A stretch of DNA of 64,000 nucleotides. Origin: Pyropia yezoensis. Lineage: Eukaryota > Rhodophyta > Bangiophyceae > Bangiales > Bangiaceae. The position numbers were made by a program, and so were the translations under genes. Below the pieces are notes generated by a model. It worked only from the letters and a program-made list of their open reading frames with translations. It ran no database searches and was not told the origin of the DNA. Below are positions 1-64,000 of this stretch, piece by piece (the stretch's first letter is position 1; each line of letters opens with the position of its first letter). The stretch lies in contig CM020618.1 of NCBI GenBank assembly GCA_009829735.1, positions 36,370,894 through 36,434,893 of the forward strand, written 5' to 3'.

Positions 1-1140
1 CTCCGTGACCTCCACCTGACGGGCACTGGCCGCCGTCGACAATAGCGTCATGTCCCACACCCGCACAGTGCAGTCATCCGACCCCGACACGACCCGCGCC
101 CCGCCACCGCTGCCACCGCCGTCCAGCACCGCCAAGCAGTACACCGTGTCAGTGTGGCCACTGAGCACCGACGTGCACTTGCCCCTGTCGACGTCCCACA
201 CCCGCACAGTGCGGTCATTCGACCCCGACACGACCCGCGCCCCGCCACCGCTGCCACCGCCGTCCAGCACCGCCAAGCAGTACACCCTGCCAGAGTGGCC
301 AGTGAGCACCGCCGTGCACTCGCCCCTGTCGACGTCCCACACCCGCACAGTGTAGTCATCCGACCCCGACACGACCCGCGCCCCGCCACCGCTGCCACCG
401 CCGTCCAGCACCGCCAAGCAGTACACCCTGCCAGTGTGGCCATTGAGCACCGCCGTGCACTCGCCCCTGTCGACGTCCCACACCCGCACAGTGCAGTCAT
501 CCGACCCCGACACGACCCGCGCCTCGCCACCGCTGCCACCGCCGTCCAGCTCCGCCAAGCAGTACACCCAGCTAGTGTGGCCATTGAGCACCGCCGTGCA
601 CTCGCCCCTGTCCACGTCCCACACCCGCACAGTGTAGTCATCCGACCCCGACACGACCCGCGCCCCGCCACCGCTGCCACCGCCGTCCAGCACCGCCAAG
701 CAGTGCACCGTGCCAGTGTGGCCACTGAGCACCGCCATGCACTCGCCCCTGTCGACGTCCCACACCCGCACAGTGTAGTCATACGACCCCGACACGACCC
801 GCGCCCCGCCACCGCTGCCACCGCCGTCCAGCACCGCCAAGCAGTACACCGTGCCAGAGTGGCCAGTGAGCACCGCCGTGCACTCGCCCCTGTCGACGTC
901 CCACACCCGCACAGTGTAGTCATACGACCCCGACACGACCCGCGCCCCGCCACCGCTGCCACCGCCGTCCAGCACCGCCAAGCAGTACGCCCTGCCAGAG
1001 TGGCCAGTGAGCACCGCCGTGCACTCGCTGCTGTCCACGTCCCACACCCGCACAGTGCTGTCAGACGACCCCGACACGACCCGCGCCCCGCCACCACTGC
1101 CACCGCCGTCCAGCACCGCCAAACACATCACCGTGCCAGT
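1..1140. repeat. 141-bp tandem repeat array encoding WD40 units
   Basis: About eight direct copies of a 141-base unit, with the same phrase starting near 48, 190, 331, 472, 613, 754, 895 and 1036. Units differ by only a few bases each, and the period is a multiple of three, so unit gain or loss keeps the reading frame. Confidence 0.9.
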
Positions 1141-1686
1141 GTAGCCAGCGCGCGGTGCCGCGCCCACGCTTCTGTCCACGTTGAACCTTGGGGTATCGGC
1201 GTTCACGGCCACGTCGGTGCCAATCCGCACCTCGGCATCCTCCCTGTGATCATTGCGCGCCGCAACGTGCAGCGGCGTCTGCCCGGTGCGGCTCACGGCG
1301 TCCACGTGCGCGTCGGCGGCCAGCAGCACCTCTGCAACGGCCTTGTGGCGAAAAGCGGCCGCAACGTGCAGGGGCGTCAGCCGGGAGGGGCCGGTCTTTG
1401 CGTCCACGGGCGCGTTGGCGCGCAGCAGCTGCTTGGCAACCTCCGCGTGGTTGCCGGCCGCCGCCGCGTGCAGCGGTGTCACCCCCTCTGCATCGGCATA
1501 CGACGCCACGCTGGGGTGCTCTGCAAGGGCCTGCCGCACCACCACAGCGCGACCCGCTCGGGCGGCTGTCAAAAACGCCCCGCCCACCTCGGCGCCCACC
1601 TCCTGGGCACCCGATGGCCCGGCCGCCGCGGCGGGTGCCGCCGCCCGCGGCGCACGCCGCCACCCAACGCGCTTGCCCTGCGCCAT
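1..1686 (-). CDS. Ankyrin repeat - WD40 repeat fusion protein (C-terminus beyond window)
   Basis: Reading from the ATG at 1686, the frame stays open to the window edge. The first ~55 residues are Ala/Pro/Gly-rich. About three ankyrin units follow (TPLHAAA, TPLHVAAAF, TPLHVAARN motifs at roughly residues 68-150). A short linker comes next, then about eight WD40 units of 47 residues, each with a GH dipeptide, a Gly-rich loop (GGGSGGGARVVSGS) and a VRVWDVD ending. The last unit before the window edge diverges (VWDMTLLSTAAS), so the propeller may end here or continue. Ankyrin and WD40 repeats are protein-interaction scaffolds; no catalytic domain is visible, so the role is unknown. The frame has no stop for at least 50 bases upstream of the ATG, so an earlier start cannot be excluded. 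Confidence 0.75.
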   Translation of the reverse strand, partial: MAQGKRVGWRRAPRAAAPAAAAGPSGAQEVGAEVGGAFLTAARAGRAVVVRQALAEHPSVASYADAEGVTPLHAAAAGNHAEVAKQLLRANAPVDAKTGPSRLTPLHVAAAFRHKAVAEVLLAADAHVDAVSRTGQTPLHVAARNDHREDAEVRIGTDVAVNADTPRFNVDRSVGAAPRAGYTGTVMCLAVLDGGGSGGGARVVSGSSDSTVRVWDVDSSECTAVLTGHSGRAYCLAVLDGGGSGGGARVVSGSYDYTVRVWDVDRGECTAVLTGHSGTVYCLAVLDGGGSGGGARVVSGSYDYTVRVWDVDRGECMAVLSGHTGTVHCLAVLDGGGSGGGARVVSGSDDYTVRVWDVDRGECTAVLNGHTSWVYCLAELDGGGSGGEARVVSGSDDCTVRVWDVDRGECTAVLNGHTGRVYCLAVLDGGGSGGGARVVSGSDDYTVRVWDVDRGECTAVLTGHSGRVYCLAVLDGGGSGGGARVVSGSNDRTVRVWDVDRGKCTSVLSGHTDTVYCLAVLDGGGSGGGARVVSGSDDCTVRVWDMTLLSTAASARQVEVTE

Positions 1687-2113
1687 AGGGCGGGGTGACG
1701 GGCGCCGCGCAAGCGCGGGGCTGGCGGCCGCGATCAGGCGGCGCGCAGCGTCCCCCCCGCCCGCCGCCCCAACCGACCTCGCAGGGACGCGCTCGTCCGC
1801 GGCGGCCGGCGTGTGGGGCGAGGCGTGCGCGGCGGCCGGGTCGGCAGCGCGGGGGCGGCTCGTAGGGGGGGGGGGGGGGCGCCGTCGACCCGGCGCGGCG
1901 CCGCCAGAGGCGCCAACAGCGCCGGTCACGTCGACGGCACGGGGGCGCGGGCGGGTCGGGGAGATGGGGCACTCGGTGTGGGCGGTGGGGAGCGGTCAGG
2001 GGGGGGGGGGGGAGCGCGCGCACTGCTGCCGGCCGCCGCTCCTCCGCGCACGCGCGCGCGTCGTTCGGTTTTGTAAGCGACGTGGGGGGTGACGGCGCAG
2101 CACTGCTTCGGTC
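1687..2113. other. Gene-free GC-rich upstream region with G runs
   Basis: Upstream side of the ankyrin-WD40 gene. It holds G homopolymers near 1866-1880 and 1999-2011 and a GCGCGC stretch near 2046-2062. Frames here are compositional. Any promoter of the minus-strand gene should lie here, but no clear core element is visible. Confidence 0.5.
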
Positions 2114-2971
2114 GTGACCGGTGGGTTCATGGCCGTTCCGGGACACGGTCGAGTTCGCGGCACATCGAGTTCGCGGCACATCGAGTTCGCGGCGCCGCGA
2201 ACTCGTTGCCACATCCGATGCGTCTTTTTGGACATAGCAGATGGTCATTGAGTTGGGGCCTCGGACGACGCCAAATACATAGCAGTTGGGCCACGTAGTT
2301 TCAAAATCTTCTTATGGACCAATCGACCAATCTGTTTTGCAAAAATTCTGGGGACCATGGTTGCTGTCCCACACTGGTCTCCACGTCCATGCCGACGCCC
2401 TGCTCGCCCCTCCAGAGCTGTTGCCGGTGCATCGCGATACTCCCCCCCATCCCCCTACACCCCTGGAGCTCCCCCCCCTATTGCACAGCGATGGACTACT
2501 CGGCAATGGAGGCCATGATGGTCAACAATATGTTTTTTGCCGCAGAGCTGGAGACCGGCTGCGTTGACACGGCCACCCACCGCATGGCGGGCGCGCACAG
2601 CGCGGCTTACGCCACCCCTCTGGGCGCGACCCCGCGTGCCTGCGCCGCCGCCGCGTTCAAACGGGACCTGTCCGTGCGAGATCCCTGGGCCGGCCAAGCT
2701 GTTTAGGGGAACGAAGTTCTGCAGTTCTCATGAATTTAATGGCGCAAATGCTGCCGCGAAGGCGCTGCCGCGAACTCAGACTGCCGCAGGATGCGGCAAA
2801 AAGAGGCTTTGGCAAAAGCCACTCCGTGCCGCATCCCGCGGCATCTTGAGTTCGCGGCAAACGACATGGGACACGTGGACTGCAACAGCCAATCCCAGAC
2901 CGCCACGAAGTGCCGCGAACTCGCTGCCGCGAACTCAGATGTGTCCCGGAACGGCCGTCACCCAGGGTCAC
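2114..2971. mobile_element. Inverted-repeat element with subterminal GCCGCGAACTC motifs (MITE-like)
   Basis: The left end (GTGACC...GGCCGTTCCGGGACA, 2114-2146) recurs inverted at the right end (TGTCCCGGAACGGCC...GGTCAC, 2942-2971). Inside both ends lie clusters of GCCGCGAACTC / GAGTTCGCGGC, four near 2150-2210 and four near 2764-2936. This architecture is typical of non-autonomous DNA transposons. No convincing target duplication is visible. A small ORF at 2491-2706 (71 aa, MDYSAMEAMM start) lies inside and matches nothing I recognise. Confidence 0.5.
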
Positions 2972-3650
2972 ATACCAACAACACGTTCTGTGCAGCATTC
3001 GGGGATGTTCATTGAATTGAAGGTAAGTACTATCGGATAGCAAACCTGCGAATCGGGATGTGATCGGAACGAGGTCGGGCGTTCCGCAGGATCGGCATGT
3101 ATGGAGAACGCCCACCCCCCTTCCGACCACGCCCGAGGCCCTGATTGGCCGATTGGTCTGCCACGACGACGAGACTTGTGATTGAGATCAAAGCCACACT
3201 TTCGAGACCCATATTTCGAGAAGCACGGAAAGTCACACGTCAACTGGTGCTGTTGCAATCCAGTCAGTCAGCCAACCGTGGGCCCCATGAGGACCATGGA
3301 CCATGGCACCTGCAGACTGGCGGGAAAGGGGGTTCTGTTTACAGTGCGTACGCGATTATATCGGGCTCGTTTATATCCACCCTGGATATGAACGAGCCGA
3401 ACAACGCACGAGAGAGCTCCTCAGCACTGTAAAGCAAGATTCCAACAGTGTATTTCTTCGAGCCCGTTCTGGAGCATTGCAGAAATCTACAGCACTTATC
3501 GATTTCCTGTGCGCTGCGAACGCGCACCGCCTGCCAACATCACTGTGCTACGGACGGAAAATCGGCGACGCCACGGGTGTCACCCGCATCGCCCGCTTCT
3601 CTCGCCTGGTACCGCTCTTTCGACGCTTCACCCTTTGAGAACGCCAATAT
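2972..3650. other. Gene-free stretch
   Basis: Only short overlapping frames on both strands with no recognisable domain. The local composition is less GC-rich than the flanks. Confidence 0.4.
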
Positions 3651-3828
3651 GGACGTCTCAGCCGTCGTTGCCTTGATGGCCAACACGTCGCAGGCGGACG
3701 AGTTGATGGGGGTGGACACGCCAGACCGCGTGCGCGCGGCGCAGCGGTGGATGGATGCTGAGAGCGACGTCGCTGCGATTGAAGAGACAATGGATATGGT
3801 TCTGGACGGGGAGGAGGACGACCTGTGA
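3651..3828 (+). CDS. Small acidic ORF, possible first exon
   Basis: An ATG at 3651 opens a 58-residue frame rich in Asp, Glu and Met in its second half (ESDVAAIEETMDMVLDGEEDD). The end of the frame coincides with a strong splice-donor-like GTGAGT at 3826, so this could be a first exon rather than a complete protein. It lies 1.2 kb upstream of a broken Harbinger transposase whose N-terminus is also acidic, so it may be transposon-derived. No homology is recognised. Confidence 0.2.
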
Positions 3829-5050
3829 GTGTTTTTCTACACACTTTTATTGTGTTTGTTTTACGCTTGCCCCCACATCATTCACTTGTCCAGATACAAC
3901 CTCCGTGCGTCGTACCGCCACCGTCTGCGTCACGTCACCTGCGTGCCCCTCCGTACCCTGCCGGTCCCCTTGTACTCCCCATCTGCGGCCATGAGTTTTG
4001 GTTGGGCTCCATTCTCGCGAGCCCCCCCCGCACTTTTCGGTTAAGCACCGTTCTCGCGAGCCCCCCCCGCATCCCCATCCCGCTCCGCCGCCCCCCCCCC
4101 GCATCTCTCCTCCTTCACGACGATCCTCCCAGTCGCAGACGAGGTCCGCCTCCTCTGTACGTCCGTCCCCTTCACATTTTTCCTGGCGAAGTCAGAACAG
4201 GCATTTTCGTACTTTGTAGGCTCGTTGTCGCGATTCCTCTCGCCATCTGACACATTACCGCACTTGGTGGTACATCAAGTCGGAACAGTACTGTTCCGAC
4301 TCCAAATGGTGCGGTACAGAAGTGGGCTACTTCCTCGGGAGACCCCTGGATATGATCGCGTACGCACTGTACCGCGCGCTGGGATGCGTCACGTTGCGAG
4401 TCGCGGGGGGCGGGGATGGGGCCCCTCCCACACCACCCAGATGGGGATGCGGACGCGTAGTGGGGGGGCTGGGGCTAGCAGGGGAGTTGTCGCTGGCCTC
4501 GCGCGGGGCCCTATGACACCCTCAAAACCAGGGTCGCGGACGGGGGGAGGTGGACATGGAGGCTCGTTGGGGGATGGTTGGAGGCCGCCTGGCGCAGAGC
4601 CCTATGAAACTCTCCAAACTGGGGTAGCGGAGGGGTGGAGGCTGGAGTGGGAGGCCCGTGGAGTGGGGTTGGAGTGCGGCTGGAGTGAGGCCCTATCCGC
4701 GCCCTCAGAATTGTGGCAGGAGAGGCCGCCTGGCGCGGGGCCCCGCATCCGCGCCCATCGAAATTGGTGCATTGGGGGGGGGGGGGGGGGGCGCAGGTTA
4801 GGCCCCAGGAGGTAGGAGGTTGATCGCCGGGCGGGTGTGGAGCGGCCGCGGGGCGGTGGCACCTCACCTGATATCGCATGCAGTGGCTGTCGACGTCGTG
4901 CCCATCGCGCACGGTGGCGGTCGACGTCGAGCCCATCTCGGCGCACGCCCCCTACGCACACTACCACCACAACCCTTCCCATCCCACACGACGCTGCCCA
5001 ACTCTCCCGCCCCATCCCCGCAACATCCTGCACGCAACGCGCCCGCGGTA
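3829..5050. other. Gene-free GC-rich stretch between small ORF and Harbinger relic
   Basis: Contains a duplicated phrase (TTCTCGCGAGCCCCCCCCGCA at about 4013-4033 and 4051-4071), C runs near 4095, and a G run near 4774-4790. No credible coding frame is seen. Confidence 0.4.
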
Positions 5051-6150
5051 ATGGCCATGGACCTAGGCCAGGACAGCGGCGACGACCTGGACACGTACGC
5101 CATGCTCGGGGCGAGCAATGCCCTCGTGATGCGGCGCGCCATGATGTCTTCTGACGAGGACGACATTGAGGCATCCTCAGCGGAGGAAAAGCGGTACCCC
5201 GGCTCACTGCCTGGTCGACGGCGCAACAAGAATCGTGACTTGTCTGCTGGACTGCACAACATCCGCCGTGATTATTTTGGCCTCAATGGCAACCCTCCTG
5301 TGTATGACGAGAAGGACTTTGAGCGCCGCTTTCGTGTGCCGCGAGTCGTCGCCCGCAGTCTCATCCTCTCCAGAAGCTGGTGGCAGCCTGTCGTGTGCTC
5401 GCGTACGAGGAGGCGTACGACCGCACCGACGAGTACGTCCGTCTCTCCCGTAGCACGATTGAGCAGTGCACCAAGAGCTTTATTGACCTGATGTGAAGAC
5501 ATACGAGTCTATCTACCTACGCTGCCCCAATAATGACGAGCTCGCCATCATCTTGCAGCGAAACGCTGAGCGGGGGATACCGGGGTGCACGGGCTCCATC
5601 GATTGCTCGCATTGGACGTGGCGCAACTGCCCTCGCGCGCACGCCGGCATGCACCAAGGGTACAAGAACAAACGCTTCATCGTCATGGAGACGGCATGCG
5701 ACGAGAATCTCTTCATCTGGCATTTTTTTATTGGCACACCGGGGAGCAACAATGATTTGAATGTCCTGCGCCAATCTCCGTTCTACTTTGATGTCATTTC
5801 CAGGGTGTGGCCGCCGCGAACTTTTGACTACACCGTCAACGGTCGAACTCGCTCCCTCCTTTACTGCCTTGCCGACGGTATTTATTCGCGGTACGCCTTC
5901 TTTGCCGCACCCTTCGCAACGCCCCAGACGCCGCAGTATCGAACGTACAACCGGCTTCAGGAGGCGCTCCGCAAGGATGTGGATCGCCTCTACGCTGTTT
6001 TGACGTCCCGTTTTCACGTAGCTCTTCACCCCGAACGCTTTCGGACGGTCCCTCGCGTCGTCCTCGACGGTAAGGCGGTTTCCATCCTGCACAAGATGAC
6101 AGTGGAGCAGCGGCGTGGCAGCTTCTTGTCTCGAAGGCGCACTGGCCGGG
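5051..6150 (+). pseudogene. PIF/Harbinger-type DDE transposase, frameshifted
   Basis: Three successive frames read as one transposase. The N-terminus starts at 5051 (MAMDLGQDSGDD...) and runs to the FERRFRVPR motif. A second frame from about 5362 gives HPLQKLVAACRVLAY...DEYVRLS. A third frame from 5493 gives GIPGCTGSIDCSHWTW (first catalytic Asp), IGTPGSNNDLNVLRQSP (second Asp) and RKDVDRLYAVLTSRF. These match the plant-type Harbinger family, a DDE nuclease that excises and inserts the transposon. About 25 residues usual between the first two blocks are missing. Two frame changes (near 5360 and 5493) break the gene. Where the family usually has Glu (DVERAFGVL) this copy reads DVDRLYAVL. The C-terminal tail fades into low complexity before the LTR at 6416. 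Confidence 0.75.
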
Positions 6151-6415
6151 ACCATGGAAATTCTTCTTGCCGAGGTGGCGGTACATCCGGCCCAGCTTGT
6201 CATTCAGTGCCTGAAGGAGACGGTCCCGACAGATGGTGGGGCTGCAGGTGGCGGCGACAGCAGTGCGCGGCCGGCAGAAGGCGACGACACGGCCGCTGGC
6301 GCGGGTGGAAGTGGACTTGGAGGCGGAGGGCGACTGCCAGCCGGGAAAGGCCGCCCGGCCGCTGGTGGAGACGGAGGTGGCGATGGTCCTGCTGTTGGTC
6401 CTGCGCTGGACCCGC

Positions 6416-7242
6416 TGTAACAATATGGATGACCGTATTGTGACCCTAATACAGGGGGGCTACTTCTAACCTTTCACTTTCAATTTGGGAGTCCGTATTG
6501 GTCACGGTATCTATATTGCAGGCGTCCCAATTTTGGAGGTGTGCTGGAAGACAAGAGTTCAACAGCGGTTGACCAATGGCGTGCATCAGATCTTGCTGTC
6601 GCGACCAATGGCAGCCTTGGAGCGGGGTCCGTTGTTGTGCAAACAGAGCGATCGGAGATTGCCGACCGATTTCTGAGCCGATCTGCCGGAGAATCGAGAA
6701 CGACTGAGCCTTCCCAACTGTTCCTGCCCAGGACTCGCCTGAGATCGAGGAAAAAGAGGGGAGATCGTTGGAAAGAACAACAGTATTCTGGCCAATGAGC
6801 TCTCTGATGGAGAAGCCTCAGGACATGGGGCCAATCGCGTACTTCTGGGATCCGAGAACTTATGCATTACTGCGCTGTTCTCATGCCCTTCTCAAACGTC
6901 ATTGGCTGACGTGCTGTCAGCCACCTGTTGTTGTGCAGTTGTACACATGCACAACCGCCAAAATTGGGACGACTGCAATAAGTTACGTATGACCAGAGTG
7001 ACTTGCATCTTGGGGTGGAGGGTAGTTAGTAGTGTCTCCGAGGGTTTATAACGAAGGGGCCGGCGGCGAATCCACCGCCGGCCACGGTAGAACAACAAAC
7101 CCCTCCCATTTGGCCTCCCATCTTGGTCCCGTGGCTTGCGCTCCAAGGACAGCAACCTTGGCCTCCCGGTGACGTTGGTGCCGATCCCCCTTGGTGAGTG
7201 TTCCCTGAGAGTGGACGTGCAGCGGATACCTATTGTGCTACA
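6416..7242 (+). repeat. Element 1 5' LTR (interrupted by MITE)
   Basis: Aligns along its length with 17779-18138. Removing the 463-base insertion and one TA leaves 362 bases against 360 in the 3' copy. Scattered substitutions separate the two LTRs, so the insertion is not recent. Confidence 0.92.
6516..6978. mobile_element. 463-bp MITE, Tc1/mariner-like, inside the LTR
   Basis: Terminal inverted repeats begin TTGCAG[G/T]CGTCCCAATTTTGG on both sides, with about 28 bases of near-perfect pairing. The element is flanked by TA (6514-6515 and 6979-6980). The 3' LTR carries the empty site as a single TA (CTATAAGTT). TA duplication is the signature of the Tc1/mariner superfamily. There is no coding capacity, so it is non-autonomous. 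Confidence 0.88.
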
Positions 7243-7243
7243 T

Positions 7244-7260
7244 TGGTGGAGCAGCAGGGG
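7244..7260 (+). promoter_or_regulatory. Element 1 primer-binding site
   Basis: TGGTGGAGCAGCAGGGG begins one base after the LTR end. It starts with TGG, as expected for pairing with a tRNA CCA tail, and implies a tRNA with acceptor 3' strand CTGCTCC and discriminator A. The same 17 bases are used by elements 2 and 3. The tRNA identity cannot be named from here. Confidence 0.75.
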
Positions 7261-7468
7261 ACGGGTTTCCGTCACCCTTGTGGTGACGCCGTCTTCGGCC
7301 CAGGCACACGGATAGAGATCCGGTCCTTTTCTTGTACTCGTGGTGCTGCGATCTGGTTGATTGTCTTGAGTGGTTACGTTTGACTGCGATCTACTGTTAC
7401 TCTCCCCCAACCTACCCCCTCGCTCTCTTGTTCGTGGTGACTGTTACGTCGGTTGACTGATTGTGACC

Positions 7469-9584
7469 ATGTCTACCCAAGAGAGGGGGAACGTTCAAGA
7501 TGACGGATCGGCGTCGACACCGACCCCAGAGCTGAACCCGGGAACCGGGATCGGTAACCCGATCAAGAACATTGAGACGCCGATGCTCTCCGGTGCCGGA
7601 TCGACGTTTGGTACGGCGCGGACGGCCGGGGGCGGCGGACCGCATCAACCGTCTTCTGCCGACCTCACTCCACCGCCACCTTCAACAGGGGACTCCCTGA
7701 TGGCATCATTGGCGCGCATCGAGGCCCGGTTCACCGGACTCGACGCCCCGCCGTGTTCCTCCCACACCGGTACGGTTCGAACCGGCCGGACTACTCTCGG
7801 AGTCCTCCAGGGTCGACCCCGGTTTTGCTACTCCTGGACAACCCCCGAATACGGCGGGTTATGGATCCGACTCGTCAGCCGAGTTGGAACGTAGCCACAC
7901 GGAGCGCTACGCTCGGGGCACCCAGAGCGGACTCCACGGACATGGTCCGGCGGATACGTACGCCGGAACAGAGTCGGCTATGGGGGGGGGCGGTACCCTA
8001 TCGCAGTACCCCCCCCCCGGCGGAAGCCAAGCAACTCGGGTACCCGAGGCACCGACACCGGAAGTTCCAGCGTCACTGGTGCAAGCTATGACAGCGCAGG
8101 TTACTGCGAGCTTACTGAAGCGGATGGAGTCCGATGAGTTAACTCATCAACTGGCCAAGCGATTGGATATCCAGGACGCTGACACGGAGATCGTCAACGA
8201 AGTCTTCCGGTCGGTACTGACTCCTGAACGTTATCGTTTGGAAGACCGATCCACCACCGTATCGGAATCGATGCGTACTACCGCGCACAGAGCGATCCGC
8301 TCTATGCAGACCCTCATGAAGGGAGTCCCTATGTTCGGGGGCCCGAACGGACGACCGTTGGAAGTCATTGGCTTCCTGGCTAGCTTCAAGGCAGCCGCAG
8401 ACAAGGCACTCGTTAACGAGGGGCTAACCCTGGAGATCCTCCCGTTCTTTGTTGATGAACGGGTACGAGGCATCCTCCGGCAGGCATCCCCGATGCCGGG
8501 AATGAGGGTCGCAGCCACCCCCATGGATAACCGTGGTATCCTGAAGGAGCTGCTGAGCAGCTACCTCAATGAGGACAAGTGCGAAGACCACTACCGGGCC
8601 CTTCGCACCGCCACCGCCCAGTCCTGGGAGGATGAGGAGATGTTCGGACGCCGGATCCAAGAGCTCGACTACGAGCTGGGGAAGCTCCTCGGAGAAGGGG
8701 AGCTACGGGCCATCCTGTTCGCAGGAGTACCCAACTATGTGCGGATATCCGCACGGGGAGCCAATACGGCTCGGACGAGCTTCAGTCGACTGATGCACAT
8801 GTGCAAGTCCCTGGGAGACGCCCACCGGGTGCTACACCCGGAGTGTGCCTTGGCCCCGAAGCCCAAGGGTGAGGGGGGCAAGCCCAATCTTACCCCGGTA
8901 CCAAGGCAAGAGAAGGTGGAACGTAAGGCCGCACCAGTACTGTTGGCAACCGAGTATGCCCCCATGGGTGAGGATGAACCTCTGGTCGACCAACAGGGCC
9001 ACCTGTTGCTACCGGCGACGCCGGTGATTGATGAGCAAGGTACGGTAGCGTACATCGCCCCGGCTGGGACCCAGCTCCAAGTCAACGAGGGTGCGGGTCG
9101 TCGCGTCCCGTATGTACGGACTACGGGGTATGCCCCGGTTACGGGTAACCCCCACCAACCCCTGCCGACATTGGCGGTGCGTACGGAGGCACCTCCGCAC
9201 ATCGCGGTTAGGACCAACCGGCTGGGGGAGTCCATGTTCCGTTTGGAACCGGGACCCAAGGCCTACCAAGGGGCAGGCACTCGGGCGCCCGAGGCAGGCA
9301 ACCGGACCTATGGGGCCAACCCGACGCGGACGCCCGGGACGTCCGGCGCTTCCGGATGTATGTTGTGCGGAGACCCCCAGCACTGGGTGTCCTCATGCCC
9401 GCTCATCCCGGAGGAGTCTCGACGGGCAGCGGCGCAACGCAAGGCATCCATTGGGGGGTATCCCGCCAGAGCACCGGCACCGGGTAGGCAGCGAGCCCCA
9501 GGAGGAAGGCTGGCAGTCGAGGAGGCACCTCCTCTCCCGGATATCCCGGAAGACAGCACCCGACTAAGCGCGGGAAACGAGTAA
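7469..9584 (+). pseudogene. Element 1 gag (frame change near 7700-7840)
   Basis: Gag starts plausibly at the ATG at 7469 (MSTQERGNVQDDG...), in a frame that runs to about 7890. The capsid region lies in the next frame, whose coherent reading continues to 9584, so one indel lies around 7700-7840. The capsid part contains MFGGPNGRPLEVIGFLASF, comparable to the PSFGGHPKFSGKRPALIFAF block of element 2 gag. A CCHC zinc knuckle (CMLCGDPQHWVSSC, spacing C-x2-C-x4-H-x4-C) lies near the C-terminus and would bind genomic RNA. The ORF ends SAGNE-stop over a slippery heptamer. Confidence 0.8.
9572..9578 (+). promoter_or_regulatory. Probable -1 ribosomal frameshift site, gag-pol of element 1
   Basis: G GGA AAC in the gag frame fits the canonical X XXY YYZ slippery pattern. 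It is followed by GAG and the gag stop TAA. The -1 frame is open from here through the start of the protease region. Confidence 0.7.
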
Positions 9585-12500
9585 GAGGAAGGACTACACG
9601 GGGTCGCTGGGGCAACCCTAGCAAGCCACCCCGGACTGCCGCGGGGAAAGCCCCACGGAGAGCGCGGTTGAGCCGACGCCGCATCAATCCCCGGGGACAC
9701 CTTCCGGCCCCGACGACACGGCGTCAGGGGAATGATGACCAACCTCCAAGGACGGGAGGCGAGGACGGGAAGCCCCGTCACGTTGAACCAGACAAGGGCC
9801 CTGTCCAAGATGCCCGAGCTACACCGGATATCGGTGTAGGCCACGTATTGTTCACCATGGAGAACTTCAAGGTATCAGCCACACTGGAGTTGACCCCCAG
9901 TCGACCCGATCGTATTACCATGTACTGGACACAGGGGCTGGGCCGAACCTTATCCGGAAGGATACCCTCCCGGACAAGTGGCTCCCGCGAGTCAGAGTGA
10001 TTCGGGGACCCACGATCAAGGATGCGAATGGTCGTCTCATTCGTACGACTGCAGCGATGTCGCTGCGGGTCACCATCGGGGAACTCACCACGGAAGTCGA
10101 CTTCCTGGTATGTGAGACTCTATCTGTGCCCTGCATACTGGGGTGCAACTTCATCAACGTTCATGTGGATGCAATCCGGCCGGGCCGGAGGGCCGTTGAG
10201 AGGCAAGAGGCCGACGGGACGAAGAGAGGACAGACAGCTATCGTCAGGGACCTGACGCTACAAGGGAGCCACGTTAACGTGGCTGAGGTATACGCAAGCG
10301 TAGAGCCGAGGACACTCTGGCTGGCCAAGCGGACTCGCTTCGAGCCGTTATCGGAGACAGTCCTCCCGGTTAACTGTGACTTAGCAGGCATCTGCAGAGT
10401 CCAGTCCAACCTACGAACCTACAAGCGCCATGGGTTGACTATGGCCAACGGTATCGTAGACCTCCCAGCAAGGGGGTCATCACTGCTCGTGATGGCGAAC
10501 TATCGCCGTATGGCAGTCACCCTTCCGAAAAGGACTATCCTCGGGATCGCCGAGCTCTACGAAGGATACATCCTTACCCTTGACGAGGAAGGTGAAGTGG
10601 AACCACTTGAGGTACTGGCGGTCGCCGAGACCACCGAGCTGAAGGAGCCCGACGCCGGGAAGCCTAACCAATCACCAGCTCCGGCGGACATTCCGCCGAA
10701 GGACCAAGAAGCCTTGAAGGCACTGGCCGAGGCTGGCCTCGACCACCTTCCCCCTTAGGTAGCCGAAGGGGTACGACGGATGCTAAGAAAGCATGACGTC
10801 ATGTGGACCGGCGGGACCCTATGTACCATTGGGGCAACCCAACATCGTATAGACCTGGTACCAGGTGCACGACCAGCGCGGTCGCAACCGCACCGAGCGG
10901 GACCCATGCAACGAGAGATTGTTGACGGAGAAGTAAAGAGGATGAGCGAAGATAAGGTGATCCGACCTTCGATGTCGGAGTGGGGCGCCCCAGTCGCTAT
11001 CGTACCGAAGAAGGATCAAACTTCTCGGTTCTGCATCGATTATCGACGCCTCAACTTGGTTACCAAGAAAGACTCATACCCTTTACCAAGTATGGACGAG
11101 CGTATCGAATCCCTGGGGGAAGCTACAGTGTTTACCGCAATCGACTGCAATGCCGGGTACTGGCAGATCCCAGTTGCAGAGGAGGATATCCCCAAGACGG
11201 CGTTCGTCTGTCACAGTGGAGTGTACGAGTTCCTAAGGATGCCCTTCGGATTTTCCAACGCCCCCGCCACATTCCAGCGGGTCATCGACATTATACTGTC
11301 GGGAGTGAAGTGGCGTAACTGCCTGGTGTACCTGGACGATGTCATCGTCTTCTCGCGTAACATGGATGACCATGTGCAACATGTCGACGAGGTACTCACC
11401 CTCTTGCGGAACGCCGGGGTAGCCCTGCATCTCAAGAAATGCGCCTTCTTTCAGCAGGCCGTCGAGTATCTGGGTCACCAGATCACACCAGGTAAACTGG
11501 TAGTGCTCGAAGCTAATACCCGGGCACTCCGGGATGCGCGATACCCGATCACCCAGACACAGCTGAAAAGCTTCCTAGGGATGTGCAACGTATACCGACG
11601 GTTCGTCAAGGACTTCGCTCGTATAACCAAACCGTTAACGGTTCTTGTGGCGTTCCGAGCCTTTGGGGACAGGCGGGCCCTTGGGGAGGTGACTTGGGAC
11701 CCGGCGGGCTATCCTACGTGGAGCCCTTCTCTTGCCGGGGCCCCCTCTGTCAGTGACTCGGGACTGTGGCGACACACCGGGGATCCTGATTGGTCCCACC
11801 CAGGGAGGCGGATTTTGCCGGTGGAGGTGGCCTGACTGGCCATTGTGGCCATTTGGTTTGTGTTTGTTTTCACTGCATGTTTTCGGGTCTTTCCCCTTTT
11901 TCCCACTGGGTTTTTTCGGGGATTGGCATCTGTGTGTGGGGGGATTTTCGCTTGCTTTTCGCTTGTGCTTGGCGACCGGGGGTTGATTGGTGACCCTCGG
12001 CGCCCCAGTGTAACCCCGGTGTAGGGGATGCGCTGGAGGACCTGGTGGAGGTCAGACGCCTTGCTGGCGCTCGACCCGCCAGGGGCGTCCTCTGGGGGCC
12101 CGGCTCTAGGTCCCTTGAGGGGCCAAGGGGGAGGTTCTTGAGGGGTGCTCCGGGGTCTCCCCGGGGCCAACTTGTAAAATCAACGGTTCTTTGGGTTCTT
12201 GCTCCCTCGGGCTTTTGTCCTTTTACCCTCGCCTCTGAAGGGGCGGGCGAGTGGATCACGCTGGGACCTTTACCCGTTCCTTCCTGACCCCGTTTTGGTT
12301 TCTTGTGTGTGTGGACCCTGGGCCAGAAGGGCCATAACGCTACAGTTCTGACGAGCAGCGCCTTGCCAAAGGTACTCCAACCTCCCTCGCCGAGCGAGGG
12401 AGAGGCATTCGAGCTGCTCAAACAAGCCCCGGTAGCCCCACCCATGCTTGCGTTGCCGCATAGGCGCGGGACCTTTGTCATCGAAGTCGATGCATGCGAT

Positions 12501-14447
12501 ACCCAAGTAGGATGCACCCTGCTACAGGGAGAGACGATCATCGGTACCGATAATGCTATCCCGGACCTACATCCGGTAGGGTACTTCAGCCGGACACTCA
12601 ACCCGGCTGAGCGCAACTATAGTGCCACCGAGCGCGAGTGCCTCGGAGTCACATGGGCAGTGCAACTGCTCCGGCAATACCTGGAAGGATCCAGGTTCAT
12701 CGTGAGGTCCGACCACGAACCTTTACGATGGCTCCTCAACCTTGGTGACAAGGATTCCGACAGCCACGGTCGGCTAGCCCGGTGGAGGCGAAAGATGGCC
12801 GAGCACGACTACCGGACCATATGTAAGGCCGGCGCTACCCATCATCTGGGAGACGCGCTGTCGCGACTCGATACACCGAGCGGGGATACCCGACAAGTGG
12901 ACGAGGACATCCCGGTGGTACCGGTTTGCATGGTGGGTAACGCCACCCAAGGTATGGTTGACCATACCATGGCACACCTGGCGTGCCCATTGACCCTCGC
13001 GGACTTCCACGAGGCACAGGCCAATGACGATGACTGCAAACGCCATCGCGCTAACCTCCTGGCCGGCACGGCCGGCCTCTTCTCCGAGAATGAAGACGGA
13101 CTCATATGCCGGCGGGCACCCGCCGATGGACGACATCGAGTCGTGGTTCCCGTGTCCTTACGACAAGCCTTCATGGAACGAGAACACGAGAACCCTACAG
13201 CCGGTCACCCGGGGGGTTCGCGCATGTTCGCAGCAATGCGGAGGTTCTTCTACTGGCCAGAAGTGGCCGTCGACGTAGTCGACCACGTGCGGGGATGCCA
13301 CCCGTGTGCACGGAATCGTATGAGTCTTCATAGGCGGGCATCCGCTATGAAACTATTCCCACCTGATGGGCCCAACGAGCAAGTCGCTATCGACGTACTC
13401 GGACCACTTCCGGTAACGGAAGAAGGGAACAGGTACATCCTGGTCATGTCTGACCGCTTCACTAAGCTGTCACGAGCGGCAGCCATCCCGAAAGATACGG
13501 CAGACACTATCATGAACGCAGTGGTTGACCACTGGATCAGTGCTTACGGAGTCATGAATCAACTCCTCTCCGACAACGGAGCCAACCTTACGTCAGCATG
13601 CTGCACTAAGGTCATGGGCATGTTCGGTATCGAACCCCGTCGGGCATCCGACTACCACCCGCAATCCAACTGGCAGGTGGAGCGGTTCAACCGCACCATC
13701 GTCAAGATGCTCCAATGCTATATAGCGGAACACACGAACACGTGGGACAGGCTTCTGTCCGTATTGACCCTGGATTACAATTCCAGGCCCCACCGGAGCA
13801 CCAACATTGTCATGCCAATGGGCGTCGGTAACCTGACGCTGCCACCGGGCAGATGCACACGATATGACATACCGAAGGGCCGACCGGCCGAACGGATCCA
13901 TTTAGCTTGGCTTGCCAAGCTATCGTGGATGATACCCAGGCTCAAGCGTGCCCTTGACGGTACACAACTTCGTTACAAGAGGAACTTCGACGCCCGACTA
14001 CGGGTATGCAACGCAACCCTGGTAACAGGTGACTGGGTCTTTATCAGACACCAGAAGTTCCGAGGGAACAAGCTTATGCAACCGGTCAAGGGACCGTACC
14101 AGATATTACACAGAGATGACCACTCTGTCATTCTCCACTCCGATACGGAGATACAACGCATCAATCTCAATGATGTGACACCTGCTCCGAAGCCGGAACA
14201 GCCTCAGCCGTTACCGGCTGGGTTGCTACATGAAGCTCTTACTACCCACCGGTCAGATGACCCGGTGGGGCCGGATGGAATTCCATACCAAGTAGAGAGC
14301 GTGGTTGGACACACCGACCCGGACCCACCAGGACCCTGGTACTTGAAGGTCATGTGGGTCGGATACGACTCACCCACCTGGGAACAGGCGGCAAATATAC
14401 CCCGCCAACTTCTCATGCCTTACATGAGGCGACGCCGCCTATTGTAA
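9579..14447 (+). pseudogene. Element 1 pol polyprotein (PR-RT-RH-IN-chromodomain), broken
   Basis: In the -1 frame relative to gag, the reading begins GKRVRGRTTRG and continues to about 9922. There one missing base shifts it to the frame with the protease motif LDTGAGP. RT follows with CIDYRRLN and YLDDVIVFS. At 11645 the frame is interrupted by a 699-bp solo LTR and resumes exactly at 12350 with the RNase H region (EVDACDTQVG, RSDHEPLRWLL). Integrase has the GHPGGSRM...HPCARNR zinc region, then AIDVLG, LSDNGA and QVERFNR (D, D, E). The last residues form a chromodomain (YLKVMWVGYDSPTWEQA). This marks a chromovirus; such chromodomains are thought to guide integration to particular chromatin. 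Confidence 0.9.
11646..12344 (+). mobile_element. 699-bp solo LTR of a different retrotransposon inside pol
   Basis: The insertion begins TGTGGCGTT and ends AACGCTACA and is flanked on both sides by GTTCT (11641-11645 and 12345-12349). Taking out the insertion and one GTTCT copy joins the RT and RNase H frames exactly. TG...CA ends and a 5-bp duplication are the hallmarks of an LTR insertion; with no internal region it is a solo LTR. Orientation is arbitrary from sequence alone. Confidence 0.85.
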
Positions 14448-14896
14448 CAACCCAACCGACACCGACTTCGGCTGTTGGGGGGTGAGGCTTATACCTACTT
14501 AGTAGGGTGTCACATGGATTCGGCTAGACTTAGGTTCACTAAGTCGGATCGGACTTAGGCAAACTAAGTCGGCAACTGACTTTTACAAGTTTTACTTGAA
14601 GGAGATGAATAACTCCGATAATTGCAAAGTAACCTGAGGCTTACACCAAGGCAAACCTTCCTCCATGGGGCAAGTGACGGACCGAGGAAGGTTGACCTTC
14701 ACGAGTATGACCCAACCAGGATGGGTTGGGGGCGCAAGAAACACCAAGGCAAGCCACTGCTAAGGCAGACGGGGTACTCCCCGAAGGCAGCCATCAGAAT
14801 GATGCAAACGCCCCAGCGGAAGATGAGTTTATACTCACTACTACCCGGCCACCATACGGGTCACCGGGTCCCTCTCCCTCATAGCGACAGCACTCT
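14448..14896. other. Non-coding junction between pol and antisense ORF in element 1
   Basis: Holds short repeats of ACTAAGTCGG (about 14538-14570) and an imperfect inverted pair (AAGGCAAACCTTCCTC at 14648 with GAGGAAGGTTGACCTT near 14684). Both flanking genes end here, so it may contain convergent 3' ends. Confidence 0.4.
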
Positions 14897-17262
14897 TCAG
14901 GGGGTAACCCGGCTGCCCGAAGGAGTCCACTCACGCGTAGACGCGGACACCTCCATACTCCACCGTTCGGCAATCTCACGACGGTCAACCGCCTGAGTTA
15001 CCTCAGTGCATAGCTCCACGAGGGTGCTGCGACCAGCCTCCGCTTCCTCGAGAGCTAGCTGGATGCGGTCCAGCACACCATCGAAGCAGCGCGCGGTACC
15101 AACCAGCGCAGCATCTGGGGAGATATCCCCCCAGCTAACAGAGAGACCCTCCCGCAGCTCGCGGGTAAAGAGGGCATCAACGCCCTCATACCATAGACGG
15201 GGACCCCCGTCCGGCATGACAGGGAAGGAAGGAGACACCGGCGCGGCCAGAGGAGCCACAGGAGCCGATACGACTACTACCGGAGCCGGTGCCGCCCGAT
15301 ACGAGGCACGGTAGGATCCCATGGAAGGGGCTCCACCGTAAACCCGGCGGGACTCCGCCCGACGACAGGACGCCTCACGCTGCCCGCCCGTAGATTCCCA
15401 CTCTCGGGGACGACGGCCAACCCCCACCGGTATCGGGTTACCGAACCACGGGGCGATGACCTGAAGAGGGTCATGGATAACCATGGGAATACCCAGGTCA
15501 GGAACAGCCTCGGTAGACGCCCACCCACGGTAGCTGGGCTCACCCGGCTGAGTGCGCCGGATGCGCAACGAGTTACGAGGCAAGGAGGCAGCCCCAGCCT
15601 GCGGATCCCGGTACGGGGGTAGGTTCAACACCTCCGCCCAGTTCACGGCATCGTGAACGGCCAAGAGGGCCTCGATCTCACGGGCCAACCCCGTCTTGGC
15701 AGCAATGGCGTCAACGTTCAGCTCCCCAATATGCCGACGGACACCCTTCGGAAGATGAAACAGCCGTCCCTGCCGACGGACGGACAACAGGAAGGAGGAA
15801 GCCTGCCCGAGGGTAACCTCGAGGGTGAAGGTCCCCTGCAACGGGTGGACAGGCCGAGAGGCCAACACACTACCAAAGTATTGGAGGCACGAGCCGGTGT
15901 CAAACCGGAAAGCCGGGGCGGGTTCCCACCCCTCCTGCCATAGAGGCGGGCGCACTGGAGCGTACACCGGCGCGCGACCGTTACCGGTCTGCAACGCACG
16001 CGTTACATCGGTGCGGAACGCATCCACCATGACACCATGGTTGCGTCGCCAGCTCGACGCCGACTTCAGCCCCGCCATGGGCGGGTACGGCGCCGTCAAC
16101 GTCAAATACGGGGATACCCCCGGGAAGTACTCAAACCCGGGATACCGGCCGGTATAGGGCACGGTGTGCCCGAACGCAACAGGGGTCACCGAGGCCGCAA
16201 CCCCCCGAGCACTAGCCGGGTAGTCAACGCCCCGCGGCAACGCGGGAGCAACCAAGTCGCATACCCCGAACGCGGGGTTGGGGAAGACCTCACCCCGCCC
16301 GACCCGGGTGCGCCAGAGCTGGGCATGCCGGTCGTCCGGCTGACTCAGTATCCAATGATGCTCCACACGGACCGCATTCGGCTGGTTGACCGGCCGCGTC
16401 AACTCCCGATCCCAACACGATTCCAGCTTGACGCGACGGGAGGAACTTCCACGGTGGTTCGGCGGGCGGAAGTCCACCCCCATCCGGCCTGCAGAGTCCA
16501 TAGGCTCTTGCACGGTAAGGCCTCGAACCCGAGCCACCAAGTCGGAAACCGACATAGGGGGGGTGGCCCGCCACCAAGGCGACACCGCCACCCAGCGGGG
16601 CAACCCGAGCGGGCCCAGGAATAATCGGCGGCGCCGGGGGAAGCCCCACCGGCAGATGGGCCGGCGCCGCAGGCGCACGGGGGCGAGGAGGAAGAATAAG
16701 GGCGGGCGCGCGCCCGGAGTAACTCCCGGAGTCCATCGCCATCGGGGAAGACACGTCTTGACGGACATTCGCCCGCGGCACCGCGGGAAGTGCATCGTCA
16801 CCACCCGGCCCGACGAGGGCACAACGGGGACGGATGGGGTAGACCCTTCAACCGCCCCCGCGGACGGACCACCAACCGGGCGGGTACCCGCACCATCTTG
16901 ACCCGCCGTCCCGGCCGGGGCGCCGCCACAATCATCAGCAGCAGCAGCTGCCCCATCTTGAGGTAGCGCCGCGCCGGCACCGGCGACAGGACCCATCCGG
17001 GCCGCCGGAGGAGTAGGAAGAGGAGCCACCACACGCGGTTGACCGCCCCCCGACGGCGCCGTCATGCCGCTGCAGACGGACGACAGCCAGCCCGGCGGGC
17101 CTCCGCCGGCACGCGGACGGTCACCCAATCCTCGTCGTCCTCCGACGAGCTGGCGAGGAAGCACTCGGCAGCGGTAGCAGCGACGGGAACGTCGTCTTGC
17201 GTCACCTCCTCCTCCTCAAGCAGGAGGTCGTCCGTGCCCCCGGGCACCTGGGGGTCCGACAT
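14897..17262 (-). pseudogene. Antisense ORF of element 1, between pol and 3' LTR
   Basis: A long coding region lies on the strand opposite to gag-pol. The natural start appears to be the ATG at 17262 (MSDPQVPGGTDDLLLEEEE), an acidic N-terminus running to about 17090. The reading then changes frame at least twice (near 17080 and 16700-16550) and continues in a 2.2-kb frame ending at 14897. Pro/Ala-rich segments precede a C-terminal part that resembles the antisense protein of element 2: RLFHLPKGVRRHIGELNVD compares with RLWFLPDLLMVWIVDKLTVD, LVGTARCFDGVLDRI with LVLGTYASVLNDVVDRV, and EIAERWSMEV with LAQQWSETF. No known domain is recognised. Function is unknown; antisense additional ORFs are known in some plant Ty3/gypsy (Tat-lineage) elements. 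Confidence 0.65.
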
Positions 17263-17766
17263 GGTAGATCCGGGGTGGCAGGGGTTCCCCGTGCCAAGAA
17301 GCCGCAGCCGGCTCGACCTGGTACGGGGAATGCACAGGGACGAGCCAGGGAAGCGCGGGCACCCGCGCTTATAGCCACACAGCCCGGCACGAGGGATACG
17401 GCAACGCGGGACGACCCGCGCCAACCGAGCTACGAGGTCGCTCCACCCAGGCACCTAGGTCAGCGCCACAGCCCCATTCACTCGTCCACACGAGAGGGGC
17501 TCCCCTACCACCAGACGCCTGGTGGCGGCTCCGCTTGCACCGCCCCCCGGAGAGGGGGTCGTGACACGAAAACCCGCATCGGGAATTCAACGGTCCGGAA
17601 AACGGATCGTGTGTGTACCACACAAAGAGGGGCACCCCCCTCAGACAACCCCGAAAAGAGGTGTCTGCCGCGACAGGGCGCAAAGCCCCACCCGACTGGT
17701 AAACGGTCGCGCGACCCACTTACATTTGGAAACCCGAATGCAACTCGACCCGAGGAGGCCGAATCT

Positions 17767-17778
17767 AAGGGGGGGATA
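17767..17778 (+). promoter_or_regulatory. Element 1 polypurine tract
   Basis: AAGGGGGGGATA lies directly before the 3' LTR, the expected primer site for plus-strand DNA synthesis. Confidence 0.7.
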
Positions 17779-18138
17779 TGTAGCAATATGGATGACCGTA
17801 TTGTGACCCTAATGTAGGGGGACTACTTCTAACCCTTAACTTCAATTGGGAGTCCGTATTGGTCACGGTATCTATAAGTTACGTATGACCAGAGGGACTT
17901 GCATCTTGGGGTGGAGGGTAGTTTGTAGAGTCTCCGAGGGGTCATCACGAGGGGGCCGGTGGCGAATTCACCGCCGGCCGTGGTAGAACAACAAACCCCT
18001 CCCATTTGGGCTCCCATCTTGGTCCCGTGGCTTGCGCTCCAAGGACAGCAACCTTGGCCTCCCGGTGACGTTGGTGCCGATCCCCCTTGGTGAGTGTTCC
18101 CTGAGAGTGGACGTGCAACGGTGCCCTATTGTGCTACA
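17779..18138 (+). repeat. Element 1 3' LTR (360 bp)
   Basis: Uninterrupted copy with TGTAGCA at the start and TGCTACA at the end. A near-palindromic GC hairpin (GGGCCGGTGGCGAATTCACC...) lies near 17955-17985 and is also in the other LTR copies. Confidence 0.92.
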
Positions 18139-18755
18139 GCGTGCCAACCGTGTCCTCTCCTCGTCCTGCACGCCAGGAACTTCCCTCTCCCACAGCCGTG
18201 CCTAGTCCGGGACTTCCCGCCCCAGTTAAGGAACTTCCGAGTACCGCAGCCGTCCTCGCTTCTCATGAAGGATTGCTCATTCCTTCGTCACAAGCCACAC
18301 CACCCCTTCCTACGCCCCATGTACCCCTACCTCGGGCGAAGCCCCGTTTGGTGCTGGTTGTAGACATCGACCGTCTGACAAGTCAGGTCACGCACCTCTC
18401 TCTGCAAGGCGGGCAGCTGGGCGCCCTAGTTGACTATTGCACCTCCCGTGTGGAGGCCGTTGAGGACAAGCTCCGCGCGTCTCTGCAGGTGCTCCTCGGC
18501 CTTGACGCTCTGCGTGCCGTGGCGCGTTTTCAAGAGGTTCCTGTAGAGAAGGCGCTGAGAAAAGTTCTTGCCATGGGTCCAATCGAGCGCATCAAGGCTT
18601 ATCCATCCCAGCCGTCGTCTGGCAACCGCGGGCTCTCTGGGCGCGTCCGACAGGAGCAAACTGCTATCACCTTTGACGTGTCGTTCCCGCGGCTCACCCT
18701 TCCTCTCCCGTCGTACCCCATTGTCGCCGATTTTTATCCACTGCGCGACGGTTAG
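18139..18755 (+). CDS. Unidentified ORF fragment truncated by the LTR
   Basis: An open frame runs straight out of the 3' LTR and ends at 18755. It has no ATG until 18571, so its 5' end has been lost. The first part is Pro/Ser-rich. The second part (RLTSQVTHLSLQGGQLGALV, then a stretch ending KALRKVL) looks amphipathic and helical. It converges with the transposase-like relic on the other strand. No family is recognised; it may be the second gene of that relic or chance coding. Confidence 0.25.
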
Positions 18756-18759
18756 CCCG

Positions 18760-20150
18760 CGGCCCGTCCAAATATGGCCCACTTGCTTGAAGCGCCGTGT
18801 GTGACAGCGGCTGGCTTGCCAGCGGCTGAGTCAAACAAGTCCCTACATTGGCAGAGGTGCCAAGCAAGTGCCCGCCGCACGTCTTGCATTGAAAGAAACA
18901 TGCAACTGTAGTTGTCGACGCAGAAGTGCATCTTGTCGGTGGCAATGACAAAGGGATGGACGATGGCTGCCGTCGTACCGGCTCGTGTTGTGAAGAAAGC
19001 CACAATCAGAAAGTAGGCGGGCTGGGTGTCAAGCCGGGAGGTGTTCTTTCCCCGCGCAACATTGACCGTCTGCAGGCCCGCAGCGGCAGTCACCAGCACT
19101 GACACTGCGTCCCCTATCTGGACCTGACCACCATCACCACATGTCGCTCTGCTCCGACACTTGATCGTGCCTTCGAGGCCGACACGGGCTTTCGCAGTTC
19201 GCACTGCAACCTCCGGGACAGCCGCTGCGTCAAGCACAACTCCTAGGCATCTCCAGTCGCTGCTTTACTGACTCCTGAGCGGCTTGGCACGTGACAGACA
19301 CGCGCGAACAGCTGCATGCATGCTCCAGTCGACGGGGATTCCAAAAAAACGCATGCTGCAAGCTCCTCCGAGCTGCGAGATCTGTCTGCTGATACCTCTT
19401 CATAGCTCGCAAGGCGTCGTCGCGCCCATTTCCGGACACCACCGCGCACTTGAGAGCCTGGTGAGCATTCTCGAATTGCAGCTCCTGGGCTTGCCGCACG
19501 TGAAGCAGGGCCGGGATGACGTTATTCACCAGCTTTCGAAGACGATGCAGGTTGGGAACATCTGACCACATGCCAAGCGCCTTGAGGTCCGCCCGCAAGC
19601 AAGCATCCCGCACACGGTAAAAAAGCTCCTCTGCCTTCTGCTGCAGCTTTTTGGGTGTCGAACGCGCGCGACATGCAGCGACACCGTGTAACCCCGCGCG
19701 AGGGTAGTAGTAGGCTGCAAAAACGAGCGCGGTGAAAGTGTTAATGAGTTCCAGAGCCCGATGGAGGGGCGTCTTTATTCCAGCCGGTATGTGGGCTTGT
19801 CTGCACGTAGCGCTGCGCAATGTCCGCTTGAGCACAAAACCGAACACCGTCAGCGCCGCAGCCCACGCCAACGCTTCCCTAAGAGAAGCACCAACCCGCT
19901 TTCTTTGAGAGAGGGTGAGCAGTCTGAAAAAGCCGGTGACCAGCCGCTTCGTGAACCCGTGGAACGAAAGGTGGTCGGGTGCGAACATTGCGCTACGGTG
20001 CCCATCAAACATTCCAATCGGTAGCTGTCTCGACAAGAGATGAAGGGCGCCGCGGCCTGAGTTGGCCCGCATCCCTAGCAGTTGTAGGCAGTCGTTCAAG
20101 TGCTTGTGCAGCTGCTCCTCCTCCTCTGGCGGGTGGCTGGCCGTGTCCAT
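18760..20150 (-). pseudogene. Transposase-like relic, two frames
   Basis: An ATG at 20150 opens 306 residues with segments LHRLRKLVNNVIPALLHVRQ and ELQFENAHQALK. The second block loosely resembles the FE-x2-H-x2-K block of EnSpm/CACTA-like and related transposase domains. The frame stops at 19230. A neighbouring frame from about 19237 continues plausibly (QIGDAVSVLV, AYFLIVAFFT, MHFCVDNY) to about 18760, suggesting one frameshift. Family assignment is weak and the catalytic residues are not identifiable. Confidence 0.35.
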
Positions 20151-22960
20151 ACTGAACGGTGCTGAACGAAGAAAGGAAAGTGGAGCAACGGGCTCCCGAA
20201 GTCGGTGGCGGCAGCTTGTTGGCGGGTAACGTGCCCGATGAAGAGGATGCAGAACGTTGTATCACCGTGTTGTGGCAAAAGTCGCTCGTGCACCCAGCAC
20301 CCAAGTTGGGGTGGTGCACAAGGGCTGCCTCCCGTGTCGGGGGAGCCGGAAGAAGTGCATGTCGCACACACGCTGTCTCTGTTGTGGGGCAATCCCCGCA
20401 CTAGTAAACAAGAATATGGTGTGTGGGACAACAGTTTCTTGGTCGGGACGGGGAAGCAGGGCCAAGTTCCGCTGTCCCTCCCCTTATTCCCCCAGGGTCC
20501 CTCAAAATCTCGCCACTCAGAATCTCCCACCCCAGCACCTGCCCACCGGGCCACATGAAAATTCAAGACGATAAAAATGCAGAAAACCCTCCGATCCAAG
20601 TTGGACTTATTACTAAGCTAACTATCCCTAACTTAGAGAATATGAACCCAAATGCATGGGGAGAAACGGGTCAGACTACCGTCCCTTGTATGGCTCGTGT
20701 TGCCTCCTAGCTGGGGTCAATACTGCCACAGCCGTAGCCGCCGAGGCCGCGAGTACCGCCTGCGTGGGGGAGGGTCAGGTGGCTCGGCGGGTGCTACCGC
20801 AAACCGCGGGGGGGAGGGGCGCCGCCGGCGGTGCCGGCAGCGCTGCCACTGACGCCGATACTGACGCTGACGCACCAGGCCGGCAGCGCTGGATGCCACC
20901 CGGCGGGTGCCAGAACGCCGATACTATGGAGGGGGGCTGGGGGTGGTGCGAGCAAGAGTTGTTGGTAGGAGTCGGGGGCGTCTGACTGGGCCCTCATCCC
21001 CAAAGTGGCGGGCAGGGCGCCCCTCTTCACTAGTTCTTCCTCTCCACATGGTCACGATCGCCGCCCTCTCAATGTGTTCTTTGTCACAAATGAGCAGCGC
21101 AACAGAATGCAAGCTACAAAAAACATAGACCATCAGTACAATGGAGTCCATGGGGATGCCTGCTCTACAGCCATTGACAACACGGGCGACCAAGGCATCG
21201 CGCCAGGCAGGGGCTCTTCCGCAAGCGCGGCCGAGATGGCGGCATCGACGCCGGCGGGCGCCCCGGCTGCGTGCGTCGCGACAGTACAAACCGTTCCCTC
21301 TGCCACAGTTGGCACCTGCTGTCGCTGTGCGCCCGCCTGCGGCTGGAGCCATGCGCGCGCCTGCGGCACTTTCGGAACGCACCAGCCCGCGGGGGCGCAG
21401 TGGTCGAGTTACCAGCGCTTTCCTTGGCGCGGGGTGGGTGGAGCGCCTGCGGGCGGTCCGAAGGTCAAGGCAGCGCGGACGGCTGTGGTTGGTGCCAAAG
21501 CTCAGATCACAGCCACACCACGTGCAGGCGCACGCCTGCACGTGGCCACCACCATGGCATTCGCACCACAGACCGCATGACGAGCCGCAAGCAATATCAG
21601 ATCTGCTGCATGGAACGAATATTGAAGCATGAGCTGTGGAGCCCCACCAAGTTCTGAACTGGATGCGGACAGCCACGTTGGCGCACCGGAGGCCTCCTCC
21701 CACCCCCCCCCCCCCCCCCCCCCTGCGTTTTTTTCCAAGGGTGGGGATGATTTGAAATTACTGCCTCCTCTTGTCAGGACAGTCGACGTGAGGAGGAGTC
21801 GCCGGTGAGTCGCAAGGACTTGGCAGCACCTGGCCGGATTCTATATCTCATTGGCTCCAGATCGCCACGTTTCAAAAAGATGTCGCAGGAAATTTCCTGT
21901 CCGGAAATCGCGCAGGTAGACAACAATGTCATGTCATGAAGAGGGGTCGTGACATGTCAGGAAAGATGTCCTACGTGGCTGACATTTGCACAACGCTACC
22001 CACCGGCCTAGAATCGTTTACCTCCTCTGTCCCGGGCGCCCGCTGCTGTCCCCTTTCCAAGGCACGCACCGCCCAAGGTGAACGGCGTTAACGGCTGCAC
22101 AGTGCCTTCCTTTGACAACAGCACCCTCGAACAAGGAAAACCGTTGTTGCTGGGTGAGCGCGCAGGTCGCTCCGGGCCGACCCCCTCCCTCCCTGTCGCC
22201 CCCGGCCACTTGGTACAGTGCCTACGCGGTCATATGACGGGGTCGTCCGAGGAAGTAGCCCACCGACGTTTCAGCCCATGTTCCGCCGGAACGGCACCGT
22301 ACCGCATGTGTGTACACAAAATTAGTTTAAATCAAGAGCATCAATAGTACTTGAACGTTGGCAATACAGGGGGATGGCAAGCAGACGATCGAGTGTTCCG
22401 ACGGAGTCAAAGCAAGCAGTCGCTACAGTACGTGCGGGGCGGGGGAGCTGCGCAGTGGGTCTAAAACCGTGTACCTTACGTTCTCTGCAAAACGGCCCTC
22501 ACGGGCAGGGTTGCAAGATTTTAAAAATATACTCTGAGGCCGTAAAATATAGTATAATTATAGTGTAATATATGCATAAATATGCTAATCATCAGTGAAC
22601 TATTTTGCCACGTTGACAAGCACGTGTCCAGATAGTCGACGGTCCTGAATCATCCCGACCGGAGGTCAGATGCTGAGCACGTATCTGTGCCGGCCGTCTG
22701 CCAGGTCACGCATTCCAAGCCAAGCGTCTGGTGACCACAACGCGAGCGCCTCGCCTTTGACGGTTGACGTTTCAAGCCCTCCATGGCCTGTGCTGGCGCG
22801 GACGACAGGTCTGTGACAGTTGCAGTCCCAGGAGCCGTCGGAGGCATCCAATGACGCGATCACTCGAGCAGGGCCGATGCCGCCGCCGGTACGCACAGAG
22901 GGAGCTCCTGCCAAGTCACTTCGAAACAGTAGCAGCGGGCCTTCCCTGGCGGCCAGATGA
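20151..22960. other. Gene-poor stretch with C21 homopolymer
   Basis: Many short overlapping frames but none with a recognisable domain. A 21-base C run lies at 21703-21723. A minus-strand segment near 21010-21160 (MDSIVLMVYVFCSLHSVALL) is hydrophobic but isolated. 22300-22620 is unusually AT-rich. Confidence 0.4.
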
Positions 22961-23690
22961 CAGTGCAACTGCCCCCCCCCCCACGCCACTCACGACGAGG
23001 CCGGCGGCCTGGAACCGAGCTACCTTGCTGGGGGCGCCGCGCGCACTCGGGCGGCTGGCAGGCGGCGCGGCCCCCACCCCGCCTGGGTCGGGGGCGGCAA
23101 GCCCGCCGTGGCGGCTGGACGGCGGCGGGGCGGGCGCACCCCCGACGACACCCACCACGTGCCTGGCCGCCGCGACCCCACCCATCTGGACGGAGCACCT
23201 CCTGCTCACTGCTGAACAACTGGTCGGCGCGCACGACAACCAGGGCGTCGACTGACGCAGGCGACAAGCACCGGCGTCTCCAGCTTCCAGATGGGCGCGC
23301 CGCGTGACCCCGTGTGGGAGCACACGGTGGGGGCTAGCAAGGCGCAGTATGTCAAATGTGTGTTTTGTGGCAGGGAGATGTTTCGAAACCCAACGTGGGT
23401 GAAGAAGCATATTGTCGTGCGCGCCGACCAGTTGTTCAGCAGTGAGCAGGAGGTGCTCCGTCCAGATGGGTGGGGTCGCGGCGGCCAGGCACGTGGTGGG
23501 TGTCGTCGGGGGTGCGCCCGCCCCGCCGCCGCCCAGCCGCCACGGCGGGCTTGCCGCCCCCGACCCAGGCGGGGTGGGGGCCGCGCCGCCTGCCAGCCGC
23601 CCGAGTGCGCGCGGCGCCCCCAGCAAGGTAGCTCGGTTCCAGGCCGCCGGCCTCGTCGTGAGTGGCGTGGGGGGGGGGGCAGCTGCGCTC
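22961..23690. repeat. 279-bp inverted repeat with 172-bp loop
   Basis: Arms 22961-23239 and 23412-23690 are near-perfect reverse complements, including the TTGTCGTGCGC boundary and the G/C run. Transcribed RNA would fold into a long hairpin. The loop holds a BED-finger coding segment. Confidence 0.85.
23291..23413 (+). pseudogene. BED-type zinc finger fragment
   Basis: The ATG at 23291 gives MGAPRDPVWEHTVGASKAQY, then VKCVFCGREMFRNPTWVKKH. An aromatic VWEH, a C-x2-C pair and a following His match the first part of a BED finger, the DNA-binding module at the N-terminus of hAT transposases and some chromatin proteins. The second ligand pair is incomplete because the right arm of the inverted repeat starts immediately after KKHI. 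Probably a remnant of a hAT-type gene interrupted by the repeat; an exon boundary is the alternative. Confidence 0.5.
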
Positions 23691-23858
23691 CCGTCCAGCC
23701 GCCAGCGTTGGCTCGCCGCCGCCGTCCAGATAGGCGGGGTCGCGGCGGCCAGGCACGTGGTGGGTGTCGTCGGGGGTGCGCCCGCCCCGCCGCCGTCCAG
23801 CCGCCACGGCGGGCTTGCCGCCCCCGACCCAGGCGGGGTGGGGGCCGCGCCGCCTGCC
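23460..23858 (+). repeat. Direct repeat of 135 bp, offset 264 bp
   Basis: 23460-23594 recurs at 23724-23858 with few changes. The first copy lies in the right arm of the inverted repeat, so three copies of this sequence exist within 900 bases. Confidence 0.8.
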
Positions 23859-24623
23859 CGCCTGCCGCGTAGTCCAATCTGGCTTGTGATCTCGGTCGCG
23901 GCTGGTCTACGGCAGATTTGGTGCAGTCGTGGTGGTCGGAAAGCTTGATACGTGTGGCAAAAAAGTGCCCACACGTGGCATTAATTATGATAGGCCATGT
24001 TCTGGAGCCCTATATTTATGTATAATTTACTCGTTTCTTTCAACGTTAAAATTTACTCCTCGCAACCCTGCTCACGGGGTCGTGAGGGCCTGCTTACAGA
24101 AGCCGACCCCCCCACAGAGGCCGTAAACGCCGCTTTGCACGGATTGTAAGGTACACGGTATTAGTCCCACTGCGCTGGAGCAGCGTGCTGCTACGCCTGC
24201 TACGGATGAGACACGAGCACGTCGAAGTTTTGAGCAGCACACCAGCTGGGCTCAGTCTCCCTGCTCTACTCCACTCAGAACCATATCCACCGTCTCCTCA
24301 ATAGCCTCCACATCAGGGGGGGACCGGCGCGGGGGGGGGCACTGGCGCGTGCTGCAGGTGTCCCGCCGACGGTCCCGTCGGCGCGCGCCATGGGTCCTCC
24401 CCCCCGCCGCGCGCCCGGCCGAGTGCCATGCTCGGCCGCGATCCCCGCCGAAGCGATAGGCTGAAAATCAGGAAAAGGTGGAATGGCGGCAGTGAAAACC
24501 GTGGTAGCCGAATTGGGATGGTGATTGGAGGTGAAGCGCAAGGGAAGCGTTACGAAAGAACGAGGGTGGGTACCGTGAACTGTGCGTGGCAGGTGGGATG
24601 CGGGTGGCCGCCGCGCGTCGTGC
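23859..24623. other. Gene-free stretch
   Basis: Short frames only. Includes an AT-richer patch at about 23985-24060. Confidence 0.4.
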
Positions 24624-25375
24624 CATATGGTGCTTTTCCCAAAAATGGCCACCTCGGTGTGGGAACGCAACCTTCGATGCAAACAGCAACAGTATCTGGC
24701 CCACTTGATCGCGGGACTGGTCCACACTACGTGCAGCCAATAGTAGGGCACGGAGCGCGCAGATCGCACCGGCCACAGGCTGAGATACATGTACCTTCAG
24801 AGAATGTGACGGTTGGGCACGTCATTTGGGCCATCTGCCCACGCATGCTGAGCAATCAAATCAGCACACGTTGCAAGACAAGCCTCGTGATTACATTGAC
24901 CAATCGCATGCTCGACACGTTTTCGCAGGTTGCCGGAAGCGTCCGCAACCAGCACTCGCAGGCCGCAACCCGGACTGGAAGACCCGGCCTGGTTTCACGG
25001 AACGACTTGGGTCCGCCTCTGAGATTCAAACGGCCAATAACCATGAAGGCCTGAGGGGGTCGTGAGGCCACATAGTTAACAACCCGAGACCCGCATTAGC
25101 ACACCAGACTGGAACCACCTCGCCCATTTCACCGGGCCACAGCAATCCACGGCAACCTGTGACACGGTTTGCGCAGTGGTCCCCGGAAGCCCGCGAACTG
25201 GCCATCGCCGACCACGTGACCCCCACAACCAGCACTACTTACCAACACAATCGAGCTCGCCGAAAGTCTGGCGGACGTGTGACACGCCTGGAAGACCATC
25301 CAGGGGCGGTGTCGAGGTCCCGTCAAAGGTTGCATTCCACACCGATGTGGCCATTTTTTGGAAAAGCACCATATG
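24624..25375. mobile_element. Candidate DNA transposon with ~55-bp terminal inverted repeats
   Basis: 24624-24680 (CATATGGTGCTTTTCCCAAA...) recurs inverted at about 25321-25375 with a handful of mismatches. The 0.75-kb interior has no coding frame of note. Target duplications were not identified, so superfamily is open. Confidence 0.45.
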
Positions 25376-25495
25376 CGTCGGACAACAGCCAAATGTTTAG
25401 CTGTCCTGCTGTGCCAGTCTAATAATGTATGCTGGGAAATACGAGGCCATGTTTGATGCGGAACATTGGGTCGAGCTGAGGACGCCTCTCGTGCG

Positions 25496-25560
25496 ATGTG
25501 CGGCTCGGTTATGTGACAGGGGTCATATATAAACCCCTGTCACATAACCGAGCCGCACAT
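25496..25560. repeat. Perfect 28-bp palindrome with 9-base loop
   Basis: The left arm 25496-25523 is the exact reverse complement of 25533-25560. The loop is CATATATAA. It can form a cruciform or RNA hairpin. Confidence 0.9.
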
Positions 25561-26016
25561 AACCGAATACACACTGTACGCACCCCGAGTCACGCGTAGC
25601 TGGGCGCCGCCAGGCATCGTCGACGGTACTTGCTCCAGCCAGGGAAGCGCCTGTGGAGGGGGGTGGATGTCAACGACGCTTGTGGGGGGGAGCGGGCGCG
25701 CGGGTGCCACTCTTGTTACCTTTTTCGGAGCGGCCCCCCACACCACAACAAAGGGCTTTGTTGGCTGTGTCTGCCATAGACAGTCTGGACGCCAATCATG
25801 GTGCTGGTAGGGAGGGGCGCAATGGCGGTAGCCACGACGGTCTGGTGTGTAGGCCACTTACCCCCGCCGCCAGCAGCAGCTGACGCGGCCAAGGACACGA
25901 CGCCGGGCGGCACGGAGGAAGCAGCAGCCGTGTCGGCAGACGGAGCGGCAAGGCGGGGCTGGCGTGCACCCAAGCACACTCGTCCACGACGGGGGTGGGC
26001 ACCTGCTTTCCCAGTC
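25561..26016. other. Downstream flank of the DMT transporter gene
   Basis: No coding frame is credible on either strand. The 3' UTR of the minus-strand transporter should lie here; no obvious polyadenylation motif is seen. Confidence 0.4.
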
Positions 26017-27597
26017 CTACCCTCTCTGGGAGGGGGCAATGGCGGGGGTGTCCCCGCCCCCCCCCCCCGCCCCCCCCCGGCGGCCGCGCTCCGCGGTCGC
26101 CGACGGGTTCCACGACGCGGCCAGGACGCCCGCCAGCACCAGCACCCCCCCCACCACCCCCCGCCGCCCAAACGTCTCGCCCAGCACCACCGCCGCCGCG
26201 GCGGTTGCCCAGAGGGGTTTGGTCGCAAACAGCAGCGCCGTGTCGGCGGCGGGCACCACCCGCTGCCCCACCGCCTGCATCCACGACGTCGTTGCGGACA
26301 CGACCAGCCCCGACCACACCACGAGCGCCACGTTGAGCGCCACCACCCCGCCCGTGATGCCCGCCGGCAGCACCGCCCACCCACCGCCCGCCGCCGCTGT
26401 GGCGGTTGCCACGGCGGTGGGGGCGCCGCCGCCGGCCGACGCGGCGCGGGCGGCCCACCAGCGCCACGCGGCGGGAAGGGCGTAGCGGACAGCCACCCAC
26501 GCGACCGCCAGCACCGCCTGCGTTACAATCTTGACCGCCACCAGCGGCGTCGCCTGCCGCACCCGCTGCACATGGTGGTTGGTGCGAAGCACGTAGATGG
26601 AGAGGAAGACGGCGGCCAACAACTCCAGGCCGTCACCCACCGACACGGCCGCCAGGAGCCGCCCCACGCCGCCGCCGCCGGCGGTGGCGCCCGCGGCAAC
26701 CGTTGCGGCCGCGGCGGGCGCCACCTGGCCAGTCGGGTCCCCCGCGAGCACCGCCACCCCCGCAAACGTCACTGCCGTCGATGCAAGCATCTTGGCCGAC
26801 AGCGGCGCCTGGCCGAGCGCCACGCTCGCGAGCGGCACGAAGATGCTCTCCAGCTGCACGAGGAAGGCCGCCCGGGAGGCAGAGGTGGTGGCGAGCCCCG
26901 CAATCTGCGCTGCGTTGGCCAGCGTCACCCACAGCCCCAGCTCCACGCCCGGCACCAAAAAGTCCATCCCCGCCCCCGCGTGCCCGCGCGCGGCGCCGCC
27001 GGCCGTGTCGGCCTTGCGCGCGGCGGCCGCCGCCCGGCCCTTGCGCACCTCCCGCAGCGTGACGGGGAGGTAGACGACGGCGGCGAGGCACAGGCGGGCG
27101 GCGTTGAAGAGGGGCGGCGCCAGCGCGACGGGGAGGGTGTGCAGCAGGCGGGTGACGACAAGGAAGGTGGACCACAGCGCGGGCACCGCTGCCAGCACCA
27201 CCCGCCCGGGGAGCGCCACGTCCAGGGGGCCCACCGCAATGGCCACCCGCCCCGCCGCGGTGGCCGCCGCCGCCTTGCGCTCCCGCGTCGACAGCGGCGG
27301 CCCGGCAGCGGCGGCGGCGGCGGCGGCGGCATCGCCGCCCGCCGGTGCCCCCGACGCGGGCGCGCCCACCGCCGCCACCACCCCCCCCCCACCGCGCCGC
27401 CCGCGGCGGCCGCCGCCACCGCCGCCGCCACCCCCGCCGGCGCCGCCGGCGGTGCCGCAGCGCCGCAGCGGCAAGGCGCGCCGCTCTGTCCACCGCGGCC
27501 GCAGCGGGAGCGTGGCCGGCCACCGTGGCCGGGCGGGGGCCACCCGCGCTCGCGGGGCGCCGCGGCCGCCCACGGCGGCGGCGGCGGCGGCGGTGGC

Positions 27598-27629
<32 letters not shown>

Positions 27630-27792
27630 TGGTCGCCGCCGCCGCCGCCGCCGCCGTGGACACCGTGGGACGGCCCCCCGCCAGGGGCACCGCGATGGCC
27701 GCCCAGGCGAGGCCGCCACGGAGGGTGGGGGGGCCGCCACCCGCCCCAGCCGGGACGGCGACGGGGGGAAGCGCCGGGAGCGGGGCGCCCAT
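26017..27792 (-). CDS. EamA-family drug/metabolite transporter (DMT)
   Basis: From the ATG at 27792 this encodes 591 residues with a long Ala/Gly/Arg-rich N-terminal extension (~200 residues) that could be a plastid-targeting or disordered segment. It is followed by a ten-helix EamA-type core. Core signatures include PALWSTFLVVTRLL, LGLWVTLANAAQIAGL, TTSASRAAFLVQLESIFVPL, a central ELLAAVFLSIYVLRT, and TTSWMQAVGQRVVPAADTAL then KPLWATAAAAVVLGE near the C-terminus. These match the two EamA repeats of DMT permeases, integral membrane carriers of metabolites; the substrate cannot be inferred. The 3' end carries a Gly-rich tail. The frame is open beyond the ATG to a GTG at 28383, but that part is translated low complexity, so the ATG is preferred. 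Confidence 0.75.
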
Positions 27793-28306
27793 GGCCTTGG
27801 TGGGGTGGCGCAGGGAGGGGTGGAGTGGAGAGGAGGGGGGGGGGCGGGGGGACTGGTGGTGATTGGCAGCCGCCGAGCGGGGCGGATGGTGGGGGGGGGT
27901 GACGGGGGTGACGCGGGTGACGAGGGTGCTGCGGGTGGTGGCGGTGGTGGCGGTGGGGGTGTGGCGGTGGGGGGGGGGGGGGTGGGTGCGGTCTGCCACG
28001 CGCGCCGGCCTACCCACCGCCAGCCCGCCACGTTGGCGGGCGCGCCAATGGCGGGGCGGGGGGAGAGGGGGGCGCGGCCGGTGGGAGGGGAGCCGCCCGC
28101 CGCGCGGGCGGGCGGAGGACCCGCGGGGGGGGGGGGGGGGGGGGTGGAGGTGCCAATGTGGCCCCACGCTGCACGCTCCCCCGTGGCGGGGAAGGGGCGG
28201 GCGGCCGCGGGGGGAGGGGCGGCCGCGGGGGGGGGGGGATGCGCCGCTCACGTGATGGCCTGCTTGGGGTGGGGAAGGATCTGTGGCACACCGGCGCCGT
28301 CGGCCG

Positions 28307-28340
<34 letters not shown>

Positions 28341-28999
28341 CGCTCCTGCAACCGCCGCCGAGGAGAGAGGGCGGGTGCACCACCGGGGGGGTGTGGGGGG
28401 GGGAGGGAGGAGGAGGTTGGGGGTGGCCCTCCCTGTGGGGTCACGGCCATGTCGCTCTCGCCCGGGCGGCGGCGGCGGCCGCCCCCCCCCCCACCCCCCC
28501 TTCCCCCGCCCCCCGCCCCCGCCCCCGCCCCCGACCCCGCCGCCGCCGCCACCGTCACGCCCTCCCGCTCGCCAACGACGGCAGCGTCGAGGGGCTCGGC
28601 GCGGCCGGCCGCGGCCGCGGCGGCCGCCCAAAGACGCCGCAGGCCGGCCCCACGCTCCCTCCCAACGGGGCCGCCTGGCGGGGGTCCGTGGACGGTACCC
28701 CCGAGGGGAGGGCCACCGCGGTGGCCAGGCCGACGAACGCCGGCGCTCCCCGCCCCCGCCCGGCGGGGAGGGCCACCGTGGAGCGGTGCCCCCTGCCGGG
28801 ACCACACCCGCCACCGTCAGCGCCACCCGCGCCTGGTTGGGCGTCACCGCCATGCCGACGGCGAACACTGATGCCGGCCGTGTCCTCCAGCGACGCCTTC
28901 CCACCCGATACCTTCGCCGTGGCCGCCGTGGGGGGGGGGGGGGGGGGGGGGGTGGCGCCGAGCCCACCCCAACAGCGCCGTCCCCGCCGTCGTCGTCGC

Positions 29000-29030
<31 letters not shown>

Positions 29031-29225
29031 TTCGCCGCCGCCGGCAGCGTTATGAATGGCGCCGGCCGCATCCCCACCACCCCCACCGGTTGTGAGAAAA
29101 GAGGGGGAGCCCACGGAGCTCATCGTCCACAAAGCCCCAACTACTTGGGCCCGCTCTCGCACAGTCCCAGCAGCCACCACCCATCGCCGGGAGTCGTGTC
29201 TGTGCGCGTATACGCGGGCGACAGC
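27793..29225. other. Extreme low-complexity region with G33 tract
   Basis: Contains a 33-base G run (28308-28340), other G runs (about 28126-28142 and 28929-28950), and CGTCGC-type repeats (about 28985-29040). Long frames on both strands here are compositional. It lies upstream of the DMT gene, so promoter sequences may be present but are unreadable. Confidence 0.6.
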
Positions 29226-29786
29226 ACAATCCAGCCGGTTCCACCGGGGCACCACCCTTCGATGGGCGGGGGCTGCCCGTCGCGCGTGCGCGACGACCGT
29301 CAGCGCGTCCAGGGCACGGAGGCTGGGGCATGGCCTTGACACACAGGACGACCGTGCCCCCCCCCCGCGGCCATTTTATTTCGGCGGTGCGGGCGACGAG
29401 GTTGGGGGTCAGGCCCCCAGAGTCTTGGAGCCCCCCCAGCCCGTACGTGGCGCCCAGGAGGGTGTCCGCGTCGGCGTAGCGGGCGTAGCGGGTGGACGCG
29501 GACGCGAAAAAAAGAGCACAAAGGGGGGCGCCGCCACCCCGCGGGCGGCGCCCGCAGCGGCAGTCGCCGCGGCACCCCCCCTGCCTTGTCGGCCGACGGC
29601 ACCTCCCCCGAGTCCCCGCGTGGCGCGCTTCTTGGTCGCCCGGATGGCGCGTGCCTGGTGCAGCGAAAAGCCCAGTTTGGTCTTGGAACAACAGAGGCGG
29701 GAGGGCGGCGGCCGGCCGGGCGCCGCCGTGGCCAGCCTTTGGTGGACGGTGGCCAGCTGCGACGCCGCGCGGTCACCAACAATGTG
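29226..29786 (-). pseudogene. NAT10/KRE33 RNA cytidine acetyltransferase, N-terminal fragment
   Basis: Minus-strand segments in successive frames match the N-terminus of NAT10/Kre33. The first (29786 to about 29640) reads HIVGDRAASQLATVHQRL, then a Cys-Cys segment and KTKLGFSLHQARAIRATKKR. This corresponds to the family's VVGDRG...LHHML...CYKKELGFSSHRKKR region. The second (about 29510-29330) reads DTLLGATYGLGGLQDSGGL, TPNLVARTAEIKW and GGGTVVLCVKAM, corresponding to the LGNTFG...LQDFEALTPNLLARTVETVEGGG block. A third frame gives SLRALDALTVVAHARR and HRRVVPRWNRL. NAT10 makes N4-acetylcytidine in 18S rRNA and tRNA. Conserved residues are lost (QDFEAL reads QDSGGL) and frames change at least twice, so this is a decayed fragment. 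The helicase and acetyltransferase parts are absent. Confidence 0.7.
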
Positions 29787-31636
29787 GAAAAGGGGGGCGG
29801 TGGTTGGAGGAGGCGGAGAGTTCCTTCAGGCCGCGGATGCGGGGGACTGGCTTGAATTGTTCATGGTGAGGAGTAAATGAAGGGGGAGAGGGGGAGGTGC
29901 GGGGCGCGCGGCGAGACTGGCTCGTAGGTGACGGGGATGCGGCCGGAGAGTGCCGTGCATGCACAGGGAGCGCAAGATGGCTGTGGCCAGCGCGCAGGGG
30001 GAGAGGCGCAGCTACGAGGAGGCAGCGGCCGGGAAAGAAGGGCGGCGGGGCAGCGCCGCCGGCCATGTCGACAAGCTGCAAGGTGCACGCCTCTGCAGCC
30101 ATCACTCGCAGCGGGCGTGCCCCACGGGAACAGAACCGCGATCAGAGCGCGATCATGGATTCCCTCGCATCGACACGCCAGGGACAGTCAGAACTGCGAC
30201 CAAACCGCGATTGGCCAGACTTTGATTGGCTCACAATCGCCCTCAGCACCTTCAGGTGGCCATGCAATGATCACGCCTAAAGCTTTAGTCAAGGTGGCTC
30301 TTTTGGATTGATATTTGACTTGCATCTTCCTCCCCCATTACAAAACGCTGCTCCAATCTGACACTTGTCGGAGGACACGCTGGCGAAAAGCGTCGGCCCG
30401 CAAGCGCACATTTGATCCGTGAAGATGAGACCTCCGAGACCCTCATCCGCCGGCGCAAATTCGACTCAATGCGCCGATGTTTGACGACGCTTCCGGACTT
30501 CCCGCCGGCTGCGAAGCACCACGACGGCCAGCGGCCGTACAGCTGTCTTCACCTAGACATCCGCAGTCGTTTGGAGTTTTCTTTTTGTTCTCTCGCTCGC
30601 TGTATGAGATGCAGAAGAGCGAAAGTGTCGGGTTCCGGGCAGCAGAGGAGCCATGGTACGTGTGCCAAATCTTGGACGTCTCCCCCATGCTGCTGGTTCT
30701 GGGTGCGTGTCCTCGCGAATACATGGGGCGCATAAGTCCTCTCCACAGTTGTTGAAGACTTGTAAAGAGGCGTCCCAACCTTAGGATCCTCTGGTCTTAG
30801 CTTGGGCTCTTTGGGGCGAATCCTCTCATGTGCGGGGCCTTCTGGCCTCTACGGCCGTGGCCTTACAGCTATGCCACCGACTAGATGTGGCACCGACCGG
30901 CTGTTGCACCGACTGGCTTGAGCAACAACAGCCAGAACGGGCACACTGCTTGGGCAGCCTGTAGTATCGATAGAGAGGGAGAGGGACGAGGGCGACGGCT
31001 GATGCCTTGTAGCGTCAACATCACCTTTTCCTTTCAGTGAGGGCTGCCTCGCCCGCCACGGCCACCATTCCGGCAATACCGCCGGGGAAATGGCAACCGT
31101 CTGATGGCATTCGCGGGCGGAATCTCCCTCTTTCAGCCTCAGCAAGAGTACGCCCATGTCTCTTCCTCCGTAGCACACCAGCGTTTTATACCACTGTGGC
31201 GAGGTTGCGACCATGGCTGGATCTGCACGCAGGCAGGGGGGAGGGAAATCGGGCGCGCTCGGGAGGCCACCCTGAGACGCCGCCCACGTCGGTCGCCTGC
31301 GCCTACGCCTCCGAGGCAGCTCACCGGCAGGCGGTTTTCCTCGTCGGGTGGTGGGTCGACGACCACCGTCCAGCAAGGACGGTGGAATCCAGCTCGAATA
31401 GCATACTCTATTCGTCAAGTTACGTGGGTTCTGAGATTGTATTGAATTATATGTGAAGACAGGATAGCTGGTCGTCTGCGCAATCCAGTTCCAAAAAGGT
31501 TTTGAAATCATGCCGAACGCAAGTGAGTCTACGACACCCGAGCCCCGTCCGACACCCTCTGCCCTCTTACTGCTGATGCTCAGAGTGATGGGGCCTGCTC
31601 GCTTTACGTTGCCATCGTACCCGCCACCGAGGATGA
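29787..31636. other. Gene-free stretch
   Basis: Overlapping short frames on both strands without recognisable domains. The 293-residue minus-strand frame at 30849-31727 has no domain-like segment and is not called. Confidence 0.35.
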
Positions 31637-32218
31637 GCGGCATTCCTGGCACCCGCAAGGAGCTCGCTAGGCGGGACGCAGCAGGCCGGGCGGCCGACCG
31701 CGCTGTCGCGGCGGGCCGCGGCCGCATTTGACGTCGCGTCCCGTGGCCTCCGCGTAGCCGACGCGCCCCGCTGCCAGCCCCGGTCTGTCGACGCCGCGCG
31801 CGTCGGCTGCACCTCCCCCCCCTTCCCCCCCAAGCACCTGCTTGGACGCCGTCGGTGGGGCGCCGCGGCGCCCATCTCTCTGCCCGCCACCGCCAACGGC
31901 GTTCTCACAAGCTCGGGTAGTGGGAGCTTGTGCGCGGCGACGCTGCTGGCAATCACCCACGGCCATTTGGTCTTCTTCCTGGCAGCGTACTTCGGTCTTG
32001 GCGGCGCCGCATACTCCTGCGCTCGCCGCGTCGGGTACTCGTTCGATTCTGGCCGGCCGCTCATTTCGGAGCTGTCGCAGCCACCTGCCGCGGCGCTCCC
32101 ATCGGGACATTTCCACTGCGTGTACGTGGCCCTCGACGAGCGCGCGTCGGGCGGGGGGGCTGTCACCGCTTCAAGGAGGGCCCTTTCCGGACACAAGAGG
32201 GGGGCGCTATCGCAGAGG

Positions 32219-34399
32219 ATGGATGCGGTGCTGAGGCCATGGAGCGTATGGGACATGGTCAAGACCTTCTACAGCCGCACCGTTGGCGCATACATCCCGG
32301 CCAAGGTGCACCTGTCGCGGCTGCTCGAGTCCTGTGGCCTAGCTCCACTGACGCACCAAACGGATTGGGTGGGGCTGTTTGAGCGGCACCCCGATTTTGA
32401 AATGGTGGACGTGGACACCACCGCCGTGCTTCACCAAGCGCTGTCGGACTTACGGCGGCACTTTGAGTCACTCAATGGGCGCACCCGTCAGGCGCTGCCT
32501 TTCTTCACGTCGTATGGGGGGAGCGGCAAGTCGCGTACCTGTGGCAAGCTGGCCTCTCTTGTCTCGCGTGTGCGTCGCGGAGACGTTGATGCGGCTGCTG
32601 CCCTGGATTCGGGGGGCGCTAGCCCGCTGGCCCATTCCCTAACTACGCTGTCCGCGTGGGTGAAGATGCTGCGCATCGTTGGCATCAACTTCAACAGCTC
32701 CAGGTGGGGCTTGGGAGCAGACGACCGGGACCTCATGTCGTACGGCGTCTTCATCCCTCTCTACCTACGTATGCTCTTCTTCAATATGGCCGACCTTAGC
32801 GAGGACTCCTCATCCGAGCAATGGCAGCAGCTCTGCAAGCGGTGCAAGGCCCTCCTGGCGGCCGGCTTTCTCGACCAAGGGACGCTGGCTGATGGCGTGT
32901 GCAACATGTTGTTGGACCTGGCAGGTCAGAGGACGCCTTTCCAGCCGGTTATCGTCCTGGTGGACGAGCTGCAGAAGGTGACGGACTTCTTTATTGAACC
33001 AGCTGATGTTGGGGATGCGTACCGCTCCGAGATCTGTCGGCTGACAGACACCGTTGGTGGCCGTGCTGTCTTCTCGTCGGTAAGCTCTTTGCTGATGACG
33101 CGGGAAAGGAGTGCCTCCAAGCGCCCTGTGAAGGAGCTGCTGCGCCTACCCCGCATCCCCGCCGTAGCCATCCTCCAAGAAGCTCTGCGTCTGAACGCGG
33201 AGAGGGGGGTCTTCCTTAGCTTCAACGGCACTGTGGCGACGTGAAGCTTTGTCGGGGCGGCCCCACCCGGCCCTGCCGGGCTTGCATCCCAAGGTTTGTC
33301 TGCACTGGCGTGCTTGGTCGGTGACAACGTGCGATTTGCGACCTTCCTGGCTTGGCAGCTGACACGGGCGGAGGTCCAAACGGGTGCGGTGTGGGACGTG
33401 ATTGCCTCTACAGCTGATTTCGTTGGCTTGCCGGGTGATGACCTCTGGGCTCAGCCCTACGGCCCGTCGGTCCTGGCTCACGTCTTGCTGGGCGCGCAGG
33501 TACGGTCCCAGAGCCCAGTGCTGGACGCGGCCGGCCGCACTCTGGGCTCAACCTGGGGCACCCTGCAGCTGCGTGGCCACGTCCAGTCTGTCGGAGGCGA
33601 GCGGTTTGTGCCGGAGCTACCACTTTTTGTAGCGTGGTCCTTGTCCGGGGTGCCCGCTGAGCAGGAGCGCGTCTTCATTTACCGCTCGGTCGGCAAGATG
33701 CTACAATGGCGGTCGTCCGTCATATCGTGGTGCGGTTGGGAGCTGTTCTATCCTTGCTGCTTGATGGCACTTGACAATGCCCGCGTCCTCGTGTACCAGG
33801 GCTCCTTGACTGCATCCTTGGTAGCGCTCTTCCCGACTTTTTCATTCATTAGACGTGGGGTTCTTCTGACGAGAGAGGCCATTGAGGCTGCGCAGCCTCG
33901 CCGCAACCTGCAGGTCACTACCCTTCAACGCCTCATGGACGGCTTTATTGCTGGTGACGGTCGTCTCGTCAACCACGTTTGGCGGCTCAACCAGGGGGCG
34001 CCTGCTATTGATGCTGCCGTTGTGTACACGAAGGCCGATGGAGAGCAGGTCCTTCTTTGCTTGCAACTGATGTTCTCTAGTGCAGAGGCAGGGACGTCCA
34101 CGACCTGGTCGCTGTGCTCCGACTGGGTCAAGGCCATGCGGGACCGCTGTGCTCAAGCGGCGGGCGAAGCCTGGCCCTGCGTGACGCAGTGGGTGGCCTT
34201 CTTGGTCGTCGCTCGTCGTTCCCGCGGAACTGGTCTCCCGCACGAGCAGGGAGCCAACACGCCGTGGATGGACAACGCCCTTGTGCTCTGCTGGGAAGAC
34301 TTGGACGCCCACCTTGTCAGCTTCCTTTTTAGCCTCGCAAACCACGCGGAGACGCTGTTTGAAGCTGAGATCGTTGAGGTTGGCCATCAGGAGCACTAG
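32219..34399 (+). pseudogene. P-loop NTPase with nuclease-like C-terminus, possible Crinkler-RHS type; in-frame stop
   Basis: One frame is open from about 31637 to 34399 except for a TGA at 33242-33244; the first ATG is at 32219. The first half carries a Walker A-like segment (FFTSYGGSGKSRT) and a clear Walker B (VIVLVDELQKV), so it is a P-loop NTPase. The second half contains WCGWELFYPCCLM, AIDAAVVYTKADGEQ and LLCLQLMFSS, resembling the spacing of a PD-(D/E)xK-like nuclease fold in which Gln follows the Asp strand. NTPase plus such a nuclease is the architecture of eukaryotic Crinkler-RHS (CR) proteins, proposed effectors derived from mobile elements. This assignment is inference; an unrelated STAND-like ATPase is the alternative. 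The stop could be a nonsense mutation or lie in an unrecognised intron. Confidence 0.45.
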
Positions 34400-36096
34400 T
34401 GAACGCTGCGGGCGAGTTGCGTCTCGGCTGGTCCACATGTACGCCTGAGCTGGGGATGCGAGTGATGGCCTTGATTATCCGTGTCGAGCGACCCCAGCCG
34501 GCGAAGCTCTGGCTCGAGCATCGGAGGCAGCCGGCGGGTTGTGGAGCCGCGGAGCGGGGGGAGTAGGTCGAGTTTGGTCATCGGCAGTGAGTTCAACCGA
34601 CGATTGGCGGCGGTATCTCGGGCGGCTAGTGGCGCCTCCTTGCCATCACAGCCGAGTGCGACTAGCATTACTAGGCGCTGCAGCTGCTACCTCTGCCGCC
34701 GGTGCCGCCGCCGCCGCCGCTGCCGCCGTCTCCGCTGCCGGTTCCGGCGGCGTCGGCGGTGGTGGTTGTGGTGGTGGTGGTGGTGGAAGAAGGAGCTGTA
34801 GTACTCTGAGTACTCCGAGTGGTGGTGGTGGTGGTGGGAGAAGCCGCGGGAATACTTTGAGTCTTCTGAGCACTCCAGCTCCTTCCACCCCCACCACCAC
34901 CACCACCCACACCACTGGTGATGTGGGTGGTTGTGGGAGTAGCGTGGATGAGTCGGCGCTGCTGCTGGACGACGATGGTGGCTCGGACGATGGCAGCAGC
35001 TGGGAGGGCGACTGGCAGAACGCGTGCAGCGACAGTGCGGGTTGGGGCTGGGGCGCCGCCGCCGCTGGTGGCGGCGGCGGCGGCTGCGGCGGGGCGCCCA
35101 AGAGCCTTGGCGCGTCGCGGCGGGAGCGGGAGATTGCAGTGTCCGAGGTGATGCCCTGGTCGCTGCGGACGATTGAAAATATGAGCGGCCTCGAGGGCGA
35201 CGGCGGCGGCGCCAGGGCCGGGCTGTGAACGCGCCGGCACGCCGATGACGTTGGGGGGTGGGGGGGCGAGCGGATGGCTGAGGGGGCGGCTAGCGGATCC
35301 CGGGGGTGTGTGTGGCGTAAAGTTTAGGGGACGACGACAAGGAAGGGGGGAGGGAGGATGGACACTGGGGCTGGGGGGACGTTGAATGCGCTCGTCGGAC
35401 TGGCGGGACAGGTGGGCGGGCGGGCGGGTGGGCGGGCAGGCGGGCGGGATGCAAAAGAAGAAGGTTGACGCCACGGCTGTGTTGCTTCCCGACGTCCTCC
35501 CGACGCCTTCCCGACGCCTTCCCGACGCCTTCCCGACGCCTTCCCGACGCCGGTACTCTACCACCGCTACCGCCTCGGGCCACCCACCACTGTCCCCGTG
35601 AAAGAACCGCAGTGGGGGTTTGCGGGGTATTCTCACCCGCAGTGGCGGCGGGCGCTCCTTGGCGGCGTCCGCGTCAGCGGGCAGTCGGCCAGCAGACGAC
35701 CTGGATGACATGGACGAGACGTATGAGCGTGACCCGTCGCAGACGTCGTCTGCTTGCGCGTCGGGCGAGACGGACTCGAGCGGCCGCCAGGGGAGCGACC
35801 CTACCAGCACCCCAAGTTCACGGGTTGCTCGGTTTTGGCGGACGTCTGACTCGGCATTGCGGATGGCGGTCGCTTTAGATGTGGATGACATCTCTGCATT
35901 CGACTGAGGGGCCTCAGCGTCAGGTGTATGTGTCTCTGTTTCGCTTCTCATCTCACTCTTTCGGACCCGCTACGATGACTGTTTAGGCGAGGAGGGAGGG
36001 GTGGGACAGCTGGCGAGCGCATGAGTGTGGCTTCTATTTTCTTTTAGTAGCCTTCACACTAGAGTGTCCTGCGCAGGTGCTCATTCTCGATGCCGC
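34400..36096. other. Low-complexity stretch with minisatellite
   Basis: Triplet-rich runs (GCC/GGT) lie at about 34680-34920. An 11-base tandem repeat (CCTTCCCGACG, about six copies) lies at 35490-35555. Two plus-strand frames (34539-35228 and 35620-35907) are Ser/Asp/Gly-rich; the second ends ALRMAVALDVDDISAFD and might be a terminal exon. No function can be assigned. Confidence 0.4.
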
Positions 36097-36336
36097 TGGG
36101 TAGACAGTTGCGCCCAGCACCGCGACACGCAGTGGCGCCGAAGCGCAAAGCTCAAAGTGCCCGACCTCCACCGCGTGGATCACCATCTTTTCCGACAGCT
36201 CAATAACCACCCACCGGGGGTTGACGTGGCACGGCGCAAGCGCGTACTTGTCCCAGTTCTCGTCGAGCAAGTTCTTTCCGCCAATGGTGCTCTCTGAGGC
36301 GGCCAGGACGCGGGCGCCCGCGTCAACGGATGCAAA
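36097..36336 (-). pseudogene. SUN-domain (SLP1/SUCO-like) fragment
   Basis: The minus strand reads FASVDAGARVLAASESTIGG, KNLLDENWDKYALAPC, PRWVVIELSEKMVIHAVEV, then GHFEL and LGATVYP. This follows the N-terminal half of the SUN domain as found in SLP1/SUCO proteins (family pattern: N-ASVDCGA, DKYMLAPC, KWFVVELSE, ANFE, VLGS..YP). Those proteins act at the ER or nuclear envelope. A TAA lies immediately upstream in frame, and similarity stops abruptly after VYP. It is therefore an isolated fragment, either a relic exon or captured sequence. Confidence 0.65.
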
Positions 36337-37340
36337 TTAGAACAGTTTCTTGCGCAACGCGTGGTCGGCATTGGAGACCTCAAGGAGGGGGGGGGAAACT
36401 GGCACCAGAGGCGGCCACGTTGCCCAGGCCAGCTGCCGGGACAGCCACGCCGGCGACCGCAGGAGGGCGCCCGCTACGGGCACCCTCGCCGCCACCCCAG
36501 CGCGGGCGCGCGCGGCCGCCGCCGCCACCGTCGCCGGCCACGAGGCCGTTGCCAACGCCGCGAGCCTGGCAGGAACTGTGGACGTATTGGGCGGGCATAG
36601 CGGGGGACCGCCCGCCTCCCCCTGCAAACGCGGTGGCCGCTCACGGGAGCTGCACACCGCAAACCACCGCAAGCGCTGGTGGGGACCTGTTGGCGTCCCC
36701 GCCCACAACGGCCGACCACAAGGTCGACGGCTCGACCGGGGACACGCCCAGCAGGCCACCGTCCAAGCCGGCCAGGAGGGCGTACAACATAACCGGGCGC
36801 TGCGGTCCCGTCTCTGCGGCGGCGGCTGCCGCGGCGGCCGCAGGGCGGAAGGCCGTCCTGGAACGCGCCGCCGCCAACCGCCGCGGCTCGGCGGCGGGGT
36901 GTGCCTGCGCCCCTGGCACGCACATTGCCGACACGACGACGTGGCCGCGTGGGCATGCCGACTGCGGCTGGCGCACGGCGGCGGGCCACTACCACACCGC
37001 CGATAGTGGCGGCACGCACACGGGCGCCGGGCAGGTGCCTGTGGCCGCCATGGGGGGGGGGAGCGGCGGCCGTGCCGCCGTGGCCGCCGCGTCGCCCGAC
37101 GACTGCTCGAGCACGAGGGCCTTCAAGAAGGGTCCATCGCGTGTCGCAAAAGTCGCAAACGGCCGACCGCCAGCCGCGCCGGCGGACGCCCTCGCCACCG
37201 CCGCCGCCGTCGTCGACGGTCGCGGGCACGAGGGCGGTGGCGCCACAGATGGCGCCGCCCGGGGCCGGACAAAGAGGGCGGCCACAGCCGTCGGCCAAAA
37301 TCGGGCTTGTAGCTTGACAGGGGATAAGCAGTGCTGCGCA
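36337..37340. other. GC-rich unassigned stretch
   Basis: Long minus-strand frames are Ala/Pro/Arg-rich. Patches such as RPFATFATRDGPFLKALVLEQS (about 37090-37160) look protein-like but do not match a family I recognise. Possibly further gene debris. Confidence 0.3.
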
Positions 37341-37638
37341 GGGGGGATCGGCACCGACGTCACCGGGAGGCCAAAGTTGCTGTCCTTGGAGCGCAGGCTA
37401 CGGGTTCAAGATGGGAGCCCAAATGGGAGGGGTTTGTTGTTCTACCATGGCCGGCGGTGGATTCACCGCCGGCCCCCTCGTTATAATCCCTCGGAGACAC
37501 CACTAACTACCCTCCACTCCAAGAGGCAAGTCTCTCCGGTCATACGTAACTCGTAGATACCGTGACCAATACGAACTCCCCACGTGACAGTTAAGGATTA
37601 GAAGTAGTCCCCCTAAATTAGTGTCGCAATACGGTCAT
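37341..37638 (-). mobile_element. Solo/truncated LTR of the element 1 family
   Basis: Its reverse complement aligns with the element 1 LTR from about base 14 (ATGACCGTATTG) to GGTGCCGATCCCCC. The outermost start and about the last 45 bases are missing. The TTCTACCATGGCCGGCGG hairpin region is well kept. No internal retroelement sequence adjoins. Confidence 0.88.
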
Positions 37639-39640
37639 GGGTCTTTCACTCGAGACCGGGGTGCCTCGCTCAAACGACCACTTTTGAGCAAAGTCTGAAG
37701 CGCATCACAGCCCGCGCAGTGGGGCCAAGGCGCGGTACCTTATTTTCCGCGCATTTGGCCAAATCGGTCGTGCGCGAGATTGCACGGCCCCCCCGCAGGC
37801 CCCGTAAAGGGTGATTTCCACGTGCAAAAGTGCGCACGGCGGCGCTACGACCATGCTCCTTGACGCTCTTTTTCTCTCACCTCAACGACCGTCATGAGGA
37901 CGACAAGGTCTACCTTCTCGTATAAAGAACAGTCATATTCGTGCTGCTCCGGCCGAAGACGCCTGTTCCTAGCACGCTGTTGCCCGTCGCTGTTCACGAA
38001 AATTGCGCGTGTTTGCATGTTGACCTGCAGCGCTGTGCCAATGCGCTGCCCCGATTTTTTGAGCATATGCAATTCAATACACGTTCGCCGCAAGACCCTG
38101 CAGACCGCGAGCAGGCTTCGTGTTTTTTTGTGCACCGTTTCTCCCTTTCCGCACGTCAAAAACACGGGCTTTGTGCACCATGCCCTGCAGATCGGCGCCG
38201 TGTCACCGGTGTCCTTCTCTCCAACCGAGATCGCCAACCAGGCATCCAGCAGAGTGTGCCCCAACCGGCACATTATGCAAGTGTTGTGCATGCAGCCGCC
38301 GGTTCCGTGTTCTGCGCAACACGGACCGCGTATCAAAATATGCTGTCCGTGCAACGATTCTCTGATTCCGTGGCGGGCGGAGCACGCAATGTGAAATTTT
38401 ACAGCGTGCAACGCCGAGACGCCAGGTCCCCGGGGGCCTGCAAACACGCATTTGACAGGGCGCGCACGTGCGGGCCCGGAAATTCAGGTACCGGGTCCAA
38501 GCCCCGCTGCGCCGTCTCAAACCTCCGGCTGAGACGCCAAAACCGCATCGAGCGCGCTGATACGGGGGCTCAGCGGAAAAAAGCGATTGGTGACGATTGC
38601 AGTCACTCTTCAGGATGACGAGCCCAACTGAGACAGCAATCAAAGTTTTCAGACCAATAGACATCCAGAGAACCACCAGAAATCCGAAAACACCCACTTA
38701 GCCAGTCGGCCGCCACGTCTCTCCTCCCCCCAGGGGGTCGGGGAGAGACGGGGGCCCCCGCTCGCTCCCCCGTTGGTGCCAGAGGCAATCGCCCCCCCCC
38801 TTCGCTCCTTCCGTCGAGGTAGCTGCGAGAGCAACCACCCCACCGCTCCCCACTTCTCCGGCGACGGCCGCAGCCGAAACTTCCCCATCTCCCCGGATTT
38901 CCGCCAGCGCCCGCGTGCCGGGGCGGTACCGCCGCTTGCGGGGGGACCGGCCGGCCGCGGCGGCGGCAGCTCCCGTGACGGGGAGGTGGTGAGGCGGCGC
39001 CACCGCGGCGGGTGGGGGCGCCTTCTTGCGTGGCGCCGGTGACGGCCGGGATCCTGCCACCTTGCGGCCACTGCAGGGGCGGGGGATTTGGGGGCCTCGC
39101 GGCCGCGGCCGCTGCCGCTGCCGCTGCCGCTGCCGCTGTCGCTGCCGCTGCCGCTGCCGCTACGGGCGCCAAGGATTGAGACGCACACGGCGGCGGCGGC
39201 GGCGGCGTCGAGGACGACGTTTGGGCGCGCACTCCATGACAGCGTCGCCTTGGTTACTCCACCGACTTGTGGCGGCCGTCGCCGTCGTACGCGTTGCCAC
39301 ACCGGAGCGCGGGCGAGGTCGGCTGTCAGACCCGCCTGTCTGCCGCCCCGCATCGGCAGGGCTGCCTGTCGGCCGTGCCACTGCTCCGCGCCGCGCGCCG
39401 CTGCGTGGCGGCGTGGCGGAGCCATCAGGACGGGGAAGGTCGCTTGGGGGCGGGAAGTGGCGGAACAACAAACGCCAAGTGCCGAGGGGTGGGCGGGGGC
39501 AGGCAGGTGTGCCACACGCGCCGACCACCGAGCGGCAGCGTCATCGCGTTTCCCCCCTCGCCCCACCCCCCACCTCCCCTCGCCTCACGGACCCCCCGCC
39601 CTCTTCCCCCTTCCTTGACCCCCTCTCAACCGCCGTGTGG
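37639..39640. other. Unassigned stretch; less GC-rich first half, low-complexity second half
   Basis: 37850-38450 has ordinary composition and open frames on both strands (plus 37894-38394, minus 37845-38447), neither recognisable. A GCTGCC hexamer repeat runs at about 39105-39165. A minus-strand frame at 38649-39566 is Ser/Gly/Arg-rich without a known domain. Confidence 0.35.
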
Positions 39641-41374
39641 CTACGGCGGCCACGACGCTGTAGACGCAGACGCGTCGGTGGAGGGCGACCGCGCGGAGGG
39701 CGCGGTCGCGGCGCCGCCGCCGCCAAAGACGCCACTGCCCACAGTGACAGCGGGGGCTTCTCCCGCGCCCGCCGCCGGTGGGGGCCAGTGCAGCACCGCC
39801 CCAGAGGAGGCGGGGAGGGTGCCCCACGCGCCGCTGCCACCGCCGCCACCGCCGCCGCCGTCGCCACCGCCGACCACCTGCACCCCAAAAGGCGGCAGTT
39901 GCGCCGCCGTCGCTGCAGCCACCCCGGCTGAAGCGGCCGCTGCGCCCGTGGCGGCCGCGGCGGCCGGCAGAGGGGTGTAGCCGCCGAGCAAGGGCACTCC
40001 GTCGGAAGGCGGGTCGCCTCCCCCCCCCCCTTCCCACCGCTCCCCCCCCGCCGCGTCGACCGACGTGAGCAACCCAGCGGTGATGCAGGTGGCGTCGTCA
40101 TCGTCTCCCCGCCCCCCCCCCCCCACCAGCGCCGTCGCCCACTCCCCCCCCGCGCGGAGGTACAGGTACGCGCCAATGCCCACGTGCGCGACACAAAACC
40201 CCCCCGCCGCCGCTGCCGACAGGTGGTCCCCAAACAGCACCACCCCCCCCGCAATCGTCAAGAGCTCCTTAAAGACGCCCGCCACCGCCAGTGCCAGCGA
40301 CGAGGTGTCCCGCACGAGCGTGTACTCAGCGAGGAGCAGCACAAAGACGGCGCTGGCAATGCCGCCCAGGACAGCGGCGGTGGCGGCGACGGCGCCGAGG
40401 GGGTTCGCCGTCAGGTGCGCCGCGACAGCGCGGCCTTCTAGCAAAAGCGCAAACGGCGCGACCGCCGCGGCGGTCGCGGGGGAAGTATAGAGTGTGGCCG
40501 TCAGGGGGGGCATGGCCGTCGCCGCTGGCGCCGCCGCCGCGGCGGTGGCGGCGGCGGGAGAGGGGGCAGCAGCGGCGGCCGCCGCACGCCCCTTCAACGC
40601 CACTTGCGTGAGGGCCCAGCGGAAGCCGCCCAGGGCGGTGGCGGACAGCTGCAGCACAAGGCCGGCGAGCACAAAGTCCATCTCCCCCGCCGACGCGAGT
40701 GCAATCCCCCCCGAAATGGCTAGCAGGCACCCGAGGAGGGGCACGCTGAACCGCTCCACCCCTAGCGCCAGCCCCCAGAGCATGACAAAAACGGGGGCGG
40801 TGCCCTTGAGGATGGTACCGTACGATACGGAGAGCAGCTGGAGTGCCACGTTGGACGCCCCAATCTCCGCGGCCGTGCACAGGCCCATGGGCAGCACGTA
40901 CGATGTGAGCTGCTGGCGAGTCAGCGCCGCCGCCCGGTACCGCGGGTGGCGGGTGACGAGGAAGGACCAGCCGCCGGTGACGGCGTTGCTCACCATGGTT
41001 ATCGTCAGGGGAAAGGGGAAGTTGCCGCCGCTCGATAGGACCCACTTGGATACCAGGATGATGGATGCGGAAAGGGCGTACCACGTGACCAGCAGTACCA
41101 CCGTCGCCGCCACCCGTGGCCAAGCAGACGCCATCCCGGCCGAGCCGCCTGCAACCACTGCCGCCCCAAAGGCCACGCCAGGGGCAGAGGGGCCGCCAGC
41201 AGCACCCAAAGGGCCCAGCCGAGTGGCCACGGTGCCCCGGCGGCCGCTCGCAAGCCCGAGTCCCCTGCCTCCCGCGACGGTCTCCCGAACCGCCCGCGAT
41301 GCGGAGCGGAGGCCCCGGAGAACAGCCGCCCAGCGGCGGCGGCCAGCCGCCCAGCCGCTGCCAACGCCGACCAT
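39641..41374 (-). CDS. SLC35C2-like TPT-family transporter
   Basis: The ATG at 41374 gives 577 residues. After an Arg/Gly-rich N-terminus comes a ten-helix TPT/nucleotide-sugar transporter core: WYALSASIILVSKWVLSSGG, FPFPLTITMVSNAV, SYGTILKGTAPVFVMLWGL, MDFVLAGLVLQLSATALGG, FRWALTQVALKG, and TSSLALAVAGVFKELLTIAG. The FRW-LTQ and SSL-LSIAGIFKE blocks match SLC35C2 and plant KT-group members, Golgi/ER or plastid-envelope antiporters; the substrate is not deducible. A 140-residue Gly/Ala-rich C-terminal tail is unusual. A downstream ATG (GMASAWPRVAATVV, near 41134) just before helix 1 is a possible alternative start. No intron is seen. Confidence 0.8.
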   Translation of the reverse strand: MVGVGSGWAAGRRRWAAVLRGLRSASRAVRETVAGGRGLGLASGRRGTVATRLGPLGAAGGPSAPGVAFGAAVVAGGSAGMASAWPRVAATVVLLVTWYALSASIILVSKWVLSSGGNFPFPLTITMVSNAVTGGWSFLVTRHPRYRAAALTRQQLTSYVLPMGLCTAAEIGASNVALQLLSVSYGTILKGTAPVFVMLWGLALGVERFSVPLLGCLLAISGGIALASAGEMDFVLAGLVLQLSATALGGFRWALTQVALKGRAAAAAAAPSPAAATAAAAAPAATAMPPLTATLYTSPATAAAVAPFALLLEGRAVAAHLTANPLGAVAATAAVLGGIASAVFVLLLAEYTLVRDTSSLALAVAGVFKELLTIAGGVVLFGDHLSAAAAGGFCVAHVGIGAYLYLRAGGEWATALVGGGGRGDDDDATCITAGLLTSVDAAGGERWEGGGGGDPPSDGVPLLGGYTPLPAAAAATGAAAASAGVAAATAAQLPPFGVQVVGGGDGGGGGGGGSGAWGTLPASSGAVLHWPPPAAGAGEAPAVTVGSGVFGGGGAATAPSARSPSTDASASTASWPP

Positions 41375-42442
41375 GCACGTGGGTAGCGGATAGGAGTCAG
41401 CAAAGCCGGGGGAGATGGTGGGGGGGGCGTGGACGCCGCTCAACAAGACAGTCCCGCCGCGAGTGGACAGAGAGGGTTGAGGTAGAAGCGGCAGGTGGGC
41501 CCGCGGTGGGTGGCAGCAGGCGACTGGCTGGAATCTACACACGTGGCATGTGTGTACTGTATGAACCTATGTACAGTACATTAGTACAGTACACATTTTC
41601 TTAGGAGCAGCGCCTTTACACACTTCCAATGCTAGACGTCACGCTGCAGCTCCACGTCCCCAACGTCGCCACCCCCAACTTATCAGCTACAGCCACCTTC
41701 CCGTCCTTTTCCCCGTCTGTCACCGTCTCTGTCCGAGCCAGCGGCGGCGGCGTGGTCACCATCCAGTGGGGGTCCGACCCCGGGGAGAGGGGGGGTGTGC
41801 ACGGCTGCCCGGCGCGGGTGGCCGCGGCGAAGAAGCCGCGCACCCGCGGCCCTGCGGGCATCTCTGCGTCGTGCGCCGGCGGGGTGCCGCGGTGGGGGAG
41901 AGGGAGGACCCGTCATCGCCATGACCGCCGCCGCCGCCGCCACCATCCGCTAGTACCACAGAGACCACCCAGCCCAGCCCTTGACCGCGAGAGTGACCCC
42001 GTTGCTGAAAGAAACAATTCGTCTTCAGTCCTCCCCAGTCCAACCGACGTCTTCGCCTTCGACGTATGTACAGGGCGCTTGTTGGCGTCTTGCTGAGTGC
42101 ACATTTTTTCAGAGAACGGCTGTATGCAGTACCCGTGCCCATACCGTCTTTTGGACGGTTATATTTAATATTTGGTCTTCGGCCATCATGATGCACGGTT
42201 CAAAAAGAAAGGCAAGAAAAGGAAATATTTTCGGTCAGCAGGGTGCGAACCTGGAGATTGGGCGGTGCTCCCGCATCACCGCTTTCACAGCCCTCCTCTC
42301 CACCCCGCCTCCCGACTCCACATTCGCCCAAACCTTGCCGGGTTCCTGGACTACGCCTCGCACCTCCCTCACCCCCACCCCCATCACACCCCTGCCTCTC
42401 TCCGTCTCCCGCCCCTCCGCTCCCCCCCCTGTGTCCAGCAAC
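41375..42442. other. Divergent intergenic region between SLC35C2-like and LPA1-like genes
   Basis: Both genes point away from it, so both promoters should lie here. A short CA/GT-rich patch with GTACAGTACA repeats occurs at 41560-41600. A small plus-strand frame at 41629-42096 begins MLDVTLQLHVPNVATPN but matches nothing. Confidence 0.4.
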
Positions 42443-43977
42443 ATGCCTAGCGCCGTTGTCGACGCGGCCTTTACGGCCGCCCCCGCGGCGCTGCGCAGTG
42501 CCCCGCCGTCTACCGGCGCTGCCGCCGTTGGCGCCCGACTCGGGGCGGCGTGCCGACACCGCCCCGGCGCGCGGCTCGCGTGGCGTGCCGCCGCTGACGG
42601 CGGCGGCAAGGACGATGGAGGTGGCGGCGCCGGTGACGCTGCCGGCGGGGGCGCCAAGAAGGGCTTTGGCGGTGCCGCCAAGGCCGCCACGCCTGTCAAG
42701 GGGGGTGCCAAGGCCATCCCGCCGCCGCCACCGCCGCCCGGCCGCGGTTTGCCGGACCTGTCGGTGGACGAACGGCAGCGGCTCGAGGCGCGGGATGCCA
42801 GCGGAGTGTCCATGATGGATCGTCTGCAGGTGGGTGGGCGCTCCGGCTGATGTGACATGCGTCTTGGGCGTGGAAGGGGGATGGGGGTGGAGATGGGAAG
42901 GGGGGAGGGGGGGGATGAGTGGGAGCCCGGGCAGCGGAGAGGTCCAACCGCCAAGCGAGCTGCCGCTGCTCTGGCCTGTGGGACCTGCTTATGCGTGTGA
43001 CGGACAAGCCGGCCACCTGGTGCCGTCGGCCGCGGCTGCGACGCCAGGCAAGCAGCTGCCCCCCGCGCCGGCCTTGTGCACAGTCGCTGACACGGTCGTC
43101 CGCTGTCCTCGTCTCCCTACGTACCGGGTGCGCCGTGCCTGCCTGTCTTCGGTGTGTCCCTTTCGGCGCACCACCCGCTGTGCCGTTACCCTCCATCCTT
43201 TGGCCTCGACTCGCCCCTGCCCCCCTTACGCTCTCCCCATATCCCCAGGAGGAGACGCAGGCGCCCTTCCGCAAGGTCCGCATGTTCTTCTACGCCTCCT
43301 TTGCCGCCGGCGCCAGCGTTGGGGGCCTTATCGCCGGCACCCGCATTCTCGCTGCGCTGTCTGGAGTGAGCGGCGCGCAGCCGCTGGCCGAGACGGTGCC
43401 GAACCTGGTCATTGACGTGGTCGCCGTCACCGCATTTGCACTGCTCCTGCGCCGCGATGCCGAGGCGGGGCGGAAGCGCCTCGCCCGCATTGCCAAGACG
43501 GTGGACGTGGGGGACTTGCCGGTGGTGCGTGCTGGTGCCGGCGGTGGCGACAAGACGGTCGACCTGTCTACGTTGCGCGGACGGGCGCGGCCGGTCATCG
43601 TGTCGGGGCGGGCCAAGGAGGTGTTTGCGGCCGTTCGTGGGGCCGAGGCGGCGGCCGCCGACCTGTCGCGTGTGGGCGTCGTGGTCGTGCCGGTGGTGAC
43701 TGGCGGCGGCGTGGGGCTGGCCGAGCCTCCCCATGGGGACTGGCTGGCCATGCCCGCCCCTGCCGACGCGGACGTCTGGGCCGAGTGGGAGGATTCGGCG
43801 CGGACTGGGACGCGCGCCAAGGGCGGGGGGCGGCCTCCCAAGCGGGCGCTGATGGTCCTCGTCGTCCGCAAGGACGGGCGGATTGGGGCGCGCTCCTTCA
43901 CCGACGCCGTAGAGTGGGACAAGCTGGTCGCGGAGATTGACGCGCTGCCAGCCAAGGACCAGTACGGGCAGCCATAG
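42443..43977 (+). CDS. LPA1/REP27-like photosystem II accumulation factor, chloroplast-targeted (two exons)
   Basis: Exon 1 is 42443-42829 and exon 2 is 43249-43977, joined in phase 0 with GT...AG borders, giving 371 residues. The N-terminus (MPSAVVDAAFTAAPAALRS..., rich in Ala, Ser and Arg) fits a chloroplast transit peptide. After a Gly/Pro-rich linker comes the conserved region starting TQAPFRKVRMFFYASFAAGA, with two predicted membrane helices (about residues 141-168 and 182-200) ending LLLRRDAEAGRKRLARIAK. This matches LOW PSII ACCUMULATION 1 / REP27-type proteins, thylakoid factors for D1 synthesis and PSII assembly or repair. The C-terminal ~150 residues form a soluble domain containing VVVVPVVTGG and RALMVLVVRKDGRIG-like strands. 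Family naming is by motif memory. Confidence 0.72.
42830..43248 (+). other. Intron of the LPA1-like gene
   Basis: Donor GTGGGTGG at 42830 and acceptor ATCCCCAG ending at 43248. Removing the 419 bases joins two conserved coding halves in phase 0. Confidence 0.75.
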
Positions 43978-44489
43978 GAGAGGGGGTGGGCGGCGGGGGG
44001 GGGGTGGGCGGGGGAGTGGGGGGCGGCCTCCGCCGCGGGGTGCGTGCCCAGTGCTTCCCCCAGCGCATCCCCTCTTTCAGCGCCCCGACTGCTCGTCGCG
44101 ACTGCTTCATCCTTGCGCACCACCCTGATCGCAGGTGAGTCTGATGTCTAAGACCACCACCAACTTGAGCATGCCTGGGTGCGGGCGGTGACAAAGGAAT
44201 ACGACGACCTGCTTGCAGCTTGGACAACCGCTTCCTCCCCGCTAGGCCATGTGCTGGCGCCGCCGCCGCCATTGCCCCCGCATGGACGGGTGTTGACACC
44301 CGTCCCTAGTTTGAAGACGCCCCCCCCCCCTCCCCCCCCCCCTCCCCCTCACCCGCCCCCCGAAGAAACACGACGGCGGCTGTGTTGCGTGGCTTTTCCA
44401 CGCCAACTGCCAGACAGCAAGGAGGGCTGCGGAGGCGGCCGGGATCGTGCATGACGTGGAGGGACTTGGTGCGCTGCCGCCGCCGCCGC

Positions 44490-44520
<31 letters not shown>

Positions 44521-45507
44521 GCCGCCGCAGCCGCCACCGCCGCGGCGACGCGGGGACGGGAAGCGTGGCCCCGATGCGAGCGCCGCCTGCCCCCCCTACC
44601 GCCACCCCCCCACTCCCCCCCGCCGTTGGCGAGATCGAAAAGCCGTCACAACAGCGCCCCCGCAGGGCCAGCGTCGTTCCACCCGTCCCTCTTTGGTCCC
44701 CTGCCACCCTCACCGTCCTCTCTCTCCACCCTCCCCTCCCGTTCGCGGCCGCCGCCTTTCCTACCATGGATCGAAAAAAAGGGGATTTCCTACATCGCAG
44801 ATAGATTAATCGATAGACTAATCGATTAAATATCGATTTTCAATTAATATATTGTTTTTTGCTGGACTCTGGTCCTGACCTCACTGCCGCGACGCCGTGG
44901 AGCGCGCCCCTCAGGCCATATCTTGACGGCAGCCGGAAAAGTGCACATGTCTGCCGAGACACAAGGTTAACTCCGTGCTTTCGTGTGCGTGCACCGGAGC
45001 CCAATTCGGTAATACGAATCTTATCTCTGGGCCTGGGGCGTTGTCGGGGCCAGGGACGATCGATGTGCCATGATTGCGCGTTGGAGGGTGGTGATGCTAA
45101 GAGTCGGGACCTGGCGCTCTAACTCCAGGACGAATGGCGAGAATACATTTCAAATAGGCGCCAACTGCCGTTGCAGTGGCACCAGACGCCGTGCGTTGAG
45201 GGCCCCGTGTCCGCACAATCCAGCCACTCGCGTCAGCGTGGCTGTGGCCCAAGGCGGCATGGCGTGCCCATGGCGCGCCAGCGCCGTCGCCCCAACCAGT
45301 GCGCGCCTGTCCCCATACCCGAGAACCAGCCCACAGTCGCCTGGTGCTTCTCTGCCCCCACCCCTGGTATCCCAGACTACAGCCGCCATCTGCTTTTCTG
45401 CCCCCACCCCGGGTGTCCCGGCCCACAGCCACCTCTTGCGTCTCTGCCCCCACCCCGGTTAGCCCGCCCCACTGCCGGGCTGTACCCGTTCCCTCGTTTT
45501 GCTGTCA
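43978..45507. other. Intergenic repeats: GCC run, AT island, minisatellite
   Basis: C-rich runs at about 44320-44350, a (GCC)n tract at 44474-44532, an AT island with ATCGAT/ATTAAT words at 44803-44860, and about three copies of a ~57-base C-rich minisatellite (CTCTGCCCCCACCCC...) at 45303-45475. No gene is seen. Confidence 0.55.
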
Positions 45508-47013
45508 TGCCCTCTCCGCGGGCCCCCTCACCTGGCACTGGGCTAGCGTGCCCCAACGGCGCCGGTGACCCTGGCCGGACGGCGGACACCCCAGCCTCTG
45601 CTGGTGGGGCTTCTGGCAGTCGCAAGCGACCTGCGCCAGACAGCCCTGCCGGGGGCGGTCGTTCTGCCAAGAAGGGCAAGTCGGCGAAAAAGGTCCATTG
45701 GTCATCCGCCGCTACCCGGCAGCTGTTGGACTCGCCGGCTGAGTCCAGCGAAGTGCGCACTGCTCTGAAGAGTGCAAACAAGAACAAGAAGTTGAGTCAC
45801 ATCTACGCACGGTGGGCAGGGATGCTGAACAACTCCAACTCATCGCAAGCGTTTGAAGGCCCCAAGGTGAAGAGCAAGATCAAGAAGATGTCCAGCTCAT
45901 GGCGGGCTGTGCACGATCAGGTCTCCAAGCTGCGTAATCGCGGTGCGGCTACAGCTGAAGTCGAGGACAAGAAAAGTACGTAGCGCTCCTATTGACCCCA
46001 CTACTTGCTATCCTCGATGCCTTTATGTCAGTGTGGCTGATTTTCTGGGCCACCGTACTGTCTTGTACTGATGGGGTTAGCTGCCAGTCCCCTTTTTTCC
46101 TCGAGATTGACTATGCTTTTATGACTGCCGGGCACGTCATGCCTTGCACGTCTGATGCTTGTCTCTTCCCGCAGGCGAGTTCGAGGACTATGATAAGGGG
46201 CACGCCATTTGGGGTACTGCGGCGGAGGTGGAGCGTCAAATCGTTCTCGAGTCTAGGCTCTCAAGCCCTTCCCCCTGACGTGCCCCTCCCCCTCGCGCCG
46301 AGGCACGCGGGACCTCTCCGTTGGACGGGTCTGGCTCCCTGGCACTGAACCGGGATGGCACTGAGGGGGCTGGCGCAGTGTCCGCTAGCAGTGGCTGCGT
46401 GGACAGCGCCGTCATTCTCACAAGCGCCAATTCTACGCCCCCCTCTCCCTCCCGTCGGGTTACGGCTCGGGGCTCTGCCGCAGAGTGCGCGAGTGGCCGT
46501 GCCAATGGCCATCTACCGCGCAACTCTGCCTCCCCTCCGTCGGGCGAAGAGCTCTCACCCCTGCCGGCAAAGCCATCTCGGGTGATCTCCCCTGGGGCTC
46601 TAAAGTGCAAGCAGCAGGGCATTGGAAGAAAGCTACAAGTTCTGAATCGCGTGGCGGAAGCACTCGAGGGCTCCGAGACGGGCCGCGCGGACCGCCTCCG
46701 TGCCATGAACCAGCAGGCCGAGTGGACTAAAGAGTACCAGACCGGACGCCTCGCCCTAGCTGAGCGCGTAGGGGCTGTACGCGAGAGAGAGGCGGCGCTG
46801 GAGGAGCAGAACAACGCGGCGGAACAGCAGCGCAAGAAAAGTGAGATCATTACGGCACGCATGCTGCAAATTGCATCCTCAAGCAAGTCTGTGGCCGAGG
46901 TGCTAGCAACGCGAGTGGGTCGAGGGGGGTGGAGAAGACACGACTCCGTCTCGAGAGATGGGTGTTGCGAGGGGGGGAGGGGGTGGAACTGGATCCAGCC
47001 ATGGGGGTGCTGA
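45508..47013 (+). pseudogene. Myb/SANT-like protein of a Harbinger element, in-frame stop
   Basis: Exon 1 (45508-45975) encodes 156 residues: a Pro/Ser-rich start, a Lys-rich patch (AKKGKSAKKVHWSS), then a trihelix/Myb-SANT-like block (RQLLDSPAESSEVRTAL, LSHIYARWAGMLN, KVKSKIKKMSSSWRAVHDQV). The intron 45976-46179 has a GTACGT donor and a GCGAG acceptor in phase 0. Exon 2 reads FEDYDKGHAIWGTAAEVERQ, meets TGA at 46276, then continues in the same frame to a coiled-coil C-terminus (AERVGAVREREAALEEQNNA). Harbinger transposons typically encode such a protein beside the transposase, to bind element ends and import the transposase. It converges tail-to-tail with the transposase at 47115-48491. Confidence 0.65.
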
Positions 47014-47114
47014 CGTGGGGGGGGGTTGGGGGAGTAAGGCCTGACACCGGGTGAAAGGCGCACAGCACTTCTTTTACTCTTCAGCAAAATCAAAGCAGTG
47101 TTTGTCGCCTCCCT

Positions 47115-48491
47115 TTACTCATGATACACTTCCCACAGTTCGTCCGCCAGTTCCTCACGCATTTGCAATGCAAGCTCGTAGTCGTCACCCTCAATAGCAT
47201 CCGCTGCCGTGCTGCCGTCGTCGTCCTCTCGGGAGTCCATTAAATCTTCCCACCCGGCCCCCTGGTCAATTAATCAGTTATGGAGGCGCACGCATGCCTC
47301 AATAACGTGGGGCACCAACTCAGTCTCGGTTGACATGCCACTGTGGAGCACACTCCACCGACCCTTCAACACCCCAAAAGCGTTCTCCACGACGGCGCGG
47401 GGGGAATATAGAAAGCGGTTGAACATCCGCCGTCGCTCCGTCGTGAGCTGGTCCTCGGGGTAAGGCTTCAGCAGCCATGTCTCGAGAGCAAATCCCCCGT
47501 CAGCCAGCAAAATGTAGTGAGGGCAGAGCACCGGGGAGCTGCCAGTCTGGCGCTCATACCATGCGCTCTCCTTGAACGCACGACTGTCAGCCATGGAGCC
47601 ACGTAGCCCTGACCGTGTCATAATGAACCGCTTGTCCGCGTCGACGATAGCGAGAAGAATTACACCGTAAAAACACTTACGCGTGTTGAAAGCCGTCCTG
47701 TATCTCGCTGGAGGGGTGCGGATGGGGATGAGGCACCCGTCGATGACGCCAGCCACACGCCTGATTTTGCAGTCCAGGCGACTCTCAAACCGCGCCGCGA
47801 CGGCCGCTTGACCTGCCTCCGTCCGGGGAAAGTGCGGGGGTGGCAACGCACATTGAATCTCCCGGAGAACTTTTCTGACGATAGGTGAGAACGTAGAGTT
47901 GGCCATGTCCGCCACCTCGCACGCCTCAAACTGGCTTCCCCCCTGACCAAGCCAAAACAAAACCACCAGGAGCCGAATACGAGGCTCGATGCTTGGCGCG
48001 CGTCCCACTACCCCGTCTCCATCACAGCGCAGAAACGGCTGTGCTCGCGAGAGAAGAAGTTCAAACGAGGCAGGCGTCATGCGCATCCGCTTGTAAAAAT
48101 ACTGATCGCCACATTCCGTCAGGTGAGAGAGCCATGTCTGTCCGTTGTCGCGGTTCCACACCGCCCGTGACTCTCCGTCTCCCCAGCGAAAGAGAACTGT
48201 CAACGCGAACGCGTAGAGGAAAGCATTGTTTTCATCTTCGTCCGAACCGTCGTCGCCAAGAGCTCCGTCCACTCCCACACAATCCTCGCCCACCGCGCCC
48301 ATGCCTCCCCCTCCGCATGCGAAAAACTCATCAACGTCCAGACCCCCCAACATATCCAGCCCGTCGTCGCCTCCAGGCAAGCAGTCGGCAGCCGCATCCC
48401 CAGGTGAACTGAGCTCATCAAAGTCGCCGTCCAGAGCGGCGAATGGATCCTCAAGGGGCCACCGGGGTACCACCGGGCGCGGGCGACCCAT
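47115..48491 (-). pseudogene. PIF/Harbinger (HARBI1-like) transposase, near-intact, one in-frame TGA
   Basis: The ATG at 48491 opens 405 residues, beginning with an acidic Gly/Asp-rich N-terminus. A helix-turn-helix region follows (QFEACEVADMANSTFSPIV, about residues 187-206), then the DDE core. Catalytic candidates are Asp251 (GVIDGCLIPI), Asp302 (GSMADSRAF) and Glu369 (RAVVENAFGVLKGRW), with the ILLADGGF block between. The reading stops at TGA (47274-47276) right after VRLHN. The same frame then runs on for 52 acidic residues (LIDQGAGWEDLMDS...WEVYHE) to TAA at 47115, a natural-looking tail, so the TGA is probably a recent nonsense change. Partner Myb/SANT-like gene at 45508-47013. Confidence 0.85.
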
Positions 48492-48580
48492 GCCAACGGC
48501 GGCAGGCGCACGTGCGCCCAGACAGGACGAGGGCTTACGAGATAGACCACTCGAGATATCGCGTGGTCAGGTCTGTGGCC

Positions 48581-48611
<31 letters not shown>

Positions 48612-50439
48612 GAAGAAGGCCTGTGAAGCAGTTCGGGGGGAACACGCGAGAGAGGGTCGCTTGCAGTGTTGGAGGGGGCGCTGCTGACCCGCCACCAGCG
48701 CTCGGAGGCGGGCGCGCGGGGACCCTCTCTGCACTCGCGACGAAGGTGCTGGTCAGTGCGTCTTGACGGCCAGGCACAAAGCACACGCACGTGTTCGTGC
48801 CTGATGCGCGCCTGGGAAATTTTACCACCCATTGTAGGCTACATCCAATGCAAGGGCACGCCGTCCGTTGGCTTGATATATTTGGTGACATCTTCGCTGG
48901 AAGCTGTGAGCCACTCATTTGCTGTCTTGGGCGGAGATCGGGTGCTCAAGGCTGCTTCAGAGTGGTCGGAAAAACACAGTGTTTTTCCGACCAATCGCCG
49001 GGCGTGTCGGGCGTGTCTGGAACTCTATTTTCATTCTTGCGTGACTGAGTAATTCTGCTGTGCCCCACAACATGCTTCCGAGGTGTGCTCGAGGCACGCC
49101 TGTGGGTCCGGCCATTGGGAGGGCTCCCTGTCTTTGCTCCTCGCACTCTCGTTGCTGAGCTTCTTGCCGCCCAGGACGGTGTTGAAGGCGGCGATAGGTC
49201 GGCTGCGACCCTGGGCGTTGCAGCAAAGGCGACAGAGCCCGCGGCCGGAGCAGTCTCTGCACTAAGGGTCTACTGCACATAGCTAGTCACTTCAAAAAAG
49301 TTTCTCACAGCCGCATCTCATCGGCTACAGCTCAAACTTGGTGAAGATAATCCGCTGTGCTCTCCGGCACAACGTTAAAAAAGCATGACCCACGAACGTG
49401 TTGTTGCGCCTGAGTGCACGCCCAACGGGCAATGAGGAGTCTTCTAGCCTCTCCGGTCCGGACGAGCACGTCGGGGTCCGAGTGACAATCGGCATTAAAT
49501 TCGTGGATTCTGATTTTGGCCGAACGGGGGTCACAGGTGACTCATTCCTCATCGCGTCAGGAGTTAGGGGGCGAGGGAAAGGCAGGGGAAACACGACTTC
49601 AGATCAGATCATAGGTAATACAAAGTCATCTGCTAATATAGACTGGCCTCTCAAGGGCTCCCACTAACATCAAGTCCTGACCAGCGGGCAAGTGCGAGAA
49701 GACTGAACCGAGGCCGGAGATGACTCAAAATCCAATGGAGAAGCCGTCCCGTCCGGACTGGGTGTCGCCGCACGCCGTCAAGTTCTCATGACGACTGGGA
49801 TCACGGAGTGTCGTCGGGTCACTGACAATGACAGGCCCCAAGTGACTCGCTGCCAGATCCGCGGTTCCGTCCGTGATCTGGCGACGGGATCCCTTCCGGG
49901 GACCGCGCAGGAGCCCGGTCAGTGCCACCCCGGTGTGTGACATGGCGCGGCCCCGTCGCTCGGGGTCTGTCACCCTCGTCACCCCCCTTGATCCGCAACT
50001 CCATTGCCCGGCCCAAAAATCGTTCATCAGGGTACTAGTACCATGTGCTGTTCTGCGCGATGGGCACACCATGGTGTACCGCATGAGATCCCCCATGTAG
50101 CAGGCCCGGGAAGCGCTTCCTGAGTTCTAACCGGTCTCTACCCGGGATTTCTTCGTCAGGAATACCGCGTTGCTCCTGGAAATACTCCGCATGGAGCACG
50201 CAATGCTCTATTGAATCCATGTCGCATGCCCTTCCGGCATGAGTGACCTCCCACGGCAATTTGTGGGGTGTCTTCTAATTGGGCAACTACGCATCGTTGG
50301 ATGCGACCTCCGCATGGATCCATGCACTCAACGTGCAATCCAGTACTCGAAGTGCAGATGATGTGTGTACCCGCCGCACGTCTGTCATGCTTCGACGGCG
50401 GCCGCGCTGCATGCGCACTGGACAGCAATAGCCTCAACA
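48492..50439. other. Gene-free stretch with G28 tract and palindrome
   Basis: G homopolymer at 48581-48608. Perfect 31-base palindrome at 48963-48993. Short frames only. The outer end of the Harbinger element should lie near here, but I could not identify its terminal repeats. Confidence 0.4.
48963..48993. repeat. Perfect palindrome, 15-bp arms, 1-base centre
   Basis: TGGTCGGAAAAACAC, A, GTGTTTTTCCGACCA. It could form a hairpin, or mark two transposon ends joined back to back. Confidence 0.9.
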
Positions 50440-50800
50440 TCGGCGCCGCCCCCCCCCCGGTTTTTCTTCTGTTTTTGGCCGTTACGCCCGCCCCTGCGAG
50501 GCACGTGAGGCGATTTTGAAAAATAGCAGGGCGTGGAAGCTTGTGAGGCCTCCTCAGCGCCTCGACCCCCCCGCAGGCGGCCGCACCAGCACCGCTCCGT
50601 GCGCAAGAGCCCCTCAATATGGGCGCCCCCCCTGCCCCCCGGTTTTTCTTCTGTTTTTGGCCGGTAGGCCCGCCCTGCGAGGCACGTGAGGCGATTTTGA
50701 AAAATAGCAGGGCCGTGGAAGCTTGTGAGGCCTACTCAGCGATTCCGCTCCCGTGCAGGCGGCCGCACCAGGCCCCCTCTGTGCCGAAGAGGGATCGTTG
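50440..50800 (+). repeat. Tandem duplication, 182-bp period
   Basis: Two adjacent copies (about 50440-50620 and 50621-50800) share GGTTTTTCTTCTGTTTTTGG and GCGATTTTGAAAAATAGCAG with the same spacing. The second copy differs by a few bases. Confidence 0.85.
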
Positions 50801-52111
50801 CCGCGATCGACCCGGCGCTTACCTATAAGCCCGTTTGTTCGTGGCGCGCTGTCGGCTGCGGCTTGTTTGACTCGTACGACTACTCGTTTCTAGCTAGCCG
50901 TTGGCTCGTGCTTTCTGCTTGTGCCCCCGCTCCCACTCATTCCGGCTCGGCCGATTCCCCCATTCCCCTACCCCTCGCCTTCATTGGCTGGTGTCTTTGC
51001 CCAGCCAGTGCCTGTGCAACCTACTCCAACAAGAGCGGCAGCGACGGTGGATCAGCAACGGAGTGGCGGACGCCGTCGCAGCGCACTGCACACCAGAGGT
51101 TAACCTCTCACTTACGGGCGGCATGGGGTCGCGTCTGACCACCATCTGGCGTTCTTGCCATGGATGGCGCACCCTCGCTATTGGACCTCCCGCGCTTAGG
51201 CCGCTCGCTCCCGCGGTAGCGGGCTACCGCTGCGGGCGAGTGCTACAGCGGCGGGCCGCACTCTCTGCTGGCTGCCTCCCCGTGCTGCCGCCAGGGGCTG
51301 CCGTCAGAGGAGGCTGCCATCGCGGCCTGGTCCTGCCAGCGCTGCGGCCAGCCGCTGCCGACGCCGCGGCCGGCCGCTGCCATCACTCTCGCCGCTGGCT
51401 GCCACCCAATTTGGCTGGCGCTTCCATTGGCTGCCGATGCCACTTGCTACCGCCACAGCTGGCTGCCGTGGCCTCTGCCTGCCTTCACCGCTGGCCGTGT
51501 GTTGCTACCGCCGAGACCCAGCGCTGCCACCGCCGCTGCCAAACGGAACTACGGCCGTAGGTGGGTGCTGCAGCCACTGCGGACGGGCGCTGCCGCCGCC
51601 CCCGCCGCCGGGGGCCGCCCCGTCAACACTGCGGCGGTGACGGGCTGTCGAAACCTTCACTGCCTTCGGGGCCAACCACCCCCGCCCTGGCCTGCCGCCC
51701 CCTCAGGTCGCACGCCGCCGCCGCTGCCGCCCTTCGCTCCCTCCAGCAGAAGGCCGGCGCCGCCGCTGCCTGCGGTCCCCTCCAGGCGGAGGCTGCCGCC
51801 GTCGCTGTCGGGTGCTGCTTTCAACGCCGGCTACCGCCAGCGTTAGCAGCCGCCAATTCCGGCCTTGGGCTGCCACCGCCACGCCCGGGCGCGGCCGCTA
51901 CTCCCGCAACCAGCTGCCGCCTCCCCCAATGCCCTCCCCCCAGCCGGCAACGGCGGCTGCTGGACGCCGCCCCCACAGGGTCCTCGATGCCGCCCTGCCA
52001 CTTGTTTGCCCTGGCCGCCGGCTGACGCCATCGCCCGCTGCCGCCACCGCCGGCTGAAGCCACTCTTGCCGCCACGGCCGTGCGCTGTTGTCACCGCCCT
52101 CGCCGGCTTTC
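50801..52111. other. CTGCCG-rich degenerate repeat region up to the LTR
   Basis: Dominated by imperfect GCTGCCGCC / GGCTGCC words. Open frames in several phases are compositional. No gene is supported. Confidence 0.5.
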
Positions 52112-52683
52112 TGTAGCATCCCTGGCCCCGACTTGGCGCCGACCCGGGACTGCAACCAGAGGGCACCAGGTGCCAGAACACGCCCGCCGTGTGGCGATGG
52201 TTGGCGGCCGTGGCCCGTGCCCGGCACTGGGATGCGGTGGACTACGCTATCCACACGCGAGAGAGGGATTTCTGATGTGTTTTTGCATATTTGTGAGGGA
52301 CTTGATTTGAGAGAATTTGAGTGTGAGATTAGTGAGTGGGAATAGAATTAGTAGTGATAGTGGCCCCCGACCTGACGAGGTTAGACTCGGGTCGGGGCCA
52401 CTCGGGGTTATGGGGGGGCTACCGGGCCAACGTGCCGGGGTTCCCCCAGATGCACGTTAAGAGGGACAGCGAGGCGCCCTCGGCCCGCGCCCTCAGGGAA
52501 AAAGACAACTGCGCGTTTGCTTTCCTCTTCCCCGTGTGCACTACCGTGCGTATCTGTTTGCCCTGCAAGCAGGCACGTGAGACAACAGGCATACCATTCT
52601 CGTAGTTCCCCTTTCTGCGTTACCTGTCCCTTTCCCCCGAGGGATATTGACACGTGTCTGAGAGGATCGAGTTTTATACCACA
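52112..52683 (+). repeat. Element 3 5' LTR (572 bp)
   Basis: Starts TGTAGCATCCC and ends TTTTATACCACA. Same length as the inverted copy at 54705-55276, with no difference noticed by eye. Confidence 0.92.
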
Positions 52684-52687
52684 TATT

Positions 52688-52704
52688 TGGTGGAGCAGCA
52701 GGGG
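52688..52704 (+). promoter_or_regulatory. Element 3 primer-binding site
   Basis: TGGTGGAGCAGCAGGGG, four bases after the LTR end; identical to the site in element 1. Confidence 0.75.
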
Positions 52705-52892
52705 ATTGGAGTGTTTGAGAAGAGACATTTGGGAGCAGCGGTTGCGTTGTTCCTATTCTGTCTTTTTCTGTGGTTTGGGAATTATTTGCACCCGTTCACG
52801 GGAACCCCATTCCTGGCTCTCCAACCCCTCTCTTGTGGTCTTGCGATCTTTGGACACGCAGGTAACTGGACTGTGGCTGTCAAGAGACCAAC

Positions 52893-54653
52893 ATGGCTAC
52901 CCTCCCTGGCACGACGGTGCCCGAAGGGGTAGACCCCGCGTCCCTTGACGCATCCCTGGTCACCGCGGGGGACGGTGCCCAACTCGGCGTTCTCCCTACG
53001 GGTGAAGCAGACCTGGGCGTGACATCCGGTAGTGGACTGGAGTCTACAGGCGGCCAAGTACCGCCTGCTCCCGTTCCTCCGGCTGTTCCTCCTGTGGGAG
53101 CCACCCCGGGGTCAACGGCGTTTGAGTCCGCTCGCAGCAGACGTCTCCCTCCTGTCGGTTCTACTCTTCAACCTCCAGGGATAGCCCCTGGTGTGTTCAC
53201 TCCTGGACCCACACATGGCAGCTGGGTGTATACACCTCTTCCTGTGGGCACTAGCAGTGCCAGAGGCACCGCTATGACTGGTTCTACGGGTCTTCCTGAG
53301 ACTTCGACTCCTGGGACCGGCCAAGCTTTTCCTCCCCTTGCGTCCTATGGGGCGGGGAGCTCCAAGACCGGTGACCGGAGCAGCCGTAGGCGTCGGCGTC
53401 GTCGCCGCCGCTCTAGCACCAGCGAGACCAGTTCCTCCAGCTCTGAGGAGGGATATGACTGGGATGCATCTCCCGGTCCTACCCGGCGCAGGCTAGTCGA
53501 GTTCGACTTCCCTGCCCACCAAGTGGGAGATGCCACCCTGAACAAGGTCACGTATTGGGGTAACTACCGGCTGGAGAACCAAGACCAAGGTTACACCCGG
53601 AAGATGGCCAAGAAGATGGCATCCCTGAACCGGCGAATGCAGCCGAGCTTTGGGGGGCATCCTAAGTTTTCCGGGAAGAGACCGGCGCTTATCTTTGCCT
53701 TCCTGCGCCGGTTTGTCAAGGCATGCAATGACAACGATGTGTCCGAGGGCAAGGCTCTCTATCTCCTGGTTAACTTCATGACCGGAGAAGCGGAACAGCG
53801 GTTTGCACAGGTTCTACCAGACTCTGCCGGGCACATTGTTGGACGTACCGTCGCGAGTTATCCGGAGGCGGTCAACTGGCTCCTGTCCAACTACGCAGAC
53901 GCGGACTCCCTGCGTAAGGCAGTCGGTAGGCTGAACCGGGCAACCATGGAGAGACAAGAGACTCCAGAGGCGTTCGCCCGTCGTGTCCGGGAGATGAGCG
54001 ATGCTTGTGGCAACGTTTACCCTGAGGACAGGCTCAAGATGATCTTCTCGGAGGGGCTTCCTGAATATCTTCAAGTGGATGCGGAGAACTACAACCAGGA
54101 ACATCAAGAACATACCTTCCAGCAGTTGATGGCCTATACCCAGGGCAAGCACCGGCAAGCCAAGGCCCTCCAGGCTCCTATGGTATCAACCCCCAAGCCG
54201 TTGTCGCGAGTTCGTCCCGGACCCGACAAGTATAAGGGAGGAGATAACCCTGTACCGGTACTCGCAGTTGGCGAGGCCTCACCCATGGAGTCAAGGGACA
54301 AGTGGGGCGGCTTCGTTTCTAAGGAGCAACCTTCCCTGGTCGCCCCCAAGCAGATCAGGAACCAGCGGTTCCGGTCTTGCTGGCTGTGCCAGAAGGAGGA
54401 TCATATGTCCTACCAGTGCCCGACCATTCCCGAGGATCTCCAGGAGAAACTCAAGCGTCAAGGACTGGTGTTTGCAAAGGCGGTCAACTGGGCTGACCGG
54501 CGGGCACCCTCCAAGATGGACAAGGCACAGGTACATGCCATCCGAGTGGCAACCTTACAGAGCATCACGGAGGCTCTGGCAAGGGAAGCTCCTACGGACT
54601 TTGACCTGGAGACCGAAACCTCTAAGGACTCCTCGGAGCCGGGAAACGAGTAG
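52893..54653 (+). CDS. Element 3 gag
   Basis: 586 residues from the ATG at 52893. Order: a Pro/Gly/Thr-rich N-terminus, an Arg/Ser-rich patch (about residues 160-190), a Ty3/gypsy capsid region (PSFGGHPKFSGKRPALIFAF and following), and a CCHC zinc knuckle at Cys496, Cys499, His504, Cys509. Gag forms the particle and binds the element RNA. The protein ends SSEPGNE over the slippery GGGAAAC (54641-54647). Identical to the gag at 61813-63573. Confidence 0.9.
   Translation: MATLPGTTVPEGVDPASLDASLVTAGDGAQLGVLPTGEADLGVTSGSGLESTGGQVPPAPVPPAVPPVGATPGSTAFESARSRRLPPVGSTLQPPGIAPGVFTPGPTHGSWVYTPLPVGTSSARGTAMTGSTGLPETSTPGTGQAFPPLASYGAGSSKTGDRSSRRRRRRRRRSSTSETSSSSSEEGYDWDASPGPTRRRLVEFDFPAHQVGDATLNKVTYWGNYRLENQDQGYTRKMAKKMASLNRRMQPSFGGHPKFSGKRPALIFAFLRRFVKACNDNDVSEGKALYLLVNFMTGEAEQRFAQVLPDSAGHIVGRTVASYPEAVNWLLSNYADADSLRKAVGRLNRATMERQETPEAFARRVREMSDACGNVYPEDRLKMIFSEGLPEYLQVDAENYNQEHQEHTFQQLMAYTQGKHRQAKALQAPMVSTPKPLSRVRPGPDKYKGGDNPVPVLAVGEASPMESRDKWGGFVSKEQPSLVAPKQIRNQRFRSCWLCQKEDHMSYQCPTIPEDLQEKLKRQGLVFAKAVNWADRRAPSKMDKAQVHAIRVATLQSITEALAREAPTDFDLETETSKDSSEPGNE
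54641..54647 (+). promoter_or_regulatory. Probable -1 frameshift site, element 3 gag-pol
   Basis: G GGA AAC read in the gag frame, followed by GAG TAG. The -1 frame is open into pol. Confidence 0.7.
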
Positions 54654-54704
54654 GGCAGGCGCTCTCCCCAAGTGTCTTCCCGAATCTCCAACGGCAGGGT
54701 ACTT

Positions 54705-55276
54705 TGTGGTATAAAACTCGATCCTCTCAGACACGTGTCAATATCCCTCGGGGGAAAGGGACAGGTAACGCAGAAAGGGGAACTACGAGAATGGTATGCC
54801 TGTTGTCTCACGTGCCTGCTTGCAGGGCAAACAGATACGCACGGTAGTGCACACGGGGAAGAGGAAAGCAAACGCGCAGTTGTCTTTTTCCCTGAGGGCG
54901 CGGGCCGAGGGCGCCTCGCTGTCCCTCTTAACGTGCATCTGGGGGAACCCCGGCACGTTGGCCCGGTAGCCCCCCCATAACCCCGAGTGGCCCCGACCCG
55001 AGTCTAACCTCGTCAGGTCGGGGGCCACTATCACTACTAATTCTATTCCCACTCACTAATCTCACACTCAAATTCTCTCAAATCAAGTCCCTCACAAATA
55101 TGCAAAAACACATCAGAAATCCCTCTCTCGCGTGTGGATAGCGTAGTCCACCGCATCCCAGTGCCGGGCACGGGCCACGGCCGCCAACCATCGCCACACG
55201 GCGGGCGTGTTCTGGCACCTGGTGCCCTCTGGTTGCAGTCCCGGGTCGGCGCCAAGTCGGGGCCAGGGATGCTACA
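54705..55276 (-). repeat. Element 2 3' LTR (572 bp)
   Basis: On the minus strand it begins TGTAGCATCCC at 55276 and ends ATACCACA at 54705. A purine-rich tract (AGGGAGGGAGCTA on the minus strand, 55277-55289) lies directly upstream as the likely polypurine tract. Confidence 0.92.
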
Positions 55277-55461
55277 TAGCTCCCTCCCTAGTCCGGCACG
55301 TCCTCGGGCCGAACCAGGTGCCACCGTGCACAGCCTCGAGCACGTCCACACCGGTGCCGAGGTCGAGCGTCTTGACCCCGGTCACGATCACCTGCCCCGA
55401 TTCTGCCCCCCCCCCTCCGCTCCTTCACCTTGGCCCTCTCGTTCCCCGGAGTCTGGACGGT

Positions 55462-57579
55462 ATGTCCAGTTCCGAGATCCAAGCTGGGCCCGTGGTTCCG
55501 GCGGCGAGTGTTGCGGAGGAGAACTCGGGTCGTCGTGCCCCTCTCCTGCCTCCGGTTCCTCGGATGTCGGTGCCGGCGCCGGTCGCCACGGCGGGGACGG
55601 ATCGAGTTCCCCCGGCTTCCGCGATGCACCCGGTCGAGGCCCCCCCGGAGGGTCTCCCGGAGATGCTTCTTGGGCAGGACCCTCTGGCGGCCCGGCGTTA
55701 CTCCACGGTGGTCGGCAACGCCGGCGCGGCCCAGTGCCAGCAGGATTGCATGGACCTCTGGCGCAAGGAACTCCAGCGCGGGGTCTTGACCGAGATGGAC
55801 AAGGCACGTCTTCATACGGCGGACCAGATGCGCCTGGCACAAGACCGCTCCCAGAGCTTCTCGGGTTCCTCTTGGGCTGCTCGTCTGGAGGATCTCCCCT
55901 TCGCGCTGGTACTGGATCTACCCTTGACCGAGCGTCGCGTGTCCGCGTCCGTTCTCCGGTGGCCGGAGGAGGAAGGGTACGTCCACCGGGCGCTCAAGGT
56001 CTGGGACGAGGCGCTCAAGGGGTCGGGAAGCTTGAACTGCGACCCCCGTCCGAGCATGGTCGCTCTGGAGCCGCCTTTCTTGACCCGGAAATACTCCAAG
56101 TTGTCGCCGGCACGGGAGCAGGGTGAGCGACGCGGGCGTCAGCGTGACTTCCTTGTGAGCTGCAACCACCAGGAGTTCTGGAAGCTGGACAAGGCTAACC
56201 GGGCGGCATACTACCCCAAGGTCATCCCGCAGCAGCAGGAAGTCGAGATCCCGGTCGGGTTTGCTCCTTCCAGCATCCCTTGCACCTGGTACTTCTTGGA
56301 CGCCTTGACTCAGGCGTCGATCAAGGGCTTCTTCCATTCAATCCCGTACATGATGTACACGTCCGAGATGACAGTCTTGGCGGCCAACCACTGGCTTCAC
56401 GAGGTCTTGGTGTCCAACCGGCTTTGGTTTCTCCCCGACCTCCTGATGGTCTGGATTGTCGACAAGTTGACCGTCGACTTCCTGTGCAGCGAGGACGAGG
56501 AGTACAAGGAGCTCTTCCAGGCGATGATCGACTTCCGGCGTCTGGTACCGGTGCATGACCGGAGCTTCTTGAACGCGATTGCCGACCAGAACCGCCCGCG
56601 TCGGGATGGCTACGGTTGGGCGCAGGTGGTCTACCAGTCTTCTCCGGCTAAGGTGCAGCTGGCGACGCCGCTTCCGGCGTGGCCGCAGCTAGGTAGCTTT
56701 CCTGCTCCGGCCGCCCTTGATCTTCTGCAAGTTGGGCCGCCGGTGCGGGAGTCGGGATGGGCCGCGGCGGTCGGTCGGGCGTCTGCGGCGGCTCCGCTTC
56801 CTCCTGTTGCCCCTGTCGCCCCGGTTGCCTCGCCTGAACCGTCACCGGCGCGTCCGCGCCCTGTTCCTGCTGTGCCGGTACTTCAAGCTCCTCCGGCACC
56901 GCGCTTGTCTGCGGCGAGTCTGGGAGTGGCCGTGCGGTCGCCGACTACTCCGGTCGCTCTACCCCGGACGCCTTCTTCCAACGCCGGCGGCGCTGTGCCT
57001 CCGCTGGAGTTGGGCACTCCGGTCTCGGGGGCCGTTGTGGACCGTCCGGTAGTGTCATCCTCGGGCCGGTTCGAGATTCCGGCGCCGACTCTGCGCCTTA
57101 CCCGCTTCCGGGTGCCTGACTGGTACCTGAACCAAGGTGGTCCAACATGCGACCAGTACGACGTCGGTATGATTGAAGACAAGCTGGGTCGTCTTCCGGT
57201 GCAGGTTGAAGGCGTCGGGTCTTCTCTGGTGCTGGGCACTTACGCCAGTGTCTTGAACGACGTGGTCGACCGGGTGTTTGCTTGCGCGGACAGCGGTCAG
57301 ATGTCGAACAACCCGGTGGTTGGCGAACTCCTGGCGACTTTGACGCGGCATGGCTTGGCCCAGCAGTGGTCAGAGACCTTCACGGGCTTCCAGCGGCGCC
57401 GACGGACATATCTGGATGAGCGGGAGCCACCGGCAACTACTGGTACTACTCCGATGGCGTCATACCGGGATGCGCCGCGTCCACCGCACTACGTCATCCC
57501 GTCTTCCTCCGGTTCCCGTCGTACCGCGGGGGCAGCGCCGGAGGATACTCCCTCGGCTCAGCGTCCGCGCCGAGAGTAG
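55462..57579 (+). CDS. Antisense ORF of element 2, between pol and 3' LTR
   Basis: From the ATG at 55462 (MSSSEIQAGPVVPAASVAEE) this encodes 705 residues on the strand opposite to gag-pol. The same frame stays open back into the 3' LTR to 55207, so antisense transcription could start in the LTR. A Pro/Ala-rich N-terminus is followed by a mixed alpha-helical region (LWRKELQRGVLTEMDKARL, YTSEMTVLAANHWLHEVLV, LLMVWIVDKLTVDFLCSEDE). Next comes a ~150-residue Pro/Ala linker, then a compact C-terminal block (DWYLNQGGPTCDQYDVGMIE, VLNDVVDRVFACADSG, VVGELLATLTRHGLAQQW). Several blocks parallel the antisense ORF of element 1. No known domain is recognised. It ends 145 bases from the end of pol, so the two genes converge. 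Function unknown. Confidence 0.75.
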   Translation: MSSSEIQAGPVVPAASVAEENSGRRAPLLPPVPRMSVPAPVATAGTDRVPPASAMHPVEAPPEGLPEMLLGQDPLAARRYSTVVGNAGAAQCQQDCMDLWRKELQRGVLTEMDKARLHTADQMRLAQDRSQSFSGSSWAARLEDLPFALVLDLPLTERRVSASVLRWPEEEGYVHRALKVWDEALKGSGSLNCDPRPSMVALEPPFLTRKYSKLSPAREQGERRGRQRDFLVSCNHQEFWKLDKANRAAYYPKVIPQQQEVEIPVGFAPSSIPCTWYFLDALTQASIKGFFHSIPYMMYTSEMTVLAANHWLHEVLVSNRLWFLPDLLMVWIVDKLTVDFLCSEDEEYKELFQAMIDFRRLVPVHDRSFLNAIADQNRPRRDGYGWAQVVYQSSPAKVQLATPLPAWPQLGSFPAPAALDLLQVGPPVRESGWAAAVGRASAAAPLPPVAPVAPVASPEPSPARPRPVPAVPVLQAPPAPRLSAASLGVAVRSPTTPVALPRTPSSNAGGAVPPLELGTPVSGAVVDRPVVSSSGRFEIPAPTLRLTRFRVPDWYLNQGGPTCDQYDVGMIEDKLGRLPVQVEGVGSSLVLGTYASVLNDVVDRVFACADSGQMSNNPVVGELLATLTRHGLAQQWSETFTGFQRRRRTYLDEREPPATTGTTPMASYRDAPRPPHYVIPSSSGSRRTAGAAPEDTPSAQRPRRE

Positions 57580-57724
57580 TAGTTGGAGGCAAGGAGGGTG
57601 AGGGTCTTGGGAGAAGCGAGGAGGGAAGAGGCGGAGAGAAGGGTTGCTCGAGCGGGTGCTTGGTTTCCTTGATTGTTCCATGCTTGCATTGCGTGTTCTC
57701 CTTGATATACCCGTTCCCTTCTTC

Positions 57725-60700
57725 TCAATCCTCTTGTTCCGCATCCGTTGCGGGTGAGCTCGTCTCGTCCCGAGGGTCTTGGTTGGCCCCGTCCTCTTGG
57801 TCCTCCTCCGTGTCCGACTCCAGAATCTTGCCGGCTCTGGCCACGGGAGTGCCCTCAATCCCGTTCCGTCGCGTGTAGGCACAGACGTCCGCGATGGGTA
57901 GCCGGTTTGAGGGTTCCCATGTATCATCTGCCGGGTTGAAACCGAACCAGCGTACTCGCAGGTACAGGCGTCCATCTCTCCAGGCATGGTCGACAAACTT
58001 GACGTAGACAAATTCCCGACCTTCTTCTTGGGATAGCCAGGGTATCGCAGTCCGCTTACGCCGGGTCAAGTCCCGTTGGCTTGGCGGTGGAGCTCGGGTG
58101 ACATGGTCGCTGCTCACCCGGTACGGAGAGCCATCCACGTCTAGAAGGAAGGTCCAGCCATCCGTATTGAGAATCTCATAAGGTCCATCCGTCTTAGAGT
58201 CCAGCTTCCCCCGGGTCTTGCTATGGTTGTCCACAAAAACCCAGTCGCCACCACCCAGTTCCTTGTTCTTTTCCCGGACACCCTTGTCATAGTCCCGCTT
58301 ATATCGCTCCTGGGTCTTTGAGATTGACTCCTTGACTCTTGGGAGCAGGAGCTTTAGTTGTTCCAGGAACTCATCCTTTGCCTTGGGACCTGACTTCAGT
58401 GCAGGCTGGAGACCATCCGGTATTCTTTCTAGGGAGAAGTTGGTCAGCCGCCTTGGGGTGACAAAGTCGAGTGGAGCGACTCCCGTTGTCCGGTGAACTC
58501 GGGAGTTGTAGGCTAGAGTGAGGACAGCCAGGAGCTCGTCCCAGTCTTCTTGATGCTCCTCCACGTAGTGCCGTAGCATGTCCACTAGGGTCCGGTTGAA
58601 TCGTTCCACCTGGCCGTTCGTTTGAGGGTGGTACGTCGTGGTGTACAAGTTCTTGATGCCCATCAGGTCACAGACTCCTTGGAAGAACAGGGATGCAAAC
58701 TGGGGACCGTTATCGGTTAAGACGGAGTCTGGAGGGCCATAGGCAGCTATCCAGTACTCGCAGAAGGCCGACGTGACATCCAGAGCCGTGATGGTTCTCA
58801 ACGGGATTGCTCGAGTGAACTTGGAGAACCGGTCACAAATGATGAGCAGGTATATGTTGCCACTGGAGGTCTCAGGTAGGGGCCCCAGGATGTCCATGCT
58901 TAAGCTTGCAAAGGGCTCCGCCGCAGGGAATAGGCGTAGCTTAGAAGTCTTCTTCCTCTGGGACAACCGGTTCCTTGCACAAGAAATACAAGCCTCCAGG
59001 CACTTATGGACGTCACTGGCCATGGTTTCCCAGTAATAGTGTCGTCTCATGGAAGCATACATCCGATTGATACCAGGATGTCCGGCCTGGGGAGACGAGT
59101 GCTCCAGGCGTAGGATGTCAGTCCGTAGGCTCCGGGGTACGTAGACTTGAGTTGCCCCATCGAAGGGTGACACCCGTACCAGGAGTCCGTCTGTAGACTC
59201 GGAGAAGCGACTGTTCCGGTTCAGGTCCATTTGGTGGCGAAGCTCCAAGCATTGAGGGTCCGTCAATTGTGCCTCCAGCATCCGGTGAATGGTTACCGGT
59301 TGATGAGCGTCAGGTGTCTCGTACAGGGGAGCGTGCCAGCCACGTCCGACATTCGGGAGGATGAAGCAAGGTATTTCCTCCGGGATAGGACCGGTATCGG
59401 CTGCAGGAGTCTCCAGCCGGGACATGGTGTCGGCGCAGTGGTGCTCCCTCCCTGCTCTGGTGCACACCTTGTACTTGAACTCCGAAAGGCGTAGGCCCCA
59501 CCGGGCGACCCTTCCTTGACTGCTGTCCATGCATAGCAGCCACCTTAGACTGGCGTGGTCCGTCCGGATGAGGAACTCTTGTCCTTCAAGATATGGACGT
59601 AACAGGAAGCAAGCCCAGACGACCGCCAAGCACTCGCGCTCGGTCGTGGAATAGTTCTTCTCGGCTGGAGTCAAGACGCGACTGTAGTAGCCTATCGGGA
59701 GGAAGTGCCCATCAGGTTGCTGCTGGAGTAGTGAGCACCCCACCTGGACGCCACAGGCGTCAGTCTCCAGAACAAACTGACCCTCCCGCTTGGGTAACGC
59801 CAGTACTGGAGTGGTGGTCAGGCGCTTCTTGAGCTCTTCGAAGGCTGCTGTCTGCTTCTCGTCGAACACCGGGAGTTGTGCTGGAAGCTTCTTGCTAGTA
59901 AGCTTGGTCAAGGGCCGGGCAATCAGAGCGTAGTCCCGTACGAACCGGCGGTAGACGTTGCACATACCCAGGAAGCTCTTGAGTTCCGTCTGGGTTTTAG
60001 GTTGCCGTGCATGCCGGAGGGCCTTGATGTTCTTCTCATTGACTCGGAGCTCCCCCGGACTCAGCACGTGCCCCAGGTACTCCACCTCAGTCTCAAACAG
60101 GTGGCACTTCTCGGCCTTGAGGGTAACTCCAGCCTTGGACAGGAGGGCCAGGACCTCTCGAAGGTGCTCCAGGTGTTCCGCTGGGGTCTTGGAGAAAACA
60201 ATGATGTCGTCCAGGTAGACCAAACATGTTCTCCACCTTAGCCCCGACAGGATGATGTCGATGGCTCTCTGGAAGGTTGCCGGAGCATTAGTGAGACCAA
60301 AAGGGAGACGCTTGCACCGGAATAGTCCCAGGTGGCACGTGAAGGTAGTCTTGTCCTTGTCCTCGTCAGCCAGAGGGATCTGCCAGTAACCGGCATTACA
60401 ATCCAGCGTCGAGAAGAGGGTGGCATCACCAAGAAAGTCGAGGCAATCATCCATCCGGGGTATCGGGTATACATCCTTGACTGTCATCTCGTTCAGGCGT
60501 CTGTAGTCAACGCAGAAACGGAAGTGACCGCCAGGTTTCGGGACGACTACCACCGGGAAAGCCCACTCGCCATCAGACGGCTCGATAACATCCATCTTGA
60601 GCATCTTGTTAACCTGCTTCTCAATCTCATCCCGGCGATGAGGTCCAGCCCGGTATGGGTGCATGTGCACTGGTTTGGCATCTGGCTTGAGTTGAATCCG

Positions 60701-61818
60701 GTGTAGGGTGGCGTCCATCTTGCCCAGCTCTCCGGACCACAGGTGCCGGTATTCCTGGAGAAGCTTCTCCAGTGCCTCCTTCAAGTCGGGAGGGACGTTT
60801 TCTTGGTTGACCTTCGGCATCCCGGGCGGTGCTTGTTCGGGCTTCGGAGTAATACGGCCAGCCTGCTCTTGTTCCGGAGATACGTCTAAGGCCGTCAAGT
60901 TGGATGCCAGCTCTTGTTGCAGGTTGAAGAGGTCTTCCTTGCTCATAGCGCGGGCGGACCCCCGGTAAGGCTCTGCTGTACCAACTCGAGTGCCCTTGGC
61001 GAGGGTTATTGGCTTCCGGCTCACGTTGACGATCAGCACCGAGAACGGGGTGTGCCTCTCCACCTTCTTGTGGTGTCCGTGGGCTAGGTATAATCGGTGT
61101 TTCGCCAGAAATTCCTTGCGTCCGTAGATCAGGCATTGACCTGCAGTCCGGGTCGTGACTTGAACCTTGGTCTCCGAGCGAGGAGGTAGGAGCACCGGTT
61201 TGATGAGGGTCAAGGTAGAGGGTGGGATGCGTTCCTTCTGGTTCTTGGCCACACGAACCTTGGTGTCCAGGTGCTCCAGCACTGGTGACACAAACCCATG
61301 GTTGAACTGCACCTTTCCTTCTCCGGGTAGGATGCTCTTGACATGCTGCTTCTGGAAGTCCCAGCCTAGGATGAGGGGGACTGATAAGGTCTTGACTACT
61401 AGAAAGGGAAAAAGCATTGGTTCATTGTTGACATAGATGGCGACGGGAAGACGGCCAAGCGGTCGTAGGGTTTGACCTGATGCGTCCACAATCCGGGTCT
61501 TGGTAGGCGCTCTCCAGGCATGTCGACGCCAGCCCGGAGGTAACAGGTTCTCAGTGATGACGCTTGGTCCGGCTCCCGTGTCGACCACCGGCGTAACAGC
61601 TTGGGGGAGGCTATCCCCCACACGCATACGAGCATTAATCTTGAGGTTTTCCTTACGCAGGACGAGCAAGGTCCCCTTGAACAAACAGGGTGTCCAGGCG
61701 GCTACCGGTTGAGCAGGTAACTGCCGTCCTTTCTCCCGGCACGCAAGGGGAGAACAGGTAGAAGTACCCTGCCGTTGGAGATTCGGGAAGACACTTGGGG
61801 AGAGCGCCTGCCCTACTC
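57725..61818 (-). CDS. Element 2 pol polyprotein (PR-RT-RH-IN-chromodomain), intact
   Basis: In the -1 frame of gag, open from the slippery site through the gag stop to TGA at 57725. Residues counted from the TTG codon at 61684: aspartic protease VVDTGAGPSVI (Asp35); RT with CVDYRRLN and YLDD at 490-493; RNase H with ETDACGVQVG (Asp642) and RTDH; integrase zinc ligands His862, His869, Cys899, Cys902; catalytic Asp931 (SMDILG), Asp991 (LTDNG) and Glu1027 (GQVERFN). A chromodomain lies at about 1225-1272 (LRVRWFGFNPADDTWEPSN). Together these copy RNA to DNA and integrate it, the chromodomain probably steering site choice. No inactivating change is visible, so the element may be mobile. Confidence 0.93.
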
Positions 61819-63573
61819 GTTTCCCGGCTCCGAGGAGTCCTTAGAGGTTTCGGTCTCCAGGTCAAAGTCCGTAGGAGCTTCCCTTGCCAGAGCCTCCGTG
61901 ATGCTCTGTAAGGTTGCCACTCGGATGGCATGTACCTGTGCCTTGTCCATCTTGGAGGGTGCCCGCCGGTCAGCCCAGTTGACCGCCTTTGCAAACACCA
62001 GTCCTTGACGCTTGAGTTTCTCCTGGAGATCCTCGGGAATGGTCGGGCACTGGTAGGACATATGATCCTCCTTCTGGCACAGCCAGCAAGACCGGAACCG
62101 CTGGTTCCTGATCTGCTTGGGGGCGACCAGGGAAGGTTGCTCCTTAGAAACGAAGCCGCCCCACTTGTCCCTTGACTCCATGGGTGAGGCCTCGCCAACT
62201 GCGAGTACCGGTACAGGGTTATCTCCTCCCTTATACTTGTCGGGTCCGGGACGAACTCGCGACAACGGCTTGGGGGTTGATACCATAGGAGCCTGGAGGG
62301 CCTTGGCTTGCCGGTGCTTGCCCTGGGTATAGGCCATCAACTGCTGGAAGGTATGTTCTTGATGTTCCTGGTTGTAGTTCTCCGCATCCACTTGAAGATA
62401 TTCAGGAAGCCCCTCCGAGAAGATCATCTTGAGCCTGTCCTCAGGGTAAACGTTGCCACAAGCATCGCTCATCTCCCGGACACGACGGGCGAACGCCTCT
62501 GGAGTCTCTTGTCTCTCCATGGTTGCCCGGTTCAGCCTACCGACTGCCTTACGCAGGGAGTCCGCGTCTGCGTAGTTGGACAGGAGCCAGTTGACCGCCT
62601 CCGGATAACTCGCGACGGTACGTCCAACAATGTGCCCGGCAGAGTCTGGTAGAACCTGTGCAAACCGCTGTTCCGCTTCTCCGGTCATGAAGTTAACCAG
62701 GAGATAGAGAGCCTTGCCCTCGGACACATCGTTGTCATTGCATGCCTTGACAAACCGGCGCAGGAAGGCAAAGATAAGCGCCGGTCTCTTCCCGGAAAAC
62801 TTAGGATGCCCCCCAAAGCTCGGCTGCATTCGCCGGTTCAGGGATGCCATCTTCTTGGCCATCTTCCGGGTGTAACCTTGGTCTTGGTTCTCCAGCCGGT
62901 AGTTACCCCAATACGTGACCTTGTTCAGGGTGGCATCTCCCACTTGGTGGGCAGGGAAGTCGAACTCGACTAGCCTGCGCCGGGTAGGACCGGGAGATGC
63001 ATCCCAGTCATATCCCTCCTCAGAGCTGGAGGAACTGGTCTCGCTGGTGCTAGAGCGGCGGCGACGACGCCGACGCCTACGGCTGCTCCGGTCACCGGTC
63101 TTGGAGCTCCCCGCCCCATAGGACGCAAGGGGAGGAAAAGCTTGGCCGGTCCCAGGAGTCGAAGTCTCAGGAAGACCCGTAGAACCAGTCATAGCGGTGC
63201 CTCTGGCACTGCTAGTGCCCACAGGAAGAGGTGTATACACCCAGCTGCCATGTGTGGGTCCAGGAGTGAACACACCAGGGGCTATCCCTGGAGGTTGAAG
63301 AGTAGAACCGACAGGAGGGAGACGTCTGCTGCGAGCGGACTCAAACGCCGTTGACCCCGGGGTGGCTCCCACAGGAGGAACAGCCGGAGGAACGGGAGCA
63401 GGCGGTACTTGGCCGCCTGTAGACTCCAGTCCACTACCGGATGTCACGCCCAGGTCTGCTTCACCCGTAGGGAGAACGCCGAGTTGGGCACCGTCCCCCG
63501 CGGTGACCAGGGATGCGTCAAGGGACGCGGGGTCTACCCCTTCGGGCACCGTCGTGCCAGGGAGGGTAGCCAT
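61813..63573 (-). CDS. Element 2 gag
   Basis: 586 residues from the ATG at 63573, the same protein as element 3 gag: Arg/Ser patch, capsid region and CCHC knuckle at 496-509. Stop TAG at 61813. The retained identity with the sister copy implies both are recent. Confidence 0.92.
   Translation of the reverse strand: MATLPGTTVPEGVDPASLDASLVTAGDGAQLGVLPTGEADLGVTSGSGLESTGGQVPPAPVPPAVPPVGATPGSTAFESARSRRLPPVGSTLQPPGIAPGVFTPGPTHGSWVYTPLPVGTSSARGTAMTGSTGLPETSTPGTGQAFPPLASYGAGSSKTGDRSSRRRRRRRRRSSTSETSSSSSEEGYDWDASPGPTRRRLVEFDFPAHQVGDATLNKVTYWGNYRLENQDQGYTRKMAKKMASLNRRMQPSFGGHPKFSGKRPALIFAFLRRFVKACNDNDVSEGKALYLLVNFMTGEAEQRFAQVLPDSAGHIVGRTVASYPEAVNWLLSNYADADSLRKAVGRLNRATMERQETPEAFARRVREMSDACGNVYPEDRLKMIFSEGLPEYLQVDAENYNQEHQEHTFQQLMAYTQGKHRQAKALQAPMVSTPKPLSRVRPGPDKYKGGDNPVPVLAVGEASPMESRDKWGGFVSKEQPSLVAPKQIRNQRFRSCWLCQKEDHMSYQCPTIPEDLQEKLKRQGLVFAKAVNWADRRAPSKMDKAQVHAIRVATLQSITEALAREAPTDFDLETETSKDSSEPGNE
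61819..61825 (-). promoter_or_regulatory. Probable -1 frameshift site, element 2 gag-pol
   Basis: Minus-strand G GGA AAC followed by GAG TAG; pol lies in the -1 frame and overlaps the end of gag. Confidence 0.72.
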
Positions 63574-63761
63574 GTTGGTCTCTTGACAGCCACAGTCCAG
63601 TTACCTGCGTGTCCAAAGATCGCAAGACCACAAGAGAGGGGTTGGAGAGCCAGGAATGGGGTTCCCGTGAACGGGTGCAAATAATTCCCAAACCACAGAA
63701 AAAGACAGAATAGGAACAACGCAACCGCTGCTCCCAAATGTCTCTTCTCAAACACTCCAAT

Positions 63762-63778
63762 CCCCTGCTGCTCCACCA
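63762..63778 (-). promoter_or_regulatory. Element 2 primer-binding site
   Basis: Minus-strand TGGTGGAGCAGCAGGGG, four bases inside the 5' LTR end. Confidence 0.75.
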
Positions 63779-63782
63779 AATA

Positions 63783-64000
63783 TGTGGTATAAAACTCGAT
63801 CCTCTCAGACACGTGTCAATATCCCTCGGGGGAAAGGGACAGGTAACGCAGAAAGGGGAACTACGAGAATGGTATGCCTGTTGTCTCACGTGCCTGCTTG
63901 CAGGGCAAACAGATACGCACGGTAGTGCACACGGGGAAGAGGAAAGCAAACGCGCAGTTGTCTTTTTCCCTGAGGGCGCGGGCCGAGGGCGCCTCGCTGT
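63783..64000 (-). repeat. Element 2 5' LTR (partial, cut by window end)
   Basis: The 3' portion of the LTR ending ATACCACA at 63783 on the minus strand. It aligns with 54705-54922 without a difference noticed by eye. Confidence 0.92.

What the first reader, a model, noticed from the sequence alone, without database searches (positions are those of the whole stretch)
55462..57579. Conserved antisense gene in two diverged chromovirus families
Elements 1 and 2 both carry a ~0.7-0.8 kb-codon ORF on the opposite strand, between pol and the 3' LTR, convergent with pol. The proteins look remotely related: RLWFLPDLLMVWIVDKLTVD compares with RLFHLPKGVRRHIGELNVD, and LVLGTYASVLNDVVDRV with LVGTARCFDGVLDRI, in the same order, although gag and pol are strongly diverged. 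Position, orientation and partial sequence kept over that time argue for a functional gene, possibly expressed from the 3' LTR. Antisense extra ORFs are known in plant Tat-lineage Ty3/gypsy elements; I know of no description for algal chromoviruses.
Basis: partly seen in the sequence, partly recalled or inferred. Interest (0 to 1): 0.87.

Follow-up and report, generated by a model that had tools for sequence, protein, structure and literature searches.

The report
Antisense gene in algal jumping elements
Two distantly related families of virus-like jumping elements, probably in a red alga, carry on the strand opposite to their other genes a protein gene of unknown function that evolution has kept intact.

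Summary
The ORF at 55462-57579 (+) has 705 codons and lies antisense to gag and pol, between pol and the 3' LTR of a chromodomain-bearing Ty3/gypsy element. Element 1 has its counterpart at 14897-17164 (-). The window's own genome shows that it is a gene: of 57 listed copies of the element-2 ORF, 55 have no internal stop (capped list); all 35 listed pol copies of element 2 have the antisense gene beside them; among 18 full-length copies pN/pS is 0.195 in the antisense frame, against 1.0-1.8 in four of the five other frames, and 0.128 for pol. The element-1 gene gives 0.30-0.39 between subfamilies and has Pyropia vietnamensis relatives at 45-59% identity. Homology between the two families' proteins is likely but remote: hhalign P=0.0027-0.005 and 0 of 1600 shuffles, while BLASTP and HMMER were not significant. 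The host is probably a Bangiales red alga. No known domain; structure models poor. The kind is known (Grande, RIRE2, Retand, Boty); new here are algal chromoviruses and direct evidence of purifying selection. Expression and function are untested.

The parts
55462..57579 (+). Antisense gene of element 2, 705 codons from ATG to TAG; core about residues 122-415 and C-terminal region about 535-705 of the 705, separated by a Pro/Ala-rich linker
   Evidence: purifying selection; helices only from a low-confidence model
54705..55276 (-). 3' LTR of element 2, 572 bp (TGTAGC...CCACA on the - strand)
   Evidence: 100% inverted match to 52112-52683 and direct match of 54705-54922 to 63783-64000; ends read
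55277..55291 (-). Polypurine tract of element 2 next to the 3' LTR (AGGGAGGGAGCTA on the - strand)
   Evidence: sequence
57725..61684 (-). pol of element 2: protease-like, RT, RNase H, integrase, C-terminal chromodomain
   Evidence: Pfam; HP1 chromodomain chain 6asz at residues 1218-1268, E 6.8e-5, and Ty3 7q5b at E 8.1e-108
61813..63573 (-). gag of element 2, 586 aa with a CCHC-like motif (Pfam E 0.018, below cut-off)
63762..63778 (-). Primer binding site of element 2 (TGGTGGAGCAGCAGGGG), identical to that of element 1
   Evidence: read at 52688-52704 in the identical inverted copy; placed here through the inverted match
63783..64000 (-). 5' LTR of element 2, cut off by the window end
52112..54704 (+). 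5' LTR and gag of an identical copy on the other strand, interrupted by element 2 just after gag
   Evidence: 100% inverted match; gag match
14897..17164 (-). Antisense gene of element 1: open frame of 755 codons in this frameshifted copy
17260..17262 (-). ATG matching the one from which full-length relatives of the element-1 antisense protein start (MSDPQ...)
17368..17373 (-). TATAAG about 106 nt upstream of that ATG; ATAAG at about this place in 25 of 27 fetched copies, 6 as TATAAG and 19 as CATAAG
7884..9584 (+). gag of element 1
   Evidence: no Pfam match; 28% identity to element-2 gag, E 1e-17
9997..14447 (+). pol of element 1, broken into several frames and interrupted; last ORF 12303-14447
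   Evidence: 41-43% identity to element-2 pol
6416..7242 (+). 5' LTR of element 1, 467 bp longer than the 3' LTR
17779..18138 (+). 3' LTR of element 1, 360 bp
7244..7260 (+). Primer binding site of element 1

Best explanation
The ORF is a real accessory protein gene of a lineage of algal chromoviruses, carried antisense between pol and the 3' LTR. Shown here: it is intact in nearly all listed copies, under purifying selection, and adjacent to pol in every listed pol copy of element 2. Likely: the genes of elements 1 and 2 descend from one ancestor and have diverged much faster than pol. Inferred: the gene is transcribed against gag-pol from a promoter between the LTR interior and the ATG. In element 1 this may be its own promoter around a conserved ATAAG motif about 110 nt upstream of the ATG; in element 2 no promoter could be placed, and the 3' LTR is a candidate. 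Most likely the protein, with a probably helical core, a flexible linker and a C-terminal region, acts in trans in the nucleus to regulate the element's RNA, integration complex or chromatin state, as proposed for plant aORF-3R proteins.
For: Own genome: 57 places for the element-2 ORF, 2 with an internal stop, one matched in two pieces. 18 of 20 fetched copies run full length from MSSSE. pN/pS 0.195, variable sites by codon position 30/19/71; frames shifted by 1 and 2 give 1.38 and 1.76; last 286 codons of pol in the same 18 loci 0.128. Two more diverged copies against four others: dN/dS 0.16-0.31 at dS about 0.11. Element 1: 91 listed places for P0006, 5 with stops; dN/dS 0.30-0.39 between subfamilies, lowest in the core, 0.263. 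Relatives in Pyropia vietnamensis. Adjacency 35 of 35 and 37 of 40. Homology: (core). Same PBS in both elements. Precedents for nuclear antisense proteins: PMC7264820 and PMC11963269 (passages).
Against: No transcript or protein data. No domain: in Pfam only one weak match (DUF6214, E 0.014, 1 of 8 proteins; none for P0001 or P0002 up to E 0.1); in the PDB only Rieske chains at E 0.02-0.1 over the Pro/Ala-rich linker and none for family 1. Both AlphaFold models are poor (mean pLDDT 31.6 and 30.3), so no fold search was run. Homology: BLASTP not significant; HMMER not significant (177-238 of 2000 shuffles reach the best domain, and most reach the whole-sequence score); hhalign probabilities only 7% and 11%; the C-terminal region alone not significant by hhalign. 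RSCU similarity to gag+pol did not single out the coding frame (0.68 against 0.73 for a shifted frame). One sense-strand frame also gives pN/pS 0.243, which I ascribe to third positions shared with the antisense frame; the sense frames carry 8, 13 and 12 stops. Upstream ATGs in the LTR would burden an RNA started at the TATAAAA at the far LTR edge of element 2.
Confidence: 0.78

Rival explanations
1. Two independent acquisitions: each family picked up its own antisense gene in the same slot, and the motif resemblance is chance.
For: BLASTP not significant; HMMER profile test not significant; C-terminal region not significant by hhalign and weak against P0008 (376 of 2000 shuffles). PMC6317226 (passages) suggests that plant eORFs were acquired independently from several sources.
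Against: hhalign of whole proteins: 0 of 600 and 0 of 1000 shuffles reach the real score; P0001 ranks first of 40 window proteins (31.8 against 23.2); the core is reached by 0-5 of 2000 shuffles in pairwise tests, although those regions were chosen after seeing the match; same order; PBS shared.
Confidence: 0.2
2. Self-limiting antisense: convergent transcription gives double-stranded RNA, or the product is a trans-acting inhibitor that restrains copy number rather than helping replication.
For: Convergent arrangement; antisense RNA proposed as a regulator in plants (PMC7264820, passages).
Against: An RNA-only role would not keep amino acids: pN/pS 0.195 with third-position excess. An inhibitor protein is not excluded.
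Confidence: 0.15
3. Chance or composition-driven ORF, or the shadow of a sense-strand gene.
For: G+C-rich DNA (63.5%) and many long ORFs elsewhere in the window, some overlapping on both strands.
Against: 0 of 1000 simulations reach the length in either element; the sense frames have 8, 13 and 12 stops in element 2; pN/pS is far below 1 only in the antisense frame and in one sense frame that shares third positions with it; relatives in another species.
Confidence: 0.02
4. A host gene captured by an element (transduction), with no element function.
For: Origin is unknown and no domain is recognised.
Against: Adjacent to all 35 listed element-2 pol copies, found with pol in 37 of 40 element-1-type loci, and under selection over many copies; a chance capture would not be kept so.
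Confidence: 0.05

Closest known systems
Retand lineage elements and their TRP28 (PF04195) antisense ORFs; maize Grande gene23; rice RIRE2
   Same: Long antisense ORF between pol and 3' LTR, kept over many families; Grande's has its own promoter and a nuclear product (PMC11963269 and PMC7264820, passages).
   Different: Retand is a non-chromovirus lineage of flowering plants (same passages); no TRP28 match here; the host here is probably a red alga and pol ends in a chromodomain.
Boty of Botrytis cinerea, with an antisense ORF between pol and 3' LTR
   Same: Same slot and orientation, in a non-plant (named in PMC7264820, passage).
   Different: Sequence not compared; whether Boty is a chromovirus was not checked (one search gave a search listing only).
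Plant chromoviruses
   Same: gag-pol with C-terminal chromodomain, LTRs, tRNA-type PBS; PMC3605345 (abstract passage) says that chromoviruses occur in green and red algae.
   Different: The survey PMC6317226 (passages) reports eORFs for most non-chromovirus OTA elements and 74% of SIRE; the passages I saw name no antisense gene for chromoviruses.
Antisense genes of deltaretroviruses such as HBZ of HTLV-1
   Same: Antisense gene at the 3' end; HTLV has an antisense promoter in the 3' LTR (PMC7264820, PMC11963269, passages).
   Different: No sequence comparison was made; the promoter here is unknown.

Membership tests
Ty3/gypsy chromovirus | RT, RNase H and integrase of the Ty3 type | tested here: met
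   Pfam; for element 2 Ty3 Gag-Pol is the best PDB match, E 8.1e-108
Ty3/gypsy chromovirus | Chromodomain at the integrase C-terminus | tested here: met
   Element 2: Pfam Chromo E 8e-5, below the curated cut-off, and HP1 chromodomain E 6.8e-5. Element 1: only Pfam E 0.0068, also below cut-off, weak
Ty3/gypsy chromovirus | RT phylogeny within the chromovirus clade | not tested
   No reference set at hand; no tree built
aORF-3R class (antisense ORF between pol and 3' LTR) | Position and orientation | tested here: met
aORF-3R class (antisense ORF between pol and 3' LTR) | Present in most copies of the family | tested here: met
   35 of 35 listed element-2 pol copies; capped list
aORF-3R class (antisense ORF between pol and 3' LTR) | Antisense transcript | not testable with these tools
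   No RNA data
Retand/TRP28 | PF04195 domain | tested here: not met
   Not among the matches up to E 5 of 8 proteins; HMMER's filters drop most matches above about 0.1
Retand/TRP28 | Non-chromovirus pol | tested here: not met
   Chromodomain present in element 2

The most novel reading that the evidence does not exclude
Red-algal chromoviruses share an ancient, fast-evolving antisense regulatory protein that predates the split of the two families. The protein belongs to a domain family not yet described and is a parallel, evolved in algae, to retroviral antisense genes. The primer binding site common to both families occurs 1,496 times in the genome, so the lineage may be large.
Probability: 0.5. 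Interest if true: 0.75.

Novelty: new variant of a known kind. Interest (0 to 1): 0.62.

Why it matters
Antisense accessory genes of LTR retrotransposons are known mostly from flowering plants, and the reviews seen here (PMC7264820, PMC11963269; passages) say that their role is unknown. This lineage offers tens of near-identical, mostly intact copies, measurable selection on the protein, and relatives in another species. Whether such a gene makes a protein, from which promoter, and whether it helps or restrains the element becomes testable. It also widens the trait to algal chromoviruses.

Tried and rejected
Host: I first thought of a green alga and searched for REM1 and Chlamydomonas. Relatives in Pyropia vietnamensis point to a red alga. 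No host gene was used to name the species; the three large contigs (43.6, 34.3, 29.4 Mb) resemble what I recall of Pyropia yezoensis, and that is recall only (one search found no paper).

Relatives in viral contigs and in bacterial and archaeal genome contigs: none confirmed. Fold search: not run, since both models were poor. A strict TATA box for element 1: 6 of 27 copies have TATAAG, 19 CATAAG, 2 neither at that place in what was printed. RSCU comparison: uninformative. Densities of variable sites: the pol value looks inflated by the alignment (one copy is cut in pol), and I do not use it.

One further place with an integrase zinc domain was looked at in a 2,001-base stretch (L073): no ORF above 205 aa and no significant similarity to either antisense protein. 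The end of its pol was only estimated, so this does not show that other families lack the gene. The element-1 pol query listed 62 places, 1 with an internal stop; I did not count the antisense neighbours of these 62.

Full report
What is there. The window holds two Ty3/gypsy elements. Element 2 lies on the minus strand: 5' LTR from 63783 (cut by the window end), gag 61813-63573, pol 57725-61684, 3' LTR 54705-55276 (572 bp), with a polypurine tract beside the 3' LTR. Between pol and the 3' LTR an ORF runs the other way, ATG 55462 to stop 57579, 705 codons. Element 1 lies on the plus strand with LTRs 6416-7242 and 17779-18138, gag 7884-9584, a broken pol 9997-14447, and an antisense frame 14897-17164 of 755 codons. 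The element-1 copy is damaged: 15 of 40 fetched element-1-type loci read 789 codons from an ATG at the place matching window 17260-17262, and others start at MSYP or MSYS with other lengths or are truncated. The two elements share a primer binding site. Their pol proteins are 41-43% identical and their gag proteins 28%. Element-2 pol resembles Ty3 (E 8.1e-108) and ends in a chromodomain (HP1 chain, E 6.8e-5; Pfam Chromo E 8e-5 for element 2 and 0.0068 for element 1, both below the curated cut-off).

More than chance. In each region the longest open frame exceeds all 1000 order-2 Markov simulations (766 against at most 634; 772 against at most 510). The sense strand of the element-2 ORF has 8, 13 and 12 stops in its three frames.

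Relatives. The element-2 antisense protein found one database relative, P0005, 97% identical, source naming no organism. Its 19 differences fall 7 of 293 in the core, 8 of 120 in the linker, 1 of 120 and 3 of 50 after it. The element-1 protein found five: two close ones (82-83% identity, no organism named) and three hypothetical proteins of the red alga Pyropia vietnamensis at 45-59%. Against P0008 the core is 150 of 249 identical, the linker 38 of 88 and the C-terminal region 33 of 90. A photosystem-II assembly domain (DUF3493) and a triose-phosphate transporter nearby fit a photosynthetic host. I conclude that the host is probably a Bangiales red alga; no tool named it.

Copies in the own genome. 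The window is G000:C1:36370894-36434893 of a 107,475,971-base assembly. The element-2 protein has 58 rows, 57 places since one copy is matched in two pieces; 2 have an internal stop. The element-1-type protein P0006 has 91 places, 5 with internal stops. The lists are capped at the best candidates, so these are lower bounds and favour well-kept copies. The primer-binding 19-mer occurs 1,496 times exactly, with 0 for the reversed control. Element-2 pol has 35 listed places, all without internal stops; the last pol ORF of element 1 has 62, 1 with a stop. For 25 of the 35 an antisense copy appears within 400 bases among the places or 110 (counted). For the other 10 I fetched 400 bases each, and all 10 encode the C-terminus of the antisense protein; in 3 of these 10 the match is broken or shortened (L063, L065, L066). 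Of the 40 fetched element-1-type antisense loci, 37 have the pol C-terminus on the opposite strand; the other three (L056-L058) are units of a tandem array.

Selection. Of 20 fetched element-2 loci, 18 have the full ORF (16 of 705 and 2 of 708 codons); L017 and L020, with a stop, were dropped. Over these 18, pN/pS is 0.195 and variable sites fall 30/19/71 on codon positions 1/2/3. Frames shifted by 1 and 2 give 1.38 and 1.76. The three sense-strand frames give 1.04, 0.24 and 1.60; I ascribe the 0.24 to third positions shared with the antisense frame, and all three carry stops. The last 286 codons of pol in the same loci give 0.128. Two more diverged copies against four others give dN/dS 0.16-0.31 at dS about 0.11; the closest pairs, with few changes, reach 0.46. 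For element 1, 27 of the 40 loci had a usable start and 13 were dropped. Across subfamilies dN/dS is 0.30, 0.31 and 0.39; within subfamilies the pooled pN/pS is 0.41, 0.30 and 0.49 (15, 5 and 4 sequences), with a median dN/dS of 0.62 in the smallest. The core is lowest at 0.263, against 0.41-0.50 elsewhere (24 sequences, without L056-L058). The protein is therefore under purifying selection, more strongly in element 2 than in element 1.

Are the two proteins related? BLASTP says no more than chance. A HMMER profile of family 1 against P0001 is not significant (177-238 of 2000 shuffles reach the best domain, most reach the whole-sequence score). hhalign gives P=0.0051, probability 7%, above 0 of 600 shuffles (that is, no shuffle reaches it) and above the other 39 window proteins (31.8 against 23.2). 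With 15 family-1 and 8 family-2 sequences it gives P=0.0027, probability 11%, and 0 of 1000 shuffles reach it (best shuffle 33.2 against 34.0). The core alone is reached by 1 of 500 shuffles; the C-terminal region is not significant by hhalign. Pairwise tests on regions that I chose after seeing the match favour the core (0, 1 and 5 of 2000 shuffles against P0006, P0002, P0008) and partly the C-terminus (10, 8 and 376 of 2000). gag against gag as a positive control gives E 1.1e-12. I put shared origin at about 0.8.

How it may work. Both low-confidence models suggest a group of helices in the core and one at the C-terminus, but with mean pLDDT near 30 this is only a hint. No recognised Pfam or PDB relative was found. 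Upstream of the element-1 gene an ATAAG motif sits about 110 nt before the ATG in 25 of 27 copies, 19 as CATAAG. In element 2 a TATAAAA lies at the far edge of the 3' LTR, 752-760 nt before the ATG, in 18 of 18 copies. Neither is evidence of a promoter. The element-2 protein has a basic run near its C-terminus, which might serve nuclear entry. By analogy with plant aORF-3R proteins (PMC7264820, PMC11963269; passages) I favour a nuclear regulatory protein that acts in trans; this step is inference.

Comparison with the known. Antisense ORFs between pol and the 3' LTR are known in Grande, RIRE2, Retand and PvRetro13 in plants and in Boty in a fungus (PMC7264820, passages). The plant survey PMC6317226 reports extra ORFs for most non-chromovirus OTA elements and 74% of SIRE (passages). 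Chromoviruses themselves are on record for red algae (PMC3605345, abstract passage), while PMC2864245 says that the Tcn1-like group is absent there (passage). No paper that I found with the searches described an antisense gene in algal chromoviruses; apart from passages of six papers I saw listings only. I therefore call it a new variant of a known kind.

Noticed in passing
52112-54704 and 54705-64000: Two element-2 copies lie head to head; the second is inserted into the first just after gag, and the compared LTR and gag stretches are 100% identical.
   Followed up: partly
G000:C2:9880067-9892399 (loci L056-L058): Four element-1-type antisense gene copies about 3,489 bases apart in a tandem array; the three fetched units show no pol C-terminus in their flanks.
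   Followed up: partly
1-1194: A frame on the minus strand encodes WD40 repeats from nearly identical 141-bp DNA repeats (85-96%), which suggests recent repeat turnover.
   Followed up: no
47274-48491: A frame with a DDE_Tnp_4 endonuclease domain: a DNA transposon gene.
   Followed up: no
11653-12341 and 6480-6977: Element 1 shows an interruption in pol between the parts matching element-2 pol residues 33-597 and 593-1273, and its 5' LTR is 467 bp longer than its 3' LTR.
   Followed up: no
22932-23870: A cluster of inverted and direct repeats (308-nt arms at 96%, a 149-nt direct repeat at 95%).
   Followed up: no
G000, PF17921 search: At least 150 integrase zinc-domain places; recurring open frames of 1186 and 1255 codons point to other Ty3/gypsy families in the genome.
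   Followed up: partly
G000, rows covering residues 55-790, 63-790, 67-790 or 68-790: A second group of element-2 copies matches only from residue 55-68 on, before the ATG at residue 86, so its LTR or leader differs.
   Followed up: no
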